Below, piece by piece: positions 1 through 64,000 of a stretch of 64,000 nt of DNA. Every line of letters begins with the position of its first letter. The stretch's first letter is position 1. The notes below the pieces were generated by a model. It worked only from the letters and a program-made list of their open reading frames with translations, had not been told where the DNA came from and searched no databases. This stretch comes from Hericium rajendrae (Eukaryota; Basidiomycota; Agaricomycetes; Russulales; Hericiaceae), in NCBI GenBank assembly GCA_033439255.1, contig CM065886.1:1984001-2048000 (forward strand), written 5' to 3'. The position numbers and the translations under genes are program-made.

Positions 1-730
1 TAGCATAGGGCATAAGCTATCATAGCTGTCATAGTTATTCTAGTATAAGATAACTATAGAAGCTATATTAACTATATAATATATCTCTATCATTATATTA
101 TATCTAGCTAGTAAGATTTCTATCTACTCTATATTACTTCTATCAAATATGCTAAAATAGCATATAAAATAAATATATTATAGATTCAATAGTCTGATGT
201 CTTACAGTCACAAACATCGAACATCGAAAATTGGATAAATTATATTACTCAAACAATTTTATTACAAAACATTACTATAGCTACAGAGACTACTACAGAA
301 CTACAAAAGGTAACAAACTTACAATGACTACAAAAAGCAAAAGATACAAATAAGAAAAGACATGAGTATTAGAAGATAACAAAGATAATATATGAAGACT
401 TACCAGATTAACAAAAAAAGCAAAAATCTACAAGACAATTTGAAGACATCAGTATAAAAAACAATCAAGCTTACCTAGTAGGACTACATGGTAATGTAAT
501 AAGTATGAAGACATTAGTATAAGTTATAAGATAATTAAGAATAACAGCATACCTTTAGCAACAAAGAGAACAATAATAATAAAATGAGCAAACGACAACA
601 ACGAGTGAGCAAATGATGACGACGAGCGAGCAAACGATGACAAGTGGGCAAGCAACAACGACAAATGTGTCGACGTGGCAAGGGATGGTGGGGGTTAAAG
701 AGCAAGAGGTAAAGTGCATCGTGCCAGCCT

Positions 731-736
731 TATATA
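731..736 (-). promoter_or_regulatory. TATA box of E0 leftward promoter
   Basis: On the minus strand a TATATAAGGC box follows a block related to GGCAACCACAAAT that also precedes the TATA box at 63765-63772 and, in variant form, those at 50779 and 59697. Conservation between copies with very different cores supports a real pol II promoter. No transcript evidence is available. Confidence 0.5.
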
Positions 737-1195
737 GGAATCCCAGACAGAACTGAGATTTGTGGTTGCCGGGCACTTGCTGAGTGTCGTGGCAGAGACT
801 GGATACCAGACTTTACTACGTTGATGCTGCTGCTCACAGATTTACAGTCCAGTAGATACACAGTGTTCTCATACATTCTAATTAAATGTATAATCTATCA
901 CTGTCCCTTTTTTTATTGAATTTATACAAGTTTATTTGATTTGCTGAGGCTCGAGCAATGAAGCTTCGCTTGTTTGGTGGCTGAAGCACCAAGTTTAACA
1001 TGTCGAGACTTCACTCCTTTTGACCAGTCTCCCTTCCCCTCCTTTATGTTTCCTCCTCCAGCCTCCTTCTTTCCATTTCTTTCGTTCTCTATCAGCTTTC
1101 AATATAGCTGGGATGGTTTTTTTTAGCAGATACTTAGAGGGCCTTAGGTGAGTAAAAAAAAAAAAAGCCTCTTATCATTTTTTCGTACTAATCAA

Positions 1196-1228
1196 GAGAG
1201 TGTCAATTGTTTTTCGAGCGACACTCTC
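1196..1228 (+). other. Stem-loop at splice acceptor, E0
   Basis: GAGAGTGTC pairs with GACACTCTC. It lies directly at the predicted 3' splice site of the 51-nt intron beginning at 1148 (branch-like CTAAT at about 1188). Equivalent stem-loops occur at the same place in E1, E2, E3 and E4, where the stem reads GTATC/GATAC or GTACC/GGTAC. The inner part of the stem has decayed here. Confidence 0.6.
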
Positions 1229-1557
1229 GATATCTTTTATTCTATTGATCCCACATCCCTGCGCTATCATCCTATGATCCCACCACCTTTTTTGCACTCT
1301 CATTGCCCCTTCCTCGGCCTGTCTACACCACATCTGTGCCCCGCGTGCAGCTCGTACACCCCATGCCTGACTCCAACAGGCTGCGACCCCTGTGCATGCC
1401 TCTGACCACCATCCCCTTCCACGTGCACCAGCGTGCACAAGGCCACAGCATACGCGCATGCATGTACCACGTGATGTCATCTGCACGATGTCAACGACAT
1501 GTGCGCACGGGCTATGTCATCGTCCATGCCCCATATCCGTGCATGTGCATGCGCCGT

Positions 1558-1583
1558 AGTCCCATTGTCATGGAAATGGGACT
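1558..1583. promoter_or_regulatory. Decayed RFX-type palindrome, E0
   Basis: Imperfect inverted repeat with arms AGTCCCATT and AATGGGACT around TGTCATGG. It corresponds to the X-box-like palindrome at 8335-8362 in E5 (core GTTGCCATGGCAAC), with changes that look like C-to-T decay. Confidence 0.45.
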
Positions 1584-2750
1584 CAGACATCATTCATGCC
1601 TATCGGCCATGACCCCGCATGCTCGTCTCAATCCCCACAAGGCCTCGTGCTTGCATTCAACACTGTGCACACTTGCAATGTCCCGTCCGCATGCTCAAGC
1701 CCCCACACCCACTCACAATGCCTCGCACCTGCTCACAATGCCCCGGACATGCGCGCCATGCCCGGTTGCATGTATACTCCTGCAGCTGCTCAACTCAACA
1801 TGCCCCGCGTGTGTGCACAACAACCTGCACAGATGTACGACAACCACACATGTGTGACATGCCATACAGTGTCTCTTCGTGTATGCAGAATGTCCCGCAT
1901 GCCCACTCCAGGTCTCCCGCACATGCTCGACACCCACACGTGCTGGACATCCCCTGCACGTGCCCAGCTTCACCTCTGCATGCACACAGATGCCAGTGCA
2001 TGGCAGCGCTGCAAGGCCTCATCCCACAACAACACATGCATGACACCCAGCATTCGCACTCAACACTACTTGCCTACAACGCCTCGCATGCGTGCGTGCT
2101 CCCGCGTGCCTGCTCAACACTCTGTGTCCTCCAGATGCTCTGCATACGTGTGCAATGTCCCACGTGCATGTACGCAACCTGTGTGCATGCATGGCAGCCC
2201 TGACCCCATTTGTGGGCATGGCAACCCAGCCGGACCATGTGTAGCTGCGTGCGGCCCACACCTACCCCTGTGCCCTCCATGCCGGCATTCGTGCATGCTG
2301 TGCCACCTTTTGTGTGCACATGCTGTCTTTTGTGTGCCTGTGCTGTCTTTGCACCTGTGCCTGCACCCTCCATGGTGACTTGCATGCCCTCCACATCCTG
2401 TGCCCTACGTAGTAGCTCGACTAGCTTACATATGTATGATAGTAGATTTATTACAATTTAATATGATAAATCTTGACTTGTAATATCTGATGCTTATCTG
2501 ACTTGTGGTAGTAATCATAGGCATCATAGTAGCCATAGCACACTTTGTTAATCATGATAGCCCTATGTATATCAGACTACAGGCTATGGAGGCTATGATA
2601 ACCCTATGAATGTTACACTGTCTGCTATGTAGGCTATGATAGCTCTCATAGCTCTACATAGCTAGATAAGCAAACTTCATAGCTCTGATAGCTTAATGAT
2701 AGCACCGATAATGTAACCTGCAGCTATGTCAAATTCAAATTTCTCAGATG

Positions 2751-3225
2751 AAGATCAGCTTGAAAGGAAGATCTCAATTTCGAATTTTGATTTTTGAGTT
2801 CTGGATGGACTGAGGCCTATGTAGCATGGCTGGAAAGTGATTAATCAGTACATTTCAGTGCATTTTAGAACAATTAAATCGGTGGAGAACTGCCAGACTT
2901 ATTTCAAGGTCAAGATCTTAGGGGGGAGATCTCAGTTTCGAGTTTTGATTTTCGAGTTCTGGGCAGATTGGGGTCTATGTAGCATGGCTGGAACACGATT
3001 AATCAGTATATTCCAGCTCATTTTAGAACAATTAAATCGGTGGAGAACTGCCAGACTTACCTCAAGGTCAAGATCTTGGGAGGGAGATCTCAGTTTCGAG
3101 TTTTGATTTTCGAGTTCTGGGCAGATTGGGGTCTATGTAGCATGGCTGGAAAGCGATTAATTAGTACTTTCCAGCCCAATTTAGAATGAGTGAATCAGTG
3201 AAGAACTGAGGGACTTACCTCAAGA
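2751..3225 (-). repeat. Tandem exon-intron units, H3 array
   Basis: Three units with a period of 158 bp (matching blocks begin at 2861 and 3019). On the minus strand each unit has a donor after CTTGAG and an acceptor before CCATGCTACATAG. Confidence 0.75.
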
Positions 3226-3547
3226 TCATTCAGATGATGATGATTGGTTGATTGCTCACCAGGCAGATAGCCTATCACAGCTCAGAAGACATGAACTGGA
3301 AGCAGCTGTCAATGTGGTTTTGACAAGCTCTAATACATACTGGTTTGTGCAAGATTCAGAGACTTATAAAGAAATTAGTCTGCCAGCTCAGCAAGTGAGA
3401 TACATACAAGACGACCAAGGTGAGCCGCCGGGTCAAGTATCTCCTGGTTCCAAACCGTCAACCACTCAGCGGATGACTTGGAGATACCCATCGAGCCTTG
3501 CAGCCAACATGACAAGCATGCAGGATGTAAAGCTCATGAAGAAGTAA
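3221..3547 (+). CDS. Open reading frame carried by H elements, unknown function
   Basis: An open frame of about 108 codons with no obvious start codon of its own. It includes the stretch DDDDWLIAHQADSLSQLRRH, then EAAVNVVLTSSNTYWFVQDS, and ends DVKLMKK before a TAA. Related sequence sits at the same place in H5 (about 37010-37320) with stops, and in H1, H4 and H6 in decayed form on the opposite strand. The H5 stops include TGG-to-TGA changes. A GTGAGC donor-like site follows IQDDQ, so it may be a captured gene exon rather than an element gene. I do not recognise the family. This copy is the most open one. Confidence 0.45.
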   Translation, partial: QDHSDDDDWLIAHQADSLSQLRRHELEAAVNVVLTSSNTYWFVQDSETYKEISLPAQQVRYIQDDQGEPPGQVSPGSKPSTTQRMTWRYPSSLAANMTSMQDVKLMKK

Positions 3548-3805
3548 GACTTTACTGCTGGTGCTTCAAAACTGAAATTTTGATTATATAATCAGTTTTC
3601 AAAATCATAGATTTCTAGGCATTTCTGTACTTATAATATACTATAAGAGTAGACATTGTACTAATGCTAATTGCTCATTGATTATATTATTCTTAGTATT
3701 AAAAAATATCAAAAAAGTCTGACATGAACTGGAATTGAACTTGCAAACTCAAGAGAACTCACACTTCACCACCGAGTTTTGATTATGTAATCATCACATG
3801 ATCAC

Positions 3806-3831
3806 CACCATGGTACGGCCGTACCATGGTG
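3806..3831. repeat. 26-bp perfect palindrome centred on GGCC, H3
   Basis: CACCATGGTAC, then GGCC flanked by its reverse complement. A decayed second copy follows at about 3850-3875. Both are bordered by CATGATCA / TCATGTGATC. Matching pairs lie in H1 (16833 and 16871), H5 and H6 (39335 and 39375). Confidence 0.8.
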
Positions 3832-4079
3832 AAGTGCTCATGTGATCACAACCATGGTACAGCCATACCATAATGAAGTGCTGCTACTCATACTAAGACT
3901 GAATCTTTCAACAGTCATTAAATGATTTGATCACATAGTAGATTGCTATATAGTATATGTACTTATTAAGTATGCTCAACGTATACTAAAAATGATTGAG
4001 CAACATAGATCACAAAACCGAGTTTTTGTGTGAGTTCTGCATGGATCATAACACATAAAATATGGCTAGAAAGCGATGA

Positions 4080-4302
4080 CATCAGTAAACTTGACCATTT
4101 TTTTGAATGGCTGAAAGTGGTCTAAATGGGTCTGAATGGGTCTGAACTTCATCTGAAATCTAAAAAATAATCTGAATGGTCTGATTTTAAATCTGAATCA
4201 ATCTGAATTCTAACAAATCAGACCATATTCAGACAGTCAGACTCATTCAGATCCATTTAGACCACTTTCAGCCATTCAGAAAAATGGTCAAGTTTACTGA
4301 TG
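4080..4302. mobile_element. MITE, 223 bp, CATCAGTAAAC ends
   Basis: Ends CATCAGTAAACTTGACC and its reverse complement, and most of the length is palindromic. It is flanked by GA duplicated (4078-4079 and 4303-4304). Related H copies read ...gatgagtgagtag without the insert, so the empty site is known. Non-coding. Confidence 0.85.
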
Positions 4303-4868
4303 GAGTGAGTAGCATCCGATCCACTTGAGAACAAGTGAATCGGTGAAGGATTGACTGAGATAGCTAAGGATCAAGCATACTAGGAGAAAAAATACAGAAG
4401 TGCTTCACATTCTATGAGTTCTGCATGGATCAAAATCCATAAAATATGATTCGAAAGCTATAGATGAGTAGGATTTGATACACATGAGAATAAGTGAATC
4501 GGTGGAGAATTGACTGAGATAACTAAGAATCATGTATATTAGGAGAAAAAATACAAAGATGCTTTGTGTTCTACGAGTTCTGCATGGGCCAAAATGCATA
4601 AAATATGGCTAGAAAGCAATGAATGAGTAAATTCTGATACATCTAAGAATGAGTGAATCAATCAAGAACTAACTGAGCTAGCTAGAGATCAAGCATACTA
4701 GAGGGAAAATACAGGAATGCTTCACATTCTGCAAGATCTGCATGGATCAAGATGCATAATATATGGGTAGAAAGTGATAAATGAGTATATTCTAGTGCAT
4801 TTGAGAAGGGGTGAATTGGTCAAGAACTGACCAAGTTACAGTAAACAAAGTGTAAAAGAAAAAATCTG

Positions 4869-4945
4869 GTCAGAGCTGGAATTGAACCTGCAAACTCGTC
4901 AGATTGATGTGTAATTATATAAGCCAACTGCCTAATAGGTATAGT
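4869..4945 (-). repeat. tRNA-like segment A of H3
   Basis: On the minus strand a box-A-like AGGCAGTTGGCTTA is followed about 40 nt later by the box-B-like GGTTCAATTCC. The T-stem GCAGG/CCAGC has one mismatch. No full cloverleaf is apparent, so it is a tRNA-derived promoter or SINE head and not a tRNA gene. Confidence 0.55.
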
Positions 4946-5011
4946 CATCGTTTGCATGTCATTTTCACTATGAAAAGGCGGTATAGAGTAAATGATTCTA
5001 AGGAATCGTAA

Positions 5012-7219
5012 AATCCTGATTTTAAGAATGAGTTTGACTATGCTCCACATCAGGACTTTAAAGCAAATGGCAAAAGGCAGTGGACAAATTTTATGTCTGA
5101 AAATTGGGCATGACATCAGGCTGATAAGATTGCTGAAGATCCAAATACTCATGGTGCTATGTTTGTACCCGTAATCTTAGGCAGTGATAAAACAACTGTA
5201 TCTGTTAGTATAGGAAATAATGAATATTATCCACTATATGCATCTATTGGCAATGTGCACAATAATGTTTGTCGTACTCATTGTGATGCTGTAAGTGTTG
5301 TTGGATTTTTATCTGTTGGAAAAACAGATAAAGAATTTCGAAGTAGTTCTGAATTCAAAAAATTTCGGAGACATATGATGCATAAATCTTTAAAAATGAT
5401 CCTGAAGCATTTGCAGCCTGGATTGACTGTGCCAGACATTGTTCGCTGTCCTGATGGACATTTACATCAAGTCATTTATGGTATTGGTCCATATATTGCA
5501 GATTATCCTGAGCAAGTACTTATGGCATGTATTGTCAAAAATTGGTGTCCAAAATGCACTTGTCCACCAAAGGATCTAGATAGTAGTGATGGTATAAGGC
5601 GTAGCCATGAGTACACATCTTTACTTATGGAAGCACTTCAGGAAGATAAACTATGATCTGAGTATGGAATTGTTGGAGATATCATGGTATGTTATTAGAA
5701 ATTATATATCATTCATCATTAACTGATTGTCTTCATTTAATCATAGCCATTTACAGATAATTTTGAACGTGCAGACATTTATGAGCTTTTGACTCCAGAT
5801 TTACTTCATCAACTTATCAAAGGTTCATTTCATGATCATTTAGTCCTTTGGACAGAACAATATCTTACCAAAGTACATGGACCAACTGGAGCAATAAGAA
5901 TTATAACAGATATTGATTGAAAGATTGCTGCTGTTCCATTATTTCCTGAGCTGCATTGATTTTCTGATGAACATGGATTTTCACAATGGACAGAAGATGA
6001 CTCCAAAGCTCTGATGAAAGTTTTTCTTCCTGCTATCAATAGTCATGTTCTACCACAGATGGTGCGAGCTGTTCGAGCATTTTTGGATTTTGCCTATATG
6101 GTACGACAGCCTATCATTGATGAAGATACATTAGATGCTATAGATGCCACTCTCAATCTTTTTCATGAGGAACGTCAAGTCTTTATAGATAGTGATGTTT
6201 GATTAAAAGGAATTTCACTTCCTAGGCAGCATTCATTGAAGCACTATAGGCCTTCAATTGAAGACTTTGCAGTGCTAGGTGGACTTGATTCTTCTATCAC
6301 TGAGTCTAAACATATTAAAGCTATAAAAGAGCCATGGTGACGTTCTAGCAGATTTAATGCACTTGGCCAGATGCTAATCACCAATCAAAGACTTGATAAA
6401 CTCAATGCTTGCACATAGGACTTTATTGAGTGTGGCATGCTAGGTAAGCCTTTGGGATTTATAGCAAAGCAGTCAGAAAATATGCCAGATCCAACTGCAG
6501 GAGACTTGGACAATGAAGACATAGAACTTCCAAATTATGGAGTTGCTGAAGGAGATGACATAACTAATCAAGTAACTCTGTCTAAGACACGTAAAAGAGA
6601 ATATCCTCGAAAATTGAATCAGCTTGCACAAAGTCAGAACTTGCCTAATCTTCCTACACTTATTCGACAATTTTTATTTGATCAGTTCTATGAAACATCT
6701 GAATTAACCTCTATGCATGTTGATCTGGATGCATGTCCACCAGCACCTTACAAGATTGATGTCTTTCACTCTGCTATAGCCAGATATTATTCTCCTAGTG
6801 ATATCTCAGGAATAAAAGGCATGCATCATCATCGTATTTATTCTTGTCCCAAATGGCGCAATCAATATTCACGACGTGACTGTGTTTTTATACAGCATAG
6901 TTTTGATCTGCCTGGAATGCAGGGAATTTATATTGCACAAGTGAGAATGTTCTTCTCTTTCAAATACAATCAAAATGTCTATCTATGTGCACTTGTTGAA
7001 TGGTTTGTACCTATTGGAGATTCTCCTGATCCAGACACAGGAATGTGAATTGTAGAATGAGAACTTGATGATCAGGATAAAAATGTAATGGCTGTAGTTC
7101 ATATGAATACAATTTCTCAAGGAGCACATCTTATTGGTGTATATGGAACTGAGTTTCTTCCTACAGATTTTAAATATAGCTATTCATTAGATGTGTTTCC
7201 CTCTTTCTATGTAAACAAA
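5012..7219 (+). pseudogene. Plavaka-type (CACTA-like) transposase, copy A, broken
   Basis: This resembles the Plavaka transposases of Agaricomycetes. It starts mid-gene at NPDFKNEFDYAP, because H3 ends at 5011. It then reads through VILGSDKTTVSV, IGNNEYYPLYASIGNVHN, YIADYPEQVLMACIVKNWCP, a 60-nt intron (5687-5746), the LHQLIKGSFHDHLVLW block, FLPAINSHVLPQMVRAVRAF and a C-terminal part to about 7219 (SYSLDVFPSFYVNK), where E5 interrupts it. In-frame stops at 5111, 5654, 5918, 5957, 6200, 6338, 6414 and 7046 stand where the family has Trp or Arg. All fit TGG-to-TGA/TAG or CGA-to-TGA, meaning C-to-T on one strand or the other. It is inactive as it stands. Confidence 0.85.
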
Positions 7220-8470
7220 CATCTGAAAAATCTCAAATTTATATAGCCATCAGCCACAATTATCTAAGCTATGAGAAGCTATATATTTAATTCATAAAGA
7301 TATATAGGTCTATATTAGCTATATAGACTATATAGCCATCTATGTCATCTATGTAGGCCTATATAGCTAGTTAACATGGCTATGGAATCTATGGACATGT
7401 TCCTACTTGCTATAGAGCCTATATAGCCTATGTTACCTATATCACCTGATAAGTGTAAACTATATACTATGGCATCTATGGAATATACAACAACTATACA
7501 CATTATTTAGAGTATAAACATGATATAATTCACATCAAAGATAAGTCAAATTTGTTTTTATTATTTTCATCATGACTAAGTACAAAGATTAAAAAAATCT
7601 AAGTATGACTCGAGCACCGATGTGGGCGTTGATGCTGTAAAGTGCCGGCGCCTGTCGAGCGTGCAGGCGCAGAAGGCACGGAGATGGCGCGCAATGGCCG
7701 TGCATGGCGCGAATGCGAAGGCACCAATGCGGGGCACGCGCGAGACGCGCGAGCGCGTGGTATTGCATGCATGTCAGGCGCGGGGCATGCATCATGTACG
7801 TCGCACATGTCCGAGGGGTAGGGCACGTGGGCACAGCATTGTGCACATGTGCGGGGCCTAGCGCGTGTGTTTGGGGCCAGATGTTGCATGCGAGACTTGG
7901 CGTAGGGGGTAAGAGGAGACCGCGGGGCCTGTTGCATGTCCGAGGGGTAGCGCGGGATAGCGGGGTGCTTGGGGCGGATCCTGGGCATGGCACACCACGC
8001 TGTGGGGCGGGCTCATGCGGGACTCATGCGTGGACGGGCGTCCGTGCGCAGACGAGGCCATGCGCTGGCGTCAGCGCACAGGCGCGGAACGTTGAGTGGC
8101 CTTGCGCGTGGGCGAGAGGTTGCACAGGCGGCCAGGATGTTGCACAGGTGGCCGGAATGTTGCACAGGCGGTCGTGGGTGTGGAGTGCGAGCATGAAGCA
8201 TTGTGCGCACATACGAGGTGTGGGGCATGTGAGTGCGGGGTCTTGCGTGTTGCAGTGCGAGCGGGGTAGGGGCGCGAGCCTGGAGCGTGAGGCGTACGTG
8301 CAGGGCCACGAGTCGTGCGCACAAACGATGTCTCGAGTCCCGTTGCCATGGCAACGGGACTCTAGGGTGTGCGGACGTCGATGGCACGAGGTGACGTGGC
8401 CCATGCGTGCATCGCTGACAGCGCGGAGGTGACGTGGAGAGCCACCCATGCGTAGATCCGTGGCCGTGTG
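7220..8470 (+). mobile_element. E element, copy E5 (left part only)
   Basis: Begins CATCTGAAAAATCTC directly after the Plavaka frame. About 350 bp of AT-rich subterminal sequence with tatagctata repeats follow, then a GC-rich core (7610-8470) made of degenerate short repeats such as TTGCACAGGCGG (three near-copies at 8125-8175). It stops where the LTR fragment at 8471 begins, so the promoter half and right end are missing here. Confidence 0.7.
8335..8362. promoter_or_regulatory. 28-bp perfect palindrome with RFX X-box core, E5
   Basis: The centre reads GTTGCCATGGCAAC, identical to the symmetric X-box consensus known for RFX-family proteins (including fungal Crt1/Rfx1). It is extended by GAGTCCC/GGGACTC arms. 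Equivalent palindromes occur in E0, E3 and E4. The match to the motif is visible; binding is inferred. Confidence 0.65.
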
Positions 8471-8580
8471 TGTAACGGATGGTTTATCAGTTACTACTAT
8501 AGTCTTCTACTTTCTTACTCTTTTCTACCTGGCTTACTTTTCGAGTTTTGCAGAGTTTCCTTATTAGGATAGCTGAGTTT
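8471..8580 (+). mobile_element. LTR fragment of the LARD family
   Basis: These 110 bp match the first 110 bp of the 487-bp LTR at 53301. They lie between the E5 core and the gypsy pol region. Fossil. Confidence 0.85.
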
Positions 8581-11500
8581 GTGCTCGAGTTCTTGATTGA
8601 CGCATTCTGACTCACCGTCGGTCTGTGGATGATAGGTGGTGCTGAGGGAGGACTTGATACCAAGTTTGTCAAAGACACCACGCATGACTTTGCCTGCATA
8701 CTGTGGGCCATGATCAGAGATGAGGCGTTCTCAGAGGCCGTAGTTCCGATAAATCCTGTCAAAAAGGATGTCGACTGTGCCATCACTGGTAATGGTCTCT
8801 TTACAAGGAGTGAAGGAGACATGCTTTGTAAAACGGTCAATGACCACATTGATGGAGTCATAGCCTTGGCATTTTGGGAGTTTGACGATGAAGTCTGAGT
8901 TAATGTCTTGGAAGGGATGGGTAGGGATGGCATTGGGAATTGTTTCAACATGAGGGTGGTGATTTTGAACCTTGGTGGCCTGGCAGATAGCACAGCCATC
9001 AACATAATCACGAACAAAGACAGACATACCGGACCACCAGTAGTTGCGACTGAGGAGCTCGTAGGTCTTGTAGCATCCTGGGTGACCAGCCATGGGGGTG
9101 TCATGATGCAGCTTGACGATGTCCTGACGAAGGTCCTTGTCAGCAGGGATGTAGACCTTGCCACGAAAGAGGATGAGGCCATCCTTGTAGTTCCATTCTT
9201 GGAGGTTCTTGACGAGGGAGCAAGGACCGTTGTTCAGGATCACATCAAGGGCTTGAACGGCCTCAATGTCCTTGGTCTTGGCATTGCAAATGCATTGGCA
9301 AAGATCAGCATTGCCAATGGACTTGACAGCAGCTGGACATGTAGCATGGATCTGGAAGTACTTGGGGTCGAGGAGGACATGATCTGAGTTGTCGTCGTCC
9401 ACCCCCTCTCTATGGTCAGGTCGTCTCGACATGGCATCTGGCCGGTGATGAATACCAGGCTTGTCGATCAAGGTGAAGTCAAAATGAGTGAGAAAGAGAG
9501 CCCAGCGAGCCTGACGATGACTCAGCTTTTGGGCAGACTTGAAGTATTCCAGGTTCTTATGATCAGTCCAGATCTCCACAGTATGGGGAGAACCTTCCAG
9601 GTAGTAGCACCAGGCTTCGAGGGCATGGATGATGGCCAGGAGTTCCTTGTTATAGATGTCGTAGTTGCATTCAGGGGCAGTGAAGGCCTTGGAGATGTAA
9701 GCAATAGGGTGCCATTGCTCATCCTCCCCACACTGGGATAGGATACCTCCTGTGGCATAGTCTGAGGCATCGACCTCAACCAGGTGAGGTTTGGATGGGT
9801 CAGGCATGATAAGGACTGGGGATAAGGTGAACGCAGCTTTAAGAGCCTCAAAGGCATGTTGACATTCAGCAGACCAGGCCCAAGGATGGTCTTTCTTGGT
9901 AAGGTCGAACATGGGGTGGGCGACTTTGGAGAAGTCCTGGATGAAATGCCAATAGAAATTTCCAAAGCCGACAAAGGACTGGACGTCCTTGACGTTACGG
10001 GGGGCAGGCCACTCAGCGATGCCTGCAACCTTGACGGGGTCCATGGCGAGCGTGTTATGGGAGACAATGAGACCGAGGAACTCAACTGAGGACTGCTCGA
10101 ATGAGCACTTCTCTGGTTTGAGGAAAAGGTCATTGTCCTGGAGGCGTTGGAGGACCTTGCGCACAAGGTCACGATGTTCTTTGAGGGTTTCAGTGAAAAT
10201 GAGGATATCATCCATGTAGATGATGACTTTGCCCGTGTCGATGAGATCCTTGAAAAGTTCATTCATCATTCCTTGGAACGTGGCAGGGGAGTTTATAAGA
10301 CCAAAAAACATCACCAGGGGTTCAAAGAGACCACGGTTGGTCTTGAAGGCGGCTTTCCATTCATCGCCCTCCTTGATGCGAACATTGTTGTAAACCCAGC
10401 GAATGTTCATCTTGGAGAAGACCTTGGCACCCTTGAGCTTGTCAACGAGTTCAGAGATGAGGGGCAGGGGATATTTATTCTTGATGGTGCCTTTGTTGAG
10501 GGTACAATAGTCCTGGACAGGGCATAGTTTGCCATCCTTTTTCTTGATAAAGAAGAAGGGACTTGCCATAGGGGATTTAGAAGGGCGGATGTAGCCTTTC
10601 TTGACCTGGTCATCAAGAAATGAATCGAGGTCCTTCTGCTCAGTGGAAGCCATGGGATAGACCTTGCAGGAGCGGGGTTCAAAACCATCTTTCAGGTCAA
10701 TGGCATGATCCCAAGGGCAACATTCGGGGAGGCGATGGGAGGATTCCTCATCGAAGACAGGTTGGAAATCCTGATACTGAGGGGGAACCATCTCAGCAAA
10801 GGACTTCTCTGCAACATGAGTGGCCACACGCTCAGCCAGTTTCTGAGCATTGGTGAAGGAGCGACAGATACGGATGGTGTGCTGGTAGTCGGGGTCATCG
10901 TCCGGTAGGGGGTGGTGTGTCCCAGTCAGGGAGAACACCAGCTAGGCGAAGGCCCTCTTCAACCCAGTCATCATCGATGTTAGGTCGTGGGTCATCATCC
11001 TCGGTGAATAGATGTGCAGGAACCTTGGACAGGTGGATGTGGCGAAGGCAGACACCTTGGACATGGCAAGCGGGGATCACGTATTTGGGAAGTGGAGCAG
11101 CGACAAATGGTGGGGGCAGTGGGAGCAATGGAGGGGGGCAAGGTGGGGGAAGCAGTACTGCAGCAGCACTGAGAACTGGTGGACGAGGGGCTGACTGGCG
11201 GCGTTCAGTGCAAGTGGACAGGTTCTTGACTGGGGGTTTATTCAGAGTGCAAGAGGGGGGGCAGTGAGTCATGTCAACACGACGAGAGACCCAATCAATT
11301 TCAGGGTTGTGCTCCTGTAACCAATCGGTCTCAAGGATGATGTCGTAGTCACCAATGTCAACGAGATAGAACTCAGCTGTCTCCTCATGGAAGGACATCA
11401 AGTCCTTGGCATAAATGCAGATGTTCTGGTTGACTGAATAGTGGACCCAGCCCATAATGTTTTTGGAGTTGTCCACGTTGCAAACGGAAAAGGGTTTAGG

Positions 11501-11602
11501 GAGTTTCTTGAGGGGGAACTGGTGTTTCTTGGCAAACTCGGGGTGCATAATGATGTCTTCTGCACCACTATTGAGAAGTGCCTCAGCGTCGATTTGTTTC
11601 TT
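8581..11602 (-). pseudogene. Ty3/gypsy pol region (fossil)
   Basis: Order along the minus strand: retropepsin-like region (about 11600-11300), reverse transcriptase (with YMDDILIF), RNase H (PHTVEIWTDHKNLEYF) and the zinc-finger and core parts of integrase (HHDTPMAGHPG, CAICQ). The order RT-RNase H-integrase is that of Ty3/gypsy. Open frames on the plus strand here are shadows. Confidence 0.9.
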
Positions 11603-11853
11603 CATCAGGAACCCTTACAACTTTCTGATGCATCTGATTCTATCTGACTCAATCTGATTTCAATCTGATTGATCTGAAAAATGTTTTAAAGGACTTCTGA
11701 ACTATGTATCATATATATAAAAGATAAAATATTGCAACTGTTTATATTTCACCTCTCAAATATCTATTTCTTGAAAAATCAGATCAATCAGATTGAAATC
11801 AGATTGAATCAGACAGAATCAGATGCATCAGAAAGTCGTAAGGGTTCCTGATG
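11603..11853. mobile_element. MITE, 251 bp, CATCAGGAACCC ends, inside the gypsy element
   Basis: Near-perfect inverted ends (CATCAGGAACCCTTACAACT and its complement) about 85 bp long around an AT-rich centre, flanked by TT duplicated at 11601-11602 and 11854-11855. Ends and duplication size match the other CATCAG MITEs. Non-coding. Confidence 0.9.
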
Positions 11854-12385
11854 TTGATCGGGGCAGTGATAATCTTGGCCTGGAGCGTAATGGACGGTGT
11901 CTAACGGTTGGGCATGATAGCAGACATGCGCAAAGACAATGGATACAATTGCTCACAGGGGTCGGATAGTACAGAGAAGCAATTCAACAGATCAAAGAAA
12001 TGTTTCTTGCCACCCACAGATGACGTGACCGGGGGGCACTTCAAAAACCCTCAACCATGTCCTTCAATGCAGCCTTCGCCTCTTCCCTCTCTTCTTTGCT
12101 CAAGTCCTTCAACTGCGACGATAAGTCAGCGATAGACCTGTTGATGGTGGGGACAGCAAGGGCGGCGGCTGCATCTTCTGGAGCTACTCCCGGGGCAGAG
12201 CCAGTTTCTAGCACTCGGACACGAGGGATTGGGGCATGGGGGTTGGAGTCAGCATTGAGGGGGCAGTCGCGAAAGCCATGGCCCTTCTGGTGGCAGCAGA
12301 AGCAATCACCCTCATGCCTAAGGTGCTCATGGTCAGGCTCCGAGAGTTTGGGCAGTTGGGCACCTGTAGCAGCAACTGTGCGGGA

Positions 12386-13030
12386 TCAGCCAGTAGATGT
12401 GGACTGAGGGGAGCAAGTGCTCACCGGGGTGCACCCAGTTGTAGGGCGGGGACTCTGGAACCGGGTGCACATGAGGTAGGCAGCATTCCTGTCATGGGCC
12501 CTCACCTTCCACTTAGCCAGGGTGGTGGGCGTGGGGTAGCTGTGCTGGCAATCATCTCGCAGGGTGCTGTTGAGGCCATGCAGGAACCAGTCGATCAAGG
12601 CCACATCATTGTAGCCGGTGCGAGGAGCAAAGGACTCGAACTCAGTGATGTAGTCGACTACCGGGCACGTACCCATCTGGAGGGTCTGGATGGCATGGGA
12701 GGCGTCCTTGGAGTCATCAAGGGGGGAGAAGTCCAAGTTGAAACGAGTTCGAAGGGCGGCGAGGTCGACATAGCGAGGGACATGGGCTGGAGATGTATTT
12801 GCAGCCACGAGGTCGTCATCCTCAAGGATCTCCTTGACACACTGGGTGGCCCACTGGCCAGCAATAGGGCCCTGGCAGAGGTCAAGGAAGAGGGAGATCT
12901 GGGCAGTAGCATCTTTATACTGGACAGAGTTGGTGCGAAGGAATAAGTGAATATGCAACTGGAACTCCTTGGACTTGGAACGATCTCCCTCAAAGGGAGC
13001 AGGTTTGACGCTGATCTCAGGGTTGGACAT
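12386..13030 (-). pseudogene. Ty3/gypsy gag-like region (fossil)
   Basis: Open frame of 214 residues beginning MSNPEISVKPAPFEGDRSKS, with the retrotransposon gag pattern (FEGD, LCQGPIAGQW). A zinc-knuckle-like CFCCHQKGHGFRDC is encoded nearby at about 12260-12305. More low-complexity coding sequence lies towards the LTR. Confidence 0.75.
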
Positions 13031-14255
13031 GTCGTCGGTCAGCTGAACAGGGGGAGCTGGGGCAATGATTGGTTTGACGTTGACAGTGGATGTGGATGTA
13101 ACAGTGGTGACAGGTGGAGCAGATGAGGGGACTGGTATCGGGGTTGAGATGCGAGGGGATAGTGGTGAACGGAGGACTGCGAGCCGGACAACTCACTCTT
13201 GCTCGCATGCTTCTAGGACTTGGTGAGAGAGAGTGAGTTCAGGTTCAGTGATGAAAACACTACTGGCCTGCCAAAACCACTGATCTCTTCCTTCTACTAG
13301 GTTTGGTCTCCAGCCAACGACTAGGCGTCGAGAGTTGGAACGGTATGCATAGTACTTCCTGGTAACGACATTGAAGATAATACTGGTTGGTACAAAGAGG
13401 AGTTCGGTGCATGTGGGAGGGGAGTCAATACTAGAAGGAGCAACGGTGGGGAGCGGTGGAGTGGCTGGGTGTAGGCGGTGGTGTTCCTCTCTGGCAACGT
13501 CGAAGTCAATGAGTTCGAGGTAGGGGAAGTCTTCATGCTCAGCGAAGTACCACTGGCGGGTGGCAGCATCTTGGTGAGAAAAGTGGATCCAGGTGATGCC
13601 AGCAAGGGTGTAAACGTGGTAGTCCTCAAGGGACTCGAAGATCCCAAGTGAGAAGGGTGCAATGGTCTGGAAGTGGGGGTCGGTGGAATCAATGGTGACA
13701 ACCTACAGGAAGTCTGCTGCAACTGGACGACGTCCAAGGGCACGAGGGTACAAGGTGGTGGAGTACGGGGTTCTGAGGAATTGGTGGCCGAGGCAGTCTC
13801 TGGCCCACACAGGCTCAGGCGAGGGTTCTGGGGTGAAGAAACCTAGTGTGCAAAAGGTGAACGAGGTCGATGACAGGATGCTCGCAGGAGATCCTCGGTT
13901 GGGTTGGTGACAGTGGTAGGCGATGTCCGAGGCACCAAACGTGAATTCTTGCAAGTCGATGTCAAAAGCAACTTGAATTTGAATGTATAAGGCAATGGAG
14001 ATAGCACCTGCACGTGGCTTCCACGATCTCAATCAAAACCAAACTCCTTCAGCTTCCCAATGCTTCACAGCACAATAGCGAAGGAGGGGAATGAGTGCAC
14101 TGCCCTCAATGGTGTTGGTGATGGAGAAGGGGAGATGAGGTTGATAGAATGGATATCAAGATACGGTGAAGATGTCGACGATGAAGGGTTCAAAGAAGAG
14201 AGGTATGATGGACTATAGTAGAGAGGTGAGGCAAGTGTATGAGAGATTGTCCAGG

Positions 14256-14681
14256 TGTCAAGACTCGATCATAGACAGCAGAGAACCACCCAAGTCACCA
14301 GCAATGATGAGAGCGAGAGAGCAGAGAGCGACTAGCAGCACAGTGACCTGTATTGGAGGTACAGTACGGTACAGACAAAATGGACAATCTAGGGAAATAG
14401 ACGAGCGACAGCCTGGAGCCTATAAGTACTGGGACGACAATGGAAAAAGAACAATGGACACCATAATGGGTTGAACAATAGAGTGAGAACAATGGTGGCC
14501 AAAAGGAGAACAATGGGAGGGAGAACAATAGAATGTCCCAAAGGGGAACAAGGGCATGGGTGAAGGATAGCCTCAGGTCATGTGAGAAAGTGAACATGTG
14601 ATGGGGCTGCTGGAGCACATGACCGATGCAATGCCTTGATGGCAGAGAAGAAGACGGAGAGAAATGGAGCGATTCATGACA
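14256..14681 (-). mobile_element. LTR of the gypsy element
   Basis: On the minus strand it runs TGTCATGAATCGC...GAGTCTTGACA (426 bp). The ends match the solo LTR at 61414-61795, and both contain repeated TTGTTC(C/T)CC blocks. The pair therefore belong to one family or close relatives. Confidence 0.75.
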
Positions 14682-15216
14682 CTCAGGTTGTCCAGAACTC
14701 AAAAACCAAAACTCGAAATTGAGATCTTCTCCTCAAGATCTTGACCTTGAGGTAAGTCTCTCAGATCTTTACTGTTTAACTCCTTTCAAATTGTATTGGA
14801 ATGTACTAATTAATTGCTTTTCAGCCATGCTACATAGACCTCAGGTTGTTTTGAACTCAAAAATCAAAACTCGAAATTGAGATCTTCCCCTCAAGATCTT
14901 GACCTTGCAGTAAGTACCTCAGATCTCCACTGATTTACTTGTTCCAAGTTGGACTGAACTGTACTAATTTATTGCTTTCCAGCCATGCTACATAGGTCTC
15001 ATACCATCTGAAACTCAAAATTCAAAACTCAAAATTGAGATCTCTCTCTCAAGATCTTGACCTTGAGGTGAGGTCCTCAGATCTTCATTAATTTACTTGT
15101 TCTAAATTGTATTGGAATGTGCTAATTAATTGCTTTTCAGCCATGCTACATAAACCTCAGGTTGTCCAGAACTCAAAAATCAAAACTCAAAATTGAGATC
15201 TCCCTCTCAAGATCTT
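14682..15216 (+). repeat. Tandem exon-intron units flanking the gypsy element
   Basis: Units of about 158 bp with GTAAGT-like donors after CTTGAG (about 14752 and 14911, GTGAGG at about 15068) and acceptors TTTTCAG/TTTCCAG before CCATGCTACATA. Same unit as in H1, H4 and H6. Confidence 0.75.
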
Positions 15217-15339
15217 ATCTGAGACTCGTGTCTGATTTATTTGTCAGACAAGATCAGAAAATTTGCAGATCAATCAGATGCTCTCAGATGCTCTCAGATT
15301 GCTTGCAGGTCTAGCAGAAAGTTGTCAACCTTCCTGATG
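15217..15339 (+). mobile_element. Relic of the 581-bp MITE family
   Basis: Ends AGAAAGTTGTCAACCTTCCTGATG-like at 15339, the terminus of the 581-bp MITE. Only this end is clear; the left part is diverged. Confidence 0.5.
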
Positions 15340-15867
15340 AAGCATCAAAAGAATTATAGCCCCAAGATGAGAGTTCAAAGCAGATAAGTGCAACACTTCA
15401 TAATTTTCTTGATCATCAAGAGGCCTGGATGACTTGTTACATATCAGATGTATCTATGTCTGCAGCTCATGTTCACTCGCTGGAGCATCAAAAATGATAG
15501 GCTTGACTTGATGGTCAGAGAACAGAAAAAGTAAGCTATGAGATCAGTATACCTAGGCATCAGCCTAATTAGAGGTAGCATAGAAGGAAACCAAGTTAGA
15601 TACATCAGACAAAAGTTTTCAAATATCACAGTTTGGTACAAAGTATTCAAAATCACACACAATGCAAGATCTCAGCATTTTTGCCATCTTCTATTGTCAT
15701 ATTTTTGCTGTCATTGTCCATTGTTACAGCTGATATCCCAGATTTATTTGAGAATTATAGGATTACAGGTTGCGAAGAGTGAGGAGCATCCAAAGAGTGA
15801 AGAGCATCCAAAGAGTGAGTGATTGTCAGAATCAAGTTGCAAATGTGACGCTGGAGGTGCTGTAGTA
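15340..15867. other. Unassigned AT-rich sequence
   Basis: No convincing gene. It holds a short direct repeat, GAGCATCCAAAGAGTGA (about 15780-15820). It is the left flank of the MITE at 15868, and its continuation resumes at 22004. Confidence 0.4.
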
Positions 15868-16127
15868 CATCAGGAAGGTTGACAACTTTCTGATTGACCT
15901 GACAATTTCTAACCCTACTGACAGCTTCTGATTGATCTGATCCACCTGAAAGCAATCTTGGGAAGCAAATATCTGATCAGACTTTTACATTCAAGAAAAG
16001 ACATTTATTGTCAGATATATAAGTTTTTAATCTCTAACTAATAGATATATCAAAATCTTTGATTACGATTCCTTAGAATCGTTTACTCTATACCGCCTTT
16101 TCATAGTGAAAACGACATGCAAACGAT

Positions 16128-16209
16128 GACTATGCCCATTAGGCAGTTGGCTTATATAATCACACATCTTCAATCTGACGAGTTTGCAGGTTCAATTCCA
16201 GCTCTGGCC
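16128..16209 (+). repeat. tRNA-like segment A of H1
   Basis: Box A-like TTAGGCAGTTGGC at about 16139 and box B-like GGTTCAATTCC at 16189-16199. The T-loop TTCAATT is flanked by GCAGG/CCAGC (one mismatch). The segment is present in every H copy near the hairpin end. It probably derives from a tRNA and may act as a pol III promoter. Confidence 0.6.
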
Positions 16210-16254
16210 AGACTTTTTATTTTACACTTTGTTTACTGTAACTTGGTCAGTTCT

Positions 16255-16640
16255 TGACCAATTCACTCATTCTCAAATGCATCAGAATCTACTCATCTAT
16301 CGCTTTCTAGCCATATATTATGCATCTTGATCCATGCAGATCTTGCAGAATGCAAAGTATTTCTGTATTTTTTTTCCTAGTATGCGTGATTCTTAGTTAT
16401 CTCAGTCAATTCTCCACCGATTCACTCATTCTCAAGTGGATCAAATCCTACTCATTTATAGCTTTCGAATCATATTTTATGCATCTTGATCCATGCAGAA
16501 CTCATAAAACACGAAGTACTTCTGTATTTTTTCTCCTAGTATGCTTGATTCTTAGTTATCTCAGTCAATTCTCCACTGATTCACTCGTTCTCAAGTGGAT
16601 CGGATGCTACTCACTCATAGCTTTCTAGGCATATTTTATG
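16255..16640 (+). repeat. Repeats of about 165 bp, type 1, H1
   Basis: Units contain GATTCACTCATTCTCAAGTG, then GCTTTC(T/G)AGCCATATTTTATGC, GCAGAACTC and TTCTGTATTTTTTCTCCTAG. They are recognisably related to the 158-bp exon-intron unit further on but lack the GTAAGT donor. Similar sets occur in H2, H3, H4, H5 and H6. Confidence 0.7.
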
Positions 16641-16870
16641 TATTATAATTCATGCAGAACTCACACAAAAACTCAGTTTTGTGATCTATGTTGCTCAATC
16701 ATTTTTAGTATACATTGAGCATACTCAATAAGTACATATACTATATAGCAATCTACTATGTGATCAAATCATTTAATGACTGTTGAAAGATTCAGTCTTA
16801 GTATGAGCTCCAATGTAGCAGCACTTCATCATGGTACGGCTGTACCATGGTTGTGATCACATGAGCACTT

Positions 16871-16896
16871 CACCATGGTACGGCCGTACCATGGTG
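16871..16896. repeat. 26-bp perfect palindrome centred on GGCC, H1
   Basis: Same palindrome as at 3806, preceded by a one-mismatch version at about 16833-16857. TGATCACATGAG lies between the two. Confidence 0.8.
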
Positions 16897-16920
16897 GTAA
16901 TCATGTGATGATTACATAAT

Positions 16921-16983
16921 CAAAACTCGGTGGTGAAGTGTGAGTTCTCTTGAGTTTGCAAGTTCAATTCCAGTTCGTGCCAG
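16921..16983 (+). repeat. tRNA-like segment B of H1
   Basis: Box A-like TGGTGAAGTGTGA and box B-like AGTTCAATTCC spaced more closely than in segment A. Copies are found at about 3725-3790 (-), 34807, 37500 (-) and 39424. Probably a decayed pol III element. Confidence 0.4.
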
Positions 16984-17457
16984 ACTTTTTTGATATTTTG
17001 TAATACTAAAAATAATATAATCAATGAGCAATGAGCATTAGTACAATGTCTACTCTTATAGTATATTATAAGTACAGAAATGCCTATAAATCTATGTGTT
17101 GAAGACTGATTACATAATCAAAACTCAGTGGTGAAGTGTGAGAGCAGTAAAGTCTTGCTTCCTCATGAGCTTTACATCCTGCATGCTTGTCATGTTGGCT
17201 GCAAGGCTCGATGGGTATCTCCAAGTCATCCGCTGAGTGGTTGACAGTTTGGAACCAGGAGGTACTCAACCCGATGGCTCACCTTGGTCATCTTGTATGT
17301 ATCTCACTTGCTGAGCTGGCAGACTAATTTATTCATAGGTCTCTAAATTTAGCACCAACCAGGGTGTATTATACCTTTTCAAAATCACATTGACAGCTAC
17401 TTTTAGACAATGCCTTCTGAGCTATGCTAGCATATCTGCTTAGTTGAAAATTAACCA

Positions 17458-18263
17458 ATCATCATTATTCAAATGAGCTTGAGGTAAGTCCCTCAATTCT
17501 CCACCAATCTACTTGTTCTCAAATGTGTTGGAATGTGCTGATTAATCGCTTTTCAGACATCCTACATATGTCCAATTCTGTTCAGAACTTGAAATTCAAG
17601 ACTCGAAATTGAGATCTCCCCCTCCAAGATCTTAATCTTGAGGTAAGTCCATCAATTCTCCACTGATTCTCTCATTCTCAAATGCGTCAGAATGTGCTGA
17701 TTAATTGCTTTCCAGCCATGCTATATATCCCTCAAACCATCCAGAACTCGAAAATCAAGACTCGAAATTGGAATTACCCCCTAAAAACCTTGACCTTGAG
17801 GTAAGTCCATCAATTCTCCACCGATTCTCTCGTTCTCAAATGCGTTCGACTCTACTGATTAATTGCTTTCCAGCCATGCTATATATCCCTCAAACCATCC
17901 AGAACTCGAAAATCAAGACTCGAAATTGAGATTATCCCCTCCAAGATCTTAATCTTGAGGTAAGTCCATCAATTCTCCACTGATTCTCTCGTTCTCAAAT
18001 GCGTCAGAATGTGCTGATTAATCGCTTTCCAGCCATGCTATATATTCCTCAAACCATCTAGAACTCGGAAATCAAGACTCGAAATTGAGATTACCCCCCA
18101 GAAACCTTGATCTTGAGGTAAGTCCATCAATTCTTCACTGATTCACTTGTTCTCAAATGCGTCAGAATGTGCTGATTAATTGCTTTCCAGCCATGCTATA
18201 TATCCCTCAAACCATCCAGAACTCGAAAATCAAGACTCGAAATTAGAATTACCCCCTAGAAAC
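17458..18263 (+). repeat. Tandem exon-intron array of H1, first part
   Basis: GTAAGT donors at 17484, 17643, 17801, 17960 and 18118 (spacing 158-159). Each is followed by a 73-nt intron with TGATTAAT near its 3' end and TTTCCAG, then an 85-86-nt exon-like stretch CCATGCTATATA...CTTGAG. The donor sits in an inverted repeat (CTCAAG...CTTGAG). Exon length is not a multiple of three, so protein repeats are unlikely. Confidence 0.8.
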
Positions 18264-19840
18264 TAGGGACCGACACGAGTGCACTCGCGGGTGATCCGGA
18301 TCCGAACCCGCGGGTATTTGACCCAGTGCGAGGTCTGACCTGGATCCGCGCGGGTTTCAGCCACCGGGTGATCCGGAGCCGTGGGTCAGGTACCTGCGGC
18401 GCCACGGATCACTCGCAGGTCATTTTCCTCAATGTATCGCTGCCCCTCGTACTCGAGTCGTCCATGCCAGCTGGGGGTCGGAGCAGGTCACGACGACCAC
18501 CTGCCGAAAATACACTGGCTTCCATTGTTATGCTGCGCCAGACTGCCCGGTTCCAAATATTCCTTACACCATCATATGTGACAAGACCACTCCGCGTGGC
18601 CCATTCGTGCCCAGCAGCAGCAGCTGGTAAGTTTTTTTGGTTCGTATTTGTTTTGCATTTGTATTCATTCTTTTTACTGAATTTGCTATTTATTCTAGTG
18701 TCGAAGACTCGATAGGCGATGACGCGATGCACAACCTCACAACGACACTGCCACCTCCCACTCGACACCTCCGACTCGACACCTCCCATACACGCTCTCC
18801 ATCCCCATCGACATATGCGTACCAGCACGCATCGTATACGGACTCATCAACGCGCGCACACGCACACGTTCGCACTAATGCACATTCCTGCACGCGCGCG
18901 TAGGTACGGCCATGCCTCATCTGGATACCTTCGCGGACGCCATCGAGGACGGCCAAAGGCTCCGCAGGCGAGAAGTTAGGATGCAGACGCCGACAGGCAT
19001 CCACTAGCATTTGGGATGGCTCGAAGGATGGAGCAAGGACGGTCACGCGATGAGGCGTTCGGCGAGAGATTCGAGGTGGCACACAACGAGGTGAGTACGC
19101 TACATCGTATCGATTAGCGTCCAAGCGGACGACCCGTTTCTTTCGCATCAACTCCACCCGCCGCTGCTCGTCGACATTGCCGTGCAGTCCGACCCCCACC
19201 CTGCTCACTTCCCCTGCATGTCGACATGCATTCGTCAACACCAACACCCACCTGTGGGGCACACCAGTGCCCAACTTGATCACATCCCATGCGCCGTATG
19301 ATCCCGCCGCTGCCAGCGACGCTGCTCGCATGTGCACAGCTGTGTGAGCCAGCATTCGCGCATGGCCTCCCGCATTGCGTGTCCACCAATGCATGCGCAC
19401 ACACTCAAACACGACCATGCCGCCATGTGTATGCCTGCATGCACCCTTGCACCGATGTACGGCCCCACCTGCATGTGTTTGCACCCCGCGCGTCACACAT
19501 GGCCCTGCCATCTCGCACTCGATCCCTACGCCTCACCTGCAGCCAGGTTATGGTAGATATATTTGACTGTTCAGTAGCAGTAGAGTCCTTGCATTTGTAG
19601 ATTATATTTCATGTAGCTCTTCCCAAAATAAAATGAGGGTGCAGATTACTACTAAGTACTATAATTATGGGTCACCCGCGGGTCACTCGCAGGTTGATGC
19701 ATTTTTGCAAGACCTTGACCTGGATCCGGACAGGTCTCAGCCACTGGGTGATCCGGATCTGCGGATCGGGAACCCGCAGGTAAATTTCGCGGGTTTACCT
19801 GTGTTGACCTGCAGGTGACTCTGACTCGTGTCCATCCCTA
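18264..19840 (+). mobile_element. hAT-type element, 1577 bp (hAT-1)
   Basis: Ends TAGGGACCGACACGAGT and its near complement, flanked by the 8-bp duplication CTAGAAAC (18256-18263 and 19841-19848), which fits the hAT pattern nTnnnnAn. The host array unit reads across without it. Subterminal GGGTGATCCGGATC repeats lie at both ends. The interior has CpG-rich sequence and a GT-AG intron-like stretch (about 18629-18698). I see no transposase domain, so it is probably non-autonomous. Confidence 0.85.
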
Positions 19841-20515
19841 CTAGAAACCTTGACCTTGAGGTAAGTCCATCAATTCTTCACTGATTCACTTGTTCTCAAA
19901 TGCGTCAGAATGTGCTGATTAATCGCTTTCCAGCCATGCTATATATTCCTCAAACCATTTAGAACTCGAAAATCAAGACTCAAAATTAGAATTACCCCCT
20001 AGAAACCTTGACCTTGAGGTAAGTCCATCAATTCTTCACCGATTCACTTGTTCTAAAATGCGTTCGACTCTACTGATTAATTGCTTTCCAGCCATGCTAT
20101 ATAGCCCCCAAACCATCCAGAACTCGAAAATCAAGACTCAAAATTGAGATTTTCCCCTCAACATCTTGACTTTGAGGTAAGTCTAGCAGTTCTCTACTGA
20201 TTCTCTTGTTCTAAAATGCCCTGAAATGTACTAATCAATTGCTTTGTAGACATGCTACATAATGCATAGCCCTCAGATTGTTCAGAGCTCAAAAACCAAG
20301 ACTTGAAATTGGAATTATCCCCTCCAGAAATCTTGATCGTAAGGTAAGTCCATCAATTCTTTACCAATTCTCTTATTCTCAAATGCTTCAAATTTTACTA
20401 ATAAACTGCTTCTCAGCCATGCTATACAGGTCTTGTATTGTCTAGAACTCAAAAATCAAGACTCAAAATTGAGATTTGTCCCCCAGGTTCTTGATCTTAA
20501 AGTAAGTCTAACAGA
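19841..20515 (+). repeat. Tandem exon-intron array of H1, second part
   Basis: Continuation after the hAT insert, with further donors at about 19858, 20018, 20176, 20343 and 20502. Later units drift (AAGGTAAGTC, AAAGTAAGTC). Confidence 0.75.
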
Positions 20516-20752
20516 TCTCCACTGATCATACTTTAATTAAGTGATAACAATTTGTACCTAGTGTTATTATAGACTATTTGCTATAAATTGCATAGAGATT
20601 TATAATCAATCTGACTAGTAAGACTTTACTCATTTATATACTGTTATTAAATATAACTAATAGTGGAACAAAAAAATTATCTTGCTATGCAAAGCATTGT
20701 TTCTCTTCTCTCAAGTACATCAAGTACATATTGTATAACTGAAGATGTTTAG

Positions 20753-20872
20753 ATCTTCATGATCAAGAGTGACTGGAAGAGGATCAGGAGTGAGCTTAAG
20801 CTCGTTAAGATCTGTGAGGACATTCTTGACTTCCTCAACAAGCATGTCATCCCCTCAGCTGTCTCTGGTGAG
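20753..20872 (+). pseudogene. Captured exon of a 14-3-3 protein gene
   Basis: Forty codons without a stop. They include MIKSDWKRIRSEL, then KICEDILDFLNKHVIPSA, then VSGE. This matches the 14-3-3 helix region that reads KICDDILSVLEKHLIPSA..GE in fungal proteins. A GTGAGT donor-like site lies at the SGE position and an AG precedes the first codon, as expected of one genomic exon with its splice borders. The rest of the gene is absent: downstream sequence is non-coding H element material. The 14-3-3 proteins bind phosphoserine/threonine peptides, but this short piece could not. It lies between two end-like motifs of H1 (20715 and 21617). Two extra residues before KICED relative to typical family members suggest drift. 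Confidence 0.85.
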
Positions 20873-21261
20873 TGGTACCCCATTTTGTGACAGTGTGCAA
20901 TTGCCTTTGCATGCTTAGAATAGCATATGTCACAGCAGTGCATGCACACACATGCACCTGCCATCCCTGCAATTCTTGGACTGCATGTCCATGTATGGCA
21001 CAGATGGTGCATGTGCTACCACGTGCCCTTGTGTTTATCTGCACACAACCCCTTACTGCATGTGTGCCTGCTCATACATGGCCCCTGCAAGCTCTGTGGC
21101 AACCTGTGCTATTGAATCATGTCACTTACAGAGTGCGATGGGTAGCAGCAGAGGGTGTAGTACAGCAGTATTAGCTCTACAATTATATGTAGTTACTACC
21201 ATAAATTAGAGCTCATATCCTGAATAATCATAACACTTTGGCAATTGAAGTTCAAGTTACA

Positions 21262-21432
21262 GATCACCATGGGTTACCTGTGGGTCGATGAAGTTTAGCA
21301 AAGTCTTGACCTAAATTTGAACAGGTTTTTGGCCACCAGGTGATCTGGATCTGCAGGTCAGAAACCTGTGAGTAAATTTCACAGGTTTATCTGTGTTGAC
21401 ACATAGGTGACTCTGAATCATGTTGAATCCTA
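21262..21432 (+). mobile_element. hAT right-end relic in the tail of H1
   Basis: Decayed copy of the last 170 bp of hAT-1, ending ATCATGTTGAATCCTA. CpG sites of hAT-1 are mostly TpG or CpA here. Confidence 0.6.
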
Positions 21433-22003
21433 CAATGGAGCAACCACTGGTAGACAATGTGAGTTTGAAGGTACTATGCTATCAGATTTTGGCAATTTGC
21501 ATTATGCAAAAGAACAAGAAGCAAGTTTACTTATTTATGCACCTTCATAAAATATACTAGCTAACAATAAAAAAGGAATCGTATTGCCGTGCAAAGCATC
21601 GGCCCTCTTCCACCAAGTATCTGAAATTTTTGAAAATCTGAGAGTGTCTGATTTCAAATCTGGAGGTCAAATATCAGTCAGATGGATCAGACAGTGTCAG
21701 ACACCATCAGATGCTCTCAGACAGTTGCAGATAATTTTCAGATATTTGACCTCCAGATTTGAAAAAAATCTCAGATCAGACACTCTCAGATTTAGAAAAT
21801 TTCAGATATCAGAAATTTTGTTATATCTATTAGTTAGAGATTACAAACTTATATATCTGACAATAAATGTCTTTACTTAAATGTAAAAGTTTGATCAGAT
21901 ATTTGCCTGTTAAGATTGCTTTCAGGTGGATCAGGTCAATCAGGAGCTGTCAGTAGGGTTAGAAATTGTCAGGTCAATCAGAAAGTTGTCAACCTTCCTG
22001 ATG

Positions 22004-22489
22004 TATTGACCTACAAGAATATCAGATCTGCAAAGATAAGAGTCAGAGGGAAGGAATACAAGTAGCTGCAAGCTGGCAGACTGAATAGAATGATCGCAAA
22101 GGTGTCTTCATGATGGCTACACAACTGCGACCAAGCACTTCAAAATTCTTTTGTTGTCATTTGTTGGCATGGAGCCTCAATTTATCTCATGTGCATCCGC
22201 TTGATACCTACTGGCCTCAACTCATTTAACGTGCATCTGCTCAACATCTGCACACTTGGAGAATAGCAGTATTGCCTAGTGCTTAATCAAGATCTCTTGA
22301 CTCTGTGACAATTTGATATCATCTTGGTGAATATTATCATTGCCCACTGGCAATCAGAGCTGTGATCTATTTGCTACTACTGTGATATATCTGCTGCTAA
22401 TCTATCTCCTACCATTCTACATCTGATGGCTCCTCAAAGTGTCCACCGTCCTCAGACAATATCTTGTCTGATACCAAGTTCTCACTCAT
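22004..22489. other. Unassigned sequence before Plavaka copy B
   Basis: No gene recognised. It may be the 5' flank or first exon region of the Plavaka copy. A stretch TGGCAATCAGAGC at about 22352 resembles a retroelement primer site, but nothing else supports that. Confidence 0.3.
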
Positions 22490-22831
22490 CTTATTGTGGG
22501 TTCAGAACACCTTGGGGTCTCTGACAACACATAGAGGCCATCTATTCCTTTGCATATTGCTCTCAAGCACTATCACCACCACTTGATTTTTCATCTCTCT
22601 TTGGTGCACAACATGACTCTAACTCTGAATCTAATATTGATATGGCTGAAGATATTCATGATGATCAATTGCACATTGAGATACATCCCATTCTTGATGA
22701 CAAACCTTGTGATAGAAATGGAAATTATATTGATCCAAATGCTGAGCCATGTGGCCTTCCTCTACCCAAAGATAAAAATGATTGGTCTCCATTTCGAAAT
22801 CGAGTTGAATTTGAGACTGCAGATTTGCTAT
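22490..22831 (+). pseudogene. Plavaka-type transposase copy B, 5' part
   Basis: Near 22500 a LTTHRG-like stretch recalls the N-terminal finger of Plavaka proteins. From 22642 the frame reads MAEDIHDDQLHIEIHP, DDKPCDRNGNYIDPNAEP and DWSPFRNRVEFETADLL, the conserved N-terminal block. The frame stops at the H element beginning at 22832 and resumes in phase at 31908. Confidence 0.8.
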
Positions 22832-23684
22832 TTACGATTCCTTAGAATCGTTTACTCTATACCGCCTTTTCATAGTGAAAACGACACCAAAACGATGACT
22901 ATGCCCATTAGGCAGTTGGCTTATATAATCACACATCTTCAATCTAACGAGTTTGCAGGTTCAACTTCAGCTCTGGCCAAACTTTCTTGATTTAATGTAA
23001 CTTGATCAATTTTTGACCAATTCACCTGTTCTCAAATGCATCTGAATCTGCTCATTTATTGCTTTCTGACAGTATTTTTTGCATCCTGATCTGTGCAGAA
23101 GTCACAGAGTGCAATGAATTTCTACATTTCCCCTCTATAACACTTGAATTTGAGCTAACTCAGTTCATTCTCCACCGATTTACTCATTCTCAAATGCATC
23201 TAAATCTACTCACTTATAGCTTTGCTACCATACTTTATGTGTCCAAATCGGTTAAGAACTCGCAGAATGCAAAGTGTTTCTTTTTTCCTGTTCTAAAATG
23301 CTTGAACCCTAGCTAACTAGGCCAATTCTCAACTAATTTACTCGTTCTAAAATGCATCAGAATCTACTTATTGATAGCTTTCTGACGGTACCTTAGGCGT
23401 CAGGATCGGTGCAAAACTCGCAGAATGCGAATTGTTTCTGCATTTTCCCCTAAAATGCTTGAACTCCAGCTAACTTAATCAGTACTCAACCGATTCACCT
23501 GTTCTCAAATGCATCTGAATATACCAGAAAGCCGGTCTCCAATACAATTTACTACTTACAGAAAGATACAGCCACTAAAATGATACACAGCAAACAAATG
23601 TACATACTGTTTATTGATAAAATGAGCAAAACAATGCAATTTATCGGTAGCAGTGGGTCCTGAGACTCGGTCATGTGATCTTAC

Positions 23685-23712
23685 AAGACCTTGTGCGGCC
23701 GAACAAGGTCTT
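23685..23712. repeat. GGCC-centred palindrome of H2a, first
   Basis: AAGACCTTGT, a GC-rich centre containing CGGCCG, then ACAAGGTCTT. TCATGTGATC precedes it, as with the other H palindromes. The H2b equivalent is at 46140-46167. Confidence 0.75.
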
Positions 23713-24444
23713 AGCGCCCACTTACATAAGCATAAGTCGCCTGGAGAGCCAATACACTGTATACAGTGATTGCTTTATAGCTCTGCAACCAAGCAATCAA
23801 TCAACAAATGGTAAATTGTTTCAAATACCTTGGATTACATCTTTCCAACCCAATTTAGAATATGAAAATTGGATCACTGCAAGCAGAGATATTCTTCGAT
23901 TTATGTGTCATATCAGCAAAACAATATTGTCTCCTATCTCAACAACCAATGGTGCTATGATGTTGTACACTGTATTGTTAGAAAGCTACTGTAAATCTGA
24001 GTTCAACAAGCCCTCATACATCATGATTGATGCAGTATCAGCAGAGCTATAAAGCAATCAGTCTGCCACATCATCACAGACATATAGTCCAATAGGTCAG
24101 CATTTTGTCATGCTATTTTGTTGTTTATGGCACTATTCTAGAGCTATTGTAAATCTGATTCTAATAAGCTTTAACTCATTCTAATTGATGTGGTATTGAG
24201 AGAGCTATGGCCTGATCTCTATGCCACATCATCAGAAGATATCCAGAAAGTTGGTGATGGCCCCACACCATCATTGGACACCTCAGCCGCAACTCGCTGC
24301 AGATGGGGACTGGGCGTGTCCAAGCCTTGTAGTCAGTGTGCACTACTGGTAGTATCACACTGACTTCAAAGCTATCTGAAGAAAAGAAGAGAGAGCAGAG
24401 AGCGCAACATCAACTACTGCTGACATAAGCTAAGCACAGCCACC

Positions 24445-24470
24445 AGACCTTGTGCGGCCGAACAAGGTCT
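24445..24470. repeat. GGCC-centred palindrome of H2a, second
   Basis: A second AGACCTTGT...ACAAGGTCT pair, followed by TGATCACGTGATTGGCC. In H2b it is at 46892-46917. Confidence 0.75.
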
Positions 24471-26605
24471 GCTATTGATCACGTGATTGGCCATTAGCTT
24501 TGTTCAATAACACAATGTTTGACATTGATCATATATTCAATCTTGAATCTTGTTTGATTAGACATACAACTAGACTACTACTATAATTGTAGATATTACA
24601 AGTATCTATAGTATAAGCATATATAATAGTGTATATCATATATCGGGCTGAGTATAATAAGATATGACAAGTGTGTACTGTATAACATACAAGATTATAT
24701 ATAAAATAAGGTGCTAAGATATATAACATAGCAGAAAATGTAGAGTTATCAGAGGTAGGAGCTGAACTACTCATGATTAGATTAGATTAAATAGTGTTTT
24801 TTTATATGCTTTAGGGTTCGACATGAGTCAGAGCCACCTGTAGGTCAACATGGGTATACCCACGAAATTGACCTGCAGGTATCTAACTCATAGATCTGAA
24901 TCACCTGGTGGCTGAGACCTGTACAAATCCAGATCAAGGTTGTGCTCAAACCCATTGACCTGCGAGTGACCTGCGGGTAACCTACTATCCAAACTTTATT
25001 TTGGTTAACATATTATACTGCAAAGTTCAACTCTATATGTCATGATCCCTAACTAACTACATACTACTATATGCCATCTGCCAACACTAACTTACAGCCC
25101 CAATCATATATGCCCATTATCACTATATCTCACCATACATCTCAAAAATGTGAAATCTACATAGCTGCCAGCCAATGCTATGTCTGGTTTCATAGTGCTA
25201 TGGCTACTATGTAGTTGGGCCACACATCTATACAGGACTATGGTAGCTATCATAGCTATCATAGTCATAGGTGATGGGTATATAGTATTACATAGTAACA
25301 GGACACTACTATGCCTACTATGTAACTTATGTATCCTCTGTCTACCTCTATGTATCCTATAGAGACTATGTTCCATACAGAGCTTCTAAAGGTTACTATG
25401 GACCCTCAGGCTGCTATAATATCTGTAGTCAGTGTAGAGTCTATGATTTCGAGCAAAATATACTCGAAACAGGTCAAATTTGATTATATTTAATTACTAC
25501 TACAAACAAGTATACTACGTGACACGTGCGCCCGCGGGGTGTGACAAAGCATGCACCACACAAAGGCACAGCTGGTGTGCGTGATGCTGCGTGTGAGACG
25601 CGTCGGCCACGTGCGAAGCTCGGGGCCCGTGCGCAAGAGGCGGACTGCGCACGGGAAACGTGGAGGCCCAGGGCCTGTGCGCGACATGCCGGACTGTCGC
25701 AGGCTCACGCAGGGCCGTAGGGTATGTGTGCGAGATGCGGATGCCCATGTGTGGGGGTGCCGTGCTGCCACAGGCACATACGCGAGGCGTGGGGAATGTG
25801 CATAAGGGCGGCAGGTGGCGGGCCCATGCGTGAGGCGCGAGGGACGTGCAAGGGCCGCGGCAGGCGTGCACGAGGTGCGGACGGTGTACGCAAGACGGCG
25901 CCGGTGCTGAGTGCGTGCGTGGTGTGTTGAGGGGCATGAGCAAGACGTGGTGGGCATGCGCAAGGCCCGGGACCTGTGCGTAAGTGGTTGAGATGCCGGG
26001 CCCGTGCGCGAGATAGAGGAGCTGGGACGCGGCACGGAGGCCATGCGCAATGCAGCAGCCTTGCGCGCCGGAGTGTGACGCGAGCTGGCGATGTTGACAC
26101 GCTGCCGCGGGTCCGTGCACGGTGCGGTAAGCCTGCACGCGAGGCACACTAGCCGCATGCTGGACGGCGACGCGGAGTATGACGTGCGGAGCCCACGTGT
26201 GAGGTGTCGGCTGCGACATGATTGCGCACAGCTGTGGATGACGTGCGCGCGTGCTTGCCTGTCCCACTGGCCATGCGCACGGACCACGGTGGGGTCGCGT
26301 GCAACGCGTCGGCCCCTGCACGAGACGGGGAGGCCGCGCACAAGGTGGCTGGCCCATGCGCCAGGCAGCAATTCGGGATGCGGGACGGCGAGGTCGTGCG
26401 AGAGGGGCGAAGCCCATGCGCGAGGCAGCAGGCCTGTGTACACGTTGTCCGGTGGTGTGCACGCGCCAGCGCACGTGGTCGCGGTCGTTGGAGACAGCGC
26501 GTCAGCCTCTGCGGTGGTAGCGGCGATGTTGGGGGGTGAGTCGATGATGTGGAGACAGCGGCGGGAGGCGAGAGGAACGGAGGGGCACGCGAAGGGGAAG
26601 ATGTC

Positions 26606-26635
26606 GAGAGTATCGCTCGAATGAGCGATACTCTC
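26606..26635 (-). other. Stem-loop at splice acceptor, E1
   Basis: GAGAGTATCGCTC pairs with GAGCGATACTCTC around a short loop, immediately after the predicted minus-strand acceptor. Confidence 0.75.
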
Positions 26636-27067
26636 TGCGTTAGCAAAAACAAACGAAAGAAGGTAAATTTCTTACTTACCTTGAACCTCTCTACATGCTA
26701 CTTATCCCCTGCGGCTTTCGTTTTGAAGGGAGACAGAGGGGAGGGATGAAGGAAAGAGGGTGACTGGAGGAGTGGCCAGGGTGGTTGAGGAAGACAGTCG
26801 AGACGAACTTCGACGCGCGGTTCGGTGCTTCAGCCACCGAACGAGTCGAAGCTTTAGATTTCGAGCCTTCACTCAGCTAATAAAATCATATAAATTCAAA
26901 TAAAAAGGGAACAACTATCTATTGTACATACAATCAAAACTAGTCAGACTTCAAGCCATTTACTATACGTTGCATCCTTGCGTAGCAAAATCTACTTAGT
27001 TAAGTCTGGCGCCAGTCTCTGATGCGATGCTTGGCAAGCGTCAAATCCCGGCTCCGCCCGAGCTTCG

Positions 27068-27075
27068 TATATAAG
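27068..27075 (+). promoter_or_regulatory. TATA box of E1 rightward promoter
   Basis: TATATAAG with GGCTCCGCCCGAG upstream and GGCTCGCGC downstream, as in E7 on the other strand. Confidence 0.6.
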
Positions 27076-27083
27076 GCTCGCGC

Positions 27084-27904
27084 TGATATGCCTCAAGCTG
27101 TGTTCAGCAACGTCAGATCTCATCCCACCATCTCCCATGCAGTTCCCCTTCACTCCCATCCAGCTTCCAGCTCCTCGCCCACCAACCTCGCTCAGAGCGG
27201 TGATGTCCCTCATCTCAGGAGTTGTCAGCTACTGCAGGCCTCACCGAGGTTTCCTCAAGTTCGCTCCCGGTCGTCCTCAGCAGTTTTGGTGAGCCAATCA
27301 GGTTGCTGGCATTATGGTACCGGGTCTGTGTTGTACAGGATGCCTGGATGCCGCCTTTTGATGGTTTCGGACCATAGATGTACCATAGAGCAGCCGAGTC
27401 CGAGATCGCCCGAGACCGCCAAGGGCGAGTTTCTTACTTGTATGGTAGACAGAGTCCCAGCTTCGAATAGAACCCCCCAGTGCACCTTTCCCCCTCAGAG
27501 CTCAGACCTCAGAAGTCTCTCTCACTGTTGTTCTCATCATTCTCCAGACTTTAGACAAGTCCGCCCTCTTTAGGCCAGTCCGCCCGTAGTGTCGTTCGTC
27601 AGATTCAGTCATATCAGCCGCTTTTCAGTCCTTTTCTCTAGGATTAGTCCGTCATATCGGAGACCCGTGTGTCTCATCGTTCTCCTTGTCATTCTACAGC
27701 CGTTCTTCATCCTTCCCAGCCGCTTATCATCAGATCGCCTCAGACTCGCCCTTAGCGAACTGGTCGCTCCATTGTTCCTGCTGCAGTGACCCTCAGCTGC
27801 CCTCACCTCACTCCTCACTTGAGATACTTGGTCCCCTCGCACCCCCCGGTACTCTGTTGGTTTTGGTTTTGGCTGCCGCCTCCATTCCCAGGGTCCACAC
27901 ATCA
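27084..27904 (+). mobile_element. Solo LTR, 821 bp, in the E1 promoter
   Basis: TGATATG...CACATCA with GCGC duplicated at 27080-27083 and 27905-27908. E7 shows the sequence without it. Fossil of an LTR element whose internal part is not in the window; family not recognised. Confidence 0.65.
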
Positions 27905-27989
27905 GCGCGACGCGCGTTACCTCTTGCTCCTAACCCCCACTGTCTCCTGCCACGTCGATGCCTTCGTCGACGTCCTTTGCTCACTCGTC

Positions 27990-28125
27990 GACGTCCTTTG
28001 CTCACTTGTCGTCGTTTCTTACTCGCTCGTCGTTGTCTCTTACTTGCTCGTCGTTGTCTCTTACTCGCTCGTCGTTGTCTCTTACTTGCTCGTCGTTGTC
28101 TCTTACTCGTTGAGCATCATTTCTT
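27990..28125 (+). repeat. Short tandem repeat in the E1 transcript region
   Basis: Units of 18-21 bp such as CTTACTCGCTCGTCGTTGTC, six or seven times. E7 and E0 hold shorter related stretches on the other strand. Confidence 0.75.
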
Positions 28126-28147
28126 GCTCGTTGTTGCTGTCTTTAAG

Positions 28148-28234
28148 GTAATCTTTTATTGTTAGTCTCTTATTGCTCATACTAATACTGATGTCTTTAA
28201 GTTTGTCTTCTAGATTTCGCTTTTTGTTACTTTG
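28148..28234 (+). ncRNA. Predicted intron and microexon of the E1 rightward RNA
   Basis: Donor GTAATC at 28148, acceptor TTCTAG ending at 28213, then a 21-nt exon ATTTCGCTTTTTGTTACTTTG-like stretch ending in the donor GTAAGT at 28235. The TTTCGCTTT core recurs in the microexons of E2 and E3. Confidence 0.45.
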
Positions 28235-28299
28235 GTAAGTTTTTATGTGTTATCTTTATCTTTTCAGACTAATGATTTCTTATCTTTTCTTACTTATAT

Positions 28300-28400
28300 A
28301 GTTTCTTATATTCTTTTCTTTATCTTATCTTACTCACTTATCTTATCTTATCTTACTCATTCATCTTATCTTACTCACTTATCTTATCTTATCTTGTTTT
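28300..28400 (+). repeat. CTTATC-rich stretch (GATAAG clusters), E1
   Basis: Many overlapping CTTATCTTA units. On the other strand these are GATAAG, the core site of GATA factors. E7 has the same at 63420-63535 and E3 near 51075-51135. It may be only a microsatellite. Confidence 0.55.
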
Positions 28401-30627
28401 TTTTTTTAAATAAAAATATATTTGTTTTGCTCTTTAGTTAGTAGTAGTGTTTATAATATTAGTATAATCTTGATGCATTGAAATAGTTTATATCTGTGTG
28501 ATTATATGTCACTAATTCTGATATGATTGTAAAAAGATTTATAGTTCTAATAGACTTTATGATTTCAATATATATATATCAGGTCTACATACTGAATATA
28601 AGATATGTAAGACACATATTGAATATAAAATATGTAAGATATATAAGCTTTATAGCTTTGATAGACACTTATAGCTTTCATAGCTAGTCATACTATCATA
28701 GCTGCATAGTTAGCTATCATAGCTATCATAGTACTCCATAGCATCACTCTTCAGCTCCATAGCACTACATAGCATTCCTCTTTAGCTATGCTGGCTATAG
28801 AGAAAAGGGCAGTGCTATGGAACTATGAAATCTATATAGACTTTATAGAGCTATGTACCACTTACACATTTTTCTGATGTACCCCAGTGAAGTGTATGAA
28901 GTCTACAAGCAAGGTGTGAATTCAAAAGGCTGCATGCAACATACTTGTGACATCAACATGGGTGTACGCATGCCAGTGGGGCAGCTTTGAGTATGTGTGC
29001 ACACATGGGCTGACACATGTGCAAGGGGAGCATGTGTGGGTGCTGGTGCACTGGCATAGCTGTGAGCATGCACACACAAATGACATCACCAGCTTGGATG
29101 GGAATTGGGAATGAGACCGGGGAGGGTGCATTTTGGTTGTTGAATAGCACTGATGGCATATAAAACTTGCCTCACATTGGGCTTCTGCCAGACAAATGAC
29201 ATGACAGCATGCATAGTGGCGTGTGTGACGTCCATGGGCACGAATGTACACATGTAGTTTGAGCAATGGACTATGGGATGGTGGGGGCATGCAGTCAAAA
29301 ATGTGTATGCTGATAGGCATGTATTGGTAGATGCGCACTGTCTCAAACATGCAAGGATATGCAAAGCTGTTTGCAGACAGCTGCACATTGTCGAGGCATG
29401 CTAGGGGGCCACTGCTCAGATGATCAGCAAAAAGATGTCGAGCCTTGCTGTTGTAGCAACAATGCTGTAGCAACAAGACCTGACAGGCATTGTGGGCCTT
29501 GCAGTTGCAGCGCTAGACTAGCACTGTGCATGCTCTTATCGTTGTGAGTAGGAATTAAATCTCTGGTGCACATGAGTGCTGGTTGTCGAAGATGGGTGAG
29601 GGCTGGTTGGCCAGTTGACCTGTTGATGAGGACGATGGAAGAAGTGCAGATGGTGCACAAGATATGATGGATGATGTCAAAAAATGGTGGGATGTCATGA
29701 AACTTGTCAAACATCATGAAACCTGTTGAAGAACAGTGAAAAATGAGAGCCTCGCTCGTTATCGAGCAAGACTCCTGAGATCAGTATGGTACAATAAAAT
29801 AAAAGGCTTTCAGACTCACCTAGAAGCCTCTCAAATCTCCATAACACCCATCCTGCCATTGAATTGGGGAGATATGGTGAAAAGGAGAGGATTAAAATGA
29901 AGAAACAGAGGGGAGGGCATCGTAAAAGTGAGACACAACTTCAAGACCGACTGACTTGCAGGTGACCTGTAATATCACAGATACCTGACCTGCAGCTCTG
30001 GATCACCCAGTGGTGCAAATCTGCATGGATCCAGGTCAGCACCTTGGACAGATAGAATACATGTGAGTTCAGATCTGGGTCACCTGCGAGTGCACTTGTG
30101 TTGAACCCTAATATGCTTAAAGTGATGTTTGCACAATTGATGCTCTCATGCATTTGTATGAGTTTTTTGGACCTTCATGCTAATTGACAGGCAATTTTAC
30201 CAGAAAGTAGTTGCCATATTTGGTCACTAATTTCTGCCAGTATACAAAATATGGTTTGAAGGTGAGAATTCAATTTTAATAGTGTTTTATGCATGTAAAA
30301 TAGAAAAATACTGACTAGATTATACATTGAAGAGATATAAGCTCTATTAAAAAAACTGGTATGATTTACAAATGATTTATGTTATTTTTTGTAAAAGTCA
30401 GAAATAAAATCCAAATATAGAAATTAAATTCTGCCTTTGGTGCTAGCAGCAATGCATACAAATTAATAAAAGGTGCACAGGCTAACAGAAAATGTATGAG
30501 GTAGTAGGAGCATACATAAGTTTGCTGTGATGCCTATGGGTTGATACATGTGTAAGCAGATTAACAAAAGTATGCATAGATAAAAAAATGTGAGCCAAGA
30601 GTGCATATATGAGTTGGTGTAGTGTGT

Positions 30628-31800
30628 ATCATCTGAAAATTTGAAATTTCACATAGTCCAGTGTTGATCTATATGTCCTATCATAGCACTATAAAGTCTA
30701 TCACTATTTATGCAGCCACAGTTCTCAACTATGTAAGGCTATGAGGTCTATCATAGCTATTATAACAGTAGTTGGACACTATATAGTGCTACATGTTTCT
30801 GAAGGATAGCTGTAGTTGTTGTACAAATCACATAAATTCAAAGGCTTGCTCTAATCTATATGGTCCCTACTACGATCTCTGCTATTAGTACTGTCTCAGA
30901 TCAATCAGGTACAAGAGATATAAAGCCAGAATCAATTATATTTCATACAGCTACTAGTACAATCAAGTATATTACAAGTTCAAACAGTGCACACATGCAC
31001 AGTGGTGCACATCATGTACAGGTAGAGCTATGTGCAGGCATGTGTGCACTAGCAAGGCACAACAAAAGCACATATGTGCATAAGACACTAGGTTCATACA
31101 CAAGGCATGACAAGCATCATGACTGTGCAGGAGGTCCAGTGGCTATGCTCACCAATTTTAAGCTGTAGTGGGCCTATATGTAAGATGCAATGGGTAGCGA
31201 GGATGTGTGAGATATTGAGAGCCATGCATGAGGCATAGAGAGTGAGCATAAGGCATGCAGGTCCATGTGTAGGGCTGCTACTAGCCTGTACAGGAGATCA
31301 ACAGGGTGTGGTGGCCATGCACAGGGTGCTGCAAGCATGTGCAGGGTGTCAAGATGCTGTGGGCCTGTACATGAAGTACAGTAAGCATCTATGGGATGGT
31401 GGCTTGTATGCAAGATGTAGTGTAGCATGGTGAGCATGCATAAGGCACTAAGCCTATGCATGGCTCGGTATGTCTGTGTATGAGGCATGAGGCACAAGGT
31501 ACAGGCAGGTGACACACCTGCACTTAGCAACACACAATGCATGTATATGGTTGTGCTGGCTGACATGCTCACATTCAGCTGTAGCCATCTCTAAGCTGTC
31601 ACTGGCCCATCCACAAGGTACATCGAGATGTGGTGGACCAACATAGGGTGTGACCAGTGAACATGAGGTATAGTGGGCTGGCATGAGGTGTAGCAGGCAT
31701 GCACGAGGTGTAGCAGGCATGCACGAGGCACTGGCCCTAGCACAATGCTACATGCCAAGTATAAGGCATGAGGTATAAGCCTGCATGCAAGATGTCAGTG
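30628..31800 (+). mobile_element. Old E-like relic inside H2a
   Basis: Starts CATCTGAAAATTTGAAATTTC, with tcatagctattata repeats. From about 31180 comes a region of GCATG, TGCAGG and GTGCA words that looks like a GC-rich core after loss of CpG. The same relic is at 52799-53300 plus 60749-61400 in H2b. Its right end is not clear. Confidence 0.5.
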
Positions 31801-31907
31801 TACCTGTACATGGCCATATATGATGGTAATTTATATATCTTCATTGATGATAAAAAAAAAAGGAATCGTTTTGCCATGCACAGCATTGGCCCTCTTTCCC
31901 CAAGTTC

Positions 31908-33802
31908 ATTGAGTTCAGATTTCTAAGGATAATTATAATGATTTTATAGACTTGTGGGCTGTTTCTCATAATGGAGAGCCTCCTTTTGCAAATCAAAAAG
32001 ATTTACATGATGTTCTTAATTCTATTACTTTGGGAGATGCACCATGGTATCATTTTACAGTGAACTATACTAGAAAGATTCCAAAGAAAAATTCTCCTCA
32101 ATGGATGTTGGCTATATATGAAGTGTGATATCAAGACCCACGTACAGTGATAAAAAATCAGCTGGTCAACCCTGACTTCAAGAGTGAAATTGACTATGCT
32201 CCTAAACATCAGTTTAAAAATAACAAGAGATGCTGGACAGACTATATGTTAGGAAACTGGATATGGCATCAGGCTAATAAAATTGCTGAAGATCTCAAAA
32301 CTCATGATGCTACATTTGTATTCGTACTCCTTGTTATGAAAAGTGATAAGACTACAGTTTCAGTTGGCATAGGCAACAATAAATATTATCCACTTTATGT
32401 ATCAATAGGCAATATGCATAATAATGTTCAATGTGCTCATCGTGATGCTTTGACTGTGATGGGCTTTCTTTCTGTTGCAAAAGCAGATTGCAGAAGTAAA
32501 AAAAGTGTTGAATTTTGTAGATTTAAGAAACACCTTTTGCATGAATCATTAGAAGCAATTTTAAAATATTTGCAACCTGGTATAACTACACCACAAGTGT
32601 ATCGCTGTTCTAATGGGCATTTGCACCATGTTATCTATGGCCTTAGTCCTTATATTGAAGATTATCTTGAGCAAGTTGATTTGTCTACTATTGTTAAAAA
32701 CTGATGTTTTACATGCAAGTGCAGACCAAAGTAACTTGATGATGATTCTAATCGTGATTCAAGAAGTCATGAAAACACATGTGAATTGATGTAGTCTAAG
32801 ACTAATCAACAACTATGGTATAAGTATGACATAGTTCCAGGTATAATGGTTAGTACCTATAATTTTATCTTGTTAAAACTTTTATCTAATGTTTTGTTTA
32901 GCTATTTACAGCATCCTTTGCTCATGCTAATATTTATGAACTTCTTTTTCTTAACCTTTTGTATCAAATCATTAAAGGCACATTTCATGATCACATTGTG
33001 CTTTGGATTGAAAAATATCTAATAAAAGTATATGACAAAATAGCTAGATCTGAAATTCTTGCTAAAATTGATCGTAGAATTGCTGCTGCACCTGCATTTC
33101 TAGAACTTTGTTATTTTTCAGATAGACGTGAATTTTCATAATGGACTGATGATGACTCTAAGGCATTAATGAAAGTATTTTTGCCTGCAATTGATGGTCT
33201 TGTTCTTCAAAGAATGGTTTGTTGTGTTTGTGCACTTTTGGATTTCTGTTATCTTGTACAAAGATCAACAATTGTTGAAAACACTCTAGATGAAATAGAG
33301 ACTGCCTTAGAAATATTTTGGAAAGAAAGAGAAATATTTGTAGAAGTTGAAATATATTCAAATGGTATTTCTTTACCTTGGCAACACTCTTTAAAACATT
33401 ATTGTTATTGGATTGAAGAATTTGCAGTGCTCAATGGACTGTGTTCATCTATTATAGAGTCAAAGCATATTAGAGCTGTAAAAGAATCATAGTGTCACTT
33501 TAGTCGATTCAATGCACTTGGACAAATGCTTATAACAAATCAAAGGCTTGATAAATTAGCAGCATGCTAGGATAATTTTGTTGACCATGGAATGCTAAAC
33601 AAACCATTAGCTGCAGAAGCAGATGATGATGATGATTTAACTATAGAAGATGATGAAATTAAAATTTTTCAACTGCCTTTTAATGCAGGAGATTATAGAT
33701 TTCTGTGAGATGGTGGACCTGTAAAAGGCTTTGAGATTATAGCAAATGTTAGAATGGCAAGATCAAAAGAGAAGAGTTATCCTAGAAAGCTCTATAAGCT
33801 TT
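31908..33802 (+). pseudogene. Plavaka-type transposase copy B, 3' part
   Basis: Resumes in frame after H2a. It reads KDNYNDFIDLWAV, PPFANQKDLHDVLNSITLGD, NPDFKSEIDYAP, MKSDKTTVSVGIGNNKYYPL and SPYIEDYLEQVDLSTIVKN, then a 53-nt intron (32849-32901) at the same place as in copy A, LYQIIKGTFHDHIVLW and MKVFLPAIDGLVLQRMVCCV, up to YPRKLYKLF, where H4 starts. Stops at Trp codons (for example TGG to TGA at 32702) again fit C-to-T change. Broken. Confidence 0.85.
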
Positions 33803-34770
33803 TTACAATTCCTTAGAATTGTTTACTCTGTACTGGGTTTTCCTATTGAAAACGACATGCTCAACAGTAACTACCCCCATTTGGCAGTTAGCTTATCTAA
33901 TTGCAAGATCACTCATCTGACGAGTTTGTAGATTCAACTCCAGGTCTGACCTAACTTTTTCTTTGACTGTAACTTGATCAATTCTTGACTGATTCACTCA
34001 TTCTAAAATGTATCAGAATTTACTCATTCATCATGTTCTAGTCATATTTTTTGCATCCTGATTTGTACAAAACTTGTAGAACACAAAGCACTCCTGTATT
34101 TTCCTCCTTGTATGATTCATCTCTGGCCAGCTCAGTCAGTTCTTGACCGATTGACTTGTTCTCAAGTGCATCTAAATCTAATTATTCATTGCTTTCTAGT
34201 CATATTTTATGTGTTATGATTCATACAGAATGCAAACCATTTTTGTATTTTCTCCCTAGTATATTTTATTCTCAGCTACCTCAGTCAGTTCTTGACCAAT
34301 TCACTCATTCTCAAGTGCATCTAAATCTACTCATTTATCGCTTTCTAATCATATTTTATGCATGTTGATTTGTACAGAACTTGTAGGACACAAAGCACTT
34401 CTGTATTTTCCCCCCTAGTTTGCTTGATCTGCAGCTATCTCAATCAGTTCTTAGCCGATTCACTCGTTCTCAAGTGAATCAAAATCTATTCAATCATAGC
34501 TTTCGAGTCATATTTTATGCATCTTGATCAGTGCAAAACTCGCAGAATGCGAAGCACTCCTGTATTGTTCTCTCTAGTATGCTTGATCTCTAGCTATCTT
34601 AGTCAGTTCTTGATGGATTTACTTGTTCTCAAGTGTATTGGAATCTACTGATTTATAGCATTCTTTAATATAAGATATACTGAACAGACTTGTTATATCA
34701 CAAGGAGACAACAAGACAACACAATAATAGATAGAGTTGGCTTGAAGTCTCAGTTCAGTCATGTGATCTT

Positions 34771-34794
34771 ACCTCTCAATGGCCATTGAGAGGT
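34771..34794. repeat. 24-bp perfect palindrome centred on GGCC, H4
   Basis: ACCTCTCAAT, GGCC, then ATTGAGAGGT, preceded by TCATGTGATCTT. It takes the place of the CACCATGG palindrome in H1/H3 and the ACCTTGT palindrome in H2. Confidence 0.8.
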
Positions 34795-35394
34795 CATGAG
34801 AATTGATTACATAATCAAAACTCGGTGGTGAAGTGCAAGTTCTCCTAAGTTTGCAAGTTCAAGTCCAGTTCATGTCAGATTTTTTTGATTTTTGATTTTC
34901 TTTATTATTGCTAATACTAAAAATGATATAATCAATGAGCAGTTAGCATTAGTACAATGTCTACTCTTATAGTATACTATAAGCACAAAAATGCCTATAA
35001 ATCTATGGTTTTGAAGACTGATTACATAATCAAAACTCGGTGCTGAAATGTGAGAGTAGTAAGGTCTTGCTTCTTTATGAGCTTTACATCTTGCATGCTT
35101 GTAATGTTGGCTGCAAGGCTCGACAGGTATCTCCAAGTCTTCCGCTGAGTGGTCGACAGTTTGGAACCAGGAGGTACTCAATCTGGTGGCTCATCTTGGT
35201 CATCTTGTATGTATCTCACTTGCTGAGCTGGCAGACTAATTTATTTATAGGTCTCTAAATCTGATACCAACCAGGGTGTATTAGAGCTTGTCAAAACCAC
35301 ATTGACAGCTGCTTTCAGATGATGCCTTCTGAGCTATGCTAGGCTATCTGCCTGGTTAAAAATTAACCAATCATCATTATCCAAATGATCTTGA

Positions 35395-36560
35395 GGTAAG
35401 TCTCTCATTTTTGCACCGATTCTCTCATTCTAAAATGCATTGGAATGTACTGATTAATTGCTTTTCAGACATTCTACATATGTCCAATTCTGTCTAGAGC
35501 TGGAAATTCAAGACTCAAAATTGAGATCTTTCTCTCAAGATCTTGATCTTGAGGTAAGTCTCTCATTTCTCCACCGATTCACTCATTCTAAATTGCATTG
35601 AACTCTACTAATTAGTCACTTTCCAGCCATGCTACATAGGCCCCAGGCCATCCAGGACTCGAAAATCAAGACTCAAAATTTTTTCTCCTAAGATCTTGAT
35701 CTTGAGGTAAGTCCTTCAGTTCTTCACCAATTCAATTGTTCTAAACTGCATTGGAATGTACTAATTTATTGCTTTCCATACATTCCATATATGTCCAATT
35801 CTGTTCAGAACTCGAAAATCAAGACTCAAAATTGAGATCTCCCCCTCAAGATCTTGATCTTGAGGTATGTCCTTTAGTTCTTCACCAATTCACTCATTCT
35901 AAATTGAACTGGACTGTACTAATTAATCACTTGCTAGCAATTAATCGCTTTCTAGTCATACTATGTAGACCCCAGGCCATCCAGAACTCAAAATTCAAGA
36001 CTCAAAATTAGAATTACCCCCCCCAGTATGCCTGACCTTAAGGTAAGTTCCTCAGTTTTCCACTGATTCACTCATTCTAAACTGTACTAAAGTATACTAA
36101 TTAATCACTTTTCAGACATGTCATATGGGCCTCAGTCTGTCTGGAACTCAAAAATTAGGACTCAAAATTGAGATTTTCCCCTAGCATCATCATCTTGATC
36201 TTGAGATAAGTTCTTCAACTCTCTACTGATTCACTTGTTCTAAGATGCATTGGAATCTACTAATTAAATATTTCTCAGCTATGCTATATTAGTTCAAGCC
36301 TGTGCTGAACTTGAAACCCAAGGCTCAAAATTGATTTTTTCCCTAGACCTGAAATTGAGATCTCTTACCCAGAATCTTGACCTTAACTGATTTACTTATT
36401 CTAAAATGCATTGAACTCTACTAATTGACCACATTTCAGGCATGCTACTTATATCTCATTCTGTGCTGAACTTGAAAAATGCAGTATAAAATTGAGATTT
36501 CTCCTCTTAGCATTACTGACCTTCATGTAAGTCTATCAGTTCTTCACCAATTTACTCATT
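35395..36560 (+). repeat. Tandem exon-intron array of H4
   Basis: Donors at about 35395, 35554, 35706, 35864 (GTATGT), 36042 and 36528. Introns contain TACTAATTA before TTTTCAG/TTTCCAG. Units diverge towards the right end. Confidence 0.75.
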
Positions 36561-36691
36561 TCTAACTATGTTGATCTCTACTTATTTGATACACTCTAGT
36601 TCTTTACTTCTGTATCCATCTTCATTAAACATAACTCACAATAAAATAGGAATCGTCTTGTTGTGCAAAGTATCAGCCCACTTCCTCCAAG

Positions 36692-38408
36692 TCTCTGAAG
36701 GGTAATTTCATTTTTGAGTCTTGGTTTTCAGGTTCTGGATGGTTTAGGGGCTGTGTAGCATTGCTGAAATGCAATTAATCAGTAGTGTTCAGAGCATTTT
36801 AGAATGAGTAATTTGGTGAAGAATTGATGGACTTACCTTAAGGTCAAGATCTTGAGGGGGAGATCTCAATTTTGAGTTTTGATTTTTGAGTTCTGGACAG
36901 TCTGAGATCTATGTAGCATGATTGGAAAGTGATTAATTGGCACATTTCAGTTCAATTTAGAATGAGTAAATTGGTAAAGAATTGAGAGACTTACTTCAAG
37001 ATCATTTAGATGATGATGATTGATTGATTGCTCACCAGGCAAATAGCCTATCACAGCTCAGAAGACATAAACTGGAAGCAGCTATCAATATGGTTTTGAC
37101 AAGCTCTAATACATACTGATTTGTGCAAGATTCAGAGACCTATAAAGAAATTAGTCTACCAGCTCAGTAAGTGAGATACATATAAGACGACTGAGGTGAG
37201 CTGCCAAGTTGAGTACTTCTTGGTTCCAAACTGTCAATTTCTCAGTGGATGACTTGGAGATACTCATTGAGCCCTGTAGCCAACATGACAAGCATGCAAG
37301 ATATAAAGCTTATGAAGAAGCAAGACTTTACTGCTGGTGCTTCAAAACTGAAATTTTGATTATATAATCAGTCTTCAAAACCATAGATTTATAGGCATTT
37401 CTGTACTTATAATATACTATAAGAGTGGACATTGTACTAATGCTAATTGCTCATTGATTATATTATTTTCAGTATTAAAAAATCTCAAAAAAGTCTGACA
37501 TGAACTGGAATTGAACTTGCAAACTCAAGAGAACTCAAACTCACCGAGTTTTGATTATGTAATCATTACATGATCACGACCATGGTACAGCTGTATCATG
37601 GTGAACAACACGTGACCACCTTTACTATGGTATGGCCGTACTATAGTGAAGCACTGCTGTATTGGAGCTCATACTAAGATTGAATCTTTCAACAGTCATT
37701 AAATGATTTGATCACATGGTATATTGCTATATAGTATATATACTTATTGAGTATGCTCAATGTATGTTAAAAATGATTGAGTAACATAAATCACAAAACT
37801 GAGTTTTTGTATGAGTTCTGCATGGATCATTAACATAAAATATGGCTAGAAAGTGATGAATGAGTAGCATCTGATTCACTTGAGAACAAGTGAATCGGTG
37901 GAGAATTGACTGAGATAGCTAAGGATCAAGCATACTAAGAGAAAAAATACAGAAGTGCTTTGCATTCTATGAGTTCTGCATGTATCAAAATAAATAAAAT
38001 ATGACTAGAAAGCAATGAATGAGTAAATTTTGATTCATTTAAGAATGAGTGAATCAGTCAAGAACTGATTGAGCTAGTTGAGGATCAAGCATACTAAGGG
38101 AAAAATACAGAAATACTTTGCATTCTGCAAGTTCTGCATAAATCAAGATGCATAAAATACAGCTAAAAAGAGATAAATGAGTAAATTCTGATGTCTTTGA
38201 GAATGAGTGAATTGGTCAAGAACTGACCAAGTTACAGTAAACAAAGTGTAAAAAAAAGTCTAGCCAGAGCTGAAATTGAACCTGCAAACTCATCAGATTG
38301 AAGATGTGTGATTATATAAGCCAACTGCCTAATGGGCATAGTCATCATTTGCGTGTTGTTTTTACTATAAAAAGGTGGTATAGAGTAAATGATTCTCAGG
38401 AATCGTAA
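36692..38408 (-). mobile_element. H element, copy H5 (reverse, partial)
   Basis: On the minus strand it starts TTACGATTCCTGAGAATC at 38408, with tRNA-like A, type-1 repeats, palindromes (about 37579-37650), tRNA-like B and the conserved frame (with stops), then an array running to 36692, where H4 ends. It forms an inverted pair with H4. Confidence 0.7.
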
Positions 38409-39374
38409 CTATTATACTTGGATAAAGTGGACCGATGCTTCACATGGCAAGACAATTCTTTCTTCATTATTAGTTACATTTATTGCTCTTCACAAATAAG
38501 TTGGTGCAGTATGGATTTCCATATATATCTGTGCACATACGTGCACTTGTAAGCCCTAAAGTAATTTTGATATTTATGATTTCTTAGAATTGTTTACTCT
38601 ATATCGCCTTTTCATAGTGAAAACGACATGTGAACGATGACTATGCCCATTAGGCAGTTGGCTTATATAATCACACATCTTCAATCTGATGAGTTTGCAG
38701 GTTCAATTCCAACTCTGGCTAGACTTTTTTTTTTTACACTTTGTTTACTGTAACTTGGTCAGTTCTTGACCAATTCACTCATTCTCAAAGGCATCAGAAT
38801 CTACTCATTTATCACTTTCTAGCTATATATTATACATCTTGATCCATGCGGAACTTGCAGAATGTGAAGCATTCCTGTATTTTTTCCCCTAATATGCTTG
38901 ATCTCCAGCCAGCTCAGTCAGTTCTTGACCAATTCACTCATTCTTAGATGTGTCAGAATTCACTCATTCATCACGTTCTAGCCATATTTTATGCATTTTG
39001 ATCTGTGTAGAACTCGTAGAATGTAAAGTACTTCTGTATTTTTTCTCCTAGTATGCTTGATCCTTAGCTATCTCAGTCAATTCTCCACTAATTCACTCAT
39101 TCTTAAGTGGATCAGATGCTACTCACTCATCGCTTTCTAGTCATATTTTATGTGTTATGATCTATGCAGAACTCACACAAAAACTCGATTTTGTGATCTA
39201 TGTTGCTCAATCATTTTTAGTATACATTGAGCATACTCAATAAGTACATATACTATATAGCAATCTACTATGTGATCAAATCATTTAATGACTGTTGAAA
39301 GATTCAGTCTTAGTATGAGTAGCAGCACTTCATTATGGTACGGCTGTACCATGGTTATGATCACATGAGCACTT

Positions 39375-39400
39375 CACCATGGTACGGCCATGCCATGGTG
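39375..39400. repeat. GGCC-centred palindrome of H6
   Basis: CACCATGGTACGGCC followed by a nearly complete reverse complement (one mismatch). A second copy lies at about 39335. Confidence 0.7.
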
Positions 39401-39984
39401 GTGATCATGTGATAATTACATAATCAAAACTCGGTGGCAAAGTGTGAGTTCTCTTGAGTTTGCAAGTTCAATTCCAGTTCATGCCAGATGTTTTTGATAT
39501 TTTGTAATACTAAAAATAATATAATCAATGAGCAATTAGCATTAGTACAATGTCTACTCTTTTAGTATATTATAAGTACAGAAATGCCTATAAATCTATG
39601 GTTTTAAAGACTGATTACATAATCAAGACTCGGTGCTGAAGTGTGAGAGCAGTAAAGTCTTGCTTCCTCATGAGCTTTACATCCTGCATGCTTGTCATGT
39701 TGGCTGCAAGGCTCAATGAGTATCTCCAAGTCATCTGCTGAGTGGTTGACGGTTTGAAACTAGGAGGTACTTAACCTGATGGCTCACCTTGGTCATCTTG
39801 TATATATCTCACTTGCTGAGCTGGCAGACTAATTTATTCATAGGTCTCTAAATTTAGCACCAACCAGGATGTATTATAGCTTTTCAAAACCACATTGACA
39901 GCTGCTTTTAGATAATGCCTTCTGAGCTATGCTAGCCTATCTGCTTAGTTGAAAATTAACCAATCATCATTATTCAAATGAGCT

Positions 39985-40441
39985 TGAGGTAAGTCTATCA
40001 ATTCTCCACCAATTTACTTGTTCTCAAATGTGTTGGAATGTGCTGATTAATCGTTTTTCAGACATCCTACATATGTCCAATTCTGTTCAGAACTCGAAAT
40101 TCAAGACTTGAAATTGAGATCTCTCCCTCCAAGATCTTAATCTTGAGGTAGGTCTAGTAGTTTTTCACCAATTTACTTGTTCTAAATTGTGCTCAAATGT
40201 ACTGATTTATCGCTTCTCAGACATGCTACATAGATCCCATGCCATCCAGAACTCAAAAATCAAAACTCGAAATTGAGATCTCCCCCTCAAGATCTTGATC
40301 TTGAGGTAAGTCTCCTTCAATTGTCCACCGATTCACTTGTTCTCAAATGCGTCAGAATGTGCTAATTAATCTCTTTCTAGCCATGCTACATAGCCCTCAA
40401 ACCATCCAGAACTCGGAAATCAAAACTCAAAATTGGAATTA
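39985..40441 (+). repeat. Tandem exon-intron array of H6, first part
   Basis: Three units with donors near 39989, 40147 and 40305, the same unit as in H1. Confidence 0.75.
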
Positions 40442-41246
40442 CATCAGGAAAATGTAGAGGTACTATATAGCCCTATCAGAGTTATATAGAGCTCCTAGGG
40501 CCATAGCATTGCCCTTTACTCCATAGCCTATATAGCTAAGAGGGGATGCTATATAGTGCTATAGAGCTCAAGGGAGATGCTATGAAGTGCTATTATAGCT
40601 ATCATAGCTAACTATGTAACTATCATAGGATATATAGCTATGAAAGCTATGAAAGCTATGTCATTGATACAAGCTATGTCTATAAGGTAGACTTGATACA
40701 TTTATATAAGCTATGATTATAAGATAAACTTGACATATCTATAAAAGCAATAGAAGCTACTCAAATTATTTAATTTATAATCAGACTACAAACAAGTTTC
40801 ACATAAATCTGAGATCAACAAAACATCGAAATTTTAGAAGGCATTATGATTTATCAGATATACTAATACATAGAAAAATACTACACTATACTACAAAGTT
40901 AACAAATTTATATACATGTACAAGTATAAGTTAAACTATTTTAAATAGAGAACATACACAATGACTAACCCTCAAGGACAATAAAAAGCGAAAATAGAAC
41001 CTAAAAGTCAACAACTTATTGTAAGTAAGTAATAGAAAGAACACAAGAGATAAGACTTACCACAGAGGAAAAAAAGCGAAAATATGAAGTCTACAAAGAT
41101 AATACATAAGCATAAGTATTAATTAACAATACAACAACATAAGGACTTACCGAACAAAAAAAGTCGAAGAGAGAAAGAGAAGGGAACGACGAAAGACGGG
41201 AGATGATAGTGGTAGGGAAGAGAGAGAGAAAGCGCGTCGCGCATGC

Positions 41247-41254
41247 CTTATATA
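41247..41254 (-). promoter_or_regulatory. TATA box of E4 leftward promoter
   Basis: On the minus strand a TATATAAGGC box; the upstream strand-specific block GGCAAGCCACAATTCGGGCTCCG parallels that of E2, E3 and E7. Confidence 0.55.
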
Positions 41255-41702
41255 TGTGAGCACGTCGGAGCCCGAATTGTGGCTTGCCGGCAGTTGCCGG
41301 ATGCCGCAGCAGAGGCTACTGATTTAGATTTCAGTAAGTTAGATCCACTGCTCAAGGACGTAGTGTATAGTAGATACCTATCTAGCTCATTCATCGTGTA
41401 GAACTAATGAATTTATATGTGCTCCGTTTTTTTCGTATTTTAAAAGTTTTTATTTGATTTGTTGGACTCGAAACTGCCAGCCGCGCGAGTCCTGCACTCG
41501 ACGCGCGACTTCGTGCGTTTCTTCGTCCATACTCCCTCAACCCAACCTCCACCTTCACCTCTCCCTCCCTCTCCCCTCGTCTCTCCCCTCTCTCTACATG
41601 CAAGATACGACGTCGTTCGACGGTCAGGATGGCTAGCAGGGCATTCGGGGGGTCTAGGTAAGTAATAACCATGTTTTTTTTTGTCTTTTCGTGCTAATCA
41701 AA

Positions 41703-41735
41703 CGAGTATCGCTCGTTGCCAACGAGCGATACTCG
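41703..41735 (+). other. Stem-loop at splice acceptor, E4
   Basis: CGAGTATCGCTCGTT pairs with AACGAGCGATACTCG. It begins at the predicted acceptor of the 41658-41706 intron. Confidence 0.75.
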
Positions 41736-41838
41736 TGTGTCGTCTCATGGACGCCGCTTGCCCTCGACACCGCTCGCCGACATCCACGAGCCCGCCACAT
41801 CCCCTCCCCTCGACAATGTCGTCGTCGACGCCGTCGTC

Positions 41839-41866
41839 GAGTCTCGTTGCTACGGCAACGAGACTC
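41839..41866. promoter_or_regulatory. X-box-like palindrome 1, E4
   Basis: GAGTCTCGTTGC, then TACG, then GCAACGAGACTC: perfect 12-bp arms. The arms differ from E5 (GAGTCCC/GGGACTC) by a paired change. Confidence 0.65.
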
Positions 41867-42294
41867 GGCCAAACGTCGGGCGACGCACCTCCCCTTCTCG
41901 CCCTCTACCACACCACCGTACCCATGCCCCACCGCCGCTTCATGCGTGCATCCGCCCCCACTTCGCGATCAAGCTACGCCCACGCCTACATCCCCATGCG
42001 CAGTCCGGCGTGCGACCCCGCCTACACGTGCCAGCGGTTGCGCGCGCACAGCCCTGCTTGCACGAGCGGGGCCACGCACGCTGGCGACTGCATGCACACG
42101 GCCGCGGACGACTGCGCCAGCGCGCACAAGCAGACACGCACGGTGTCGGCAGCCGCGCACGGTCCCGCCGGCACGCGGCGGCCACGCACGGCCCCACCTG
42201 TGCACTCGGGCCTACGCCCACCGGCGACTGCGACCTCCCGACGTCCACGCACAGGAGCCACCCCATCGCATCCCGTCGACAATGCCGACGTCGT

Positions 42295-42318
42295 GCCTCG
42301 TTGCCGTAGCAACGAGGC
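42295..42318. promoter_or_regulatory. X-box-like palindrome 2, E4
   Basis: GCCTCGTTGC, CGTA, GCAACGAGGC, again perfect arms around a GTTGC/GCAAC centre. Confidence 0.65.
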
Positions 42319-43132
42319 TCGAGGGAACGTTTTGCAGTCCGCACACGGCCCCAGAGCACCACGCCGCCAACAGTGCGTCAGCGCACAGCGTGTGCAAGCC
42401 CCCGACTCCGCCTTCGCATGCCCGGGCATGACAGTACCTCCGCCCTGCGCGTGGGCGGCCTCCGACTGCATGCCCGTGCTCGCTCACGTGCCCGCATTCG
42501 CTGTCGACTGCGCGCCCGTGCCCGACTGCCTGTGGGTACGCCTGAATGCCCACTCCCGCCTCCGACTGCGCACGGTCCTGCATGACCCACGACTGGTGCA
42601 CCCGTGTCCATGCACACACGACAGCCCAGAGTCACGCGCGCATGTCTCCATAGTCGCGTACTGCCGTTGCGTACGCAACCCCGCCACCTCATGCGCACCC
42701 CATCGCCTCGAGCGTGCGTGCGAACCCATGCACGGCCCCTGTGACTTGTAAACAGCCTCTTCAGCTGTGCAGGTGCATGGGTCACATGTAGCTTAGTTTC
42801 CCTTTGGTAGTATAGCAATTGAATAAACAAAATTTTTGCTCAATTCTTGAGTGAGAGAGATAAGATATATAATATGTGACTGGATGACTCTGGAGTCTAG
42901 CTGACTTGCTGTAGATCCCATAGTGACTATAGCAAGCCTATAAGATTATATAGCAATCATAGCTGCACCTTAGAAGTATATAGCACTATATAGCTTCCAC
43001 CTACTGCTATGAAAGCTATGATAGGTCTCATAGCCCTACATAGTTGAGAAGGATAGTTACCTAGACCTCATAGCACTCTCATAGGACATATAACTTAACA
43101 CTGAGCTATGTAGAATTCCAATTTCCCTGATG

Positions 43133-43778
43133 TACCCCCCTAGAAACCTTGACCTTGAGGTAAGTCCATCAATTCTCCACCAGTTCTCTTGTTTTAAAAT
43201 GCATTGGACTCTGCTGATTAATCTCTTTCCAGCCATGCTACATAGCCCCCATGCCATCCAGAACTCAAAAATCAAAACTCGAAATTGAGATTACCCCCTC
43301 AAGATCTTGACCTTGAGGTAAGTCCTTCAATTCTCTACTGATTCACTTGTTCTCAAATGCATCAGAATATGCTAATTAATCTCTTTCCAGCCATGCTACA
43401 TAGCCCCCAAACCATCTAGAACTCGAAAATCAAGACTCAATCTCACTATCTTGACTTTGAGGTAAGTCTAGCAGTTCTCCACTGATTCTCTTGTTCCAAA
43501 ATGCTCTGGAATGTACTAATCAATCACTTTGTAGCCATGCTACATAGCTCTCAGATTGTTTAGAGCTCAAAAACCAAGACTCAAAAGTGGAATTATCCCC
43601 TCCAGAAATCTTGACCTTGAGGTAAGTCCATCAATTCTCTACCATCAATTCTCTTGTTCTCAAATGCTCCAAAATTTACTAATGAACTGCTTCTCAGCTA
43701 TGCTATACAGGTTTTGTATTGTCTAGAACTCAAAAATCAAGACTCAAATTTGAGATTTGTCCCCCAGGCTCTTGACTT
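43133..43778 (+). repeat. Tandem exon-intron array of H6, second part
   Basis: Continuation after E4, with donors near 43160, 43318, 43462 and 43622. The unit broken by the MITE at 43779 resumes at 62279. Confidence 0.75.
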
Positions 43779-43973
43779 CATCAGGAAGGTTGACAACTTT
43801 CTGATTGACCTGACAATTTCTAACCCTACTGACAGCTTCTGATTGACCTGATCCACCTGAAAGCAATCTTGAGAAGCAAATATCTGATCAGACTTTTACA
43901 TTCAAGAAAAGACATTTATTGTCAGATATATAAGTTTTTAATCTCTAACTAATAGATATATCAAAATCTTTGA

Positions 43974-45285
43974 TTACGATTCCTTAGAATCGTTTACTCT
44001 ATACCGGCTTTTCCTATCAAAAACGACACCAAAACGATGACCATCCCCATTTGGCAGTTGGCTTATATAATCACAAGTCAACAATCTGACGAGTTTGCAG
44101 GTTCAATTCCAGTTCAACCTTGAATTCTTTTCTTTCATTTTACAATCAACATATCTCACTGTCACTGTTCACAATCATTATATAGAACATTTATATCTCA
44201 TTATGATTTCTTGGAATCATTTACTCTAACTAATTTCTCATATAAAGTGAGGTTATAAGTTTGATTCTGCCAATTGCCATTCTTATAATTTTGGATATTT
44301 CTTAGAGATGTTCAGTCTTTCAAATCTAACTAAATCATTGTTAGACTATATGCATATTTAAATCAATGCTAGTCATATTAGGACCAGAAGTTCTCAGTAT
44401 GAAAAAGTGCAAACTTGTTACAAGATAGTGAATAAATGTACTTCATAGTAAAGTCTGTATCTTTTTATTGATGTAAGTGAGTGTGATATATGGTAATATA
44501 ATGAGAGCAAATTTTACCTCCTCAGAACATTTGTTTTCATAACAATAGGTCCAGAAATGACTGAGATATGAGCAAATCACTTCAAAAGATATCCTTGAGA
44601 AGGAGATCATAGTGATTGCATTGTAGTGGAGCAATGAGTGGTGCTATTTACACGCTAAAGATACCGTTGGAAAGGTCTGATTTGCACCTTTCCAACTGCA
44701 TATTATACAAGACGATCGGATAAGTATTGAGAAAACGCGGTAGCGATTACTGAAGGGTTGGTATTAGAGGTAGGGGCAAACTTGTTGAGGCCATATCTTT
44801 TTATCGACTCATCCAATTGTAGTGTACCTAGTGTTGTTGAAAAGGTATAATGTAGATCTTTCTGACGCAATCAAGGGACCGATGATATCTCCAGTACTTA
44901 AGGAGGTACACTCGAATTATCACAAAACCTCCTATTTGCCTATTTTCAAGGTCTTACATAATCCGCAGCACGGGCAAAATGACATACTCCCGTCCCATGA
45001 CATCATGAGGGGGACGGGAGTACGTCATTTTGCCCGTGCTGCGGATTACATAAGCAATTTATAAGCAGGAAAAAATCGAAAAAATCATTCAAGTCTAGGG
45101 CAAATCATCAGATCATCTGAGAATAGACACATACTGAGTAGTATAAAAAATCAGTAAAAATCGTGTTAATATGGCCATTGATAGTACTATTTAGAAACAC
45201 TTGACTTTATGTTTATAGCTAGAGAATTGACAGAGATATAGCCAAATTACTGATTCAGACCCCTAGAAGGCAAAAATAAAATCAA
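43974..45285 (+). mobile_element. H-type end segment with extra sequence, left of H2b
   Basis: Starts with a full H hairpin end and tRNA-like A (43974-44115), then AT-rich sequence with a second decayed end (TTATGATTTCTTGGAATCA at about 44196) and the long hairpin at 44953. No CCAAG end is found before H2b begins at 45286. No gene is recognised. Confidence 0.55.
44953..45054. repeat. 102-bp hairpin, 44-bp arms
   Basis: Arms CTTACATAATCCGCAGCACG... (44953-44996) and its complement (45011-45054) differ at 3 of 44 positions; the loop is 14 nt. The arms are GC- and CpG-rich inside AT-rich sequence, so it is probably young. It has no match elsewhere in the window. Confidence 0.85.
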
Positions 45286-48200
45286 TTACGATTCCTTAGA
45301 ATCGTTTACTCTATACCGCCTTTTCATAGTGAAAACGACACCAAAACGATGACTATGCCCATTAGGCAGTTGGCTTATATAATCACATATCTTCAATCTA
45401 ACGAGTTTGCAGGTTCAACTCCAGCTCTAGCCAAACTTTGTTGATTTAATGTAACTTGATCAGTTCTCAACCAATTCACCTGTTCTCAAATGCATCTGGA
45501 TCTGCTCATTTATTGCTTTCTGACAGTATTTTTTGCATCCTGATCTGTGCAGAACTCATAGAATGCAATGAATTTCTACATTTTCCCTTTATGACACTTG
45601 AACTTGAGCTAACTCAGTCCATTCTTCACCGATTTACTCGTTCTCAAATGCGTCTAAATCTACTCACTTATAGCTTTGCTACCATACTTCATGCATCCAA
45701 ATCGGTTAAGAACTCACAGAATGCAAAGTGTTTCTTTTTTTCCTCTTCTAAAATGCTTGAACCCTAGCTAACTAGGCCAATTCTCAAACAATTTACTCGT
45801 TCTAAAATGCATCAGAATCTACTTATTGATAGCTTTCTGACGGTACCTTAGGCGTTAGGATCGGTGCAAAACTCGCAGAATGCGAATTGTTTCTGCATTT
45901 TCCCCCTAGAATGCTTGAACTCCAGCTAACTTAATCAGTACTCAACCGATTCACTTGTTATCAATTGCATCCAAATATACCAGAAAGCTGGTCTCTAACA
46001 TAATTTACTGCTTATAGAAAGATACAGCCACTAAAATGATACACAGCAAACAAATGTACATACTGTTTATTGATAAAATGAGCAAAAAATGCAATTTATC
46101 GGTAGCAGTGGGTCCTGAGACTCGGTCATGTGATCTTACAAGACCTTGTGCGGCCGAACAAGGTCTTAGCGCCTGCTTACATAAGCATAAGTCGGTTAGA
46201 GAGCCAATACACTGTATACAGTGATTGCTTTATAGCTCTGCAACAAAGCAATCAATCGACAAACGGTAAATTGTGTTCATATATCTTGGATTACATCTTT
46301 CCAACCCAATTTAGAATACGAAAATCGGATCACTGTAAGCAGAGATATTCTTCGATTTATATGCTATATTAGCAAAACAGTATTGTCTCCTATCTCAACA
46401 ACCAATGGTGCTATGATGTTGTACACTGTATTGTTAGAAAGCTATTGTAAATCTGAGTTCAACAAGCCCTCATACATCATGATTGATGCAGTATCAGCAG
46501 AGCTATAAAGCAAACAGTCTGCCACATCATCATAGACATATAGTCCAATAGGTCAGCATTTTGTCATGCTATTTTGTTGTTTGTGGCACTATTCTAGAGC
46601 TATTGTAAATCTGATTCTAACAAGCTTTAACTCATTCTGATTGATGTGGTATTGAGAGCTCTATGGCCTGATCTCTATGCCACATCATCAGCAGAAAGTT
46701 GGTGATGGCCCCACACCATCATTGGACACCTCAGCCGCAACTCGCTGCAGATGGGGACTGGCGTGTCCAAGCCTTGTAGTTAGTGTGCACTACTGGTAGT
46801 GTCACACTGACTTCAAAGCTATCTGAAGAAAAGAAGAGAGAGCAGAGAGCGCAACATCAACTACTGCTGACATAAGCTAAGCACAGCCACCAGACCTTGT
46901 GCGGCCGAACAAGGTCTGCTATTGATCATGTGATTGGCCATTAGCTTTGTTCAACAATACAATGTTTGACATTGATCATATATTCAATCTTGAATCTTGT
47001 TTGATTAGACATACAACTAGACTACTATTATAATTGTAGATATTACAAGTATTTATAATATAAGCATATATAATAGTGTATATCATATATCGAGCTGAGT
47101 ATAATAAGATATGACAAGTGTGTACTGTATTACATACCAGATTATATATATAATAAGGTACTAAGATATATAACATAGCAAAAAATATAGAGTTATCAGA
47201 GGTAGGAGCTGAACTACTCATGATTAGATTAGATTAAATAGTGTTTTTTTATATGCTTTAGGGTTCGACACAAGTCAGAGTCACCTGTAGGTCAACACGG
47301 GTATACCCATAAAATTGACCTGCAGGTATCTAACTTGTAGATCTAGATCACCTGGTGGCTGAGACCTGTACAAATCCAGATCAAGGTTGTGCTCAAACCC
47401 ATTGACCTGTGAGTGACCTGTGGGTAACCTGCTATCCAAACTTTATTTTGGTTAACATATTATATTGCAAAGTTCAAATCTATATGTCATGATCCCTAAC
47501 TAACTACATACTATATGTCATCTGCCAACACTAACTTACAGCTCCAATCACATATGCACATTATCACTATATCTTGTCATACCCATGAAGTGTATAAAGT
47601 CTACAAGCAAGGCATGGATTCAAAAGGCTGCATGCGACATACTTGTAGCATCGACATGGGCATGTGCATGTCGGTGGGGCAGCTTTAAGTATGTGTGTGC
47701 ACATGGGCTGGCACATGTGCAAGGGGAGCATATGTAGGTGCTGGTGTACTGGCATAGCTGTGGGCATGCACACACAAATGACATCACCAGCTTGGATGGA
47801 AATTGGGAATGAGACCGGGGAGGGTGCATTTTGATTGTTGAATAGCACTAATGGCATATAAAACTTGCCTCACATTGGGCTTCTGTCAGACGAATGATAT
47901 GACAGCATGCATAGTGGCATGTGTGATGTCCATGGGCATGAATGCACACATGTAGTTTGAGCAATGGACTATGGGATGGTGGAGGCATGTAGTCAAAAAT
48001 GTGTATGCTGGCAGGGCATGTATTGGTAGATGCACACTGTCTCAGACATGCAAGGATATGCAAAGCTGTTTGTAGACAACTGCGCATTGTTGAGGCATGC
48101 TAGGCACTGCTCGGATGATCAGCAAAAAGATGTCAAGCCTTGCTGTTGTAGCAACAATGCTGTAGCAACAAGACCTGACAGGCATTGTGGGCCTTGCAGT

Positions 48201-50022
48201 TGCAGCGCTAGACTGGCACTGTGCATGCTCTTACTGTTGTGAGTGGGAATTAAATCTCTGGTACATATGAGTACTAGTTGTCGAAGATGGGTAAGGGCCG
48301 GTTGGCTGGTTGACCTGTTGATGAGGACGATGGGAGAAGCACAGATGGTACACGAAATATGGTAGATGATGTCAAAAAATGGTGGGATGTCATAAAACCC
48401 ATCAAACATCATGAAACCTGTGGAAGAACAGTGAAAAATGAGAGCCTTGCCTGTTATCGAGTGAGACTCCTGAGATCAGTACAGTACAATGAAATAAAAG
48501 GCTTTTGGACTCACTTAGAAGCCTCTCGAATCTCCATAACACCCATCCTGCCATTGAATTGAGGAGATATGGTAAAAAGGGGAGGATTAAGATGAAGAAA
48601 CAAAGAGAAGGGCATCGTAAAAGTGAGACACAACTTTCAGACCAACTGACTTGCAAGTGACCTGTGATGTCACAGATACCTGACCTGCAGCTCCAGATCA
48701 CCCAGTGGTGCAAATCTGCATGGATCCAGGTCAGCACCTTGGACAGATAGAATACCTCATCTGAGAAAATGAAAATTTATATAGCAGCAAGTCCTGTTAT
48801 GAGTCCTATGGATAAGCTATAGAGGCTATGTGGCTAACCTATCCAGCTATGGAGGGCTATGAGGGCTATGATAGCCCTCATAGCATGAAGTGTCGAGTAT
48901 ATAGAGCACCATAGCCTTCATAGCCAGTAGTGGCAGATATCTAGGACTATCATGTATACTTAGGAAACTATGGCTACTATGACTACTACAGCCACTATCT
49001 TAAGTGAGCTAGGTACCCAGGATATTAAGGCAAAATCTTCTATATTCAGAGGTAAGGAAGAAAAGACTACGAAATCTAAGTAAGTAACTAGTAAGTAAAG
49101 GTACAAAATGTACCCTATAGCCCCGCGCGGACACAACGTGGCAACGGCGCAGCGAAAGGGCATAATTCACCTCGCGCGGCCATATGCGTGCACGCGTGTG
49201 CTGGCGGCGCCGGGTGCAAGCACGGGCGCGATGTCGGGGGTGCAGCGCGGCCACGCTGTCACATGCAGTCAGGCAGCCGCATGCAGGCGGGCCGTACACC
49301 GACGGCGTGCTGCTGTCCTACGCGAAGTGCGCAGGCGTGGGCGGGCTATTCGGGGCCTCCGCGTGCTTGCATCGACGTGCGCGGGCAGGCGCATGGGCTG
49401 GCGGGAATGTGTGTGGGCGGGGGCAGACGGATGTGCGCGCAGCGTGCACACGGTTGTCTGACCGCGGTGCGAGAGCCCGCGCTGGCTTGGCCGCGTGCGC
49501 AGCGTGCGTGGCCACGCGTGCACGGACTGGCGGGGCCGTACGCACCATGTCCAGGGAGGGAGCGGGGAGCTGAGGGCTCGCCAGTCTTGCATGACTGTGC
49601 GCGGCCGTGCGCGCACTCATGTGGACCTACGCGATGTCGCCCTCGAGTACGGGAGCTGGCGCAGACGTGCGCACGCCGTCCGGGTATGCGAAGGTGTGTG
49701 CGCGCCGCGCGTGGCCGTGCGCGCGTTCATAGCCGCATGAACCCGTGCAGGAGTGCACGCAGTTGGGGCTCCAGGCCTGGCGCAGACCTTCGCGCCATGC
49801 ATAGCCGTGCTGTCGCATGCGAGCGCGCGTGCACGCAATAGCGAGGCCATCGGCCGACGTGCGTGGCCGTGCATGCGCGCACAGCCGCGAGGGCCTTGTT
49901 GACGGTGCGAGAGTGCTGGAACGCGGAGCTGGTAGGCCCGGACGGCCTGTCGAGGGCACGTGGATGTCGTTGAGGGGACCTGGAGGGTGCAGAAGGCGAA
50001 GGAGGGATGAACGACGTGTCAC

Positions 50023-50046
50023 GCCCCGTTGCCACGGCAACGAGGC
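50023..50046. promoter_or_regulatory. X-box-like palindrome, E3
   Basis: GCCCCGTTGCCACGGCAACGAGGC-type inverted repeat with a GTTGCC/GGCAAC core; one arm mismatch. Confidence 0.55.
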
Positions 50047-50310
50047 ACGGCAACGCGGACGCGGACACCATCGTCGGCGGACGGGGCAACTGAAGGCTTG
50101 TGAGCGTGAGCGCGGGCGTGGGAGGTCGAAGCGCGAGTTGTCGAGCTTGCGCGCACAGGGCCGGGTCCATACGCAGCTGTTGCTGATGCGCAGGGCGTCG
50201 AAGCTGCCGGCGGCGTGTTCGAGAAGGGTGCGGGGTGCTGGCGAGTGACGGAAAGAAGGCGATGCGGGAGGTGAGGGCGAGAGCGAGGTGTGTCGCCGGG
50301 GTCGAAGGAC

Positions 50311-50342
50311 GAGAGTATCGCTCGAGAACGAGCGATACTCTC
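50311..50342 (-). other. Stem-loop at splice acceptor, E3
   Basis: GAGAGTATCGCTCG pairs perfectly with CGAGCGATACTCTC (14-bp stem, 4-nt loop), directly at the minus-strand acceptor CTAATACAG. Confidence 0.8.
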
Positions 50343-50778
50343 TGTATTAGTACGAACAATGTAAATGAAGAGTTAATTTTTACTTACCTTTCACCCTCTA
50401 CGTCCCAGCAAGACCTTCCCGCGTTCGATCGGACGAGAGAGAGAGAGAGAATAGGGAGGGATAAGGGACGAGGAGAGAGGAGGCTGGTCATAAGTTGAAC
50501 TTCGACGCGCCTTGGTACTTCAGCTACCGAACGCGCGTGAGTTCAGATGTTTTGAGCTTCGTAAATCAAATAAAACACGTTAAATTTCGAGAAAAAGACT
50601 GCGGATAGCGTCCGTTTAATCAATCAATTCGTATGAGACGAGTATTCAGTTAAGCTACTCTAAACTACTGGGCAACGAAGTGCACTTAGAGAAATCTGGC
50701 ACTTAGCCTCTGACGCGAGCGCTCGGCACCGCCCGGCCCGGTCTCGGCAGCCACATTTGGCGCTCCGCTGGCCACGTC

Positions 50779-50786
50779 TATATAAG
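50779..50786 (+). promoter_or_regulatory. TATA box of E3 rightward promoter
   Basis: TATATAAG preceded by GGCAGCCACATTTGGCGCTC and followed by GCACGACGCGC and a TCTCTCTCTCTTCC tract. The same blocks surround the E2 box at 59697. Confidence 0.65.
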
Positions 50787-50814
50787 ACGTGCACGACGCG
50801 CTTTCTCTCTCTCT

Positions 50815-51062
50815 TCCCTACCACTATCATCCTTCGTCTTTTGCCGCTCTCTCTTCTTTTGCCTCAACTCTCTGATGTTCGGTAAGTTATTATGTTGTTG
50901 CTATGTTGTTTCATTGTTCACTAATCCTATTGTTTTTTGTAGACTTCTACATTTTCGCTTTTATTATCTTAAGTAAGTCTTATATTTTTTTATATTCTAT
51001 ATCTTGTATACTATTTTGTTGACTTGGTCTTTAGATTATTTTCGCTTTTTCTTATTTATGAA
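50815..51062 (+). ncRNA. Predicted microexon transcript of E3
   Basis: Leader from the CT-rich start to donor GTAAGT at 50882; intron 50882-50942 (61 nt, CTAAT branch); microexon 50943-50972 (30 nt, containing TTTTCGCTTTT); intron 50973-51034 (62 nt); microexon 51035-51062 (28 nt, again TTTTCGCTTTTT); donor GTAAGT at 51063. No long coding frame; the product may be non-coding. Confidence 0.5.
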
Positions 51063-51730
51063 GTAAGTTTTATCTTATCTTTTTATTTATCTCTTATCTT
51101 GGTTTTATCTTATCTTTTAATCTCATCTTATCTTTGTATGGTTTGTTATCTTATCTTGAAGTGATGATCTCTACAGTTATATAGTGATGCTTGTAGCTTT
51201 GTATTAAATATATGTTGTAATTCAATATTATCTAAAATATAATGCTTTTAAATTTTCGATGTTTTGAATGTTTTCAATGCAACAAGATTGAAATTTATAA
51301 TATATCTGAATATTTAAATATATTTTTAGCACTCTTAAGTAGCATACAAGACAGAGGTGATATAGAGTAGATAGCAGCCTTACTAGCTAGACATGGTATA
51401 ATAACAGAGATATACCATATAGCTGACATAGCTATGATAGCCATTATATGCTATAGCAGCTATGATAGCTATGATAGCTTATACTCTATGCTATGACAGC
51501 TATGGTAGCTATCATAGCTCTATATAGATTACCTCACTACTATGGAGTAGCTATGTAGAAAAGAGGACTCCTATGGCCCTATCAGAGCTATATAAGCTAT
51601 ATAGTGCCATATACCACTGGTCCTTTTCTCAGATGCTGCGAGTTCAAATCTAGGTCACCCACGAGTGCACTTGTGTTGAACCCTAATATACTTAAAGTGA
51701 TGTTTGCACAATTGATGCTCTCAGGCATTT

Positions 51731-52311
51731 CATCAGGAAGGTTGACAACTTTCTGATTGACCTGACAATTTTTAACCCTACTGACAGCTTCTGATTGACC
51801 TGATCCACCTGAAAGCAATCTTGAGAAGCAAATATCTGATCAGACTTTTACATTCAAGAAAAGACATTTATTGTTAGATATATAAGTTTTTAATCTGTAA
51901 CTAATAGATATATCAAAATCTTTGATATCTGAAATTTTTGAAAATCTGAGAGTGTCTGATTTCAAATCTGGAGGTCAAATATCAGTCAGATGGATCAGAC
52001 AGTGTCAGACACCATCAGATGCTCTCAGACAGTTGCAGATAATTTCCAGATATTTGACCTCCAGATTTGAAAAAAATCTCAGATCAGACACTCTCAGATT
52101 TAGAAAATTTCAGATATCAGAGATTTTGTTATATCTATTAGTTAGAGATTACAAACTTATATATCTGACAATAAATGTCTTTACTTAAATGTAAAAGTTT
52201 GATCAGATATTTGCCTGTTAAGATTGCTTTCAGGTGGATCAGGTCAATCAGGAGCTGTCAGTAGGGTTAGAAATTGTCAGGTCAATCAGAAAGTTGTCAA
52301 CCTTTCTGATG
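51731..52311. mobile_element. 581-bp palindromic MITE (M3), uninterrupted
   Basis: CATCAGGAAGG...CCTTTCTGATG, flanked by TT (51729-51730 and 52312-52313). H2a near 30155 shows the site without it. Almost the whole length folds on itself. Non-coding. Confidence 0.95.
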
Positions 52312-53300
52312 TTGTATAAGTTTTTTGTTACTCTAAACCTTCATGCTAATCGACAGGCAATTTTACCAGAAAGTAGTTGCCATATTTGGTCACTAATTTC
52401 TGCCAGTATACAAAATATGGTTTGAAGGTAAGAATTCAATTTTTATAGTATTTTATGCATGTAAAATAGAAAAATACTGACTAGATTATACATTGAAGAG
52501 ATATAAGCTCTATTTAAAAAAAAAACTGGTATGATTTACAAATGATTTATGTTATTTTTTGTAAAAGTCAGAAAAAAATCCAAATATAGAAATTAAATTC
52601 TGTCTTTGGTGCTAGCAGCAATGTATACAAATCAATAGAAGGTGCACAGGCTAACAGGAAATGTATGAGGTAGTAGAAGCATACATAAGTTTGTTGTGAT
52701 GCTCATAGGTTGATACATGTGTAAGCTAATCAACAAAAGTATGCATAGATCAAAAAATGTGAGCCAAGAGTGCATATATGAGTTGGTGTAGTGTGTATCA
52801 TCTGAAAAATTGAAATTTCATATAGCCCAGTATTGATCTATATGTTTTATCATAGTACTATAAGGTCTATCACTATTTATGCCACCACAGTTCTCAACTA
52901 TGTAAGACTATGAGGCCTATCATAGCTATCATAACAGTAGTTGGACACTATATAGTGCTACATGTTTCTGAAAGATAGCTGTAGTTGTTGTACAAATCAT
53001 ATAAATTCAAAGGCTTGCTCTGATCTATATGATCCCTACTATGATCCTTGCTATTAGTACTGTCTCAGATCAATCAGATACAAGAGATATAAAGCCAAAA
53101 TCAATTATATTTCATACAGCTACTAGTACAATCAAGTATATTACAAGTTCAAACAGTGCACACATGCACAATGGTACACATCATGTACAGGTAGAGCTAT
53201 GTGCAGGCATGTGTGCACTGGTAAGGCACAACAAAAGTACATATGTGCATAAGGCACTAGGTTCATGCACAAGGCATGATAAGTGTCATAGCTGTGCAGG

Positions 53301-53787
53301 TGTAACGGATGGTTTATCAGTTACTACTATAGTCTTCTACTTTCTTACTCTTTTCTACCTGGCTTACTTTTCGAGTTTTGCAGAGTTTCCTTATTAGGAT
53401 AGCTGAGTTTGAATCATGTACTTAGAGCAGATTTCCTTATTGGGAATAAGCATCTATCTTGCCAACTCACCACCATCTGTCTGCTTTTGTCTCAGTCTCT
53501 GCTTGTTCTCCTCATATCTGAAAGGCTCTCTTGGGATCCAACCCTCAAAGGAAGGTGTGTGGCCCCCAAAACCCTCATCAGGAGGTCTATATCTGCTGCT
53601 GGCCCTCAGAGGAGGTGCCAGCTCATCACTCATCTGCTTGGCTGCAGGACTGAGGCATCCTCGGTTCTGTTAGCTCTAGCTCGTGGACTCTCTCTAGGAG
53701 GTCTACGACACCTTTATACCCTCCTCACTCGCTCGCCTACCTTGGACTTCCTGGGCAGTAGCGGCTCGACCTCTATCGTCCGTTACA
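53301..53787 (+). mobile_element. First LTR of the LARD
   Basis: 487 bp with 9-bp inverted ends TGTAACGGA/TCCGTTACA. A 110-bp piece of the same LTR lies at 8471. Confidence 0.9.
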
Positions 53788-54040
53788 AAGGTGGACATAT
53801 CCGGAAGTCCACTTGTCTCTGGCTGGCTGGTGAGGACTTCACATGTCTCATTCGGTTCCCCTCTCCCTGGACGTGGCATCCATGTCCAGGTTCCTTATCT
53901 CAAGTGACGATGTCAAGTCGTCTTATCGCCATTCGCTGGAGAGCCGTGTTCTCGCTCTCCGGTCTCATTCCTTTGTCGACAGTGATCTCGTTGACAATGG
54001 GCTTGGTATCTGAGCCCATCGGTTTCAGATCAGGGAGCCC

Positions 54041-54628
54041 TTGCTCCATTTTGCCTTAGAGGTCATCGAGCGACTTCAATCGTCGCTCGATCAAGTCTGG
54101 TTTTGCCTGCCATACCCCCCAAGGTCTGTCTTCACGGTCGACAGGGATCTCATTCTTCGTTCCTGTCTCCATGGGTCACCATCTCCCTGGGACGTTCGCT
54201 GGGCCTGGCGCACTTTGCAGGCACGAGTCGCCGAAGGTGTCGATATCCTATTCCGGTATGCAGGTGCTCTTCCTCCTGCCATCAGGACTCCTCCTCCTCC
54301 TCGAGTTGAGGACCTCAGGGACATGGAATCCATGTCCCTGGCAGTCCCAGGAGCTCTCTACCTTCGCACAGAACATGTCCCATGTGTTCTCCGGCCACTG
54401 TCTGTCGACGCAAGACTCGCTCGGCCATTCCAGGCCTCCTCCTCCTCTGGGCAGCTCCCTGCCTCCAGCTCCTCCTTCGGCCCAATTCTGGCTGCTTGGA
54501 GGGCCCTATATGCATCTCTAGTCCTCATAGAGATGCTTCGCTTCACTGCCCTATCAACAGGGCCTCGCCTCAAGGACTCCCATGCCGAGGAGAGGGTCAG
54601 GGAGCCTGGTAGTTCACCCCCTCTCTAA
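54041..54628 (+). CDS. Open frame in the LARD, unknown product
   Basis: 195 codons beginning MLHFALEVIERLQSSLDQVW, rich in Leu, Arg, Pro and Ser. It could be part of a gag-like protein or chance. No domain recognised. Part of a fossil-type element and not a host gene. Confidence 0.3.
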   Translation: MLHFALEVIERLQSSLDQVWFCLPYPPRSVFTVDRDLILRSCLHGSPSPWDVRWAWRTLQARVAEGVDILFRYAGALPPAIRTPPPPRVEDLRDMESMSLAVPGALYLRTEHVPCVLRPLSVDARLARPFQASSSSGQLPASSSSFGPILAAWRALYASLVLIEMLRFTALSTGPRLKDSHAEERVREPGSSPPL

Positions 54629-55279
54629 CTCTCTCATTTCTGGATGGATTCCCTCGGTTTCTTTTGTATCCTATTTGCTCTTCAAATGCTTTCCACTTCG
54701 CTTCAAGTCCAGGAGGCTGGGGGGGCTGTAGATCACTGAGATCAGGCTCTGTCAGGCGATGTAGGGAGGGTTTGGATGCAAATCGTGCTTTGTACGTTGC
54801 CCCTGCTCCTTAAACCACTCCACCATCCTCTTCGCCTTTTCAAACGCTTTCGAACGAGCCCAAGAACGTCTCAAGCGCTCCAGCGGTTGTCAAGATATCT
54901 TCATGCTCTCCTCATCCTCCCTCTGAAGCGAAATTTCACTGTATTTCCTTCAAATTTTCTTCTATTCCTTCGAAACTTGCTCCGTGGAATCCATGGAGCA
55001 TTTGATACACCTTCGCATAACCGCTTTCACCCTGGGAGAAGACCCAACCTGTCAAATCTTCGTCATAGTCCATCTCCTATGGCCAGACTATCCTGGGGCT
55101 CATGAAGTCAGTTCTGCACGGATCCTTATACGGACAGGACGCCTCGATTCGGACCATCCACACGAATCCAACGAGCCCTTGCACGAGCTGATTGGAGCCC
55201 TAGTTCCCATTTCATCGGCGATCCTGCTCTGCCTGGAGGAGAGATCATATTGCACTGCTGTATCTCTCCTTTCCCTCTA

Positions 55280-56900
55280 TCGATTTGGAACCGGGTTTTT
55301 GCACGTCAATGTGTGCCTTTAGGACTGTTCCGCTCACCAGGATGCTTCTCAGAGTGTCCAGCCATCCCCTTGGAATCCGAGGGTATCAAGGACGCTTCCT
55401 GGTGCGCTAAGATGGCCATAGCGTGGCGCTCATGCTAGCTATGACCAAACGGACTTTTGGCCCGAGTCCGCATTGCAAATACGCTTCGAACGAGCCCTCA
55501 TACGTCCAGATCCGACCACCGGTTCTCATTATGCTCGAGGGGCTACTCACCCTACTGCCCCTCCTGAGTGCCAGCTGGTATCTCCCTTAATACTGGACCG
55601 ATTTCGAAGCGGTCTTTTGCACTCGACTCGCATTATTGACCCGGTACTGGAACACCAAAATGATTTGAGGGACGTCCAGCCGTTCCTCCGGAATTGTGTC
55701 CATAGTCCAGGGGATTCCCCAGGTAGCCCCAGCTCCATATCTCCGTGACCAGGGGTGCTATCAACAAGCGGTTTCTTGTCATCTATTCCTTTATTTCACC
55801 ATATTCATTCGTCCTAAGACCAGGAGGCTGGGGGGGCTGCCAATGGCCGGACTTGGGCGACCCTGGGCGATGTAGTGGCACTTGGATGAAGCTCTGTGGT
55901 ATCCACTGGAGCTTCATTCCTCCTGTTCTTCCTACATTCAGCCTACCCTTTGCAAACGCTTTTCAACAAGCCCAAGATCGTGCTGATTGGTCCAGCCGTT
56001 CTCAAGATCGAATCATCTCCTCTTCCTCCTCCCTCTGGGGCGAATTTTCCTTGTATCTTCTTCAATTCTCCTCCAATTCTTTCGAAACCTTTCTCGGTGG
56101 AATCCACTGAGAATTCGCTTTTGTATTCCTGCATTTGTTCTGCCCTGAGAGGCTCCCTTCTTCACCATCTCTCTGGCCCTGCCTGTTCTTCAGGCCAGAC
56201 TTATCTCTACACCCAAGGCCGAATATCTGGCGGATTGTCAAACGGTTTGAACGCCCAAGTTTGCGTTTTTAACGCGATTCCAACAAGCCCTCATACGACC
56301 TGATACGACCAGCCCTTCCCATTTCACCTATGGGGCCACAGCCTCTGGGAAGGGCCCAGACTGCATATCCATATCTCTGCCATCCGTGGACCAATTCCTA
56401 AGCGGATTTTTGCATCTGGACCGCAATAATCGTCGTATTCTGGGGCACCCAAAACGTTTCTACGAACGCCGTCCCATTCCGTTGGATTCCAATGGAACTG
56501 ATGGCGCTCTTGGGTGCCTTAGAAGGCTTGTAGCGCTCGATCCACATGCGCTATCGCTGCAAACTCTTCTGGCCCTTAACACGTTCAAAAAAGGGATTCA
56601 AACAAGCCCTCACCCATTGTCATCCACCCAGCCGTTCCCATTCGACCTTCGCCTGGCCTTTGCAGCTAGCCTTCCTCCCTATCCTGCCACATCTCCTTCA
56701 TTTCTGGACCGATTTGGATGGGTATTTTTGCGCTCTGCTCGCATACTCGAACGCTTTTGAATCCCTATATGAGCTCTGGGGTATTTTATGGCTTGGGTAG
56801 TCATCCAGCAAGTCACTTGGCGATTTAGGCCTCTTTTGGCTCGGCCATATCTCGGCATCCAGACCACGAATCAACAAGCGGATTTTTGCATCTCCTCCGC
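55280..56900 (+). repeat. Degenerate repeat of about 160 bp inside the LARD
   Basis: A motif like AAGCGG(A/T)TTTTTGCA(T/C)TC recurs near 55287, 55447, 55609, 55769, 56403, 56722 and 56878. The steps are close to 160 bp or multiples of it. CTGGGGGGGCT tracts recur at about 54720, 55840, 57110, 57195 and 57940. Confidence 0.6.
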
Positions 56901-58609
56901 ATTGTTCACACCTCCAAAACGCGCCCTCACACGTCCTAATCCGACATGACCTTGCTCCGCAAATCCCTTCTCTCCATCCTCATCTCCTTCAACATCCTAG
57001 GGATGGCATCCATCCCTTTCTGCTTATCTGCAACCCTCGCTGCTCTTACGCTCTGTGATCCTCATTCAATCCTGTCTACTCTCAACTCAAATCTCCTGCA
57101 CCAGTCTGGGGGGGCTCGCATGCCTCACTCATTGTCCGTCCTCGACCCCGCCATCCACCCATATTTTGGACTTCCATCTAGTTTCTGATGCGGAGTCTGG
57201 GGGGGCTTGTGTGACTAGGGCCTGTGGTACAGTTTTCAGGATTTTGGGACCTTAGAGGTATGGAGGTTTCGCTCCCCCTGTCCATCTACTGGGAGTACCT
57301 GCACAGAGCTAGCGATGGGGGGCTATAGGGATGTATAGGAGGGAGGCTGGAGCCTTGCAGAGCACTGGATCCAGCATTCCTTGGGAGTCAGACCCTTAGG
57401 GCTGAGAGCAGCTGGGAGCTGCATAGGAGCTTGTGAGATCCTGCCTTCTTGCTGTGAGCAGACTGGAGGAGTGGCTGGATGCCTCAGGCCTCAGCCATCC
57501 TGAGACCAGCTTGGAGACCTAGGAGCTGAAGAGATCCTGTCTCTTTGCTGAGAGCAGTCTGGAGTCTGGGTGGCTGAGATAGCCTGTGGCCTTGGCTTAG
57601 CATCTTTCATCCTTTCCTTTTGGATGTGAAGTGCTGCAGCTGGAGGACTTGTAGCTTGGCTAGGGTTGCAGGCTGCTCTGTTAAGAGAGCTTGGTGCAGT
57701 TAAGTCTGGAGCTGCAGAGCTTCACATGCAGATTTTCTCTTCAATTTTCTTCTCTAATTTTTCACTCTAATTTTTCACTTTTATCTTGTTTCTACTTCTT
57801 CTCTAGATTTTTCTCTGATTTTTCTACTTTAACCCTTTTTCTTCTTTTCTAATTTTGTCTTGTTCCCTTTCTGCTTTGTTCATTCTCAGCTTTGCACTAC
57901 TCACTTTGTGTTCAGGAGTCTCAAAGACCAAGAAAGTGGGGGGGCTCTGTAACGGATGGTTTATCAGTTACTACTATAGTCTTCTACTTTCTTACTCTTT
58001 TCTACCTGGCTTACTTTTCGAGTTTTGCAGAGTTTCCTTATTAGGATAGCTGAGTTTGAATCATGTACTTAGAGCGGATTTCCTTATTGGGAATAAGCAT
58101 CTATCTTGCCAACTCACCACCATCTGTCTGCTTTTGTCTCAGTCTCTGCTTGTTCTCCTCATATCTGAAAGGCTCCATCTGAAAAATGTGAAATCTACAT
58201 AGCCTGGTGTCAGATTATGCAGTCTATCATATGGCTATGTGGTCTGCATAGTTTCCACCTCAGATATATAGAGCTATCATAGCCATCATAGTTTCCATAG
58301 CAGTAGGCACAAGAGATATAGCACTATGTAGACATGAGGGATAGCTATGATTGCTATATAACCTCCTAAGCATGCTATGGGAGCTATGTGCCCTATAAAT
58401 AGACAGATAGACACCCCAAGACATCAAGCTAAATTTTATTATATGGCAGACAAGAGCACAAGCTGAGTTGTCAAGGTGAATTTATTCATAGTCCCAATGT
58501 AGCTATAGTAGTCACTAGCTACGGTAATTATAATGTCAGCAAGACAATGCATGCGGAGAGGGCTGGGGTCATCTATGAAGGCGCGGGCCATGTGCGAGGG
58601 GCGCGGGAC

Positions 58610-59170
58610 ATGCGCTAAGGGCGCTGCGACGTGCGCGAGAGGATACCGCGACGTGCGCGAGAGGACGGCAACGTGCGCGAGAAGGCGGCAACGTGCGCGA
58701 GGGGGCGGAGGCGTGCGCGAGGGGGCGGAGGCGTGCGCGAGGCGTGCGAGGGATGGACGAGGGGTGCGAGACGTGCGTGGGGTGCGAGACGTGCGCGATG
58801 CGACGGCGGCGTGCGCGAGAGGGTGGCGGCGTGCGCGAGAGGGCCGCGACGTGCGCGAGGGGACCGCGACACGAGCGAGTGGACGGCGACGCGAGCGAGG
58901 GGCGACGAGACGTGCGAGAGGGCCGCGACGTGCGTGAGAGGTCGGCGACGTGCGCGAGAGGACGGCGACCGCTGCGAAAAGGGTGCGAGGGATGGGAGAC
59001 GGGCGCGAGACGTGCGCGAGAGGGCGGCGACGGCTGCGAGGGGGCTGCGAGACGTGCGAGAGGGCGGCGATGTGCGTGAGAGGTCGGCGACGTGCGCGAG
59101 AGGACGGCGACGCCTGCGAGAAGGGCGTGAGGTGGGAGATGAGCGCGAGACGTGCGCGAGGGGAGCGGCG
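58610..59170 (-). repeat. 20-21-bp tandem repeats, GC-rich core of E2
   Basis: Units like GCGACGTGCGCGAGAGGGCG. Because many units are 21 bp, all frames stay open and the minus strand encodes heptads such as RRRPLAHVA. A 246-codon frame (59179 to 58439) results. Whether it is translated is unknown; the openness is explained by composition. Confidence 0.75.
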
Positions 59171-59221
59171 AGGTGTCAAAGACGGTGGGGTGCGACAGAG
59201 AATAGAGAACCAACGAAAAAA

Positions 59222-59253
59222 GAGAGTACCGCTCGATAGCGAGCGGTACCCTC
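59222..59253 (-). other. Stem-loop at splice acceptor, E2
   Basis: GTACCGCTCG pairs with CGAGCGGTAC. Relative to E1, E3 and E4 (GTATC/GATAC), both sides of one pair have changed (T-A to C-G). Confidence 0.75.
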
Positions 59254-59696
59254 GAGATTAGTATAATAGAACTAACAATAAGTGATGTTCTACTTACCTT
59301 GTGCCCTTCCAGCTCCTAGCAAACCCTTCCGACCTTCGACTTGAGGAAGTACGACGAGGGGAGAGAGATGAGGAGAGACGTAGGGAGTGAAAGGACACAG
59401 TGGAAGCGAAGTCAAAGTCGATCGACGCGACTTCGGTGCATCAGCAACCGAACGCGCGAGTTCAGACTGTCTCATGCGTAGTAAATCAAATAAAATGCTA
59501 TTTAATTCAAATAAAAACGACAGATGAGCGATTATCTAGTACAGTGAATTGAATGAGCTTAGTAGGTACGTATCGTATCGTACACTACTGGGCAGCAACG
59601 GCCACTTATTGAAGTCTGCCACTTAGCCCCAGCCGCGACTCCCGGCAGCGCCCGGCAGCCACGTTTAGGGCTCCGCCGGGCAAACCCGCGCTCACC

Positions 59697-59704
59697 TATA
59701 TAAG
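59697..59704 (+). promoter_or_regulatory. TATA box of E2 rightward promoter
   Basis: TATATAAG with GGCAGCCACGTTTAGGGCTC upstream and CGCACGACGCGCGTTCTCTC downstream. Confidence 0.65.
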
Positions 59705-59729
59705 CCTCGCACGACGCGCGTTCTCTCTC

Positions 59730-59975
59730 TCTCTTCAACCACTACATTCCCCCTTCGCTCTGACTTTCCTCGAGACTTCATCTCTTTTTCTTCAACCTTC
59801 GGTAAGTCTTTCTTCTTTAGGTTTGCTATCCTGTGCTTATGTCAGTCATGTCTTAGGTTCATTCATTTTCGCTTTCTAATGCCTTTGGTATGTTTTAAAT
59901 ATTTTGTTACTGTTGTTTGTTACTAACTAATCATCTATTTTGTAGACTTTTATTTTCGCTTTTTTTGTAATCTTT
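59730..59975 (+). ncRNA. Predicted microexon transcript of E2
   Basis: Leader to donor GTAAGT at 59802; intron 59802-59856 (55 nt); microexon 59857-59887 (31 nt, with TTTTCGCTTTC); intron 59888-59945 (58 nt, with a perfect TACTAAC branch site); microexon 59946-59975 (30 nt, TTTTCGCTTTTTTT); donor GTAAGT at 59976. Intron sizes are typical of basidiomycetes. Confidence 0.55.
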
Positions 59976-61413
59976 GTAAGTCTAGTATGATTATCTAATA
60001 TGATTATCTTGTCTATCTTTCAGTAGCAAGTGTTAATATCTTCATTTGTTGTGGCTAGTAGTTGTGTTTATTTTGTAGTAGTATAATAGTTTGAATATAA
60101 TATTGATGGTTCAAACAAAGTTTACAATTGTGTGATCATTTTTTAAAAATATTGCTATGTAAATGTGATCAGGATATATAGCTTCAATAGGCATTGTTGC
60201 TTCAATAGACATGCTAGGTTTACATATTGAACATAGAATATGTAAGTAGCATAAGTCTCATAGTTTTGATAGACACTTATAGCTTTCATAGCTAGGCATG
60301 CTATGATAGCTGCATAGTCAGCTCTCATAGCTATGATAGCACTCCATAGCATCACCCTTTAGCTTCATAGCACTATGTAGCATCTCCCTTTAGCTATGCT
60401 GGCTATAAAGAAAAGGGCAGTGCTATGGAACTATGAAATCTATGTAGACTTCATAGAGCTATGTAGTACTTGCAAATTTTTCTGATGTCTCTTGGGATCC
60501 AACCCTCAAAGGAAGGTGTGTGGCCCCCAAAACCCTCATCAGGAGGTCTATATCTGCTGCTGGCCCTCAGAGGAGGTGCCAGCTCATCACTCATCTGCTT
60601 GGCTGCAGGACTGAGGCATCCTCGGTTCTGTTAGCTCTAGCTCGTGGACTCTCTCTAGGAGGTCTACGACACCTTTATACCCTCCTCACTCGCTCGCCTA
60701 CCTTGGACTTCCTGGGCAGTAGCGGCTCGACCTCTATCGTCCGTTACAGCAGGAGGTCCAGTGGCCATGCTCACCAATGTTAAGCTGTAGTGGGCCTATA
60801 TATAAGATGCAATGCACAGTGAGGATGTGTGAGATATTGAGAGCCATGCATGAGGCATAGAGGGTGAGCATAAGGCATACAGGCCCATATGTAAGGCTGC
60901 TACTAGCTTGTACAGGAGATCAACAGGGTGTGGTGGCCATGCACAGGGTGCTGCAAGCATGTGCAGAGTGTCAAGATGCTGTGGGCCTGTACATGAAGTA
61001 CAGTAAGCATCTATAGGATGGTGGCTTGTATGCAAGATGTAGTGTAGCATGATAAGCATGTATAAGGCACTAAGCCTATGCATGGCTTGGTATGTCTGTG
61101 TATGAGGCATGAGGCACAAGGTACAGGCAGGTGACACACCTGCACATAGCAACACACAATGCATGTATATAGTTGTGCTGGCTAACATGCTCACATTCAG
61201 CTGTAGTCATCTCTAAGCTGTCACTGGCCCATCCACAAGGTACATCGAGATGTGGTAGACCAGCATAGGGTGTGACCAGTGAACATGAGGCATAGTGAGC
61301 TGGCATGAGGTGTAGCAGGCATGCATGAGGCACTGGCCCCAGCACAATGCTACATGCCAAGTATAAGACATGAGGTACAGGCCTGCATGCAAGATGTCAG
61401 TATACCTGTACAT

Positions 61414-61795
61414 TGTCATGAATCACCCATTGGTCTTCTTTATTCTCTTTGTTCCCTATATGGACACTCCCTTGTTATGTCCCCTTGTTCCCTGTTAGGA
61501 TATCCCTTGTTCCCTGTTAGGATATCCCTTGTTCCCCTTTGGGACATCCCTTGTTTCCCTTCCCCTTGTTCCCCTTTCAGGATATCCCTTGTTCCCCTTT
61601 GGGCTATCCTTCCAGTATATATAGGGCTACCTTTCTGACTGGCTTCCTCAGTTTGTCCACTTGACTCTCCAGTCCCATTGTACCCTAGACATTCTCAGCC
61701 TGTCTCTACTCTCTATGACATCCTCTGCTCTTTGATCCTTGATCCCTTGGGGTGACTTGGATGGCTTCACTGTTCCCCTGAACCCAGTCTTGACA
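61414..61795 (+). mobile_element. Solo LTR, 382 bp, gypsy-related
   Basis: TGTCATGAATC...AGTCTTGACA with TACAT duplicated (61409-61413 and 61796-61800). H2a at about 31808 shows the empty site. Related to the LTR at 14256-14681. Contains repeated TATCCCTTGTTCCC blocks. Fossil. Confidence 0.85.
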
Positions 61796-62643
61796 TACAT
61801 GACCATACATGACGGTAATTTATATACCTTCATTGATGATAAAAAAAAAGGAATCGTTTTGCCATGCACAGCATTGGCCCTCTTCTACCAAGTATCCGAA
61901 ATTTTTGAAAATCTGAGAGTGTCTGATTTCAAATCTGGAGGTCAAATATCAGTCAGATGGATCAGACAGTGCCAGACACCATCAGATGCTCTCAGACAGT
62001 TGCAGATAATTTCCAGATATTTGACCTCCAGATTTGAAAAAATTCTCAGATCAGACACTCTCAGATTTAGAAAATTTTAGATATCAGAGATTTTGTTATA
62101 TCTATTAGTTAGAGATTACAAACTTATATATCTGACAATAAATGTCTTTACTTAAATGTAAAAGTTTGATCAGATATTTGCCTGTTAAGATTGCTTTCAG
62201 GTGGATCAGGTCAATCAGGAGCTGTCAGTAGGGTTAGAAATTGTCAAGTCAATCAGAAAGTTGTCAACCTTCCTGATGTTTGAGGTAAGTCTGACAGTTC
62301 TCTACTGATCATACTTTAATTAAGTACTACCAATTTGTATCTAATGTTATTATAGACTATTTGCTATAAATTTTATAGAGATTTATAATCAATTTGACTA
62401 GTAAGACTTTACTCATTTATACACTGTTATTAAATATAACTAATAGTAAAAAAGAAAATCATCTTGCTATGCAAAGCATTGTCTCTCTTCTCTCAAGTAC
62501 ATCAAGTACATATTGTATAACTGAAGATGTTTACAATCTTGTATTACATATTGCTAGCTTATTTGCAGAGTCAAATATAGTTAGTAAGCTTGAAAAAATA
62601 TGAATAAGATCAGCATAAATGTCCTTAGTATAATAGTCCTATT

Positions 62644-62857
62644 CATATCACTACTGTCTTTAACAACAATACTCCACCATTAATAGTAGTAAAACTTGAC
62701 TATCACAACATTAAAATAAATTACTCATTTACCATAAAACATCATACAGACAATAAAAAAACAACATTTAAACTTGTTGCTATAGTGTATTTTAGAGCAG
62801 TTCATTTTACTGCAAGAATTATTGATAAAGGAAAAAGAATCTGGTACCATGATAGAG
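62644..62857 (+). pseudogene. Coding relic, possibly ubiquitin-peptidase-like C-terminus
   Basis: An open frame of 71 codons includes PPLIVVKLDYHN, then KLVAIVYFRAVHFTARIID, then RIWYHDRVEF. The spacing of VYF..HFT.R and WYHD recalls the histidine box of USP/UCH-type cysteine peptidases (GHY..Y......WY..D). The family call is tentative. It lies just after the end of H6 and is cut by the hAT end at 62858. Sequence between 62498 and 62643 shows no gene. Confidence 0.3.
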
Positions 62858-62933
62858 TAGAGTTTAACATGAGTGCACTCATGGGTGACCTGGATCTGAA
62901 CCTATGGATATTCAACATGCTGCAAGGGCTGAC
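62858..62933 (+). mobile_element. hAT left-end relic (hAT-3)
   Basis: TAGAGTTTAACATGAGTGCA and onward matches the left end of hAT-1 with CpG sites changed to TpG/CpA. Interrupted by E7. Confidence 0.7.
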
Positions 62934-64000
62934 CATCAGATAAATGTGTAAGTGGTACATAGCTCTATAAAGTCTATATAGATTTCATAGTTCCATAGCA
63001 CTACCCTTTTCTCTATAGCCAGCATAGCTAAAGGGGAATGCTATGTAGTGCTATGAAGCTAAAGGGTGATGCTATGAAGTGCTATGATAGCTATGATAGC
63101 TAACTATGTAGCTATGATAGTCTAACTAGCTATGAAAGCTATAAGTGTCTATTAAAGCTATAAGGCTTATGTGTCTTATATATTCTATATTCAGTATGTG
63201 TCTCATATATCCTACATTTAATATGTGTCTCACATATTCTATATTTAATATCATATTAAAGCAATAAAATCTGTTGAAACTATAGATATTTTCTACAGTC
63301 ATATCAAAATTAGTAACATATGATCACACAAGTAAAAACTATTTCAATGCATTAAGATTATATTGATATTAAAAACACTACTACTAATTAAAAAGCAAAA
63401 ACATAAGTAAGAAAGTAAGAAATAAGATAAGATAAGATAAGTAGTACAAGATAAGATAAGATAAGATAAAGATAAGATAAGTAATCAAAGATAAGATAAG
63501 TAATCAAAGATAAACAAACATTAGTCTTAAAAGATAAAGATAACATATAAAAACTTACCAAAGTAACAAAAAGCGAAATCTCAAAGACAGCTTAAAAGAT
63601 ATTAGTATTAGTATGAGCAATAAGAAAAAACAATGAAAGGGTACCTTAGAGACAACGAGCAAGTAAAGAATGATGACGAGCAAGCAAAGGATGTCGACGA
63701 AGGTGTCGACGTGGCAAGAGACAGTGGGAGTTAAAGAGCAAGAGGCAACGTGCATCGCGCGAGCCTTATATATGAATCCCGGGCGGAGCCAGGATTTGTG
63801 GTTGCCGGGTGCTTGCCGAGCGTCGCATCAGAGACTGGGCGTTAGACTTTATTATGTTGATGCTGCTGCTCAGCAATTCACGGTGCAGTAGATACATAGA
63901 ATCCTCATTAATTCTGGTTTACTGTATGGTCTATCATAGTATTCTTTTTCTCTGAATTTTTATGATTTTACTTGGTTTGTTAAAGCTCGAACAACGTAGC
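62934..64000 (-). mobile_element. E element, copy E7 (right end outside window)
   Basis: Starts CATCAGATAAATGTGTAAGT, the inverse of the right end of E1. It has AGCTATGATAGCT repeats (63080-63125), GATAAG clusters (63420-63535), a minus-strand microexon region (about 63553-63590) and promoter TATATA at 63765-63772. It is closest to E1 but in reverse orientation. Confidence 0.8.
63765..63772 (-). promoter_or_regulatory. TATA box of E7 leftward promoter
   Basis: Minus-strand TATATAAGGCTCGCGCGATG, preceded by GGCAACCACAAATCCTGGCT. It serves as the reference for the uninterrupted E1 promoter. Confidence 0.6.

Follow-up and report, generated by a model that had tools for sequence, protein, structure and literature searches.

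Transposon-borne satellite arrays with about the period described here are already known in oysters and flies. In Crassostrea gigas, Cg_HINE elements have been reported to contain short arrays of 140-180-bp monomers, and some of these elements have two such arrays (PMC7492417). HINE-Mo was described as carrying subTIRs 2-4 nt from its 5' end and 38-60 bp from its 3' end, together with a palindrome near the 3' end, a T preference and tandem repeats in some copies (PMC4067079). Among mushrooms, Pleurotus ostreatus harbours HELPO1 and HELPO2, RepHel elements with non-autonomous relatives, a 3' hairpin and no target duplication, and the word 'tandem' has no occurrence in the main text of the article (PMC4289320). 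Introns lying within repeated non-coding DNA are documented for the dg and dh non-coding RNAs of fission yeast, the centromeric dg intron being a precedent for a link of splicing to RNAi and heterochromatin (PMC5322907), and stalled spliceosomes on transposon transcripts have been reported in Cryptococcus (PMC6232588). In the literature searched, mostly titles and the opening lines of abstracts, we found no report of intron-bearing monomers in Helitron arrays.

We analysed a window of 64,000 nucleotides of the Hericium rajendrae genome (C9:1984001-2048000), sampled 20 further loci of about 10 kb apiece (designated by L-numbers), and searched the 46.8-Mb genome in its 19 contigs. Tandem Repeats Finder identified a 158-bp tandem array at 17478-18257 of the window. 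The earlier note had described its unit as an exon plus an intron, and the sequence bore this out: five blocks (Table 1), each of exactly 73 nt, start with GTAAGT, contain CTRAT about 15 nt upstream of their end and terminate in YAG, with spacings of 86, 85, 86 and 85 nt. The 'exon' starts with NCATGCTA and ends with CTTGAG. Arrays of this type are hereafter called A arrays, and a homologous type found in the same elements is called B.

Table 1. Array, element and insertion features in the window
Feature	Position	Strand	Remark
HINE-like element, including nested hAT-like insertion	16064..21618	+	3' end less certain than 5' end
5' palindromic subTIR	16064..16082	+	TACGATTCC-TTA-GAATCGT
B array	16240..16669	+	three 158-159-bp units; homologue of A lacking the GT donor
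A array, first part	17484..18263	+	5 intron-like units
Intron-like block 1	17484..17556	+	73 nt
Intron-like block 2	17643..17715	+	73 nt
Intron-like block 3	17801..17873	+	73 nt
Intron-like block 4	17960..18032	+	73 nt
Intron-like block 5	18118..18190	+	73 nt
hAT-like insertion splitting the A array	18264..19840	.	1577 bp; 8-bp duplication CTAGAAAC
A array, second part	19861..20498	+	4 units
3' end	21574..21618	+	subTIR GGAATCGTA, hairpin, CCAAGT terminus
A array of another copy	2747..3218	-	3 units, one donor lost
A array	14676..15216	+	4 units
A array, many changes	35396..36506	+	7 units, 4 intron-like
A array remnant	36689..36994	-	2 units
A array	39989..40441	+	3 units
A array	43160..43778	+	4 units

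In the window and the 20 loci, 30 A array pieces with 195 units gave 156 intron-like matches, and the block length was 73 nt in 103 of the 104 full-pattern blocks with flanks; these pieces include near-identical duplicates (L013/L015/L016, L022/L023 and window/L009). No piece had fewer than two intron-like blocks. When the unit consensus was shuffled 5000 times with its dinucleotides preserved, a strict pattern, consisting of GTAAGT, YTRAY, a pyrimidine tract and YAG, appeared only 4 times on the + strand and 8 times on either strand; it was absent from the B consensus and from the reverse strand of A. A loose version appeared in 43 and 89 of 5000 shuffles, respectively. Genome-wide, at up to three mismatches, we retrieved 439 donor-type sites (6 with the reversed control) and 352 acceptor-type sites (1 with the reversed control). 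As the units of one array are copies of each other, each of them does not count as independent evidence. The units bear a complete and well-spaced set of intron signals, beyond chance expectation. Because the set is complete and most units are intact, a transcript running across an array could be spliced, and we regard splicing of A units as plausible, should they be transcribed. It had also been proposed that the donor falls inside a CTCAAG...CTTGAG inverted repeat, which had to be corrected, since the donor adjoins this repeat. Of the six base pairs in the repeat, most units retain three (126/130, 128/139 and 135/140), and the other three are often broken (kept in 69/135, 99/139 and 102/140).

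The array does not stop at 18263, where it had been thought to end. An insertion splits it, and further units follow. This insertion has ends reading TAGGGA... and is flanked by the duplication CTAGAAAC at 18256-18263 and 19841-19848; from the length of the duplication and from its ends, we take it to belong to the hAT family. The window contains seven A pieces of at least three units, two of them being the halves of the split array. An inverted copy of the array at 17484 (97%) and of its tail (99.8%), with the same hAT-like insertion, was noticed in L009 (C9:1903000-1912900), that is, as a duplication about 93 kb away.

We next consider the element that carries the arrays, whose type the earlier note had not identified. 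Its 5' end, TACGATTCCTTAGAATCGT at 16064, is sharp, common to the copies and itself a palindrome. The subTIRs are asymmetric, with TACGATTCC at the 5' end and GGAATCGTA about 35 bp from the 3' end. The 3' end common to copies is GGAATCGTATTGCCGTGCGAAGCATCGGCCCTCTTCCACCAAGT, and inspection of the sequence by eye revealed a palindrome or hairpin, GCCGTGCGAAGCATCGGC, 15 nt from it. Among the ends listed, the base preceding the 5' end was T, except in L011 (C), and T follows the terminal CAAG. The copy in L022 interrupts a sequence that has an element-free paralogue at 32820-32890 of the window (reverse strand). The base count, compared by eye, is equal across the L022 junction and this empty site, which indicates that no target-site duplication was produced there; the empty-site evidence consists of this one paralogous site. 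One copy, L022 2888-8821, is 5.9 kb long and has a near-identical twin in L023 (99.8%). Allowing up to three mismatches, we counted 312 genomic matches to the 30-base 5' terminus and 277 to the 3' motif, 44 of the latter being exact. An identity as an LTR or foldback element, suggested by inverted pairs, was dropped, as the element ends occur in a single orientation.

The sequence from the array tail to the 21618 end is retained at 86-99.8% in L009, L010, L012 and L021, three of which hold a 1.2-1.3-kb insertion between the tail and the 3' end. Within the element starting at 16064, a decayed 3'-end-like sequence (20580-20717) is 78% like the L022 3' end, so that the ancestor of this copy may have ended near 20716, the second 3' end being a later acquisition. 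The same succession of two 3' ends, a decayed one followed by that at 21574-21618, is found in L009, L010, L012 and L021, suggesting that an old 3' end was passed over and a new one used instead. Several other details of the carriers were noted. Just inside the 5' end, at 16130-16219, a tRNA-like stretch (GGTTCAATTCC box, T run) is apparent by eye, and ARAGORN made no tRNA call for this box. A 44-bp direct repeat at 16820-16903 contains the palindrome CATGGTACGGCCGTACCATG, and comparable repeats occur at 3799-3882 and 39324-39407. At 36696-40289, two element 5' parts stand head to head about 165 bp apart and make up an inverted repeat of 1.7 kb. In L022, at about 7700-8150, a TATATAAGG motif lies 3' of a GC-rich block and is followed by a T-rich segment in which several GT...AG stretches resemble introns; a promoter and leader with the orientation of the arrays may lie here.

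Searching 3-8 kb upstream of each exact 3' motif (44 in all), we found a Helitron_like_N domain of the same orientation in 13 cases, at a distance of 5.2-6.7 kb; these represent 12 distinct domains. No such domain lay there in the opposite orientation. In L028, a RepHel element with a PIF1 helicase ends in the same 3' motif. Taken with the element ends and the empty site, the 3' end held in common with RepHel elements places the carriers among the non-autonomous members of the Helitron superfamily, the link to the RepHel partners being the shared 3' motif. These carriers are non-autonomous Helitron-superfamily elements with Helentron/HINE-like (DINE-1-like) ends. At Rep motif 2, L039, a candidate partner, reads VEAQGRGTLHCH; the residue that is S in Helentrons and L in Helitrons is T here. 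We also observed that L028 1-4275 is the 3' part of a RepHel element inserted within an A-array element, beside the array.

As with the HINE and DINE-1-like elements, the carriers have asymmetric subTIRs, a palindrome near the 3' end, a T-rich target without duplication and short internal arrays in the 140-180-bp range, sometimes two related ones, and they integrate into other repeats. They differ from them in the complete intron signals of their monomers and in the 5.9-kb length of L022/L023, and their subTIRs lie slightly nearer the ends (0-1 nt and about 35 bp) than those of HINE-Mo. The left-flank microsatellite of DINE-1 and Cg_HINE has no counterpart here, Tandem Repeats Finder reporting nothing at 16064-16240. 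A Helentron partner would have a Rep/helicase fused to an endonuclease; in L028, the one RepHel element, partly read, two further ORFs gave no Pfam family at E 0.01, and no endonuclease family was found. Since neither a microsatellite nor an endonuclease was detected and partners were seen at the 3' end only, we speak of a HINE-like architecture and not of a proven Helentron. The mushroom HELPO elements share the 3' hairpin and the lack of a target duplication, but their reported ends, T[C/G] and CTRR/CTTG, and their insertion into AT are different (PMC4289320).

In many copies, the B array (mostly three units) usually lies 0.65-0.82 kb upstream of the A array (3-11 units), and the order B to A in the same sense recurs across copies; where neighbouring arrays in L010, L018 and L021 run in opposite senses, we assign them to different copies. 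A GT donor is missing from all 42 unique B units. In place of the GTAAGT of A, they have TTATCT (14), CTAGCT (10), CTAACT (9), CTATCT (7) or CCAGCT (2). The acceptor AG is present in 17 of the 42 units, and a CTCAY branch in most of them. Averaged match probability between A and B was 0.78 for the branch, 0.68 for the rest of the 'intron', 0.52 for the donor, 0.46 for the acceptor and 0.51 for the 'exon', the last value being rough because the B exon aligned with many gaps. Similarity peaked at unit columns 11-40 and 101-110. An intron under splicing constraint should retain its ends, so that the weak match of donor and acceptor speaks against such a constraint, whereas the well-kept branch speaks for it. 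Either B has lost the intron signals or A has gained them. Between B and A, at 17295-17338, we noticed a 44-nt intron-like stretch (GTATGT...GACTAAT...ATAG). An alignment of this stretch from 16 copies, one of which has an insertion, shows an altered donor in 3 and an altered TAG in 2. A short frame, ...SSAEWLTVWNQEVL..., adjoins the stretch. A captured gene was considered as the source of this frame and given up, as no informative match was found outside the B-A region in the window and loci. Rfam returned no family in the window.

We then asked how well the splice signals are conserved among units. The profile model was rotated to start in mid-exon; its 337 matches were reduced to 225 rows with at most 45 gaps and then to 182 unique rows (140 A and 42 B units), and changes were counted by parsimony on a tree of the 140 unique A units. 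A tree of 158-bp units is noisy, owing to exchange within arrays and some duplicate loci, and single counts are therefore rough. The set GT, CTRAY and AG is intact in 103 of the 140 units, and CTRAT fits 130 of them, the branch varying mainly at the A/G position of CTRAY. To this extent the claim that splice signals are kept holds; yet 17 of the 30 array pieces have at least one unit in which the donor G+1 has turned into A. The number of changes per site was 7.09 over all columns, 4.56 over the 16 splice columns and 7.38 over the others. CpG columns changed about three times as often (19.4 versus 6.1), which suggests that copies have been methylated, and outside the splice columns the non-CpG sites had 6.27 changes each, equally in exon and intron.

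The comparison of splice bases with their neighbours, which the earlier note had called for, gave a mixed answer. Splice columns do show fewer changes, but the ten core columns (3.70 changes) reached only a one-sided Mann-Whitney p = 0.086 against non-CpG columns, and the first donor base, G+1, changed 14 times on the tree, twice the average. The second donor base did not change at all. Circular shifts gave values as low in 7 of 157 cases for the ten-column set and 11 of 157 for the 16-column set. For the five positions G1, T2, A58, A72 and G73, with gaps scored as intact, 716 of 5000 random non-CpG sets and 13 of 157 shifts did as well. Selection on every splice site had at one stage seemed attractive, as a model starting at the donor put the ten core positions above all 157 shifts. 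This result was rejected since local alignment trims a mutated first base (GT 1.00 with that model, first base 0.86 with the rotated one), and the rotated model removed this bias along with most of the signal. The conservation data are weak evidence at most for a splicing constraint. Five runs of at least three columns with at most three changes were listed, ATA, CAGAACT, ACT, AAA and TTGA, all in the 'exon'.

No exact spliced junction occurs in the genomic DNA. At three mismatches, 27 matches were obtained, which we read as 23 unspliced acceptors (CAG kept) and 4 probable chance matches; the reversed control gave 6. As DNA transposons have no RNA stage, the absence of a spliced DNA copy says little. 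In-silico splicing lengthened the best reading frame in 10 of the 30 pieces, with a mean of 69.1 codons against 69.4 unspliced, and control removals at shifted positions gave a mean of 62.0 codons. The statement that the exon is out of phase for protein is valid overall, the exception being the array at 17484, where conceptual splicing opens a stretch of 124 codons by virtue of the 86/85 alternation. This frame made coding exons look promising, but 16 of 124 shifted control removals matched or exceeded it, and the idea was abandoned as there was no general gain over the unspliced sequence in the 30 pieces.

The genomic distribution was drawn from the 100 of 312 5' ends listed, which cover contigs C1 to part of C9. 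Among these, the sites on C2, C3, C4, C5, C7 and C9 each fell within 650 kb (3-35 per contig), C6 and C8 had one outlier each, and C1 had two groups. Such a distribution resembles pericentromeric clustering. Introners are introns located in genes. Introner-like elements of fungi (PMC4457414) are likewise repeated sequences bounded by splice sites; the donors fetched here, in contrast, lie in tandem, and the 100 exact donors listed, out of 439 donor-type sites, fall in or near the repeat clusters, that is, the same regions as the 5' ends. Searches for RdRP gave 29 matches, several per gene, and an RNAi pathway may be present, judging from these homologues. With the dg and dh introns, the A units have in common that introns lie within repeated non-coding DNA; for dg and dh, transcription, inefficient splicing and an effect on H3K9 methylation have been shown (PMC5322907), whereas here we have sequence alone.

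The A arrays consist of homologous monomers, in 30 pieces of 3-11 units and in the same orientation within the element, as satellites do. We consider it probable that they are HINE-type satellite monomers in a Helitron-superfamily element, whose intron signals were copied passively. At the origin there may have been one unit with full intron signals, whether captured as exon plus intron or arisen by chance; unequal exchange or rolling-circle slippage would have multiplied it, and transposition of the element would have spread it passively. The signals would owe their persistence mainly to the youth and homogenisation of the copies, and not to selection of each unit for splicing; were the element transcribed, many units could still be spliced or hold spliceosomes. 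Arguing for passive copying are the element ends, the empty site, the RepHel-linked 3' motif, the B units without signals, the variable unit number and the clustering, and also the 14 changes at G+1, the equal rates in exon and intron and the lack of a general frame gain. Pulling the other way are the lower change count of splice columns, the unchanged second donor base, the branch as the part best kept between A and B, the 4 in 5000 shuffles that yielded the intact set, and spliced frames that exceed those of shifted controls. Two array types with different signals could moreover mean that A gained a role in splicing. The earlier view that the repeat is more than a satellite was not upheld, given the mixed conservation, the persistence of B arrays without a GT donor in 42 units and the lack of a spliced DNA copy.

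An unlikely alternative is that the arrays produce multi-exon non-coding RNA whose introns would act as spliceosome platforms feeding RNAi or heterochromatin in the clusters. The 156 intron-like matches in 195 units, the one main cluster on most of nine contigs (among the 100 of 312 5' ends listed), the RdRP homologues and the fission yeast and Cryptococcus precedents (PMC5322907; PMC6232588) would suit such a role, but donor +1 appears unconstrained, the sister B arrays are devoid of GT donors, and the clusters are not proven centromeres. Less likely still is the specific scenario in which transcribed clusters, with more than 400 near-identical donors, would load spliceosomes in series and thereby give rise to splicing-coupled small RNAs or heterochromatin; if true, repeats would here encode in many copies what the centromeric dg of fission yeast has as a single intron. 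We give equally little credence to the idea that the conserved blocks, such as CAGAACT (columns 100-106) and TTGA (columns 148-151), are protein-binding or chromatin-organising DNA sites in both A and B, with intron signals that are incidental. It would account for the location of all five listed low-change runs in the 'exon', for the two stretches, columns 11-40 and 101-110, where A and B are most alike and for the 158-bp period kept in both arrays, but no motif was linked to a protein, and rates may differ owing to mutation spectrum and recent ancestry. It is highly improbable that the introns aid the element itself, either because fast splicing of strong introns would hide the transcript from silencing, as the earlier note proposed, or make it more stable, or by giving circular RNA: the GTAAGT donor is present in 103 of 140 unique units, but CpG decay suggests methylated copies and 17 of the 30 array pieces contain a dead donor.

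Passive copying, which we favour, leaves the arrays of interest in either case. If transcribed, they would constitute a natural tandem series of near-identical introns with the donor-less B array as an internal control, and whether repeat introns recruit or block silencing would become directly testable. If not, exon-intron look-alikes would have spread without a splicing function and may mislead gene prediction.

Other repeats were observed in the window. Between two array-bearing stretches, at 8731-13192 on the - strand, lie retrotransposon ORFs (gag, protease, RT, RNase H and an integrase zinc domain), presumably of the Gypsy type. An ORF at 6419-7048 (+), for which Pfam gave no match, resembles, we assume, the C-terminal part of Plavaka transposases. 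The neighbouring segment 5012-6400 is 68% like 32168-33555, and a GC-rich array with 20-bp and 142-bp periods, unrelated to the A array, occupies 58594-59175.
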